64,000 nucleotides of DNA from contig NC_133157.1 of assembly GCF_040802235.1 (NCBI RefSeq), positions 34,562,501-34,626,500 of the forward strand. Reading direction: 5' to 3'. The notes below the pieces were generated by a model that ran no database searches, was not told the DNA's origin, and saw nothing but the letters and a program-made list of their open reading frames with translations. This DNA comes from Manis javanica (taxonomy: Eukaryota; Chordata; Mammalia; Pholidota; Manidae). Every line of letters starts with the position of its first letter. Within the stretch, counting starts at the first letter, position 1. A program made the position numbers and the translations under genes. Positions 1 through 64,000 of this stretch are shown here, in pieces.

Positions 1-848
1 TTAGGAAAAAGATGTATAACTAACATGTTAATTCTATCCAGAGCATAACGGCACTTTGAATATCTTTGGGCACTGGAGAAGTGAAACCCATGATTTCACA
101 AATATTATTTAATACAAGGCTAAATAAAAAAGAATAGATTGGAGGTGATTTCAGGAAATATAGAAGTAATAATATTACAAGCAGATGGGGCAGTCACCAG
201 ATCAAGACGCTGGCCCCCCACTGCCTGTGTTCCCCGTTCTGCCCAGGCTGCGGGAGAGGAAGGAAACTCACTGGGCTCTGGCATCTGGTATGCACTTTGC
301 GGCGGCGGCCCCTTCAACCTGGTAACCGCCCCCTGAATAGCAGCTCTTCAGAAGCATGATCAACCTTAGAAAGGTTACGTAACTTGTCTCCGATCGATTG
401 AGAGGACTCAAAACACAGCTATGGCTGGTGCGCAGCCTTGCTCCTTCCGTTATCTGCCACGCAAGGGCGGGAGGGTGAGTCAGCGCCTGGAGATGTTCAG
501 CCTACTGGGGGGTGAGGGGGGTTTCCTTAGGAGGCTCTCTGTCCCCACCACGTCGGTGGTGAGTCCCTTGGCTGAGCCCCTGGGGCGGATGTGGGGGTGG
601 AGGTGCGGTTCATAAGGAACCACCCTGACTGGAACTTTCATCCTGATCTGATAGAAAATTTTAAAAAATAAAAGCACTGGAAAAGAAAAAACCCTAGTGA
701 GTGAGTGTGGGCCCACCCTGGCACCTCATGTTAGGAACTAGTAATTATGGATTTATCATTGCAGGATACTTTTACACTTATCCCCATATTTGAGGGAAGT
801 CTCAACTTTCCACAGTTCCCGCCCTCTCACAGGGATCTCTGGCCCCTT
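1..848. other. Upstream intergenic sequence, no gene recognised
   Basis: Mixed-composition sequence with short G+C-rich patches (about 200-320 and 420-610) but no CpG island of normal size. The short open frames on both strands have no recognisable protein similarity. Nothing further can be supported. Confidence 0.4.
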
Positions 849-1070
849 GCTACTCAAAGTGCAGTTTGTGGACCAGCAGAAAAGGTCAACCAACCATCCC
901 TGTTTGCCTGAGATTCAGGGCTTTTGGGGATAAAGAACTTTCAGGGCTAAAACCAGAATAGTCCTGGGACAAGCTGGTCACCCTGACCAGCAGCACCTGG
1001 AAACTTATTAGACACGGAAGTCTTGGGCCTCACCCCAGAACTATTGACTCACAACCTGCTCAAACAAGAT
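849..1070 (+). repeat. MER5-like DNA transposon relic, split by a second small element
   Basis: The left part (849-879) and right part (985-1070) resemble the common mammalian MER5 hAT relic (CTCAAAGTGCAGTTTGTGG, then CACCTGG, then CTTGGGCCTCACCCCAG). Between them sits a 105-base segment flanked by a direct repeat of GACCAGCAG. Family naming is from memory. Confidence 0.6.
880..984. mobile_element. Small non-autonomous DNA transposon nested in the MER5-like element
   Basis: The 105-base insertion is bounded by the 9-base direct repeat GACCAGCAG (871-879 and 985-993). Its ends (AAGGTCAACCAACC and the complement of GCTGGTCACCCT) look like imperfect terminal inverted repeats. An 8-9 base target duplication suits hAT-type transposition. 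Confidence 0.55.
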
Positions 1071-1137
1071 CATCTACCCGTTTGGGTCTGAGGAGCAGTA
1101 CTGTGGACAAAATGCTGGTTCAGTGGAATGGTGGCTC

Positions 1138-1598
1138 CTTGCATTAGTCAAGTTCTCCAGAGAAACAGAACCAATAGGATATTTATTTATTTTATGGTAT
1201 TGGATCACATAATTGTGGAGGCTTGGCATGTCTAAAATCTGGGGGAGGTAGGCAGGCTGGAGACAGGAAAGAATTATGGTTTGAATCCAAAGGCAGTTAG
1301 GCTGGAGATCCAAGAGCCAGTATTGTAGATAAAGTCGAACAGCCACCTGCTGGCAGAATTCTCACTTGCCCAGTGGAGGTCAGCCTTTTGTTCTAGTCAG
1401 GCATTCAACTTAATGGATAAGAACCACCCACATCATGGAAACACGATGTTTTCCATACTTTATGTACTATATGCAAAGTCCACTGATTTAAATGTAAATC
1501 TCATCCAAAAACCTCCTTACAAAGATAGCCGGAATAGTGTTTGGTCAAATATCTAGGCATCATGACCCAGCCAAATTGACACATAAAATTAACCATCA
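1138..1598. repeat. Ancient interspersed repeat, probably LTR type
   Basis: The segment from TTAGTCAAGTTCTCCAGAG to AATTAACCATCACA matches a pattern widespread in mammalian genomes, but I cannot name the family with certainty. No coding content is visible. Confidence 0.45.
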
Positions 1599-1599
1599 C

Positions 1600-2022
1600 A
1601 CCCTCAAAAAATGTCCGGGTCCAATCCCTGGAACCTGTGTGTGTTCCTTATCTGGAAAAAAGAATCTTTGCAAGTGTAATTAAGTGTTTTGAGATAAGGA
1701 GATCATCCTGGATCATCCAGGGAAATCCTTAACTCAATGACAAGGGTCATTTTAAGGGACACACAGAAGAGAAAGGGCCACATGAAGACGCACTAGACAT
1801 TGGAATGATGTGACCACAGCTAAATAAACAAAGGAACACTTTCAACCACTAGAACATGGGAGAGGCAAAGGATTCCCCCCTAGAACCTCCAGAGGTAGCA
1901 GAGCCGATTTGACTTTGAACTTCTGGCTCTGGAACTGTGAGTGAAAACACTTCTGTAGTTTCAAGTCACCCAGTTTGTGGCAGTTTGTTATGGCGACCAC
2001 AGGAAACTAATGCAACTGGGCA
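1600..2022 (+). repeat. MLT1-like MaLR solitary LTR
   Basis: It contains the typical order of MaLR LTR blocks: CCCTGGAACCTGTG, GATTAAG-like and GATCATCC motifs, GGGCCACATGAAGACGC, CCAGAGGTAGCAGAG and the ending TATGGCGACCACAGGAAACTAATGC. It is strongly diverged, so it is old. Confidence 0.65.
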
Positions 2023-3230
2023 GCTCCTGCTACCGTTTGTGGCGCATGCACCACACAGACGCGACAAGGAACACCAGAACCCGTCCTCCCTCCCAGCTCC
2101 CTGCTTCTGCTATTTGTGTGCTTTGACTCCAGTTCCACAGCCCCCAGTCAGGACCTTAACCTCTAGTCTCCTCGACTCTCTTGCCAAAGCAGCTCAGTTC
2201 TGTCTCCCTGCCGCTAGCCGCCGCCCTCTGCCACCTTAGCACCCAGGGCTAAAGCCAGGATAGTCTCAGTCCTCACACACTGCTGGGCTCACGGACAGAG
2301 TCCTCAGTGTGTCTTTCAGGTCCAGGAAGACCTAAATCTTCTGCTGAGCACTGGACACACACATTTAGTCAGCAAATGTTTGCTGTGTGTCTGCTAGGAG
2401 TCAGGCCCTCTTCGCATGCAGAATGAGGGCACCTGGAAGTCCCTGCCCTCCGTAAGTTTACTGTGGTCGGCCATCTCCCACCCTCTCATTTCTGGAATGT
2501 GGTTGAGGCCACTGATGTCCAGCAATCTGCTTAGGGCCTGCGCCTCCTCAGTCTCACCAGGTGTGAAGGTTCAGTGTGTAGAATATTAGAGCCAGAATCC
2601 AGCTGTGGAGGCTCTTTTCAGCATGCAGTTTCATTTATTGGTCTCTGCTGGGGAAGAAGCCATGTGCCAAATGAGAGGAAGGCACAGGCTGAAGTTGACA
2701 TGTAGAGTTACCACCTGTCACTTCATTAGAGCCTGAGACCGAATGCTCACTTTGTATAAGAAAAGATAAGGAACAATGATGTTATATTTTCTAATCTAGA
2801 GTAGTTAATATTTACATATGCATTAACACACACACTAGAAAAATGTGAGGTTAGGCCTGATTTCAAATCCTGCATCTTTAAAAAAAATTCACACTGCAAA
2901 ATCCACTTCAATAATCAAGATATTTAAGTAATATAGATTTGTATTTATCAATTTATCATACCCTGAGTATGAGTATGCTCTCTCCACATCTGATTTTCTT
3001 TTAAAAAATAATCCTCTTTCATACCTTTGATATAGTTGTTCTCATGTTAGATAATCCAAAACATGTTTAATCACTTTTAATAGATCAAATAATCTACTGT
3101 AGACATAAAATCATGGAGATTAATGCTGAACTGATCTTTAGCACCAGAGACCATTTCTATCTTTGTCAGTTTTCTCTAGCTTCCTCATAGAAATATCCTA
3201 CCCATTATTAGAGATCATCTCATCTGATTA
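2023..3230. other. Intergenic sequence, no gene recognised
   Basis: It holds a possible L2/MIR-type fragment (about 2355-2440, resembling the AGCAAATGTTTGCTG...CTGCTAGGAG motif) and otherwise AT-rich unique sequence. No supported gene or regulatory site. Confidence 0.35.
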
Positions 3231-4208
3231 TTTTTCCTTTTTTTTATTAAGGTATTATTGATATACACCCTTATGAAGGTTTCACCTGAAAAAACAATGT
3301 GGTTACTACATTCACCCATATTATCAAGTCCCCCTCACGCCCCACTGCAGTCACTGTCCATCAGTGTAGTAAGATGCCACAGAGAGACTATTTGCCTTCT
3401 CTGAGCTACACTGTCTTCCCCATGACCTCCCCACACCATGTGCACCAATCATAATACCCCTCAATCCCCTTCTCCCTACCTCCCCACCTGCCTCCCACAC
3501 CCCTCCCCCCACACCCCTCCCCTTTGGTAACCACTAGTTCCTTCTTGGAGTCTGTGAATCTGCTGCTGTTTTATTCCTTCAGCTTTGCTTCATTGTTATA
3601 CTCTACAGATGAGGGAAATCATTAGCACTTGTCTTTCTCTGCCTGGTTTATTTCACTGAACATAGTATCTTCCAGCTCCATCCATGTTGCTGCAGATGGT
3701 AAGATTTGTTTCTTTCTTATGGCTGAATAATATTCCATTGTATATGTACCACCTCTTCTTTATCCATTCATCAACTGATGGACACTTAGGTTGCTTCCGT
3801 TTCTTGGCTATTGTAAATAATGCTGTGATAAGTGGTGCATGTGTCTTTTTGAATCTGAGAGCTTGTATTCTTTGGGTAAATTCCTAAGAGTGGAAGTCCT
3901 GCGTCAAATGGTATTTCTATTTTGAGTTTTTTAAGGAGCCTCCATATTGCTTTCCACAATGGTTGAACTAGCTTACATTCTCACCAGCAGTGTAGGAGGG
4001 TTCCCCTTTCTCCATATCCTCTCCAGCATTTGTTGTTCTTAGTCTTTTTGATGCTGGCCATCCTTACTGGTGTGAGGTGATATCTCATTGTGGTTTTAAT
4101 TTGCATTTCCCTGATGATTAGTGATGTGGAGCATCTTTTCATGTGCCTGTTGGCCATCTGAATTTCTTCTTTAGAGAATTGTCTCTTCATATCCTCTGCC
4201 CATTTTTT
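3231..4208 (-). mobile_element. Older LINE-1, 3' part (host of the nested younger LINE-1)
   Basis: This is the 3' untranslated region and end of ORF2 of a LINE-1 on the minus strand. On the minus strand 3981-4223 encodes the ORF2 motif [20 protein letters not shown]. It is interrupted at 4208, and the continuing ORF2 sequence resumes at 11361. CATCTGATT occurs just outside both outer ends (3222-3230 and 11665-11673) and may be its target duplication. Confidence 0.85.
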
Positions 4209-6035
4209 TTTTTGAGAGGGCATCTCTCAAATTTATTTCTCAAATGGTTGTTAACAACAATAAAATTCTGTATAGGGGACTCAATACTCAATGCACAATC
4301 ATTAATCCACCCCAAGCCTAATTCTCGTCATTCTCCAATCTTCTGAAGCATAACGAACAAGTTCTTACATGGTGAACAAATTCTTACATAGTGAATAAGT
4401 TCTTACATGGCATGGTGAACAGTACAAGGGCAGTCATCACAGAAACTTTCAGTTTTGATCACGCATTATGAACTATAAACAATCAGGTCAAATATGAATA
4501 TTCGTTTGATTTTTATACTTGATTTATATGTGGATCCCACATTTCTCCCTTTATTATTATTATTTTTTTATTTTTAATAAAATGCTGAAGTGGTAGGTAG
4601 ATGCAAGATAAAGGTAGAAAACATAGTTTAGTGTTATAAGAGAGCAATTGTAGATGATCAGATGTGTGCCTGTAGACTATGTGTTAATCCAAGCTAGACA
4701 AGGGCATTAAAACATCCACAGATGCAAAAGATTTCTCTCAAAACAGGGGGGATGAGGTTCTAAGCCTCACCACTGTTGATCCCCAATTTCTCACCTGATG
4801 GCCCCCCTGCGACTGTGCCTGTCTTAGGTTGTTCCTCCCTTGAGGAATCTTACCCGTCTCTGGCTAACCAGTCATCTTCCGGGGCCATACAGGGAGATGT
4901 AAAGTTGGTAAGTGAGAGAGAAGCCATATTGTTTGAAAAGGTTAGCTTTTTACTTCTTTGCAGATTTATGCCCTGTGGCTTCTATGCCCAGCATTTGTCT
5001 TGAGGTATCTTTACCACTTGGAGGGATTATGATACTCGGTAAATTAGATATGAGGCATGAATTCTATTTAAGGGTTGTAATTAGGAAGGAAGAAGAAAAG
5101 CTATAGAGGTAGCAGACGGAAGAAAACATGGGAGGATTGATTATTTCTTTGACATATCTTCTTGTAGAATAACTTAAGCATGTATAAGTTTTAAACTACT
5201 AATTAAATTGCATGCACACATTAACATAATAGGAATACAGTTACATGACCAAAGCAGATCTATAATTACCAGCCATCTCCAGTGAAGCCAAGAAAACCAG
5301 TTAGGCACCCTAGGCATTTGTGAAAATTTGTCTATGATATGATGGATACTGCCCACCTGTACTTGAACAGTCTGAGAGAAATCATACAAATTAAAACAAC
5401 CCATTCCTGGGAACTGTTCACATCCCATATGTTCTCTTAACAGTAGATAGTCTGTAGTTGTAAGATTTTGGAGTGCTACAACTTGCACTTCTCCTAATTC
5501 TTGGTTGAGTTCCAACAGTATAGATCCAGTCAAATTTGTTGTTTTACTGTATGCACAGGCCAGCTTAGGTATCTCCTTCATTCCAAAGGCAAGTCCAGGA
5601 ACCGGTGGGATGGATGCAGCTACAACTGCAGCATCACCTGGATCTTTGTTGAGGTTTTTTGATGATCATCTTCTGGTATGACTCTTCCAGAGAGTGCTGA
5701 TGTTGGAAGTTCTTCTTCATATCGTATCTTAGTTCATTTTCTGGGTAGCCAAATTAGGCTTTGATCCTCTGTATAAACACAAACAGACCCTTTGCCCACA
5801 CTTTGATATGCCCTTTATACCATTGTGTAGAACTCATTGGAGGTCACCACCCAGGAACTGCTTTTTTTTTTTTTAAGAGAAAGGAATATTATCAGAAAAG
5901 TGTACCTCCATAGCCGATCATCTGACACCCGTTAAGTGATCAAAATTAAGGATATTTAAAGCATGCATTAATCATTGATTTACAATTAGTTTTATCCTAT
6001 CAAGGAGTAATCCCCCTTTTCTTTCTTCTTTTTTT
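4209..6035 (-). mobile_element. Retroviral env-U3-R tail of LINE-1 copy 1
   Basis: Sense (minus) order: a 150-base segment after the LINE-1 body, an A-rich block (about 5863-5876), an envelope transmembrane-like region (5174-5620), a polypurine tract (4542-4552), then a U3-R LTR piece starting TGTGGGATCC-like at 4541 and ending at GCCCTCTC just before the poly(A) tail at 4209. An AATAAA signal precedes the end. There is no U5, as expected for a copy of polyadenylated retroviral RNA. Confidence 0.7.
5174..5620 (-). pseudogene. Envelope transmembrane-subunit-like fragment (in copy 1 tail)
   Basis: An open stretch on the minus strand contains a heptad-like region with VVALQN, then DYLLLREHMGCEQFPGMGCF. 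This is the layout of a retroviral TM ectodomain: leucine-rich helix, immunosuppressive-type region, then a Cys-x6-x-Cys loop in which one cysteine of the usual CC pair is Gly. A tryptophan-rich segment (NWFSWLHWRW) follows, as before a membrane anchor. It has no upstream surface subunit and no intact start, so it is a relic. Assignment is by motif reading only. Confidence 0.6.
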
Positions 6036-6235
6036 TTATCATCAATCTACACTTACATGAAGAATATTATTTTTACTAGGCTCTTCCCTATACCAGGTCC
6101 CCCCTATAAACCCCTTTACAGTCACTGTCCATCAGCATAGCAAAATGTTGTAGAATCACTACTTGTCTTCTCTGTGTTGTACAGCCCTTCCCTTTCTCTC
6201 TCCCCCACCCCCATGCATGCTAATCTTAATACCCC

Positions 6236-9200
6236 CTTTTTGTTCTATTGATGGTGTCTTTTGCTGTACAGAAGCTTTTCAGCTTAATATAGTCCCACTT
6301 GTTCATTTTTGCTGTTGTTTTCCTTGCCCGGGGAGATATGTTCAAGAAGAGGTCACTCATGATTTTGTCTAAAAGGTTTTTGCCTTTGTTTTTTTCTAAG
6401 AGTTTTATGGATTCATGACTTACATTCAGGTCTTTGATCCATTTTGAATTAACTTTTGTGTATGGGGTTAGACAATGGTCCAGTTTCATTCTCCTACATG
6501 TAGCTGTCCAGTTTTGCCAGCACCATCTGTTGAAGAGACTGTCATTTCGCCATTGTATGTCCATGGCTCCTTTATCAAATATTAGTTGACCGTATATGTT
6601 TGGGTTAATGTCTGGAGTCTCTAATCTTTTCCACTGGTCTGTGGCTCTGTTCTTGTGCCAGTACCAAATTGTCTTGACTACTATGGCTTTGTAGTAGAGC
6701 TTGAAGTTGGGGAGTGAAATCCCCCTTACTTTATTCTTCTTTCTCAGGATTGCTTTGGCTATTCAGGGTCTTTGGTGTTTCCATATGAATTTTTGAATTA
6801 TTTGTTCCAGTACATTGAAGAATGTTTCTGGTAATTTGATAGGGATTGCATCAAATCTGTAATTGCTTTGGGCAGGATGGCCATTTTGGTGATATTAATT
6901 CTTCCTAGCCAGGAGCATACAATGAGTTTCCATTTGTTAGTGTCCCCTTTAATTTCTCTTAAGAGTGACTTGTAGTTTTCAGGGTATAGGTCTTTCACTT
7001 CTTTGGTTAGGTTTATTCATAGGTATTTTATTCTTTTTGATGCAATTGTGAATGGAATTGTTTTCCTGATTTCTCTTTCTATTGGTTCATTGTTAGTGTA
7101 TAGGAAAGCTACAGATTTCTGTGTGTTAATTTTGTATCCTGCAACTTTGCTGTATTCCGATATCAGCTCTAGTAGTTTTGGAGTGGAGTCTTTAGGGTTT
7201 TTTTATGTACAATATCATATCATATGCAAATACTGACAGTTTAACTTCTTCTTTACCAATCTGGAATCCTTGTATTTCTTTGTTTTGTCTGATTGCCATT
7301 GCTAGGACCTCCAGTACTATGTTAAATAACAGTGGGGAGAGTGGGCATCCCTGTCTAGTTCCTGATCTCAGAGGAAAAGCTTTCAGCTTCTCAGTGTTCA
7401 GTATAATGTTGGCTGTGGGTTTATCATATATGGCCTTTATTATGTTGAGGTACTTGCCCTCTGTTCCCATTTTGCTGAGAGTTTTTATCATGAATGGATG
7501 TTGAATTTTGTCGAATGCTTTTTCAGCATCTATGGAGATGATCATGTGGTTTTTGTCTTTCTTTTTGTTGATGTGGTGAATGCTGTTGATGGATTTTTGA
7601 ATGTTGTACCATCCTTGCGTCCCTGGGATGAATCCCACTTGGTCATCGTGTATGATCCTTTTGATATACTGTTGAATTCTGTTTGCTAATATTTTATTGA
7701 GTATTTTTGCATCTACATTCATCAGGGATATTGGTCTGTAATTTTCTTTTTTGGTGGGGTCTTTGCCTGGTTTTGGTATTAGGGTGATGTTGGCTTCATA
7801 GAATGAATTTGGGAGTATTCCCTCCTCTTCTATTTTTTGGAAAACTTTAAGGAGAATGGGTATTATGTCTTCTCTGTGTGTCTGATAAAATTCCGAGATA
7901 AATCTGTCCAGCCCAGGGGTTTTGTTCTTGGGTAGTTTTTTGATTACCATTTCAATTTCTTTGCTCGTAATTGGTTTGTTTAACTTTTGTGTTTATTCCT
8001 TGGTCAGTCCTGGGAGGTTGTATTTTTCTAGGAAGTTGTCCATTTCTTCTAGGTTTTCCAGCTTGTTGGCATATAGGTTTTCATACTAGTCTTTAATAAT
8101 TCTTTGTATTTCTGTGGAGTCTGTCGTGATTTTTCCGTTCTCATTTCTGAATTTGTGTTGATTCTCTTTTTCTCTTAATAAGTTTGGCTAGAGGCTTATC
8201 TATTTTGTTTATTTTCTCAAAGAATCAGCTCTTGGTTTCGTTGATTTTTTCTATTGTTTTATTCTTCTCAATTTTGTTTATTTCTTCTCTGATCTTTATT
8301 ATGTCCCTCCTTCTGCAGACTTTAGGCCTCATTTGTTCTTCTTTTTCCAGTTTCAATAATTGTGATGTTAGACTATTCATTTGGGATTGTTCTTCCTTCT
8401 TCAAGTGTGCCTGAATCGCTATATACTTTCCTCTTAAGACTGCTTTCGCTGCGTCCCAAAGAAGTTGGGGCTTTGTGTTGTTGTCATTTGTTTCCATATA
8501 TTGCTTGATCTCTATTTTTATTTGTTCGTTGATCCATTGATTATTTAGGAGCATGTTGTTAAGTCTCCATGTGTTTGTGAGCCTTTTTGTTTTCTCTGTA
8601 GAATTTATTTCTAGTTTTATAACTTTGTGGTCTGCAAAATTGGTTGGTAGAACTTCAATATTTTGGAATTTACTGAGGCTCTTTTTGTGGGCTAGTATGT
8701 GGTCTATTCTGCAGAATGTTCCATGTGCACTTGAGAAGAATGTATATCCTGTTGCTTTTGGATGTAGAGTTCTATAGATGTCTATTAGGTCCATCTGTTC
8801 TAGTGTGTTGTTCAGTGCCTGTGTGTCCTTACTTATTTTCTGCCTGGAGGATCTATCCTTGGGTTGAGTGGTGTGTTGAAGTCTCCTAAAATGAATGCAT
8901 TGCAGTCTATTTCCCACTTTAGTTCTGGTAGTATTTGTTTCACATATGCTGGTGCTCCTGTGTTGGGTGCATATATATTTAGAATGGTTATATCCTCTTG
9001 TTGGACTGAGCCCTTTATCATTATGTAGTGTCCTTCTTTATCTTTTGTTACTTTCTTTGTTTTGAAGTGTATTTTGTGTGACATTAGTACTGCAACCTCT
9101 GCTTTCTTCTCGCTGTTGTTTGCCTGAAATATGTTTTTCCATCCCTTGACTTTTAGTCTGTGCATGTCTTTGGGTTTGAGGTGAGTTTCTTGTAAGCGGC

Positions 9201-9339
9201 ATATAGATGGGTCTTGCTTTTTTATCCATTCTATTACTCTGTGTCTTTTGATTGGTGCATTAAGTCCATTTACATTTAGGGTGACTATTGAGAGATATGT
9301 ACTTATTGCCATTGCAGGCTTTAAATTCGTGGTTACCAA
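6236..9339 (-). pseudogene. LINE-1 ORF2 of copy 1 (endonuclease-reverse transcriptase), broken
   Basis: The minus-strand frame opens at 9339 with the apurinic endonuclease: QETHLKP (catalytic Glu) and GDFNTPL. The reverse transcriptase follows (7192-7950: PRPISLMN-type motif, [24 protein letters not shown]). The catalytic motif reads FAYD instead of FADD (codon near 7220), and the endonuclease motif SDH reads ADH. Several frameshifts and the C-terminal deletion at 6236 also disable it. Confidence 0.85.
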
Positions 9340-9618
9340 ACGTTCAAGGTTAGCCTCTTTAGTATCTTACTGCCTAACTTAGCTCGCTTATTGAGCTGTT
9401 ATATACACTGTCTGGAGATTCTTTTCTTCTCTCCCTTCTTATTCCTCCTCCTCCCTTCTTCATATGTTGTGTGTTTTGTTCTGTGCTCTTTTTAGGAGTG
9501 CTCCCATCTAGAGCGGTCCCTGTAAGATGCCCTGTAGAGGTGGTTTGTGGGAAGCAAATTCCCTCAGCTTTTGCTTGTCTGGGAATTGTTTAATCCCGCC
9601 ATCATATTTAAATGATAG

Positions 9619-10365
9619 TCATGCTGGATACAGTATCCTTGGTTCAAGGCCCTTCTGTTTCATTGTATTAAATATATCATGCCATTCTCTTCTGGCCTGT
9701 AGGGTTTCTGTCGAGAAGTCTGATGTTAGCCTGATGGGTTTTCCTTTATAGGTGACCTTTTTCTCTCTAGTTGCCTTTAAAACTCTTTCCTTGTCCTTGA
9801 TCCTTGCCATTTTAATTATTATTTGTCTTGGTGTTGTCCTCCTTGGATCCGTTCTGTTGGGGGTTCTGTGTATTTCTGTGGTCTGTTCGATTATTTCCTC
9901 CCCCAGTTTGGGGAAGTTTTCAGCAATTCTTTCTTCAAAGACACTTTCTATCCCTTTTCCTCTCTCTTCTTCTTCTGGTACCCCTATAATATGGATATTG
10001 TTCCTTTTGGATTGGTCACATAGTTCTCTTAGTATTGTTTCATTCCTGGAGATCCTTTTATCTTTCTCTCTGTCAGCTTCTATACGTTCCTATTCTCTGG
10101 TTTCTATTCCTTCAATGGCCTCTTGCATCTTATCCATTCTGCTTATAAATCCTTCCAGGGTTTGTTTCACTTCTGTGATTTCCTTCCTGACATCTGTGAT
10201 CTCCTTCCAGACTTCACCCCATTGCTCTTGCATTTTTCTCTGCATCTCTGTCAGCATGTTCATGATTTTTATTTTGAACTGTTTTTCAGGAAGACTGGTT
10301 AGGTCTGTCTCCTTCTCAGGTGTTGACTCTGTGATCTTTGTCTGCCTGTAGTTTTGCCCTTTCAT
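9619..10365 (-). pseudogene. LINE-1 ORF1 of copy 1, broken
   Basis: It starts MKGQNYRQTKITESTPEKE at 10365, passes through a coiled coil (MLTEMQRKMQEQW...) and reaches the C-terminal motif TLQARREWHDIFNTMKQKG (9619-9810). These are the landmarks of the ORF1 RNA-binding chaperone. A frame break separates the two halves. Confidence 0.8.
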
Positions 10366-11360
10366 GGTGATAGAGATAGTTTGCAGAGCTGGTACAAGTG
10401 ACGGCTGGAAGAGATTTCCTTCTTGTTGGTTTGTGGCCTTCCTCTCCTGTGAGAACAGCGACCTGTAGTGGCCTGTGCTGGGCAGCTGCGCGAGACATGG
10501 CTTCCACTTCTTGCCCGACTGCTATGGAGTTTATCTCCCCTGGTGCTGTGTGCGTGGCCTTGCTCCAGCTGCTGCTCCAAAATGGTGGAGCCCCATTAGA
10601 GGGGGAGCAGCGGGAGGTTGTTTATCTCCGTAAGGGGCCTCCGTGCTCCCTGTTGCCCAGGGAGTTAGAGTGCCCAGAGATCCCCAGATTCCCTGCCTCT
10701 GGACTAAGTGTCCTGCCCTGCCCCTTTAAGACTTCCAAAAAGCACTCTCCAAACCAAAACAACAACAGAAAAAAAAATTAAATAATTAATTAAAAAATAA
10801 AAATGCACGATTTTCTTTATCCTCAGGCGCTGGTCTCAGGCACCCGCTCACTGGTCTTGCTGCCCTGTTTCCCTAGTATTGGGGTCCCTTTCCCTTTAAG
10901 ACTTCCAAAAAGCACTCGCAAAAAAAAAAAAAAAAAAAAGGAAATGGCCACTCCTGTTTCTTTGTTCTCTGGCGTCGGCATCAGGCACCTGCTCACTGAT
11001 CCTGCCGCCCTGTTTCCTTAGTATCCAGGATGCCACGCATGCACTGTGTCTGTGCGCTGGTCCAGATGGCTGGGGCTGGGTGTTCTCAGCAGTCCTAGGC
11101 TCCTTCTCCCTCCCTGCTGACTCCTCTCCTCCCACCAGGAGCTGGGGGGAGGGGCGCTCGGGTTCCGCCGGGCCGGGGTTTGTATCTTATCCCCTTTGCG
11201 AGGTGCTGGGTTCTCGCAGGTGTGGATGTGGTCTGGATGTTGTCCTGTGTCCTCTGGTCTCTATTTTAGGAAGAGTTGTCTTTGTTATATTTTCATAGAT
11301 ATATGTGGTTTTGGGAGATTTCTGCTGCTCTACTCATGTCGCCATCTTGGCCCCGCCCCC
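10366..11360 (-). repeat. LINE-1 5' UTR of copy 1 with a short tandem-repeat array
   Basis: GC-rich promoter region of copy 1. The block CCCTTTAAGACTTCCAAAAAGCAC occurs twice (near 10721 and 10892), with CTGGTCTCAGGCACCCGCTC-type half-units between. This is a smaller version of the array in copy 2. Confidence 0.7.
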
Positions 11361-11664
11361 CTCTGCCCATTTTTTAATTGGGTTATTTGCTTTTTGGGGG
11401 TGGAGGCATGTGAGTTCTTTATATTTTGGATGTTAACCCCTTGTTGGATATGCCATTTACAAATACATTCTCCCATACTCTAGGATGCCTTTTTGTTCTG
11501 TTGATGGTGTCCTTTGCCGTACAGAAGCTTTTTAGTTTGATATAGTCCCACGTGTTCATTTATGCTTTTGTTTCCTTTGCTCGAGGAGATGTGTTCAGGA
11601 AGAAGTTGCTCATGTTTATATTCAGGAGATTTTTGCTTATGTTGTCTTCTAATAGTTTTAATCG
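11361..11664 (-). mobile_element. Older LINE-1, continuation of ORF2 after the nested insertion
   Basis: Sequence TTAATTGGGTTATTTG onward continues the ORF2 antisense sequence that stops at 4208. Removing the nested element and one duplication copy restores collinearity with other LINE-1s in the window (for example 45790-46080). Confidence 0.85.
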
Positions 11665-11673
11665 CATCTGATT

Positions 11674-13261
11674 TTAATTTACTATGGATTATGCAAGATT
11701 CTGGATATACAAAGATGAACAAAATAGCTGTGGCCAACTCTCATAGTTTACAGTCTCCTAGAAGTGCCAGTGTGTTAAGCACATATTCATAATAACATAG
11801 CCTCTTCTCATTATTTGCATAGTTATATTCTATAAAGTGGCTATGAGTTAGGGAATACTAAACTCTAGCTCCTAAGCGACAAGTAGGATTATGTTCCTGC
11901 AAGCTATTGGTCACAAGACTTTGTCAACTGATCAGTGTAAAACCTTGTTTTATATGTGTTTCTGGTTAAAGACACCTTAGCATCAGATATGGGAGGCCTG
12001 TAGGCCTTCTCCCACACAGCCCCCTAACTTCCCTGGGAAGTTGTCATGACACAGTTTCTTATGGCTTTCCAGGTTCTGATGAGGCAAGGGCTTCCTGCCC
12101 CAGTCCTCTCAAAATAGACATTCAGAATATTAAACAGCTAAGCTGCAGCCTAGAATTGGCTCCTCAGCAACGGGGTGTCCCACAGCTTGCATTTCAGGCA
12201 ACTGGCCCTTTCGCGTCTGCATTGTCCTTTATGGTATGTGGGACAAAGACCAGGCAAGCAGCACCCTGGTGGCTTGTGTCTTTGCCCGTCAACCCGGTAG
12301 GCTTCATGCTCAGCCTGTGTGTGCTTGACAAACAAGAGAGACTGAAAGGCAGGTGTTGGACGGGGGCACAGCCCAGGTACTCTGCTCATGGCTGACCCCC
12401 AGGTGCCCTGTCTGAAACCCAGTGATGAGAACATTCTTTAAGCTCTAGGCTTTATAGCTGAGTTTTTGTAATAGAGACCAGAAAAGGCGAGGAGAGGAGG
12501 ATTTTTTTCTTCCCCAGAATTTTTAGCTAAGTGAAGAGAAGCAACAGATTGGATGTGAAGAAATGGATGGAAATGAAGAGTGGAGATATAACAGCAAAAA
12601 ATGTTGCTGAGGGTTATGTATACTCTTCATTGTATTTGGGAAATGTAAGAAAAAAATGAAGTTATTTTACAATCATTCTTTGGTGGCCCTGCTGGTTTCT
12701 CCGATTGCAGGGATGCTTTAATGCAGACCCTGGCTTGCTTTCGAACTGTAAATATGTAATGATTAACTAGGGATTTCTGTGCTTGGGGGAGACCCATGAT
12801 GCATAACACCTTGAACATCCCAACCAAATTGCAGAAAACAAGTCTGTTATCACCTATGTAAGTACAAAGTCCTTCAGCTTTCTAAGGTGGTGAAATGAGA
12901 GAGGGCAAAGTACTTCAGTGGAACTTCTCAATGGGAGTGGGCCTGCCATTTGGGGCAGGAGAACTTTTGTTGGGCAGGACAGTTCCTGGCATTACAAAAA
13001 GTTCTTCTTACTCAGGGAAAGCCAAAAGTCCCCCCTCCTCGTTGGCACAACTAAAAATCCACCCCCCATGGGATTTTTGAAATATACCCCCATGGGAACA
13101 GAAGTGCCTCCCTTGAAAAAGACTGCCACTCAGGAGTTGACAGAGATTATCTGGGACATTCAGCTCAAGCTTCCCTCTGCCTGTGTCACACCACTGAGTT
13201 CACCCCAGCAGCCACCCTGTGTGGATGCGGCAGGGGAGAAGGGGGCCCATCCTATAAGGCT
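11674..13261. other. Intergenic sequence, no gene recognised
   Basis: Unique-looking sequence of mixed composition with only short open frames that lack recognisable similarity. No regulatory element can be supported. Confidence 0.35.
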
Positions 13262-13660
13262 TGTGGTGAACTAAATGTTTGAATCCCCCCAAAACAAATT
13301 CATATGTTGAAACTCTACCCCTGCCCCACCCCAGGTGACAGCACTGGGAGGTGTTCAGGATTAAGTGGGAGGTGATGGGGATCAGAGGAGGCCATGAGGT
13401 GGGGTCCTCATGACTGGGGCTGGCGACTTCATAAGAGTCAGGAGAACGCCAGCTTCCCCTCTGCTCTCTGCCCACCGAGGACACAACAGATGGAGACGTG
13501 GACAGTCTGCAACATGAAAGAGGGCCTTCCCCAGAACTTAGCCATGCCAGTCCCTGTTCCCAACCACCAGTCTGCAGAACTGTGAGCAAGAACTTTCTGT
13601 TGTCTACACACCACTAAGTGCTATGGCAGCTTGCCACAGCGGCCCCAACAGACCAAGGCA
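13262..13660 (+). repeat. MST/MLT-like MaLR LTR
   Basis: It shows the hallmark AATTCATATGTTGAAACTCTA block, GGGAGGTGATGGGGATCAGAGGAGG, the CTCATGACTGGGGCTGG-type and CTTCATAAGAG blocks, and a CACTAAGTGCTATGGCAGC end. The order fits MaLR solitary LTRs on the + strand. Confidence 0.65.
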
Positions 13661-14284
13661 GGCCTACCGAAACCCAAAGGCAAGTGAAGTGTCCTCTTTT
13701 TTGGCATTGCTCATAACCCCCGACAGCCACACTCCAGAGTGCAGTGTAGCCCAGAGGGGGAGGAACACAAGTCTCACCTGTTCACCTACTCATGCCCACC
13801 CCAGGCTCTCCTTCCTCCCACCACTCCACGTGGCCAGAAGAAGGGGACTTTTTCCTTCTTGCAAGAAATTTCCCTGCTTCATCTTCTCCTTGCTGCGGTG
13901 GCATTACGGTCACAGTGGCAGATGAAGTGAGAGAAGATAAAGTAAATCTGCAGATATTTAAATTTTTTATCTTATGTGTTGTTTAGAAAATCTTGGTATC
14001 ACATGTTGGCATTGGCTGGGTACTCCCCGTTTTGGAGGCAGGCTGGGATGGCCGTGAGGTTCTCGCTTTCCCCTAGAAGTGTTTCTCCTTGCTTCCCCGG
14101 CTGCTTCCTGAGCTCCCTGGCAGCTGGGGTGGGGAGGCCTGCAGGATCCAGTGAGCAGTTTCTGTGGAGGGAGGAAGCAGTGGTCCAGAGGGAGCTTCTG
14201 AGTTGCTGTTAATGTCCATTTTCTTGACCTGGGCAACAGTTACACAGTGTGTTCACTTCGCATTAATTCATTGAGCTGCTCACC
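13661..14284. other. Intergenic sequence, no gene recognised
   Basis: Moderately G+C-rich, with several overlapping short open frames in different frames, none of which resembles a known protein. Confidence 0.3.
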
Positions 14285-14425
14285 TTATGATTTGTGATAC
14301 CACCACCCCTTTTTGTGTATGTACATTATACTTAAACAAAAATAATGTGGGTAACTGTTGAACCACTGTGTTGTATATTTGAACCAATATGATTGTATAT
14401 CAACAATACTTCAATAAAAAAAGGA
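14285..14425 (+). repeat. Old LINE-1 3' end fragment
   Basis: The sequence GTAACTGTTGAACCACTG...TATTTGAACCAATATGATTGTATATCAAC...AATAAAAAAAGG matches the typical 3' terminus of older mammalian LINE-1s on the + strand. Confidence 0.5.
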
Positions 14426-14659
14426 AAAGAAAATGCAACAGGAAAAAGAAAATCTCATTCACAAGAAATACAAAGACAATAGAGTACCTAGGAATTAACC
14501 TAATAAAAAATGTTCAAGACTAATAATTTGTAATCGCAAATAAGTTGGTCAAGAGGATAATAGTGGAGCATGGAGAATATAATCAATGATTCTGTAACAT
14601 CTTTCTACACTGATAAATAGTTTTTAGAGTTTTAGAGTTTTCTTCATATAAGTCTTGCA

Positions 14660-16235
14660 CATTTTTTAATTGAAGTATAGTTGATACACAATCTTATATT
14701 GGTTTCAAATATACAACACAGTGGTTCAACTTAGTTACCCCTATTATTAAATCCTCACCCCAACTAGTGCAGTTACTATTTGTCAACATGGAAAGATGTT
14801 ATGGAATCAGTGACTATACTCTCCATGCTGTACTACCATCCCTGTGACCAACTTATGATTGAGAATTTTGTGCCCCTGTATCCCCCTCACCCTCCTCACC
14901 ACTGATCCCAATCCCTCCCCCATGGTAACCACCGTCACTTCTCAGTGTCTCTGAGTCTACTGCTGTTTTGCTCATGTTGTTTTGCTTTGTTTTTATATTC
15001 TACAAATAAATGAAGTCATATGATACTTGTCTTTCTCTGCTTGGCTTATTTCATTTAGCATAACACCCTCTAGGTCCATCCATGTTTTTGCAAGTGGCAA
15101 AACATTTTTTTTAAATGACTGAATAATATTCCATTGTGTCTATGTACCATATCTTCTTTATCCATTCATCTACTGATGGATATTTAGGTTGCTTCCATAT
15201 CTTTGTTATCATAACTAATGTGGCAATAAACGTGGGGGTGCATATATCTTTTGAATGAAAGATTTTGTTTTCTTCAGGTAAATTCCTAGAAGTGGAATTA
15301 CTGGGTTGAATGGTATTTCTATTTTTAGTTTTTGGAGGAACCTCCATATTTCTTTCCACAGTGGCTGCACTAATTGACATTCCCACCAACAGTGCAGGAG
15401 GGTTCCCATTTCTCCACATCCTCGTCAACACTTGTGACTTCTCGTTTTTTGGATGGTGGCCATTCTGACTGGTGTGAGGTGATAACTCATTTTGGTTTTG
15501 ATTTGCATTTCCCTGATGATGAGCGATGTGGAGCAGGTTTTCATGTGCCTATTGGCCATCTGTATTTTTTCTTTGGAAAAATGTCTATTAAGGTCCTCCA
15601 TCCATTTTTTAATCAGGTATTTGTTTTTTGGGTGTTGAGGCATATGGGTTCTTATGTATTTTTGATGTTAACCCCTTATTGGATAAATTGTTTATAAATA
15701 TATTCTCCCATACTGTAGGTTGCCTTTTTGTTCTGCTGATGGTGTCCTTTGCTGTACAGAAGCTTTTTAGTTTGATGTCGTTCCACTTGTTCATTTTTTA
15801 TTTTGTTTTCCTTGCCCAAGGAGATGTGTCCAGGAAAAAATTGCTCATGCTTATGTTCAAGAGATTCTTGCCTATGTTTTCTTCTAAGAGTTTTATGGTT
15901 TCATGTCTTATATTCAGGTCTTTGATCCATTTCCAGTTTACTTTTATGTATAGAGTTAGATAGTAATCCAGTTTCATTCTCTTTCATGTAGCTGTGCAGT
16001 TGTCAGAACACCAGTTATTGAAGAGACTGTCTTTCCCCTGTTGTATGCCCATGGCTCCTTTATCATACACTAGTTGACCATGTATGCATGGGTTTATATC
16101 TGGGTCTCTGTTCCATTGATCTGTGGGGTCTGTTCTGGTGCCAGTACCATACTGTTTTTGATTACTGTAGCTTTGTAGTGTAGCTTAAAGTCAGGGACCA
16201 TAACACCCCCAGCTGTGTTCTTCTTTCCCATGCAT
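14660..16235 (-). mobile_element. Old LINE-1, 3' third, minus strand
   Basis: Starts with TTTTTTAATTGAAGTATAGT, the antisense of a LINE-1 3' end, and continues into ORF2 sequence. Minus-strand frames 15111-15794 carry [20 protein letters not shown] and [17 protein letters not shown], well known ORF2 C-terminal motifs. More diverged than the two younger copies and broken by frameshifts. Confidence 0.85.
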
Positions 16236-17575
16236 TTTCTTATTTTGTACCCAGTCACTTTAGTAAATTCTTATTAATTATAATACTAATTTTAGTTAAT
16301 TCTCTTGCCATTTATAGGTAGAGAACCATGCAATGTACAGATAAGAATGACTTTAATTCTTACTTTACAATATTTATGCTTGTGTATTTTTCTTGTTGTG
16401 TTGCTTACAACCTTCAGTGCCTGTGAATAGTGATGACAATAGTATGAGATTTGTTCTACCATCACATGTGATGCTTGCTGTAGATTTTGGTAGTTTTTCT
16501 TTTTTTTTTTTTAATGAGTTTTGGAGAAACTCAAAGCCAGAAAGAGCTTGGTTTTGGTTTTTAAAATTAGTAATGGGTATAGCAAATATTTTTTCAAAAT
16601 ATAACTTGTAATCTGTTGTATAGTTTTTCTCTTTTGATAGTATATCAAAAGATTTTCGAAAACTGAAGGACCCTCATGGTCCAGAGACAAACATTATTTG
16701 GTCATTTGGTATTCTTTTCAAACATTGTTGGATTTTATTTACTAATATTTTATTTAGGATTCTTGAATTTCATTTTTTTGGTTTGTGCTGGCCTATGCTA
16801 GTTAAGTAAATGTGTTACCAAAGCTATATGCATCCCATCCTGTTCATTAGTTCATTTTTTTTGAAAGTATCATTGATCTGTTCATTAGTTTTTAAAAATA
16901 ACAGTATTAATGTTCTCTTCTTAAAATGGATTATTTTTTATTTTAGTTTTTCTAAAGTAGAATGTAAAGTGTCTAAATAAGGCTAGACTGGTGATGCACT
17001 CAAATGAGCATACACGAGTGAAACGGAAACAAGTAGATCATCGGCCTATATTTCTTGCCACCAATCTGGCTGTGGGGGGGTCCTTGAGCACCAAAGCGCA
17101 AGGTACATCCTTTATAAAATGCAACAACAGTTTTCTATTCTACTGTAGCTTAAATAAAATGCAACAATATTGATTTTTTCCCTTCAATCTCATGAAACTA
17201 AGAGTTCTAAATATGTTGAGGTCTGTGACTATTATGGAATCTTAAATCTTCCAGTTTAATCTATTTTTCTTTGCACAAAGTAGTATACCAATAAATGTTT
17301 TGAATGTAGTGTGAGAAAACAATGTGAAAAAGACTGCTGAGATTTTTATTATAGATTTTTGTTTCTACCTTCAAGAAACTCAGAAGAAAATAGTTTTCTA
17401 GTGGAAATAAACTCAGGTAGAATGGTGTATAGTGGAAATAAACTAAGGTAGAATGGTGTATCAAAAACAGGAAAGTAATGCTGAAACATTGACTGTCCTC
17501 CTACTTGGTCAAACCACCCCGTCCAGGAATTCAGGAAGAATTGAGACCCACATTTTTTTTTTCCTTCCTTTACAG
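16236..17575. other. Sequence upstream of the GNE long-isoform exon
   Basis: AT-rich sequence without a CpG island. It contains a short open frame at 16991-17173 with no recognisable similarity and a 31-base tandem duplication (17401-17462). The promoter of the long isoform may be here, but no core element is distinctive. Confidence 0.4.
17401..17462. repeat. 31-base tandem duplication
   Basis: Two adjacent copies of GTGGAAATAAACTCAGGTAG + AATGGTGTATA (the second has A for C at one position), 113 bases before the candidate acceptor of the long-isoform exon. Confidence 0.9.
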
Positions 17576-17714
17576 AGAGGCGGTGCTCAAGATCTTGTAT
17601 GCCTGTTAATGACTGCTCTCAGGCAGCTAAATCCAGAGAACAAACAGCTGCCGTGGTCATTAATTCAAACAACGCCGGTTACGAAGCTTGTGCCTACAGA
17701 GTGGGTGCTATAGG

Positions 17715-17766
17715 ATGGAAATCAACATATATGCGCACCGGGAGTTCTGTCTTCCAGGACCTCACG
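17715..17766 (+). CDS. GNE: GNE long-isoform first coding exon (17 codons)
   Basis: ATG at 17715 has a strong context (A at -3, G at +4). It opens 17 codons, MEINIYAHREFCLPGPH, ending in phase 0 at a GTAAGT donor. Joined to the exon at 44474 this reads ...[12 protein letters not shown]..., and 17 plus 14 residues gives exactly the 31-residue N-terminal extension known for the 753-residue GNE isoform. The pattern ME......RE....GPH agrees with what I recall of the human and mouse extensions, while the other positions differ. An in-frame stop (TAA, 17661-17663) lies upstream. A pyrimidine-rich tract ending in AG at 17575 could be an acceptor, so the exon may be 17576-17766 with a further untranslated exon upstream. 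No CpG island is near, which fits a tissue-restricted promoter. The exon is too short to show as an open frame by length alone. Confidence 0.85.
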
Positions 17767-19344
17767 TAAGTAACTCAGCAATCTGACAGAGCTTTATCAC
17801 TGAAATTGCAATCAGAAAAAAATGAGGAAAATTACACAGAGGGAGAGGAAAGCTTTGGTTTTAAATCTGTCACAGTTATCATTTTTTTGTCATTTTTTTC
17901 TTACTGCTCGCTCATGTTGGTCATTCTGTGGTTACTACGTGTTTCTTAGTTGCTCTGCTGAAACACTGTCTCATCGCATTTCTAAACTGAGGGCTGAAAG
18001 TAAACTCTTTCCTTCAGATTCCTGGTGCTTTCTTCAGATAAGGTGGGCTTGCTTTTACTTTGAGAATTTTCTGCTTCGTAGATGCAGTTTATTTACAAAA
18101 GTACAGTGTTTGCTGCAATTTTTTTTTCCTTTGCTTTTGAAACGTGGTATACGGAACTGCCTGACTTGTACTTCTTTTTCTCCCAGGTTTAATTATTGAC
18201 TAACCATACTGGGGAGTGGAGTGCATTTACTCTGAGTTAATTGGTATCTAAGACAAAATGGAAATTACCATGTTTATCAATATGTCAATATGTCAGTGTG
18301 CTATATTATAATGTAGTTTATTTAACCTAAAATTTTTATGGAGGCATATGGAAATCCGGATGTTTCAGGACATCATTATCACGTTTCAATTTAGTGATTA
18401 AAAGAACATATATATAAATATATTTAACTTAAAGATCATCTTTAGTTGCAGAATGGCTACAAGCACTTTTCAATCAAATGATGTCATTTTTCTATTATTT
18501 TTCTATTACCTCCATCTGGACCTAATGCCTAATTTCAATTTGCCTTCTTCAGTGAGAATTATTTTTATTTCTTGGTAGAGCATACATTTAAATTCAAGGT
18601 CAAATTTTCTTAGTTTCTAGTTGCAACTTCTTAGTTTTTCTTTTTTCTCATGCCTTCAGTGAAATCAAAGAAATGACTGTCTCCAGTTAAAGAGTTGCTG
18701 GCTCCCATTTTTCATGCAACTGACTTAAAAAATTTTTTTATATAACCTGAAATTACCATTTTATTCATCTGTCTAATGTTTAGTGGGTCTCTGACCACAT
18801 CCACTCTGAAACACTCTCTATGGCCTTTAAGTCGTCTTAAGGTACTCTCTCACGTAATACAGCCATGTTTTTCAAAATTTCTCAACAAAACCCTCCATCC
18901 AGCTTGTCTCCCCCATATGCTATTCTCACTCTCTTATTATTCTCAGTCATATGTTCTCGTTAAGGAAAATGATCATTTAAAATGTAAAATTGATAGGATT
19001 TCATTACAGACTGAACTTGAGAAATAAAGGAAGAGGAGAAGTCAAGGATGCCTCCCAGTTTGCTGGGTGCATGATAATACCATTCACTAAGAATAGAATA
19101 GAGAAAGAGCCCAAGTTTCTGGGGAAGAAAAGTTCATTTGAAGTGCCTGTGGGACACATTTAAATAAAGATGTCCTAAAAGGAGTTGGATATTTGGGTTT
19201 AGACTGAAAAGACTAGATTAGAAATTCAGATTTAGAAACAACTTAAAATGGTTATTTGTTCAGCCACGCAAGTGGTTAAGGTCACAGTAGGTGTATATTA
19301 AAATGTAGTGTGGATAAAAGGAAGACTAAAGAGGAAATCCTAGA
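17767..19344 (+). other. First intron of the long isoform, proximal part
   Basis: AT-rich intron sequence with no clear repeat or gene. Short open frames are incidental. Confidence 0.4.
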
Positions 19345-19358
19345 AAATATTAACTTTT

Positions 19359-21190
19359 TTTTTTTTGAGAGGGCATCTCTCATATTTATTGATCAAATGG
19401 TTGTTAACAACAATAAAATTCAGTATAGGGGGGTCAATGCTCAATGTACAATCATTAATCCATCTCAAGCCTAATTCTCATCAGTCTCCAATCTTCTGAA
19501 GCATAATGAACAAGTTCGTACATGGTGAACGAATTCTTACATAGTGAATAAATTCTTACATGGTGAACAGTACAAGGGCATTCATCACAGAAACTTTTGG
19601 TTTTGATCACGCATTATGAACTATAAACAATCAGGTCAAATATGAATATTTGTTTGATTTTTATACCTGATTTATATGTTGATCCCACATTTCTCCCTTT
19701 ATTATTATTATTATTTTTATTTTTAATAAAATGCTGAAGTGGTAGGTAGATGCAAGATAAAGGTAGAAAACATAGTTTAGTGCTGTAAGAGGGCAAATGT
19801 AGATGATCAGGTGTGTGCCTATGGACTAAGTATTAATCCAAGCTAGACAAGGGCAGCAAAACATCCACGGATGCAGAAGATTTCTCTCAAAGCAGGGGGG
19901 ATGAGGTTCTGAGCCTCACCTCTGTTGATCCCCAATTTCTCACCTGATGGCCCCCCTGCAACTGTGCCTGTCTTAGGTTGTTCCTCCCTTGAGGAATCTT
20001 ACCCGTCTCTGGCTAACCAGTCATCTTCCGGGGCCATACAGGGAAATGTAAAGTTGGTAAGTGAGAGAGAAGCCATATTGTTTGAAAAGGTTAGCTTTTT
20101 ACTTCTTTGCAGATTTATGCCCTGTGGCTTCTATGCCCAGCATTTGTCTTGAGGTATCTTTACAACCTGGAGGAATTATGATACTCGGTAAATTCGATAT
20201 GAGGCACGAATTCTATTTAAGGGTTGTAATTAGGAAGGAAGAAGAAAAGCTATAGAGGTAGCATATGGAAGAAAACATGGGAGGATTGATTATTTCTTTG
20301 ACATATCTTCTTGTAGAGTACCTTAAGTATGTATAGGTTTTAAACTAGTAACTAATTTGCACACACATTAACATAATAGGAATACGGTGACATAAACAAA
20401 GCAAATCTATAATTACCATCCATCTCCAGTGAAGCCAAGAAAACCATTAGGGCACCCTAGGCATTTGTGAAAATTTGTCTATGATATGATGGATATTGTC
20501 CTACTGTACTTGAACAGTCTGAGAAAAATCAGACAAATTAAAGCAGCCCATTTCTGGGATCTGTTCACATTCCATATGTTCTCTTAACCATAGATAGTCT
20601 ATAGTCATAAGATTTTGGAGTGCTACAACTTGCACCCTTCCCAACTCCTGGTTGAGTTCCAACAGTACAGATCCGGTCAAATTCGTTGTCTCACTGTATG
20701 CACATGCCAGCCTAGGCATCTCCCTCCTCATTCCAATGGCAAGTCCAGGAAATGGTGGGGTGGACGCAGCCACAACCGCAGCATTGCCCGGATCCCTGTG
20801 GAGGCTTTTTGATGATCATCCCCCGGCACGAGTCCTCCAGAGAGTGCTGATGCTGGAAGCTCCTCCTCATATCGTATCTTAGTTCATTTTCTGGGTATCC
20901 AAGCTAGGCCTTGATCTTCTGCATAGAAACAAACAGACCCTTTGCCCACACTTTGACATGCCCTCTATACCACTGTGCAGAACTCATTGGAGGTCAGCAC
21001 ACAGGGACTGCCTTTTTTTTTTTTTTATTAAGAGAAAGGAATATTATCAGAAAAGAGTACCTCCATAGCTGATCATCTGATACCCTTTAAGTGATCAACA
21101 TTAAGGATATTTAAAGCATGTGTTGATCTTTGATTTACCAATAGTTTTATCCTATCAAGGAGTAATCCCCCTTTTCTTTCTTTCTTTCTT
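19359..21190 (-). mobile_element. Retroviral env-U3-R tail of LINE-1 copy 2
   Basis: Same arrangement as copy 1. After the LINE-1 body an A-rich block (about 21175-21200) leads to a 150-base segment, a second A block (21011-21027), an envelope TM-like region (20501-20800), a polypurine tract AAAGGGAGAAA (19690-19700 on minus), then U3-R starting TGTGGGATC at 19689 and ending in GCCCTCTC followed by poly(A). AATAAA lies about 17 bases before the end. The A-rich blocks at each junction look like fossil poly(A) tails. Confidence 0.72.
20501..20800 (-). pseudogene. Envelope TM-like fragment (in copy 2 tail)
   Basis: Homologous to the fragment at 5174-5620. It carries NLTGSVLLELNQELGRVQVV followed by the DYLWLREHMECEQ region and CFNLSDFSQT, then an early stop near 20501 that removes the tryptophan-rich part seen in copy 1. 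Cysteine positions have decayed. Not functional as a protein. Confidence 0.6.
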
Positions 21191-21533
21191 TTTTTTTTTT
21201 TAATCTTTAATCTACATTTACATGAAGAGTACTATGTTTACTATGCTCTCCCCTATATCAGGTCCCCCCTAACAACCACATTACGGTTACTGTCCATCAG
21301 CTTAGCAAAATGTTGTAGAATCCCTACTTGTCCTCTCTGTATTGTGCAGCCCACCCTCCCCTTTCTCCCTCTACCCCATGCATGCTAATCTTAATAGCCC
21401 CCTTCTTCTTCCCCCCCCTTATCCCTCCCTGCCCACCCATCCTCCCCAGTTCCTTTCCCTTTGGTACCTGTTAGTCCATTTTTGGGTTCTGTAATTCCGC
21501 TGCTGTTTTGTTCCTTCAGGTTTTCCTTTGTTC

Positions 21534-23593
21534 TTATACTCCTCGGATGAGTGAAATCATTTGATATTTCTCTTTCTCCGCTTGGCTGATTTCACTGAGC
21601 ATAATACTGTCCAGCTCCATCCATGTTGCTGCAAATGGTTGGATTTTTCCACTTCTTATGGCTGAGTAGTATTCCATTGTGTATGTGTACCACATCTTCT
21701 TTATCCATTCATCTACTGATGGACATTTAGGTTGCTTCCAGTTCTTGGCTATTGTAAATAGTGCTGCGATAAACATAGGGGTACATCTGTCTCTCTCAAA
21801 CTTGATTGCTGCGTTCTTAGGGTAAATTCCTAGAAGTGGAATTCCTGGGTCAAATGGTAGGTCTGTTTTGAGCATTTTGATGAACCTCCAAACTGCTTTT
21901 CACAATGGTTGAACCAATTTACATTCCCACCAGCAGTGTAGGAGGGTTCCCCTTTCTCCACAGCCTCGCCAACATTTGTTGTTGTTTGTCTTTTGGATGG
22001 CAGCTATCCTTACTGGTGTGAGGTGATACCTCATTGTAGTTTTAATTTGCATTTCTCTGATAATTAGTGATGTGGAGCATCTTTTCATGTGTCTGTTGGC
22101 CATCTGTATTTCTTTTTTAGAGAACTGTCTGTTCAGTTCCTCTGCCCAGTTTTTAATTGGGTTATTTGTTTTTTGTTCGTTGAGGCATGTGAGCTCTTTA
22201 TATATTCTGGACGTCAAGCCTTTATCGGATCTGTCATTTTCAAATATATTCTCCCATACTGTAGGGTTCCTTTTTGTTCTATTGATGGTGTCTTTCGCTG
22301 TACAGAAGCTTTTCAGCTTAATGTAGTCCCACTTGCTCATTTTTGCTGTTGTTTTCCTTGCCCAGGGAGATATGTTCAAGAAGAGGTCACTCATGTTTAT
22401 GTCTAAGAGGTTTTTGCATATGTTTTTTTCCAAAAGTTTAATGGTTTCATGACCTACATTCAGGTCTTTGATCCATTTTGAGTTTACCTTTGTATATGGG
22501 GTTAGACAATGGTCCAGTTTCATTCTCCTACACGTAGCTGTCCAGTTTTGCCAACAACATCTGTTGAAGAGACTGTCATTTCCCCATTGTATGTCCATGG
22601 CTCCTTTATCAAATATTAATTGACCATATTTGTTTGGGTTAATTTCTGGAGTCTCTAATCTGTTCCACTGGTCTGTGGCTCTGTTCTTGTGCCAGTACCA
22701 AATTGTCTTGATTACTATGGCTTTGTAGTAGAGCTTGAAGTTGGGGAGTGAGATCCCCCCTACTTTGTTCTTCTTTTTCAGGATTGCTTTGGCTATTCGG
22801 GGTCTTTGGTGTTTCCATATGAATTTTTAAATTATTTGTTCCAATTCATTGAAGAATGTTGCTGGTAATTTGATAGGGATTGCATCAAATCTGTATATTG
22901 CTTTGGGCAGGATGGCCATTTTGACGATATTAATTCTTCCTAGCCATGAGCATGGGATGAGTTTCCATTTATTAGTGTCCCCTTTAATTTCTCTTAAGAG
23001 TGACTTGTAGTTTTCAGAGTATAAGTCTTTCACTTCTTTGCTTAGGTTTATTCCTAGGTATTTTATTCTATTTGATGCAATGGTGAATGGAATTGTTTTC
23101 CTGATTTCTCTTTCTATTGATTCATTGTTAGTGTATAGGAAAGCTACAGATTTCTGTGTGTTAATTTTGTATCCTGCACCTTTGCTGTATTCCGATATCA
23201 GTTCTAGTAGTTTTGGAGTGGAGTCTTTAGGGTTTTTTATGTACAGTATCATATCATCTGCAAATAGTGACAGTTTAACTTCTTCTTTACCAATCTGGAT
23301 TCCTTGTATTTCTTTGTTTTGTCTGATTGCCATTGCTAGGACCTCCAGTACTATGTTAAATAACAGTGGGGAGAGTGGGCATCCCTGTTTTGTTCCCGAT
23401 CTCAGAGGAAAAGCTTTCAGCTTCTCAGTGTTCAGTATAATGTTGGCTGTGGGTTTATCATATATGGCCTTTATTATGTTGAGGTACTTGCCCTCTATTC
23501 CCATTTTGCTGAGAGTTTTTATCATGAATGGATGTTGAATTTTGTCAAATGCTTTTTCAGCATCTATGGAGATGATCATGTGGTTTTTGTCTT

Positions 23594-23626
<33 letters not shown>

Positions 23627-25488
23627 ACGATAACATGGAAAGATTGATTATTTCTTTGACATATCTTCTTGTAGAGTAACTTAAGCATGTATAGGTTTTG
23701 TCTTTCTTTTTGTTTATGTGGCGGATGATGTTGATGGATTTTTGAATGTTGTACCATCCTTGCATCCCTGGGATGAACCCCACTTGGTCATGGTGTATGA
23801 TCCTTTTGATATACTGTTGAATTCTGTTTGCTAATATTTTATTGAGTATTTTTGCATCTACATTCATCAGGGATATTGGTCTGTAATTTTCTTTTTTGGT
23901 GGGGTCTTTGCCTGGTTTTGGTATTAGGGTGATGTTGGCTTCATAGAATAAGTTTAGGAGTATTCCCTCTTCTTCTATTTTGTGGAACACTTTAAGGAGA
24001 ATGGGTATTATGTCTTCTCTGTGTGTCTGATAAAATTCTGAGGTAAATCCATCCGGCCCTGGGGTTTTGTTCTTGGGTAGTTTTTTGATTACCTTTTCAA
24101 TTTCTTTGCTCATAATTGGTTTGTTTAACTTTTGTGTTTCTTCCTTGGTCAGTCTTGGGAGGTTGTATTTTTCTAGGAAGTTGTCCATTTCTTCTAGGTT
24201 TTCCAGCTTGTTGGCATATAGGTTTTCATAGTAGTCTTTAATAATTCTTTGTATTTCTGTGGAGTCTGTCGTGATTTTTCCGTTCTCATTTCTGAATTTG
24301 TGTTGATTCTCTTTTTCTCTTAATAAGTTTGGCTAGAGGCTTATCTATTTTGTTTATTTTCTCAAAGAACCAGCTCTTGTTTTCGTTGATTTTTGCTATT
24401 GTTTTATTCTTCTCAATTTTGTTTATTTCTTCTCTGATCTTTATTATGTCCCTCCTTCTGCGGACTTTAGGCCTCATTTGTTCTTCTTTTTCCAGTTTCA
24501 ATAATTGTGATGTTAGACTATTCATTTGGGATTGTTCTTCCTTCTTCAAGTGTGCCTGGATCGCTATATACTTTCCTCTTAAGACTGCTTTCACTGCGTC
24601 CCACAAAAGTTGGGGCTTTGTGTTGTTGTTGTCATTTGTTTCTATATATTCCTTGATCTCTATTTTGATTTGTTCATTGATCCATTGATTATTTAGTAGC
24701 ATGTTGTTAAGCCTCCATGTGTTTGTGATCCTTTTTGTTTTCTCTGTAGAATTTATTTCTAGTTTTATACCTTTGTGGTCTGAAAAATTGGTTGGTAGAA
24801 TTTCAATATTTTGGAATTTACTGAGGCTCTTTTTGTGAGCTAGTATGTGGTCCTTTCTGGAGAATGTTCCATGTGCACTTGAGAAGAATGTATATCCTGT
24901 TGCTTTGGGATGTAGAGTTCTATAGATGTCTATTAGGTCCATCTGTTCTAGTGTGTTGTTCAGTGCCTGTGTGTCCTTACTTATTTTCTGCCCGGTGGAT
25001 CTATCCTTTGCGGTGAGTGGTGTGTTGAAGTCTCCTACAATGAATGCATTGCAGTCTATTTCCCTCTTTAGTTCTGTTAGTATTTGCTTCACATATGCTG
25101 GTGCTCCTGTATTGGGTGCATATATATTTAGAACGGGTATATCCTCTTGTTGGACTGAGCCCTTTATCATTATGTAGTATCCTTCTTTATCTCTTATTAC
25201 TTTCTTTGTTTTGAAGTCTATTTTGTGTGATATTAGTACTGCAACCCCTGCTTTCTTCTCACTGTTGTTTGCCTGAAATATGTTTTTCCATCCCTTGACT
25301 TTTAGTCTGTGCTTGTCTTTGGGTTTAAGGTGAGTTTCTTGTAAGCGGCATATAGATGGGTCTTGCTTTTTTATCCATTCTATTACTCTGTGTCTTTTGA
25401 TTGGTGCATTAAGTCCATTTACATTTAGGGTGACTATTGAGAGATATGTACTTATTGCCATTGCAGGCTTTAAATTCGTGGTTACCAA
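21534..25488 (-). pseudogene. LINE-1 ORF2 of copy 2, frameshifted
   Basis: Minus-strand pieces in order: 25488-24286 (400 codons, complete endonuclease with QETH, GDFNTPL and SDHKG), 24188-22827 (453 codons, reverse transcriptase with [12 protein letters not shown] and FADDMILYI), 22598-21900 and 21875-21534 (C-terminal zinc-knuckle region with [13 protein letters not shown]). Known role: nicks target DNA and reverse-transcribes LINE-1 RNA in place. A 111-base in-frame insertion (23601-23711) lies just before the IDAEKAFD catalytic motif and adds a poly-lysine run. Confidence 0.9.
23601..23695 (-). mobile_element. Tiny retrotransposed fragment of the LINE-1 tail inside ORF2
   Basis: A poly(T) run of about 25 followed by 70 bases nearly identical to the tail at 20271-20335 interrupts the reverse transcriptase. 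It is flanked by the 16-base direct repeat TTTTGTCTTTCTTTTT (23585-23600 and 23696-23711), the normal mark of LINE-1-mediated insertion. Insert plus duplication is 111 bases, so the reading frame stays open. Confidence 0.85.
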
Positions 25489-25549
25489 ACGTTCAAGGTT
25501 AGCCTCTTTAGTATCTTACTGCCTAACTTAGCTCGCTTATTGAGCTGTT

Positions 25550-26542
25550 ATATACACTGTCTGGAGATTCTTTTCTTCTCTCCCTTCTTATTCCTCCTCC
25601 TCCCTTCTTCATATGTTGTGTGTTTTGTTCTGTGTTCTTTTTAGGAGTGCTCCCATCTAGAGCAGTCCCTGTAAGATGCCCTGTAGAGGTGGTTTGTGGG
25701 AAGCAAAATCCCTCAGCTTTTGCTTGTCTAGGAATTGCTTAATCCCGCCATCATATTTAAATGATAGTCATGCTGGATACAGTATCCTTGGTTCAAGGCC
25801 CTTCTGTTTCATTGTATTAAATATATCATGCCATTCTCTTCTGGCCTGTAGGGTTTCTGTCGAGAAGTCTGATGTTAGCCTGATGGGTTTTCCTTTATAG
25901 GTGACCTTTTTCTCTCTAGCTGCCTTTAAAACTCTTTCCTTGTCCTTGATCCTTGCCATTTTAATTACTATGTGTCTTGGTGTTTCCTCCTTGGATCCTT
26001 TCTGTTGGGGGTTCTGTGTAATTCCATGGTCTGTTCGATTATTTCCTCCCCCAGTTTGGGGACGTTTTCAGCAATTATTTCTTCAAAGAGACTTTCTATC
26101 CCTTTTCCTCTTTCTTCTTCTTCTGGTACCCCTATAATACGAATATTATTCCTTTTGGCTTGGTCACATAGTTCTCTTAGTGTTGTTTCATTCCTGGAGA
26201 TCCTTTTATCTCTATGTCAGCTTCTATACGTTCCTGTTCTCTGGCTTCTATTCCTTCAATGGCCTCTTGCATCTTATCCATTCTGCTTATAAATCCTTCC
26301 AGGGATTGTTTCACTTCTGTGATCTCCTTCCTGACATCTGTGCTGTCCCTCCAGACTTCATCCCATTGCTCTTGCATTTTTCTCTGCATCTCATCCCATT
26401 GCTCTGGCATTTTTCTCTGCATTTCTGTGAGCATGTTCATGATTTTTATTTTGAATTCTTTTTCAGGAGGACTGGTTAGGTCTGTCTCCTTCTCAGGTGT
26501 TGTCTCTGTGATGTTTGTCTGCCTGTAGTTTTGCCTTTTCAT
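25550..26542 (-). pseudogene. LINE-1 ORF1 of copy 2, broken
   Basis: It starts MKRQNYRQTNITETTPEKE at 26542, followed by a coiled coil in which an 11-residue unit is doubled (MQRKMPEQWDE, MQRKMQEQWDE; copy 1 has one unit). The C-terminal part has KERVLKAAREKKVTYKGKP and TLQARREWHDIF (25768-25959). A frame break near 26.17 kb separates the halves. The left edge is approximate. Confidence 0.8.
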
Positions 26543-28140
26543 GGTGATAGAGATAGTTTGCAGAGCTGGTACAAGTGACCGCTGGAAGAGCTTCCCTTCT
26601 TGTTGGTTTGTGGCCTTCCTCTCCTGGGACAATAGCGACCTCTAGTGGCTTATGCTTGGCAGCTGTGCGCAGGCAGGGCTTCTGCTACCTGCCCGTTTGC
26701 TATGGAGTTTATCTCCGCTGTTGCTGTGGGCATGGCCTGGCTGGGGCTGCTCCTTCAAAGTGGTGGAGCCCCGTTGGAGGGGGAGCGGCTGCGAGGCTAT
26801 TTATCTCCGTAAGGGGCCTCTGTGCTCCCTGTTGTCCAGGGGGTTAGAGTGCCCAGAGATCCCCAGATTCCCTGCCTCTGGTCTAAGTGTCTTGTCCTGC
26901 CCCTTTAAGACTTCCAAAAAGCACTCTCCAAACAACAACAGCAACAATGAGAGAGGGAGCAGAAGAAAAAAAAAAAAAAAAAGGAAAATACACGTGATTT
27001 TTTTTTTTTTTCCTCAGGCGCTGGTCCCAGGCACCCGCTCACTGGTCCTGCTGCCTTGCCTCCCTAGCATCGGGGTCCCTGTCCCTTCAAGGCTTCCAAA
27101 AAGCACCCGCCCACCGGTCCCGCAGGGAAAAACGCGCGATATTCTTTGTCTTCAGGCGCCAGTCCCAGGCACCCGCTCACTGGTCCTGCTGCTCTGCCTC
27201 CCTCGCACCAGGGTCCCTGTCCCTTTAAGGCTTCCAAAAAGCACTCGCCAAAAAGAGAACAAAAACGGGGGAAAACGCGCGATTTCCTCCATCCTCAGGC
27301 GCCAGTCTCAGGCACCTGCCTACTGGTCCGGCAGGGAAAAATGCTCGATATTCTTTGTCCTCAGGTGCCGGTCCCAGGCACCCGCTCTCCGGTCCTGCTG
27401 CTCTGCCTCCCTAGCACCAGGGTCCCTGTCCCTTTAAGGCTTCCAAAAAGCACTCGCCAAAAAGAGAAAAAAAAAGGGGAAAAACACGCGATTTCCTCTG
27501 TCCTCAGGCGCCGGTCTCAGGTACCCGCCCTCCGGTCCCGCAGGGAAAAACACGGGATATTCTTTGTCCTCAGGCACCGGTCCCAGGCACCTGCTCACCG
27601 GTCCCGCCGCCCTGCCTCCCTAGCAACAGGGTCCCTGTCCCTTTAAGGCTTCCAAAACGCACTCGCCAAAAAGAGAAAAAAAAAAGGGGGAAAAGCTCGC
27701 GATTTCCTCCGTCCTCAGGCGCTGGTCTCAGGCACCCGCCCATCAGTCCCATAGGGAAAAACGCGCGATAATCTTTGTCCTCAGGCGCCGGTCCCAGGCA
27801 CCCGCTCACCAGTCCCGCCGCCCTGCCTCCCTAGCAATGGGGTCCCTGTCCCTTTAAGGCTTCCAAAAAGCACTTGCCAAAAAAAAAACCGCTCCGGTTT
27901 CTTTCCACCCTCCGGGAGCTGGGGGGAGGGGCGCTCGGGTCCCGCCGGGCCGGGGCTTGTATCTTACCCCTTTCGCAAGGCGCTGGGTTCTTGCAGGTGT
28001 GGATGTGGTCTGGATGTTGTCCTGTGTCCTCTGGTCTCTATTTTAGGAAGAGTTTTCTTTGTTATATTTTCATAGCTCTATGTGTTTTTGGGAGGAGATT
28101 TCCACTGCTCTACTCACGCCGCCATCCTGGCTCCGCCTGG
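26543..28140 (-). repeat. LINE-1 5' UTR of copy 2 with tandem promoter monomers
   Basis: GC-rich region in which CCCTTTAAGGCTTCCAAAA recurs near 26899, 27081, 27222, 27431, 27640 and 27850. The last four are 209-210 bases apart, so at least three complete monomers are present plus partial ones. Each monomer contains two related half-units (CCTCAGGCGCCGGTCCCAGG type) and an A-rich spacer. The array ends in a unique segment with the YY1-like start. Confidence 0.85.
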
Positions 28141-28154
28141 AAATATTAACTTTT

Positions 28155-31100
28155 AAGTAGGTGTTTGAAGAAATATAGCAGCCAGAGATGTCAGAAGTAC
28201 GTGGGAAGTCAAGAGGTATCATGGAAGCCCAGGAAGAAGCAAGTTTCAAGATTGAGGCAGTGACCAAGAACATAAAGAAAGGGTTAAGAAAAGAGTTACC
28301 AGAGGGCAGATAAGACTAGGTGTGTGGGCAGTTGGAGAAAGTGAGTTAGGAGGAAGCATGGACAGGAAAGCACCATTGCATGTTTAACATAATTCACAAC
28401 AAACAGAAGTCCCTAGGTTTCTCCAAAATTACACATCCTATAAAATTCAGTAATGTCTTAGAGTCTAATTGTCTAAACTTAGATAACTGCTATAATTTCT
28501 CAACTGGTCAAGAGTAAAGGTATAACAAACTGGGCTCCAGGAGCCTTGAGAAAATCTGGTGAAACAGGTAGGACAAGAAAGGTAGGGTGGTTGGATGCTT
28601 TGGGCTAAGAGTGAGCAGTGTATTTGAAAAGAGGTGTAACTTACCCAATAAAACTTCTATTACAAATCTGTATCTCCAGTCCACATCTTTCTCTAGCTCC
28701 TCACTCTCATAAAAATGTCCTTTAAGTTATGCAAATGCAACACATCCAAATTGAAGCTCATTATCTTCTCACCTACTCCAACCCACCCCAAGCCTGCTTA
28801 CTTCTCCTCTATTCCAGGTAACAGCTTTGCCAGCCACCCACGTGTTTGAATTAGTACCCACAGTCATTCTTTTCCATCATCATCCCTTTGATTTTATCTC
28901 TGCCAGCAAGTTCTGGCCATTCTTGCTCTACATTCTTTTGACTCCAGCTCCTTCCACTTAATTTCTACTACCACCCCCTTAATTCAGGTCCTGAAATAGT
29001 ATTCCTAACTGGTCTCCCTTCTGCCTTCCTCTCTTCTTCCTCCTCTTCCCAATCTATCTCCCATGATTCTAGTTAAACAGATCTGATTACATCACTTTCC
29101 TGGTTTAAAAAAGCTTCCAATCTGACCTCTTTAGCATGACATCATGCAATGCCCTCGCTGACCTGGCCTTACTCCCATCTTAGGGGCATCTCTGGTTTCT
29201 TTCTGCCTCCACACATCTACCTTATAACACTATGAAGTTTCTCTTGTTCAACTCACCATGCCGTTTTACACTTGATTCACTGTAAAGACTGAGCAGAAGT
29301 GTTCCGCTACTAGGACCATAAGCTTGGGCCCCTGGAGGAGGGGAGATGCGGGGAACCGGGTGCAATGACTCGGCCCAGCCACAGAGGGGTCAGCTCGGCA
29401 ATAACTCTTTTCAGAGACCCGATCCCCCAGTCTGACTCAGCACTTGTGAGACTTTGTTTCTTCCATAAGTCGTGATTCAAGGAACTATCAGGGAGACAAG
29501 ATACCTAAGAGAGCTAATGTCAAGGTACTTATGATCTGATGAGAGAAATAGGACAGAGTGAGCCATTTAATGTGACTGATTTTCTTGGGTTCCTTATAAA
29601 ACATCAGACCTATCACTTAACAGTCATAAATATATACAAAGATATTAGGTAATTAATAGTAAGTATGAGATGAGTATACAAGACAAGTACTATAGCAATT
29701 TAGAGGAGGAGGGGATTATTTGGAGATAGGTTGTTTAGATTACATGTCACAGCATAGATAGGACTTGAAGCCTGAGTAGGGTGTAAGTGCAGGAGGAATA
29801 GGCTTCTAATTCTGGGGAATGACCCAGAGGCAGAAAAAGATCTGTTCAGGGCAGAAGGATCTGGTTAGGGAATGATGTTGGGAAGGGCAGAAAGAGGACG
29901 GTAAGGGGTCAGGGCGTGATTGCAGGGGACCTTCAATGCCAAAGTTAATTCCCTAGGCACACTTTACCTAGCAGGGAATGGGAGCCACTGAAGTTTTTCC
30001 TAAGGAAAAAAATGACTTAATGAAAGCAGTTTTTTAAAGAGATTAATCAGACAGTAGTGTTCAGGACAGATCAGAGAATCAAGGGAATGCAGACTGACAG
30101 CAAGTAGAAGGACAATGATCTAGGCCTCAGATGTCACAGTTTGTCAATTCTAAGACATTATTGACAACAGATTTTTTTAATGAAAAACTTTACATAAAAT
30201 GTATACATTGATTATAAAATCTTGATTGTAGGTTTGTAAAATCATGACAATATAGGCATCCCAGAATTAAGGAAATAAGAGAATGAACTAATGTGGTGAT
30301 GGTAGGAGTGGGAAAAGAAGAGTAGATACAAAAGAAACAATTTGAAGAATTTGAGAAATTGGATGTTAAAAGTCAGAGAAATTAAAATATGACTGTGATT
30401 TTGAGTCTGAATAGAAGTGGTTAGTTGGTACCATCAAAAGACATGGGGACATCAAGAAGGAAAAACCAAACTCAAGTTTATATACTGAGTTTTAGGTGAG
30501 GAAATATCTAGCAGGCAATTGAAGATTCAGGCCTAGAAGTAGGAAGGAAGATCGAGCGGGAGCGGGCATCCGAGGCGCTGTTTGCACTGAAGTCCAGGTG
30601 GGAGTCTTGAGAGTGAATGAAGCTCTGACACACAGAGGGGGCGGGGCCAGGGGCGGAGGTGTCACCACAAGGGGCGCCGGCGCATAGGGATGGGAAGCAG
30701 GGTGGGGAAGAAAACCAGAAATGATTTGAAAGGTTGAGTTGGGTTCCTTCCAGAGTAGGGGTTTGAAAGACATGAGAAGAGAGAGGTTGAGGCCTATCTT
30801 CATGCTTCGGGTTTACAGGCCCCAGTTGCATGTATTGAGACGTGCCCTGAGCATTCACACAAGTATTAAGAAGCCCACTTCAGTACCCCAAAGGAGTAGC
30901 CCTGTGGGACCCACCTTCATCCTTAGCTGCATGCTGCCTACCAAGTATGGACTAGTTCTCAGCTCTAGGAGCTGTGGGTTCATACTGTGACACATGTTGA
31001 GAAATCATGACATTTTTCCAAAGGCTTGTTGCTGGTATTGAGTGTTGTTGATCTTAGCCAGATCCTTTAAAGTCCATAAGGACATACTTCCCACATAACT

Positions 31101-33056
31101 CTCTAATGAACAAGTAATTTTAGAACATAATTTTGTTGATCCAACATTTTGTGATAGAGCCATAGTTAAAGGCAAACTCATTTTTAACACTTTTCTACTT
31201 CTCCTGGAACAGCTGTGCCAATTAAACTTTCTGATCTCCAATTAGTCAGGGATGACTGAACACTCTCTGGCTTATCTCATTTTCCTAGCAGACACATAAG
31301 AAATAAAATAATTTATTGGTTTAAAATGTGATACTTATTAAACAGAAGTATCCAGCTCAATATGGTAATTGCTCTGTTTTTTCTGTCTTTTGATTTCTTC
31401 ATGATATTGGTTAAGGTCAGGAATGGCAAATATGCAATACCATTCCTGCCTCCCTTCCATCCCCCGCAAAAACAACATGGCAGACATCACAATAGCCTTT
31501 TCCTTTGAACTCAGCCTCAAAGTCATTTTCCACATTTCCAATTCTCTAGGTAGCCACTATCAATCGATTGTAGTTGGGAATCAAAATGATGGAGTTGAGA
31601 ATGCCTCCTGACTTGTGGTTTTGTTCTTAATATCTTCTCATTGCAAGGAATAGAATTGGATTGAAATGTCCAGGATCCAAGGCAAGTCAGGGACTGGATT
31701 CTGTCCCTCTGGTCCACGTGTTTTTACCTCTTACTGCATATCTGTGTCTGTAACATGTCTCATTTCCCAACTCACTTCAACTTGGAATCTTAGTATCTGG
31801 CACTCGAAATGCCTCAGAGTGCTACTGTGACATGCTTAACCAGTACCCTTGTGTCTGTTACTAAGCACAGCCTTGGTAGTAGGTCTTTTTATGGGTCGTG
31901 GGTAGGTAGCCCTTGGATAGGCACCCTATGGATGCTGGTAATGTTTCCTTTATCTTACTGGTTATCTAGGTGTGTTCACTTCATGAAAATTCAGAATTCA
32001 ACACATGCTTATTACTTGAGTTTGTTATATTTCAATAAAAAATTTAACAAAAAGTGCCAAACTAATCTTTTACATTCTTTATCAAACGAGTATATCAGGA
32101 GAATAAACATTGTATATCTTGATTTTTAAAAAGGTTATCTTAAAACTTCTTAAGACATTTATGTGAACAATTCAGAGATGTGGGCTGAAAATAGTTACGT
32201 GAATTCTTAACTAGGTGAATTGCTCACCCAAAACTCGATGATCAAGATCAACCTGCAGGCAGGTTTCCGGCATCGTACATAAGGACTCTTCTTAGTATGA
32301 GAGCAGATACAGGGGAGGGGCTGAGCATGCGGGATCAAGAGCTGGGCTCTTCTGCTTGACAGCTGAGTGACCTTAGGGAACTTTCCCTTTGTGCTTCAGT
32401 CTCGCTGTCTATAAAGTGGGGGTGACAATATTCCTAACAACCTTAAGATATAGATTCTGTGTGAATATAACTAAAGTGGTTAGAATAGTAGGGTACTGAC
32501 ACATGGGTAGATTTTCTAGAGAGGCAGAATACTTTAAATTAAATCACCAAATAAAAGAATGAGGCAAGGCCTATTAGAGATGTTCCCAAGGAGCCCGGAT
32601 GAGTATCGGTCAGGGGTGCTGTGGACGGCTCTCCTCTTTTGAGCAGGTCACGTTAGATGACTTTTATAAGGTCTACGATTCTTCAATAGTCTAATTATGC
32701 CCTGAATACTTGAAGTTATAATTCTGATTATGGAGTAACTGACAGAAAAACCTGATTTTATTATACTAAGCCATAAATACTTTTTTTGCAGCTTGTAGAG
32801 CACTCAGATTAAAGCCAAAGAAAACCAAACCAAACAAAATTTAATGACTTGAGAAGATTTTTTTATGTTAATTCACACTGTTTAAATGGCAAAGTAACAG
32901 AAATCCAACAATGTAATATTTATACATAGAAAAGGGAAGCCCAAAAAGCCAACAGAAAATGCTTCTTATGCTTCTTGCTGCAACTTTATCTCAAGAGAAC
33001 ACAGGGGAAGTTCTAAAAAAGGTCACTTAATTTAAAGTTAAGTGACTATAAACATA
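28155..33056 (+). other. GNE long-isoform intron, middle part with ancient repeats
   Basis: No exon recognised. 28790-29280 resembles an ancient L2-type LINE (TCCTAACTGGTCTCC, CAGATCTGATTACATCACTT) and 29780-30480 a related fragment in the opposite direction. 32330-32480 resembles MIR (GCTGAGTGACCTTAGGGAAC, GTCTATAAAGTGGG). 30540-30700 is a small G+C-rich patch of unknown nature. Confidence 0.45.
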
Positions 33057-33065
33057 GAAGTACTT

Positions 33066-33280
33066 CGATTAACATGTATAGTATGGGGGGTGCACGGGGA
33101 GGGCTGTGCAACACAGAGAAGACAAGTAGTGATTTTACAGCATCATACTATGTTGATGGACAGTGACTGTGAACGGGTATGTGGGGGGGACTTGGTGAAA
33201 GGGGGAGCCTAGTAAACATAATGTCCTTCATGTAATTGTAGATTAACGATACCAAAATAAAACTAATAAAAAAAAAACGG
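33066..33280 (+). mobile_element. Severely 5'-truncated LINE-1 3' end
   Basis: Sequence from GGGGGGTGCACGGGG to AATAAAACTAATAAAAAAAAA is the 3' UTR and tail of the same LINE-1 type found in antisense at 33433. GAAGTACTT before (33057-33065) and after (from about 33281) suggests a target duplication. Confidence 0.75.
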
Positions 33281-33432
33281 AAGTACTTGACTACATATGG
33301 AAATATAAAATTTTCAGTATTGGTCAAACATACACAAGATCTACAATTGGCTTAATAAGTACACAATTCTCAAAATTTACTACTTATTGAAAATACTTAT
33401 ATTTCTAGTTAGTTTTTCCTAGCTATAATCTT

Positions 33433-34489
33433 TTTTTTTATATCATTAATCTACAATTACATGAGGAACATTATGTTCACTAGACTCCACCCATCACCAA
33501 GTTCCTCCCACATACCCCATTACAGTCACTGTCCATCAGCTTAGTAAGATGTTGTAGAATCACTACTTGTCTTCTCTGTGTTGTACAGCCCTCCCCGTGC
33601 CCACCCCACATTACACATGCTAATCATAATGCCCTCTTTCCTCCCCCCACCCCTTATCCTTCTCTTCCCACCCATCCTCCCCAGTTCCTTTCCCTTTGGT
33701 AACTGAGTCCATTCTTGGGTTCTGTGATTCTGCTGCCGTTTTGATCCTTCAGTTTTTTCTTTGTTCTTATACTCCACAGATGAGTGAAATGATTTGGTAC
33801 TTGTCTTTCTCTGCCTGGCTTATTTCACTGAGCATAATACCCTCTAGCTCCATCCATGTTGTTGCAAATGGTAGGATTTGTTTTCTTCTTATGGCTGAAT
33901 AATATTCCATTGTGTATATGTACCACATCTTCTTTATCCATTCGTCAACTGATGGACACTTAGGTTGCTTCCATTTCTTGGCTATTGTAAATGGTGCTGC
34001 GATAAACATAGGGGTGCATATGTCTTTTTCAAACTGGGCTGCTGCATTCTAAAGGTAAATTCCTAGGAGTGGAATTCCTGGGTCAAATGGTATTTCTATT
34101 TTGAGTTTTTTAAGGAACCTCCATACTGCTTTCCACAATGGTTGAACTAATTTACATTCCCACCAGCAGTGTAGGAGGGTTCCCCTTTCTCCACAGCCTT
34201 GCCAACATTTGTTGTTGTTTGTCTTTTGGATGGTGGTGATCCTTACTGGTGTGAGGTGATATCTCATTGTGGTTTTAATTTGCATTTCTCTGATTATTAA
34301 TGATGTGGAGCATTTTTCATGTGTCTGTTGGCCATCTGAATTTCTTCTTTGGAGAACTGTCTATTCAGCTCCTCTGCCCATTTTTTGTTTGGATTATTTG
34401 CTTTTTGTTTGTTGAGGTGCATGAGCTCTTTATATATTTTGGATGTCAACCCTTTATCAGATCTGTCATTTATGAATATATTCTCCCTC
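33433..34489 (-). mobile_element. 5'-truncated LINE-1, minus strand, without retroviral tail
   Basis: Contains the normal LINE-1 3' UTR and the end of ORF2 (minus-strand frames with MFIAAPFTIAKKWKQPKCPS and [16 protein letters not shown]). Flanked by GCTATAATCTT (33422-33432 and 34493-34503). It ends at the standard LINE-1 3' end, showing the ancestral state without the retroviral extension. Confidence 0.9.
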
Positions 34490-34685
34490 CTGGCTATAAT
34501 CTTAGCCATTATTTTTAAAACATATTGAACTTGTACACTTAAGATGCCTGTATTTTTTATGTATAGTTTGAATTTTCACAAACCAAATACATCCATATAA
34601 TCACCCAAATTTTTTTTAAAAAATGAACATTAACACTGATTTTGAAATTTTTCTTAACTTTCAAGAGAAAAAGCTAATGTTCCAC

Positions 34686-35334
34686 TGTCTTGCCAATGGG
34701 TTTCTGCCCTGGGCAAGTTCGCTATGGATTCAATGTGACCAAAGATATGACTGCAAAATGTTCTTGTGGTGAAAGGGTTATACCCAACTTTATTTCCAGG
34801 TGGTAGGTCAGTCACTAAAATCCCCTTCACTCAGAGTGAATTTGCATGCAGCAAGCCGGTCTCTGCCTCTGGGCCCTTCTGTCCACACAGCCATCCTCTG
34901 GGCCTCTCTGCCTGCACAGCCATCCCACACACCTGTCCTCTGGGCCTCTCTGCACAGCCATCCCACATAGCCATCCTCTGGCCCTCTGTCCTCGGTGCTG
35001 CCACCACTCCAGCCTCTGCTCTGCTCTCCTGCTGTCTTGCAGCTGTGCCAACAAGTCACACTCAGAGCACTGGGCGGGGCTCTTTATATAGAGTCAACAG
35101 CCATGTATTGCCCAAAGATCTCTGTGACTTTGCCATTTAAACAGTGTGAATTAACATCAACTTGCCCGGGGTGGAAAATTTCAAAATCAGTGTTAATGTT
35201 CATTTTCTTTAAAAGTTTGGGTGATTACATGGATGTATTTGGTTTGTAAAAATTCAAACTGAATTTCAAACAGTGAGCTAGTCAACCAGGTTCAGGTGAG
35301 AATCCTGGCCACAGGAACTCTCATTTTATCCACA
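34686..35334 (-). repeat. 3' LTR of the endogenous retrovirus, carrying a 150-base foreign insert
   Basis: Aligns with the 5' LTR over its length except for about 158 extra bases at 35113-35270. The TATA-like segment TATATAAAGAGC (sense) is at about 35083-35094. Ends are TG...CA. Confidence 0.75.
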
Positions 35335-36126
35335 CTCCACCCCTCCAGGATTCTCTCCTCTCAATCTATGTGCCCTTAGTCCTCTGCAGTGGTCCCTGTG
35401 CAAGGAAGCTTGAACATTGTTCTCCAGCCTCTCCAGCAAAAAGTCTTGCAGACACACAGGCCAGACTTGTGGCTCTGTCTCTGACCTCTGCTACTTTAGT
35501 CTTAATGGCTTGAACTGCTGCACTGGTTTCAGTTGTTGCCATAGCTCCAGTAAGATCCTATTTGGCTTCCCGTCTAATTTCCATCTATCTACTCCTGCCC
35601 ATATTAAATCAACCTACATCTGAGTACTCATAACCTTCATAAGGCCCCTTAAATTCTTCTTGTGAGTCACCTCGCATTTTGTAATTGCTGCCTCAAGGCG
35701 GGCTGCACTGTCAGGGAAGACAGCTTTCCCATCTCTGATCCCAAAAGAACAATTTCATCCACCCCTAAGTCCCACAGCCACCGGCTCAGCCTGAGTATAG
35801 GGGCAGACAAGAGTGCTCCACGACCTGGGGAGGGGGCCACTCCTCTCCTTGGGGAACTTTCAGCTGTGGGTCTTTATTTTCTTTACAACCACTGGGTGTG
35901 CTTTCAGTACAGGAGAGGCCAGTGCCTCCGGCACCACCCCTTCATCCTTCCCCAGCTCCTCCATTTCTGGAGCTCATAGTACCTTTCTCTCCACTATCCC
36001 AAGTGCCTCCGCTGTTAACAGTGCCTTGCAACAATGCTAGCTTAGTCTTCAGAAGCTCTCTTACCTTCAGCTCAATGCTTTGCAGCTGACATTCTCGCCA
36101 CCTCCACCTGTGCTTCCCTCAGGAGT

Positions 36127-36509
36127 TCATCTTTTTCCTTGATGGTCTCTTCCACCTTCAGAACACCTGGCAGCACTGCCATCTCCTCCAGTCAGGAATT
36201 GTTTACCTCTCCAATGGCACCTTGCTGCAGGCATTCTCATGCTGCCTCCTCTCACATCAATGCCATTTCCTTCTTCAGGGAATCCACAGAACTTTGCAGC
36301 TTGCATTCTTGTGCTGCCATTTCTTGGGTCTCTTTTGTAGACATTTTTAATACTGTAAGAAGCAGCCAACCCACAGTCCCCGCTGCCTCACGAGCACTCT
36401 GTTTCTCAAAGGATTTTACTATACCAAGGGCCACCCCTACTGCCTCAGGTGTCACCTCCACTTGCCTCCAGTCCTGGGGTGGGACCCAGTCCTCTAGGAG
36501 GCAAGCCAC
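36127..36509 (-). pseudogene. Possible gag-region remnant of the endogenous retrovirus
   Basis: A minus-strand open stretch of 85 codons (36509-36252) includes a glutamate/lysine-rich region that could form a coiled coil (KMSTKETQEMAAQECKLQSS). It lies where gag is expected, after the primer site. Similarity to a named family cannot be asserted from sequence reading alone. Confidence 0.35.
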
Positions 36510-36638
36510 CTAAGACCACATACCCATTGGGGGACAATCCACTGTCTCCCCATTCACAGGGGCAGCCCGCTGAAGCACCCCTCCCATAAGGGCAGCCTTT
36601 TTCTTTGGTCAACAATGAATCCTGCTGACTATGCCAAT

Positions 36639-37134
36639 TGTCTTGCCAATGGGTTTCAGCCCCAGGCAAGTTCACTATGGATTCAATATGACCAAAGAAA
36701 TGACCGCAAAACATTCTTGGGGTGAAAGGGTTATACCCAAGTTTATTTCCAGGTGGCAGGTCAGTCACTAAAATTCCCTTCACTCAGAGTGAGTTTGCAT
36801 GCAGCAAGCCAGTCTCTGCCTCTGGGCCCCTCTGTCTGTACAGCCATCCTCTGGGCTCTGCCTGCACAGCCATCCCAAAGAGCCATTCTCTGGGCCTCTC
36901 TGCACAGTTGTCCCACACAGCCATCCTCTGAACCTCGGTCCTCGGTGCTGCCACCACTCCAGCCTCTGCTCTGCTCTCCTGCAGTCTTGCAGCCGTGCCA
37001 CCATGTCATGCCCAGAGCACTGGGCGGAGCTCTTTGTAGAGTCAGCAGCCATGTATTGCCCACAGGTGTGCAGTGAGCTAGTCAACCAGGGCCAGGTGAG
37101 AATCCTGGCCACAGGTACTCTCATTTTATCCACA
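36639..37134 (-). repeat. 5' LTR of the endogenous retrovirus
   Basis: 496 bases, sense start TGTGGATAAAATGAGAGTAC and end GGCAAGACA. It lacks the insert found in its partner and is followed in sense by the candidate serine-tRNA primer site. Confidence 0.78.
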
Positions 37135-37215
37135 TCCACTCTGGATATTTGTTGTTATGTCAGGTAACATTAAAGGCAATATGCTCACCTTGAAGATCTC
37201 CTGGGAGCTACAATA

Positions 37216-38150
37216 CCACTAGTGGTAGGCAGAATAATAGCTCCCCAAAGATATCCATCTCTTAATCCCCAGAACCTGTGAGTATGTTTCCTTACATAGC
37301 AGAAGAGACTTTGCAGATTGGATTCAATTAAAGATTCTGGGATGGGAAGATTGCCCTCAACTATCTGAGTGGACTCAATGTAATCACAGGGGTCTCTTTA
37401 AGTGAAAGAGGGAGGCAGGCCTGTCAGAGAAGATGTGATTAGGGAAACAGAGGTCAGATGGACCATGGAATGTGGGTAGCCTCTGGAAGCTGGAAAAGGC
37501 AAGGAAGCAGATTGTCCCCTGCAGTGTAGGAAGGCAGACCTACTGGTGCTTAAAAAAAAACAATTGACATATAACATTGTATGTTTCCAGGGTATGACAT
37601 GATTCAATATACATATGTCTAGATAACTGTGGGGACAATGAAGTTCCTATGGCCAGGATCCTCACCTGAACCTAAACTACTTGATGTAACTGGCCTGCTG
37701 CTAGGCTACTGCTTCCACACTGTAGGCAATAAGCTATTATTGAGCGAGTCACTGTATAAAGAGCTCTGCCCAGTGCTCTGGGCGGAGGCAGGGACAAGGA
37801 GGATTATGAACATGCAGACTCTTGGAAGCGGATGTAATTCTAGTGCTGGACCTATCCCCGGGAGAACAAGCCGGGTAATAAGCCCTTTTACCCCAAGAAT
37901 GTTCCATTGTCATTCCTCGGTCTCACTGAACCCATAGTGAACTTGCCCAGGGCTGAAACTCACTGGCAAGACACACCCATCACCACACAGAGTTACAATG
38001 TTTTTCTTTTTATACCTACACAGCTAGATTTGCCTGAAGCCCATTTCAGACTCCTAACCTCCAGAACTGTAAGACAATACATTTTTGTTGTTTTAAGCAA
38101 CTAAATTTGAGGCAATTTGTTACAGCAGCAATAGGAAACTAATAAACCGT
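37216..38150 (+). repeat. MLT1-like LTR broken by a nested pair of insertions
   Basis: The left half (37216-37550: TAGGCAGAATAATAGCTCCC, CCCAGAACCTGTGAGTATG, CTGGAAAAGGCAAGGAAGC) and right half (about 38025-38150: CTCCAGAACTGTAAGACAAT, GCAATAGGAAACTAATAAA) belong to one MaLR LTR. Between them lies an old LINE-1 3' piece, itself split by a third LTR. Confidence 0.75.
37551..38020 (-). mobile_element. Old LINE-1 3' fragment split by a solitary LTR
   Basis: AACAATTGACATATAACATT to CTAGATAAC (37559-37626) and CCCATCACCACACAGAGTTACAA (37975-37998) are two halves of an antisense LINE-1 3' UTR. The interior (about 37627-37974) is a diverged LTR of the same family as the provirus at 34.7-37.1 kb but on the + strand (ATAGTGAACTTGCCCAGGGC end). 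Confidence 0.7.
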
Positions 38151-39299
38151 CTGGTGAATCTCTGTGCAGATTCATATATCTAATTACTTTATAGCTTCAT
38201 GTTACTACCTCATAGGCATCCCAAAACATAACATCCCTAATTAAAACTTTTAACTTCCCAAATCTGGTCACCCTTCCAGGTTTCCTCTTGTCTTGGTAAA
38301 TGGCTCCAGTCACCCAAGTACTAAAGCCAGACACTTGGAAGTCATGTTTTCTTTTCTGTCATCCACTCACCCTTAATGCATAATTGATTTGCATCAGTTC
38401 TACTTTCAAACGAAATCTCATACCCATCCACTTCAACTGAGTCTCACTGCCACCATCTTTTTTACTATTTTATCCTAATAGGGAATATGTGCATATACTG
38501 TAAAATACAAAAGGCATTACAAATAGGTATTCAATAAAAAGTCCATCTCCTCCCAAACCTGTCAGATGCACCCTGTGGCACAGTTTTTTATGTAGCCTTC
38601 CAGAGCCTTTTTTTTCCCACTGCCACCATTCTCGATATCCACTCAGTCCGTTCTCCTCGCAATAGACAAAGTGGTATTTAAAAAATCCGATGGTACTTCC
38701 TTGCACAAAATCCCTTAACGTCTGTCCTTTTGTAGCTGATGCGACTATTTAGTGGCTCTAAGTTAAACTGCAGAAGAACAGTTCATAAGAATTCTGCAAA
38801 TTAGAGCTTCACCATTAACTGAAATACATCAAGTGCAAAGTTTGGATTTGAAATTCACTTCATAGCAAGAACTCCCAATGACTTGTTAGACTGTTTAGTT
38901 TCACCGGTGGTAAATCATTTAGTGGTTGTAAAAAATACCTTAAATGTTTGGTATCACTAACTGATTGAAAGTTCGTCAATGACTCAGAAATTTGAAAAGA
39001 ACACTGAAGAAGTCTTCACCAGGAACAGGGTGAGCCCTTTCGTGTTCTGCTCCGGGGATCCGGGCCAAGTCTAGCTAGAGGCTCCCTAAAGAGGAAGCCG
39101 GGGCTAAGCTCATTACAATGATCAGCTGCTGTCTGCCCGGTTTCGGTCCTCAACATGCCATCAGAGCTTTCCAGCGCACGTGGTCCTAGGAGGCCGAGGC
39201 TTTAACCACAGAAGGCTCTGGGGTGAACCGGCTACAGGACAGTATTGTTTTGGTCATGGCCTATGAAATGACTGACAGGATGGAAAGCTTAAGTAATTC
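38151..39299 (+). other. Intron sequence upstream of the CpG island
   Basis: No exon or clear repeat recognised. The sequence becomes more G+C-rich toward 39.0-39.3 kb as it approaches the island. Confidence 0.35.
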
Positions 39300-39960
39300 C
39301 ACCGTCGGGTCCAAGCCGAGGCAACCACCCCATGGGCGGCCCGGGGTTTCCGCGCAACCGCGAGCACAAGGCCAGGCGGAAAAGGCCGCGCCACGACGAC
39401 GGTGGGCGGGAGGCCCTCGCGCTCCCGGCCGCGCCGGCGAACCCTTCGGGAGGGGTGGGAGCGGCGGGGCACCGCCAGTTACAGCAGTCCTCCCAGGTGA
39501 CGCAGGCGCGCTGCTCGCCGAGTCGGCGCTCGGAGTGGGTGTGCAAGGCGGGGCGGGGCTTGGGTTAAGCGAAGAGTCATCGATCCGCGGGGCCGAGGTG
39601 CGGAAGCCGGGGGGCGCGCTTGTGCCCGGCCTGCTTTCTGGTGCAACCTTCCGCGGTTGCCGGCGAGGCGCGGCGGCGGCAGGGGAGGGAGCAGCGCGCC
39701 AGCGTCTGGTGAGAGCCGCGCGTCCGCGGGGGGCTCCGGGCACTGGCTGGAGCAGAGCTTACCCCCGGTCCGCTGGGCGCCTTCTCCCGCCCCTGCCTCG
39801 AGGTCCGTTCCCCGGGCAGCGGCCTGCACCCGGCCCGGGCCTTGCCCGGTCTCCCCTGGCCCTGCCCGCCCTCTTTAGTCCCGTTACAGGCTCCTCCTGG
39901 TGGCCGGTGAAGCAGACAGGTTCATAACCGGCCCGTGTGAAAACCCGGGGAACTGGGGCG
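39300..39960 (+). promoter_or_regulatory. GNE: CpG island, probable GNE main promoter
   Basis: About 660 bases are very rich in G+C and in CpG dinucleotides, unlike the AT-rich sequence on both sides. The island lies 4.5 kb upstream of the first shared coding exon, in the place where the housekeeping promoter of the standard GNE isoform is expected. There is no obvious TATA box, which is usual for such promoters. Long open frames on both strands here are a by-product of GC content. The exact start site cannot be read from sequence. Confidence 0.8.
39640..39708 (+). other. GNE: Candidate untranslated first exon of the standard GNE isoform (end only)
   Basis: Inside the CpG island the sequence CAGCGTCTG is followed by GTGAGAGCC at 39709, a good splice donor. 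A transcript using it would join the exon at 44474 and start translation at the ATG at 44516, giving the 722-residue form. The left edge is arbitrary because the start site is unknown. This is inferred from the donor motif and position only. Confidence 0.45.
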
Positions 39961-44680
<4,720 letters not shown>

Positions 44681-44719
44681 TAAGAAAAAAACATTTTCTT
44701 CTGATACTCCTCTTTGCAA

Positions 44720-44796
44720 CATGGTGTACTAGAGAGAGCTTGGATCTTGGCACCCTGTGGGCTAAGCTTCAAATCCCAGTTCTACCACTTAGTTTT
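44720..44796 (+). repeat. MIR, left half (split by LINE-1)
   Basis: AGCTTGGATCTTGGCACCC to CAGTTCTACCACTTAG matches the middle of a MIR SINE; the rest continues at 47054-47160 (GGCCTTGGAGAAGTTGCTTA, CTCAATTACAAAATGGAG). Confidence 0.65.
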
Positions 44797-47053
44797 GTGT
44801 TTTTTTCCCCCCTTCAGACATTTTATTTATTTGTTTGTTTGTTTGTTTGTTTTCAGTATCATTAATCTACAATTACATGACCGACATTATGGTTACTAGA
44901 CTCCCCCCATCATCAAGTCCCTACCCAATACCCCATTACAGTCACTGTCCATCAGCGTAGTAAGATGATGTAGAATCACTACTTCTCTTCTCTGTGTTGT
45001 ACAGCCCTACCCATGCCCCCAACCTCCTATATTATGTCTGCTAATAGTAATGCCCCTTTTCCTCCCTTATCCCTCCCTTCCCACCCACCCTCCCCAGTCT
45101 CTTTCCCTTTGGTAATTGTTAGTCCATTCTTGGGTTCTCTGAGTCTGCTGCTGTTTTGTTCCTTCAGTTTTTGCTTTGTTCTTATACTCCACAGATGAGT
45201 GAAGTCATTTGATACTTGTCTTTCTCTGCCTGGCTTATTTCATTGAGCATAATACTCTATAGCCCCATCCATGTTGTTGCAAATGGTAGGATTTGTTTTC
45301 TTCTTATGGCTGAATAATATTCCATTGTGTATGTGAACCACATCTTCTTTATCCATTCGTCAACTGATGGACACTTAGGTTGCTTCCATTTCTTGGCTAT
45401 TGTAAATGGTGCTGCGATAAACATAGGGGTGCATATGTCTTTTTCAAACTGGGCTGCTGCATTCTAAAGGTAAATTCCTAGGAGTGGAATTCCTGGGTCA
45501 AATGGTATTTCTATTTTGAGTTTTTTAAGGAACCTCCATACTGCTTTCCACAATGGTTGAACTAATTTACATTCCCACCAGCAGTGTAGGAGGGTTCCCC
45601 TTTCTCCACATCCTCACCAACATTTGTTGTTGTTTGTCTTTTGGATGGTGGTGATCCTTCCTGGTGTGAGGTGATATCTCATTGTGGTTTTAATTTACAT
45701 TTCTCTGATGACTAGTGATGTGGAGCATTTTTCATGTGCCTGTTGACCATCTGAATTTCTTCTTTGGAGAAGTGTCTGTTCAGATCCTCTGCCCATTTTT
45801 TAATTGGATTATTTGCTTTTTGTTTGTTGAGGTGCATGAGCTCTTTATATATTTTGCATGTCAATCCTTTATTGGATATGTCATTTATGAATATATTCTC
45901 CCATACTGTAGGATGTCTTTTTGTTCTTCTGATGATGTCCTTTGCTGTACAGAAGCTTTTCAGCTTGATAGTCCCACTTGTTCATCTGTGTTTTTTTTTC
46001 CCTTGCCCAGGGGGATATGTTCATGAAGAAGTTGCTCATGTTTATGTCCAAGAGATTTTTGCCTATGTTTTTTTCTAAGAGTTTTATGGTTTCATGACGT
46101 ACATTCAAGTCTTTGATCCATTTGAATTTACTTTTGTGTATGGGGTTAGACAATGATCCGGTTTCATTCTCTTACATGTAGCTGTCCAATTTTGCCAACA
46201 CCAGCTGTTGAAGAGGCTGTCATTTCCACATTGTATATCCATGGCTCCTTTATCAAATATTAATTGACCGTATATGTTTGGGTTAATATCTGGACTCTCC
46301 ATTCTGTTCCACTGGTCTGTGGATCTATTCTTGTGCCAGTACCAAATTTTCTTGATTACTGTGGCTTTGTAGTAAAGCTTGAAGTTGGGAAGTGAGATCC
46401 ACCCTGCTTTATTCTTCCTTCTCAGGATTGCTTTGGCTGTTTGGGGTCTTTTGTGGTTCCATATGAATTTTAAAACTATTTGTTCCAGTTCGTTGAAGAA
46501 TACTATTGGTATTTTGATAGGGAATGCATTGAATCTGGGGATTGCTTTAGGCAGAATGGCCATTTTGACATTATTAATTCTTCCTAGTCAAGAGCATGGG
46601 ATGAATTTCTGTTTGTTCGTGTCCTCTTTAATTTCTCTTAGGAGTGTCTTGTAGTTTTCAGGATATAGGTCTTTCACTTCTGTGGTTAGGTTTATTCCTA
46701 GGTATTTTATTCTTTGTGATGCAATTGTGAATGGAATTGTTTTCCTGATTTCTCTTTCTGTTACCTCATCGTTAGTGTATAGGAAAGCAACAGATATCTG
46801 TGTATTAATTTTGTATCCTGCAACTTTGCTGAATTCAGATATTAGTTCTAGTAGTTTTGGAATGGAGTCTTTAGGGTTTTTTCTGTACAATATCATGTCA
46901 TCTGCAAATACTAACAGTTTGACTTCTTCTTTACCAATCTGGATGCCTTGTATTTCTTTGTGTTGTCTGATTGCCATGGCTAGGACCTCCAGTATTGTGT
47001 TGAATAACAGTGGGGAGAGTGGGCATCCCTGTTTTGTTCCTGATCTTATGTGA
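44797..47053 (-). mobile_element. 5'-truncated LINE-1 inserted in a MIR, minus strand
   Basis: 2.26 kb of LINE-1 3' half, antisense to GNE, in the intron after the first shared coding exon. Flanked by the 16-base duplication TCTACCACTTAGTTTT (44781-44796 and 47054-47069). Minus-strand frames include the reverse transcriptase motif FADDMILY and the C-terminal LLYSKGHHQ region, all frameshifted. It starts with a (TTTG)n run at 44826-44853 and has no retroviral tail. Confidence 0.92.
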
Positions 47054-47159
47054 TCTACCACTTAGTTTTATGTGGCCTTGGAGAAGTTGCTTAGCATCTT
47101 GAAGGCTCAGATTCCTCAATTACAAAATGGAGTGAGAAACCTATGTTGTCAGTTATTTT

Positions 47160-48365
47160 GAAGAATGGTGATAGTTATATGAAATATTCATCTTGGATAA
47201 ATAATAGCTATAAATGTTTTTGTTATTTGTTTCTACATTCAGGAGAAATGCTACTCATATATATTGTGTGACTATAATAATGTGATTCCATGTAATCTTG
47301 TTTGTGAATTCTGGTAATTCTGTGTTAAAACTAGTATATAAATCAACAGCATATAATGTAGTAGATAGGGAACAAGATTTAAAAAATCTTAACTGATCTA
47401 CAAGGTGAAGTAGAATGTTATATTATCACTATTATTGATATTTATTTTGGTGACATTAGGCTTACTATTGATTTTCCAACTACTTATGAAAGTTGGGAAA
47501 TCTTTGAGGGAATAGAATGTATAAATCAAAGGTGAGCATTCATTTTGTTCTGTGTAGTAAGGTGGCGCTTAGTGCGCCCTTGTGGCATGAAGACATTGGT
47601 GCAACCACTGTCAGAAGCACATATATGAAGAAGTTTGTGTTAAAGTACAATTGTCTTTTTTAGACTGTTCTTTAAAAACAGACAATAACATTAGCAAAAA
47701 CAAATAAAAACCTGCCTCTGTAAACCAATTTACTTTAAGAAAATACTTAAAGAGTTGTAGAGAAACTTAAGGATAGCCCAGAAAGTCATGAGTTTTAAAA
47801 ATGTTAATCTGGCTAAGAAAATCCACTGGGTTTTCTACATAACATAGGACAAAGGAGAAGAGAAATTTTAGCTAGAGATGAAAATCTAGTCTAAGCTTGT
47901 TCTTTTACTTCTGGGAGAAGAGTTTGACATGAAAGCTAGTGGGAGGGAGGATCTCAAAGAAACTGTGATAGTGTCTTCTCTGCCTACCACAGTCATAGGG
48001 GTGGAAAGATATTTGTCTGGTGAGGCTGTTAAACAGGAAACTTGACTAGTACTTAATGGAAATGTATGTTTAAAGTACATTCTAACATGAAATTGGTTGC
48101 TTCTGGGGAGAGGAACCGGATGACTGGGAAAAAGAAGTGAGACGGTAGCCTTTTCACCAGAAAATCTTTTCGATCTTGAATTTTAAACCATGTGAATATA
48201 TTAGTTATTTAAAAAAGATATAATAATAATAATAAAATCTACTTTCTATTTCAACTAATTGGACATTTTTTAAAAAGCATTGCTATACTGCTAAGAATTG
48301 GGCAAAAAAGGAAATAATTAACAACAGACTGCTTAGAAATTCATTTGTTCATTTATTTCATATAT
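47160..48365 (+). other. GNE intron, no feature recognised
   Basis: AT-rich sequence with short incidental open frames. No exon or clear repeat. Confidence 0.35.
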
Positions 48366-49372
48366 GAGTTGGTGATACAAACTATTAAGACATTTTAGAA
48401 TGGTTTTAAGTCTACAACAAAATTGAACAGAGGGTATAGATGTTTCCCATATACCTTCCTGCTCCCACAAATATACAGCCTCCCCTATTATCAACATCCC
48501 CCACCAGAGTGGTATTATTTGTTACAGTTGGTGAATCTACATTGACACACTAAGTCTATAGTTTACATTAGGGTTAAATTTGGTGGTGTAAATTCTGTAG
48601 GTTTGGACAAATGTATAATGATATATATCTACCATTATAGTACTCTACAGAGTTGTTTCACAAAACCCTAAAAAGCTATTCATCCCCAACCTCTGGTAAT
48701 CACTGATTTTTACCATCTCCAAAGATTTCCTTTTTCCAGAACGTCACATGCTTGGAATCATATAGTATGTGGCCTCTTCAGATTGGCTTCTTTCACTTAG
48801 TAATATGCATTTGAGTATTCATGTGTTTTTATGGCTTGATAGTCATTTCTTTTTAGTGCTGAATAATATTCCATTGTCCGGAAGGGCCACAGTTTATCCA
48901 TTCACCTAATGAAGGACATCTTGGTTGCTTTCAAGTTCTGGCAATTATGAATAAAGCTGCTGTAAACACCCACTTTACAGATTTTTGTGTAGATGTAAGT
49001 TTTCAGCTCCTCTGGGTAGATACCAAGGAGTACAGTTGCTGGATTATATGGTAATAATATGTTTAGTTTTTTAGAAACCACCAAGCTGTCTTCCAGAGTA
49101 GCTGTTATCATTTTGTATTCTGCCAACAGTGAATGTGCATTCCCATTGCTCCACTTCCTCACCAGCATTTGGTGGTGTCAGTGGTCTATATTTTGGCCAT
49201 TCCAGTAGATGTATAGCAGTATCTGATTGTTTTTAATTTGCTTTTCCCTGATGATGTGTGCTGTGAAGCATCTATTAATATGCTTATTTGCTATCTTTAT
49301 ATCATCTTTGGTGAGGTGTCCGTTAAGGTCTTTACCCTTTTTTAAGTCAGGTTGTTTTTTTGTTGTCAAGTT
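48366..49372 (-). mobile_element. Ancient LINE-1, 3' part, minus strand
   Basis: AGAATGGTTTTAAGTCTACA and TATGTGGCCTCTTCAGATTGG belong to an older LINE-1 subfamily in antisense. A minus-strand frame at 49178-49369 carries KKGKDLNGHLTKDDIKIANK, a diverged ORF2 C-terminal motif. Confidence 0.75.
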
Positions 49373-49399
49373 TTAAGCCTATAGATGAAACAAGATATC

Positions 49400-50560
49400 C
49401 TAACAGAAATTAGAAAATCTCTAAACTGAATAATAAAATTACAGTGTATCAAAATTTGTAGGTATAGATGTCTTTTAAAAAAGAGGTTTAGAGTCAATGA
49501 TCTGTTTTCACTTTATTAAACAAGAAAAAGATGAGAAAATTAACCCAAAGTAAGTAGAAGGGAGAAAATGAGTAGAAATCAGTGACATATAAAAATAGAT
49601 GAAACATTAGAAGAAATTAACAGAGCCATAGTTCTTGAAAAAGTTCTTCACAAACTCCTAGTAAAACATAAAAAAAGAGAACACAGAAATTACCAATATA
49701 AGTTGACAAAGAGGATATCACTACTGATCTTAACAGCCATTAAAAGAATAATGGGAGAATATTAGGCCAATAAATTTGAGAATCAACTTAGCTAAAGCAG
49801 ACCAACTCCTTGAAAAAAACATTCCTATAAAACTGACAAAGAAGAAACTGGAAATCTCAATAGCCCTGTATCTGTTCAATTGAATTCATTATAAAACATT
49901 TCCTATAAAAATAATTTCCCACAAAGATGGCTTCACTTATGAATTCTATCAAACACATAAGGAAGAAATAACACCAGTCTTACACAAACTCTTTCAGAGA
50001 ATGAAACTTTCCCAGACTGTTTTATAAGGTTAGTATAATTCTGATATTGCAACCTGACATATACATAAGTTCAGACCAGTAGCCCTCATGAGTGCAGGCA
50101 TAAAATTGAAAAAAAAATAACATCCAGTAGTATAAAAAACACATGATCATGACCAACTGGGTTTCTCTCAAGAATTCAATATTGATTTAACATTTGAAAA
50201 TCAGTGTAATTCATGTTAACAGAATAGAGGAAACACATGATCGTTGCAAGAGATGTCAAAAAAGCACTTGACGAAATTAAACAGTTATGATAAAAATTCT
50301 TAGCAAACCTGGAATAGAAGGAAAATTCCTCAGTGGGTCAAAGGCCATATGTGAAAACCCCACAGCTAATATAAAATTATTCTCTCCCCTACCTGAGATT
50401 GGAAACAAGATAAATATTTCTACTTTTCAACTTGTACTGGACATAAGCAAGAAACTGAGTAAAGACACGAAGATTGACTTTACTTCCAGAAAACATGATA
50501 GTTCATATAAGAAAATCCAAAGGAATCTATAAAATGACTACTAGTACATCTCTATGGTGT
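49400..50560 (+). mobile_element. Ancient LINE-1 ORF2 fragment, plus strand
   Basis: The frame at 50287-50532 reads MIKILSKPGIEGKFLSGSKA and continues with ENPTANIKL, a diverged piece of LINE-1 reverse transcriptase in the opposite direction to the neighbour at 48366. TTCAATATTGATTTAACATTTG and AGCACTTGACGAAATTAAAC are further ORF2 landmarks. Confidence 0.7.
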
Positions 50561-53389
<2,829 letters not shown>

Positions 53390-53700
53390 AACACAACAGC
53401 AAATGCAGAACTTTACAACACAAGACAAAATGATACCTTCGTGAAAAGGGTTGTGTGGGAGGGCTGAAGCTGCTGAGTTCTGGAGACAAGGGCAGAGAAT
53501 GTCAGAAGTTGCACATCGAGAAGCAACAGATTTCATGTTTAGTCTTTTCCATCCAGTTTCCACCAATAAGAAAACGCAATAGCCAAAAGACATAAACCTC
53601 AGAAGGTGAAATAGTGTCTCAGGAAGTCCTGATCCCGCTGACCACAGTAAAACAACCATTATTGTTACTTCTTGCTCTCTTACTTATGTTAGCTGTACCT
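53390..53700. repeat. Unnamed repeat, copy upstream of the exon at 54102
   Basis: The part 53545-53700 (AGTTTCCACCAATAAGAAAA to TTACTTATGTTAGCTGT) is about 80 per cent alike to 54610-54755. It may be an old interspersed repeat or a local duplication. Confidence 0.65.
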
Positions 53701-54097
53701 TAAAGTAAGAAGCTTCTTTAATTCATTAATATTGCTGATAATTCATTAGAAACACTAGTTAGAAATTGGGAAGATTCACATTTTTCTAATGCATTGAAAT
53801 ATTTTGGGTTTTAAAACAATGAATTATTGTGTCTGTTATTTAAAGTTATTTATATATTTTGCTTGAGGCAGCATGTACCTTTGTAAAATTTTAAGCTTGC
53901 TGAATTACTTAAATTCAGCAGGACTTGTTTTTCTGTAAATTCATATGATTTGATCCTAATTTGGATGCTTTCTTAGGATTTTAGTTTTTCTTTATCATTT
54001 TTAAAAGCATAGGCTTTGGGGTCTTGCTTTTTAGAATTTGCTTCTTCCTCCTTTAAGATTCTTAACTAATGAAGCAATGTGGTTTGGTTTTCTTTAA

Positions 54098-54259
<162 letters not shown>

Positions 54260-54474
54260 TGAACTTGAAAATGAAATTATGCCACCTATCTTTCCAGTTT
54301 TATGTTTCTAGTATGTCTTCTTTTGACTGCCCTTCCTGTCTTACTCATCTTATCATTGAAGGCCACTTTATTCTGAAATACATTTCAATTTTCAAAGGAT
54401 CACCAATTTTGTAGTGGATAGTACAGGTTGTAAGGTTTTTGCAAAGTTTAGTAGAAACTTAATAGGAAAGAAAT

Positions 54475-54560
54475 ACTATACAGTTATCCAGTAACTATTG
54501 TGTACATTTGAAACCAACATAATATTGTACATCAACTTTATTACAATTAAAAAGTAAAAA
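54475..54560 (+). repeat. Old LINE-1 3' terminus
   Basis: CAGTAACTATTGTGTACATTTGAAACC and ACATCAACTTTATTACAATT are the usual end of older LINE-1 3' UTRs, as at 14285-14425. Confidence 0.5.
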
Positions 54561-54593
54561 ATTTATCTAATCTGTACTCTAGTTTCATGTTTA

Positions 54594-54765
54594 ACCTCTT
54601 CTCTTTAGTTTCCACCAACCAGAAAATGCAATGGCCAAGAGGCATAAACCTTAGAAGGTGAGAGTGTCTTTACGAAAGTTAACAATCTCACTGACAATAA
54701 AACAGCCATTATTATTTCTTGTTCTCTTGTTTATTTATGTTAGCTGTGTTAAGGTAATCTTGAGC
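54594..54765. repeat. Unnamed repeat, copy downstream of the exon at 54102
   Basis: AGTTTCCACCAACCAGAAAA to TATTTATGTTAGCTGTG parallels 53545-53700 in the same direction, about 1.06 kb away. Confidence 0.65.
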
Positions 54766-56654
<1,889 letters not shown>

Positions 56655-56969
56655 TGACTAGGCTTGATACATACATAGGAATTACTAGAAGGTATGCATG
56701 TGTCAGTACTGGCATATATTTTTATGAAGAAGTGAATGAAGGAGGTTAATGACCAGTTGTAGCTTAAAATCTATAAATAGCACACAGTGATTACCAAATT
56801 GTTTTAGGGCTCTAACTTACATGTTTATTGTCTTTGTAATATCAGAAACTAAGAGTTTCATAGTTAATTATGGTCTTTGATGGCTGTGTTTAAGAGAGAA
56901 TGTTATTGAATATGTTCTAGGTATATGAATGCTAGTCTTTCATTTTCTGGACCCAGTAGAATCTCTTTA

Positions 56970-57150
56970 ATCAGTACTTTTTCATTTCTAATTGAAATAT
57001 AGTTGTAAAATGTTATATTATTTCAGGTGTACAACATAGTGATCTGAAAGTTACATACATTACTAAATACCACAATAAGTATAGTTGCCATATGTCACCA
57101 TACAAAGATATTACAATATTACTGCCTAGTCAGTACCTCAGAGCATGGCA
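56970..57150 (-). repeat. Old LINE-1 3' UTR fragment, minus strand
   Basis: TTCTAATTGAAATATAGTTG, TTTCAGGTGTACAACATAGTG and CACAATAAGTATAGTTGCC are antisense landmarks of an old LINE-1 3' end. Confidence 0.6.
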
Positions 57151-57479
57151 ATTCTAAGTAAGATGCCCCCTTAATAACTACATGTAAGTAGGATCATTAT
57201 TAATAAATTTGCTGACTGAGCTAAATCTTATTACCAACATCAGTTCAAGTTCTAATACTACACATGCAAATATATTGCTGTAGCTGATGGAAAAATGAAT
57301 ATAGTTTATGTAAAAAGAACTGGACTAGAATAAAGATGAGTTCCAGTTCTGTTCTTTCTCCATCCTCCATAATTGCTACCCTATTTTCTATTATATTCAA
57401 ATATTCTTCCCCTTTTATTACCAACATATTACTTTGCTCCCCACTTTGCAGAGAAAATAGAAGTCATCAGGTAGAAATT

Positions 57480-58420
57480 CTTTCAATTTCATCAATTCAT
57501 TCATTAAGAAAATATTTAATAAGCACTTACTATGTCCTAGGCACTGGCATTTGGCAGTAAACTAGACTAACAAGAGCTAAGATTTTGTGTAAGTTCTATT
57601 CTAGTGAGAGGGGAGATAGATGATAGAAAAGAAAAATACCAGGATTTCTGTGTACTGTGCTATAAGACGAAGTAACATGATGGACTACAGTAGATTGGAT
57701 AAGGAAGGTCTCTGTGAGGAGATCATGGATTCTTGTTATTCAAATCTTTAAGCTGAGATTTGAATAACAAGAATCTATGAGTATCAGGGAGAAGAGGGAA
57801 CAGCCAGTATGAAGACCCTAAGATAGGAGTAAGCTTGATGTATTTGAGAAACAGAAGGGCCAATGCAGATGTCAAATAGTGGGCGAGAGGAAGTGACGCA
57901 CAGTGGTGCTAGTGAAGGAAGCTGACCTTTGTAAGGCAAGGTGAATAGTCTAGAATTTTTTGTAACGATGAGAAAGCTGTTTGTGGGAGAGGATGACACC
58001 ATATGACTTGACGTTTTGGAAAGATCACTCCAACTGCCATGTGGAGGGAAAGTAGTGGAACAGGAGGGGAAGCAGGGAGACCAGTGAAGAGGTTATTTCA
58101 GTGCATGTGAGAGGTTACTGTGGCAGGCTGCGTGGTAGTATCAGAGATGGAGGAAAGTTTGATTTGGGGTTTGTTGCGGTACTTGCTGATGCTTGGATGT
58201 GAGTGATGAAAGGAAGAAGGCAGTCAACAATAGTTATTAGGTTTTGGATTGAGCAGTAGGGGTACTCTTTCTTGACCTGGGGACACTGAGGAGGAATAGA
58301 TTTGGGAGGAGTGGAATTAAGAGTTCTGTCATGGACATATTGAGATGCCTATTAGATATTAATGTGGAGATGGCAGGTAAGAAGCTAGATAGTTCCAGAG
58401 AGAGTTTGACTTGGAGATAA
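57480..58420. repeat. Ancient L2-type LINE sequence in GNE intron
   Basis: Blocks such as AAATATTTAATAAGCACTTACTATG, GTCTCTGTGAGGAG, GAAAGATCACTCCAACTGCC and AGCAGGGAGACCAGTGAAGAGG match the series of an ancient mammal-wide LINE (L2-like by memory). Related pieces continue at about 58860-59100. It contains the perfect hairpin at 57728-57775. Confidence 0.5.
57728..57775. repeat. Perfect 20-base inverted repeat, 8-base loop
   Basis: GATTCTTGTTATTCAAATCT (57728-57747) and its exact complement AGATTTGAATAACAAGAATC (57756-57775) flank TTAAGCTG. With one mismatch the arms extend to 25 bases (57723-57780). Confidence 0.97.
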
Positions 58421-60017
<1,597 letters not shown>

Positions 60018-60306
60018 TGAGTACACATCCTTCTAAAAAAGGGATTTAAAGGGGGTGCTGCCTTTAGGACCATTTTCAAGCTGTGACCATTGTTTAGTCA
60101 TCCTAGCAGAGCTCTCATTCTGTGTCCCTTGGGGTCTCTAGCTGCTGGTGAGACAGGGCTTGCTAAGATAACCCTTATTCCAATGGAGAATGACGTTTTT
60201 GTTTCAGTTAATTAGTATATAGCACTTCCACTAGGAAATAACTTCCTTAGCTTACTAAATATTAGAAAGTACTAAAGCTGATTCTCTTTAAAAATAGTTT
60301 AGGTCA

Positions 60307-60983
60307 CGGAAGATGACTGGTTAGCCAGACGGGTAAGATTCCTCAAGGGAGGAACAACCTAAGACAGGCACAGTTGCAGGGGGGGCCATCAGGTGAGAAA
60401 TTGGGGATCAACAGTGGTGAGGTTTAGAACCTCACCCCCCCTGTTTTGAGAGAAATCTTCCGCATCCGTGGATGTTTTAATGCCCCTGTCTAGCTTGGAT
60501 TAACACATAGTCTACAGGCACACACCTGATCATCTACATTTGCTCTCTTATAACACTAAACTATGTTTTCTACCTTTATCTTGCATCCACCTACCACTTC
60601 AGTATTTTATTAAAAATAAAAAAAATAATAATAATAAAGGGAGAAATGTGGGATCCACATATAAATCAAGTATAAAAATCAAACAAATATTCATATTTGA
60701 CCTGATTGTTTATAGTTCATAATGTGTGATCAAAACCGAAAGTTTCTGTGATGACTGTCCTTGTACTGTTCACAATGTAAGAATTTATTCACTATGTAAG
60801 AATTTGTTCACCATGTAAGAACTTGTTTGTTATGCTTCAGACGATTGGAGACTGATGAGAATTAGGCTTGGGGTGGATTAATGATTGTGCATTGAGCATT
60901 GAGTCCCCTATACAGAATTTTATTGTTGTTAACAACCATTTGATCAATAAATATGAGAGATGCCCTCTCAAAAAAAAAAAAAA
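60307..60983 (+). mobile_element. Truncated insertion of the retroviral tail (copy 3) in a GNE intron
   Basis: About 660 bases plus poly(A), same direction as GNE, flanked by AAAATAGTTTAGGTCA (60291-60306 and about 60980-60995). It matches the ends of the tails at 4209 and 19359 in inverse orientation: polypurine tract AAAGGGAGAAA (60636-60646), U3 start TGTGGGATCC (60647), AATAAA and the terminus GCCCTCTC (60969). It brings a strong poly(A) signal in the sense direction of GNE. Confidence 0.9.
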
Positions 60984-60999
60984 TAGTTTAGGTCAGCAT

Positions 61000-63578
<2,579 letters not shown>

Positions 63579-63708
63579 GGTGAAATAGTTAAGAAGTATA
63601 CTCAGTTCAATCCTAAAACCTATGAAGACAGGATTAATTTAATCCTACAGATGTGTGTAGAAGCTGCAGCAGAAGCTGTAAAACTGAATTGCAGAATTTT
63701 GGGAGTAG
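63579..63708 (+). CDS. GNE: GNE coding exon, kinase N-lobe (residues 428-471; last exon in window)
   Basis: The acceptor TTTCAG ends at 63578 and the donor GTGAGA starts at 63709; 130 bases. It reads [20 protein letters not shown] and on to CRILGVG, the early part of the kinase N-terminal lobe. Residue 444 is Asp where I remember Glu in human, a conservative change. The exon ends after one base of codon 471. The remaining kinase exons, about 250 codons, are outside the window. Confidence 0.97.
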
Positions 63709-64000
63709 GTGAGACTATGAATTACTTATCCAAGAAATGTTCATTTTAATGTACAGAATGCATGAGTTCTACATGCTTCCTTGAATATCAAGTCACTGCC
63801 TGCCCTGTGTGTAGATGGTTCCAGGTCCTGTCTGGGCCCCAGGCATGGGGACTTCCTGGGATACCAACATGCATTATGTGAAAAGCATTGATGGTACTGT
63901 AAATCTGTGAGGAACTATAGATTCAGCTCAGAATTGCTAGACATTTCATTGCAGTCCTTGGTAATGTTTGTCTTAGATCTTGGGTGAATTAATTTATGTT

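Follow-up and report, generated by a model that had tools for sequence, protein, structure and literature searches.

LINE-1 elements of Manis javanica with a shared, apparently retroviral 3' end

Results

Two LINE-1 (L1) elements, here e1 and e2, carry the same sequence of 1.80 kb beyond the L1 3' end in a 64,000-nucleotide stretch of the Manis javanica genome (contig NC_133157.1, positions 34,562,501 to 34,626,500; hereafter the window). They have a common L1/tail junction, a common poly(A) site, separate target duplications and a segment matching retroviral transmembrane (TM) protein, and this match and the order of the sequence motifs identify the tail as retroviral. The likely origin of this arrangement is read-through of an L1 into a retroviral 3' end, a 3' transduction that its descendants then inherited as their 3' end. 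More tentatively, an autonomous L1 lineage may have acquired a permanent retroviral terminator, shed SINE-R-like tail-only copies and survived hyper-editing of its RNA by ADAR, with one edited copy founding a sublineage that went on jumping.

Both tailed L1s lie on the minus strand and have complete 5' ends. The first, e1 (4214..11360), starts at 11360 and has its last non-A base at 4214; the second, e2 (19367..28140), starts at 28140 and has its last non-A base at 19367. These limits agree within a few bases with those given by an initial annotation, made from the letters alone, which had described two nearly complete L1s, each with a target duplication of its own. A scripted search for the longest exact duplication recovered AAAAAATGGGCAGAGG for e1, which at its ends runs into the poly(A) stretch and into the G-run of the L1 5' end, and AAAAGTTAATATTT for e2. 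The host site of e1 is an older L1 (3293-4208 plus 11360-11660). The description "nearly complete" is loose, because 869 bp around the end of ORF2 and the 3'UTR are missing from e1, and ORF1 and ORF2 are in pieces in both elements. In e2 the 5'UTR holds a monomer array (27103..27883, minus strand; 3.7 copies of a 209-bp unit), followed in ORF2 by an endonuclease part (24286..25488, minus strand; Exo_endo_phos, 2.6e-20) and a reverse transcriptase part (22827..24188, minus strand; RVT_1, 1.7e-44), the frame of which includes a short insert at 23626-23699. Rfam and tRNA scans returned nothing useful. Elsewhere in the window lies a GNE-like gene, with Epimerase_2 exons near 51492-51956 and 56319-56657. 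Hexamer, Alu-like or VNTR parts were not noticed, incidentally, in either element.

The tails measure 1802 bp in e1 (4214..6015, minus strand) and 1804 bp in e2 (19367..21170, minus strand). The alignment of 4203-6245 with 19356-21411, about 0.2 kb of which is L1 3'UTR, covers the whole tail length at 90% identity, and in both elements the joint lies at the same place, at the same A-rich run of the L1 3' end. The tail begins upstream of env with a segment that reads by eye like an integrase end (in e2 at 20880..21170, minus strand, on frames read by eye only); integrase-like pieces of the tail matched nothing in Pfam, and two of them nothing in the PDB. It is followed by an envelope TM remnant, an open frame of 163 aa in e1 (5174..5665, minus strand) and a broken frame in e2 (20345..20880, minus strand), placed there by alignment to e1. 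Against avian leukosis TM chains in the PDB the remnant scored 3.9e-8 as a single sequence and 4.9e-16 as a profile. Pfam gave no match for the window's own tail pieces, TM remnant included; its TLV_coat family was matched by 3 of the 19 members of set A1, at best with 0.0015. The first cysteine of the CC pair of TM is replaced by glycine in both tails, and no SU region was recognised in the tail.

A polypurine tract, AAAGGGAGAAA in e2 (19690..19700, minus strand), precedes the U3-R segment. In e2 this segment spans 323 bp (19367..19689, minus strand) with AATAAA at 19390-19385 and no U5; in e1 it occupies 4214..4541 (minus strand), with the polypurine tract just ahead, TG at 4541-4540 and AATAAA at 4237-4232. 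Read in the sequence, the order of polypurine tract, TG-starting U3 and AATAAA before the poly(A) is that of a retroviral 3' end. The initial annotation had placed the same 1.8 kb in both L1s and divided it into a TM-like segment, a polypurine tract, a U3 starting with TG and an R region running to AATAAA and poly(A). All of these parts were seen in that order, and the envelope similarity that this reading presupposes is present. A full LTR with U5 or a parent provirus was not found as another copy within the window, nor in viral contigs, which were searched by protein and with three DNA patterns, or genome contigs, searched with one DNA pattern; in the protein search of viral contigs three stretches fitted a pattern and none was confirmed.

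Two further insertions, additional to those listed in the initial annotation, bring the tail-bearing insertions of the window to four, half of them tail only. The larger, e3 (60307..60981, plus strand), is 5' truncated, is flanked by AAAAATAGTTTAGGTCA and has the same poly(A) site as e1 and e2. The smaller, e4 (23626..23699, minus strand), lies within ORF2 of e2; it is a piece of tail of 74 bp that carries poly(A), and it is flanked by AAAAAGAAAGACAAAA. Target duplications are 14-17 bp long at all four insertions. Tail-only copies of the e3 type are probably truncations from the tailed-L1 lineage, and e4, like e3, may be a chimera that lost its 5' part.

Ordinary L1s of the window had been said to do without the tail, and inspection bears this out at three other L1 3' ends, namely those at 33431 and 44846 and that of an older L1 ending near 3270. 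The ORF2 sequences of e1 and e2 are 94.7% identical, and each is 89.0% identical to that of the untailed element at 44846. Identity in the 3'UTR is lower, 84% between e1 and e2 and 81% between e1 and the untailed element at 33431; this tells against a simple tailed lineage and makes a mosaic history possible. Near its L1 end e1 has only GATAAA as a poly(A)-type signal and e2 has ATTAAA; the AATAAA of the tail stands about 20 bases ahead of the poly(A).

Metagenomic data hold relatives of the tail. One protein, P0031, crosses the L1/tail junction seen in e1 and e2, and the chimera therefore exists beyond the window. Thirty related env pieces have no known L1 linkage; among the 26 that span the site of the CC pair, 8 keep this ancestral-looking pair, so env sequences of this family extend beyond the L1 chimera. 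No retroviral-tailed L1 lineage was described among the open-licence PMC matches listed, and one may stand in Repbase or Dfam.

The tail of e2 differs from that of e1 by a cluster of A-to-G changes (20636..21012, minus strand), a feature absent from the initial annotation. Within 20572-21071, a region picked after the cluster had been seen, A-to-G changes outnumber the reverse by 38 to 5. The neighbours of these sites in the e2 tail are ADAR-like: G is depleted on the 5' side (1/34 vs 25/85) and enriched on the 3' side (14/34 vs 12/85). A G-to-A change of the APOBEC type in e1 was considered and set aside, since, of the 15 codons that differ by A/G alone, 13 find more env relatives in agreement with e1 than with e2 (with one tie and one in favour of e2), a count biased toward e1-like proteins because the relatives were gathered with the e1 frame as query, and since the bases after G in e2 are mixed. 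The lysines of the e1 type also occur in P0016, P0023 and P0030, three of the most diverged relatives. On these comparisons G appears to be the derived state at the cluster. Part of the cluster is common to e2 and the env copy P0008, and an RNA-edited copy therefore probably remained fertile. The open-licence PMC literature gave nothing useful on edited retroelements in DNA.

Discussion

Several lines of evidence argue for the read-through origin. The tailed L1s share junction and 3' end yet differ in target sites and duplications, and so the chimera moved as a unit, as first proposed; e3 stops at the same base with a duplication of its own, and P0031 spans the same junction. The A-run of the L1 is kept before the tail and a second poly(A) stands at its end, as is described for 3' transductions in part of PMC4859970. 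The TM remnant matches retroviral TM, and the closer mutual relationship of the ORF2s of e1 and e2 than with the untailed element at 44846 points to a tailed lineage. The weaker signals at the L1 ends of e1 and e2, compared with AATAAA in the tail, are also consistent with read-through; this argument is not uniform, because AATAAA also occurs at or within the A-rich ends of the untailed L1s at 44846 and near 3270, while that at 33431 has only TATAAA.

In the scenario that we favour, an L1 of the host mammal would have come to sit, in the same sense, within the 3' part of a defective endogenous retrovirus or immediately ahead of it; the simplest course would be insertion into an A-rich stretch of the integrase region. 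Its transcript would have passed its own poly(A) signal, crossed the TM remnant and U3, and been cleaved at the poly(A) site of the retroviral R. Retrotransposition of this RNA by the L1 machinery would be a 3' transduction, after which the retroviral terminator would have served across several generations as the normal 3' end of the descendants: e1, e2, the P0031 copy and probably truncations such as e3. The master element was presumably autonomous; both tailed L1s in the window are broken, and neither a source locus, a parent provirus nor an intact tailed L1 was seen in our searches.

A nearly identical product would result from a template switch in target-primed reverse transcription. Here the L1 enzyme would have begun on a polyadenylated retroviral mRNA, copying it from its R end, and crossed over to the poly(A) tail of an L1 RNA; the resulting chimera would later have acted as a master element. 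Retroviral mRNAs do end at R, the junction preserves the L1 A-run, and L1 chimeras with diverse RNAs, made partly via template switching, are reported in part of PMC13174262. We nevertheless regard this route as unlikely: the enzyme would have had to land in a poly(A) tail and go on to copy an entire L1, and the A-rich GAAA repeats of the junction would suit a genomic A-rich target at least equally well. The two tail-only insertions, together with the env pieces that lack known L1 linkage or keep the CC pair, could also be taken to mean that the tail belongs to a free retroposon family similar to SINE-R and that e1 and e2 stem from a single chance fusion with little later success. This is very improbable, as 5' truncation is expected of L1 insertions and could account for e3 and e4, and P0031 is an additional copy of the junction. 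Least credible of all is that segmental duplication or gene conversion produced the second tailed L1. The elements are less than 24 kb apart, but differing flanks and target duplications rule out a segmental duplication, e1 is nested in another L1, and the two copies diverge by 3-13% in segments other than the 5'UTR and 3'UTR. Partial conversion between them may have taken place.

If read-through did provide L1 with a stable retroviral terminator, LINEs and retroviruses would have exchanged modules directly. A stable tailed L1 would also be a natural model for SVA-like beginnings, with read-through into a retroviral end followed by tail-only truncation, and it makes testable whether borrowing a strong poly(A) site benefits an L1 with a weak signal. 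If the edited sublineage is real, RNA editing would have been written into germline DNA and handed on to later copies.

The TM core of the e1 remnant, including the cysteine region, is like that of avian leukosis-type and gamma-type TM; unlike these, it is a remnant only and has glycine at the first cysteine of the CC pair. The TM of e1 and e2 is closest to that of avian leukosis virus, whereas the retrovirus of SVA is HERV-K. SINE-R is made up of sequence from env and the LTR. The likeness to an SVA composite noted in the initial annotation holds for the kind of captured material and does not extend to membership, the body here being that of an L1. In both cases a 3' end derived from an endogenous retrovirus is mobilised by L1, as part of PMC7353768 describes for SVA and SINE-R. 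SVA itself is a non-autonomous element that lacks ORFs and includes hexamer, Alu-like and VNTR portions, whereas the tailed elements begin with an L1 close to full length, in which reverse transcriptase and endonuclease domains were matched.

Chimeras of L1 with diverse RNAs, inserted as a single unit in the human lineage, are described in part of PMC13174262, and e1 and e2 likewise join L1 to foreign RNA sequence in single-unit insertions. That account names small RNAs, Alu and mRNA as partners, most of them joined at the 5' side of L1, whereas the partner here is retroviral and lies at the 3' side; the terms "ERV" and "endogenous retrovirus" are absent from the main text of that paper. Closer still are the L1 3' transduction lineages treated in part of PMC4859970, with which e1 and e2 share non-L1 sequence after the A-run, a second poly(A) and a single pair of flanking duplications. 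As in such lineages, the same carried sequence recurs in more than one insertion (e1, e2 and P0031). What sets e1 and e2 apart from them is the cargo, a retroviral 3' end that brings its own terminator and recurs as the shared end of several copies. The A-to-G cluster of e2 resembles the ADAR-type editing clusters presented in part of PMC2873906 in its clustering and its few 5' G neighbours, and differs from them in that it lies in retroelement copies within genomic DNA and was seemingly inherited by P0008.

Results

Two minus-strand LINE-1 (L1) elements of the L1-rich window, e1 (11360-4214) and e2 (28140-19367), end in the same retroviral sequence. In a self-comparison of the window their 3' ends (4203-6245 against 19356-21411) are 90% identical; about 0.2 kb of the roughly 2 kb in common is L1 3'UTR, and the remaining 1.80 kb, the tail, lies beyond the L1 end. 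An older L1, left in pieces at 3293-4208 and 11360-11660, is the host of e1, and the flanks of e2 are unrelated to it. The exact target duplications also differ, being AAAAAATGGGCAGAGG for e1 and AAAAGTTAATATTT for e2, which bears out the claim of the initial annotation that two independent insertions share the tail. Its further claim that ordinary L1s lack the tail holds at all three other L1 3' ends inspected (33431, 44846 and ~3270).

The 5' ends of e1 and e2 match, and the 5'UTR of e2 is built of ∼3.7 copies of a 209-bp monomer. Around the ORF2 end and the 3'UTR, e1 is missing 869 bp; the breakpoint (equivalents of 6236 and 22270) falls in a short stretch of matching G-rich sequence, and ORF2 now runs straight into the final 0.2 kb of the L1 3'UTR. 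The ORF2 of e2 carries a 111-bp insert. Since both tailed L1s in the window are broken, we only infer that a tailed L1 was autonomous.

Elsewhere in the window, a direct duplication of ∼430 bp (34686-35117 and 36639-37065, 89% identity) includes a 38-bp tandem repeat in each copy, and two mutually inverted L1 3' ends adjoin at 33067-33625. Two plus-strand ORFs, 51492-51956 and 56319-56657, match Epimerase_2 (UDP-GlcNAc 2-epimerase) at 9e-32 and 4e-12; in a mammal we take them to be probable exons of GNE, and they offer a handle for locating the locus.

On the minus strand of e2, an A-rich run (21200-21171) directly follows the L1 3'UTR and leads into a part resembling an integrase end by eye (21170-20880), an identity that Pfam and PDB searches did not support. 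Next comes an envelope TM remnant, whose frame stays open for 163 aa in e1, and then ∼0.65 kb without an assigned feature. The tail closes with a polypurine tract (19700-19690), a 323-bp U3-R starting with TG at 19689, AATAAA at 19390-19385 and poly(A) from 19366, the order given in the initial annotation. U5 is absent, as it would be from an RNA 3' end, and no SU piece was recognised in the tail. A second A-run lies within the tail at 21030-21013 (minus strand) and at the equivalent place in e1, preceded by AATAAA in e2 only; it could be a trace of serial transduction or simply a grown A-run.

A PDB search with the TM remnant of e1 gave avian leukosis TM at 3.9e-8. The segment had been annotated as TM-like with a profile search proposed, and a profile built from the window's piece plus 18 of 30 relatives (19 sequences in all) recovered the same avian leukosis chains at 4.9e-16, with lower matches to filovirus GP2, to syncytin-2 and to further retroviral TMs. 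Pfam gave no match for the window's own pieces; among the 19 profile members it found TLV_coat in three (best 0.0015) and GP41 in two (0.094).

The ORF2 sequences of e1 and e2 are 94.7% identical, against 89.0% for either compared with the untailed 44846 element. Within the tail, the integrase-like part is 90.7% identical between the two, the TM 87.2%, and the final two segments 95.6% and 93.2%; of the 68 differences in the TM, 31 are of a single substitution type. The 3'UTR, G-rich and gapped, is the weak point for co-movement of body and tail: e1 and e2 agree there at 84%, and the untailed 33431 element agrees with e1 at 81% and with e2 at 74%. A mosaic history is possible.

From 21071 to 20572, A in e1 faces G in e2 at 38 sites and the reverse holds at 5, compared with 6 and 14 in the remaining 13 tail bins. 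The cluster, with ADAR-like neighbours, spans 21012-20636 on the minus strand in the tail of e2. Between 20990 and 20640, 34 of 119 A's are changed. A 5' G is scarce at changed A's (1/34, against 25/85 unchanged; Fisher P 0.0007) and a 3' G frequent (14/34 against 12/85; Fisher P 0.002), statistics that are descriptive because the region was picked after inspection. A shortage of 5' G is reported as an ADAR signature (PMC2873906). At codons differing solely by A-to-G, relatives favour e1 in 13 of 15, with one tie and one favouring e2, a count biased by the use of e1 as the query that gathered them. One metagenomic relative of the envelope, P0008, has the e2 state at I-to-M, K-to-R, K-to-E and I-to-V sites, the last also found in four other relatives; a doubly changed Glu codon is Gly in P0008 and Arg in e2. 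The simplest reading is that a chimeric RNA was edited, then reverse-transcribed and inserted, and that this copy left descendants. As e1 and e2 have the junction in common, editing would postdate formation of the chimera, barring conversion between copies.

The tail also occurs alone. At 60307-60981 (plus strand) its final 0.67 kb ends at the poly(A) site used in e1 and e2 and is flanked by the duplication AAAAATAGTTTAGGTCA. The insert in the ORF2 of e2 holds a 74-bp tail fragment (23699-23626, minus strand; 92% identity), followed by a long poly(A) and flanked by a 16-bp duplication, AAAAAGAAAGACAAAA. Its end is internal to the tail, ∼20 bases past an AATAAT-like sequence; by eye this suggests that a prematurely polyadenylated RNA was cleaved at a cryptic poly(A) site. 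The fragment entered either e2 itself or its L1 parent; insertion after e2 is likelier, since it interrupts ORF2. With the two tails as BLAST queries, the window yielded these four places and no fifth.

Of 42 candidates in a protein-level search for the TM piece, 30 were retained as relatives (E up to 0.01), the longest contig being <1.3 kb for 28 of them. They look like a diverged host repeat family picked up in ENA sequence data. Among the 26 covering the Cys site, CC is retained in 8 and GC, as in e1 and e2, is present in 11, which indicates that the envelope family extends beyond the chimera and that the donor was probably already defective. With the antisense junction-crossing frame as query, one protein of 6 candidates, P0031, starts in the tail and continues into the L1 3'UTR, with the junction as in e1 and e2 and a sequence distinct from both. 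Used as query in turn, P0031 yielded three proteins from 207 candidates: itself, P0032 (an ordinary L1 end) and P0033, which stops short of the L1 end.

Discussion

We favour read-through 3' transduction as the probable origin of the chimera: an L1 RNA would have run through into a retroviral 3' end, ended at R and been retrotransposed. This explains why an A-run of the L1 is followed by retroviral sequence, why that sequence stops at R and why there is a single duplication pair. If reverse transcription had instead switched from a retroviral mRNA to L1 poly(A), the product would be nearly identical; we consider such a template switch unlikely. Near the L1 end there is only GATAAA in e1 and ATTAAA in e2, with AATAAA in the tail; two of the three untailed L1s have AATAAA in or at the A-rich end, counter to an argument from weak L1 signals. 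Because that argument is not uniform, we advance only tentatively, and with some doubt, the idea of an autonomous L1 lineage with a permanent retroviral terminator, which sheds SINE-R-like tail-only copies and in which an edited copy founded a jumping sublineage.

L1 3' transductions, serial ones included, are already described (PMC4859970). Among the titles and abstract openings listed in the literature searches, none concerned an L1 lineage that ends in retroviral sequence, and the main text of a recent catalogue of L1 chimeras (PMC13174262) contains neither 'ERV' nor 'endogenous retrovirus'. SVA, according to PMC7353768, likewise has retroviral sequence at its end.
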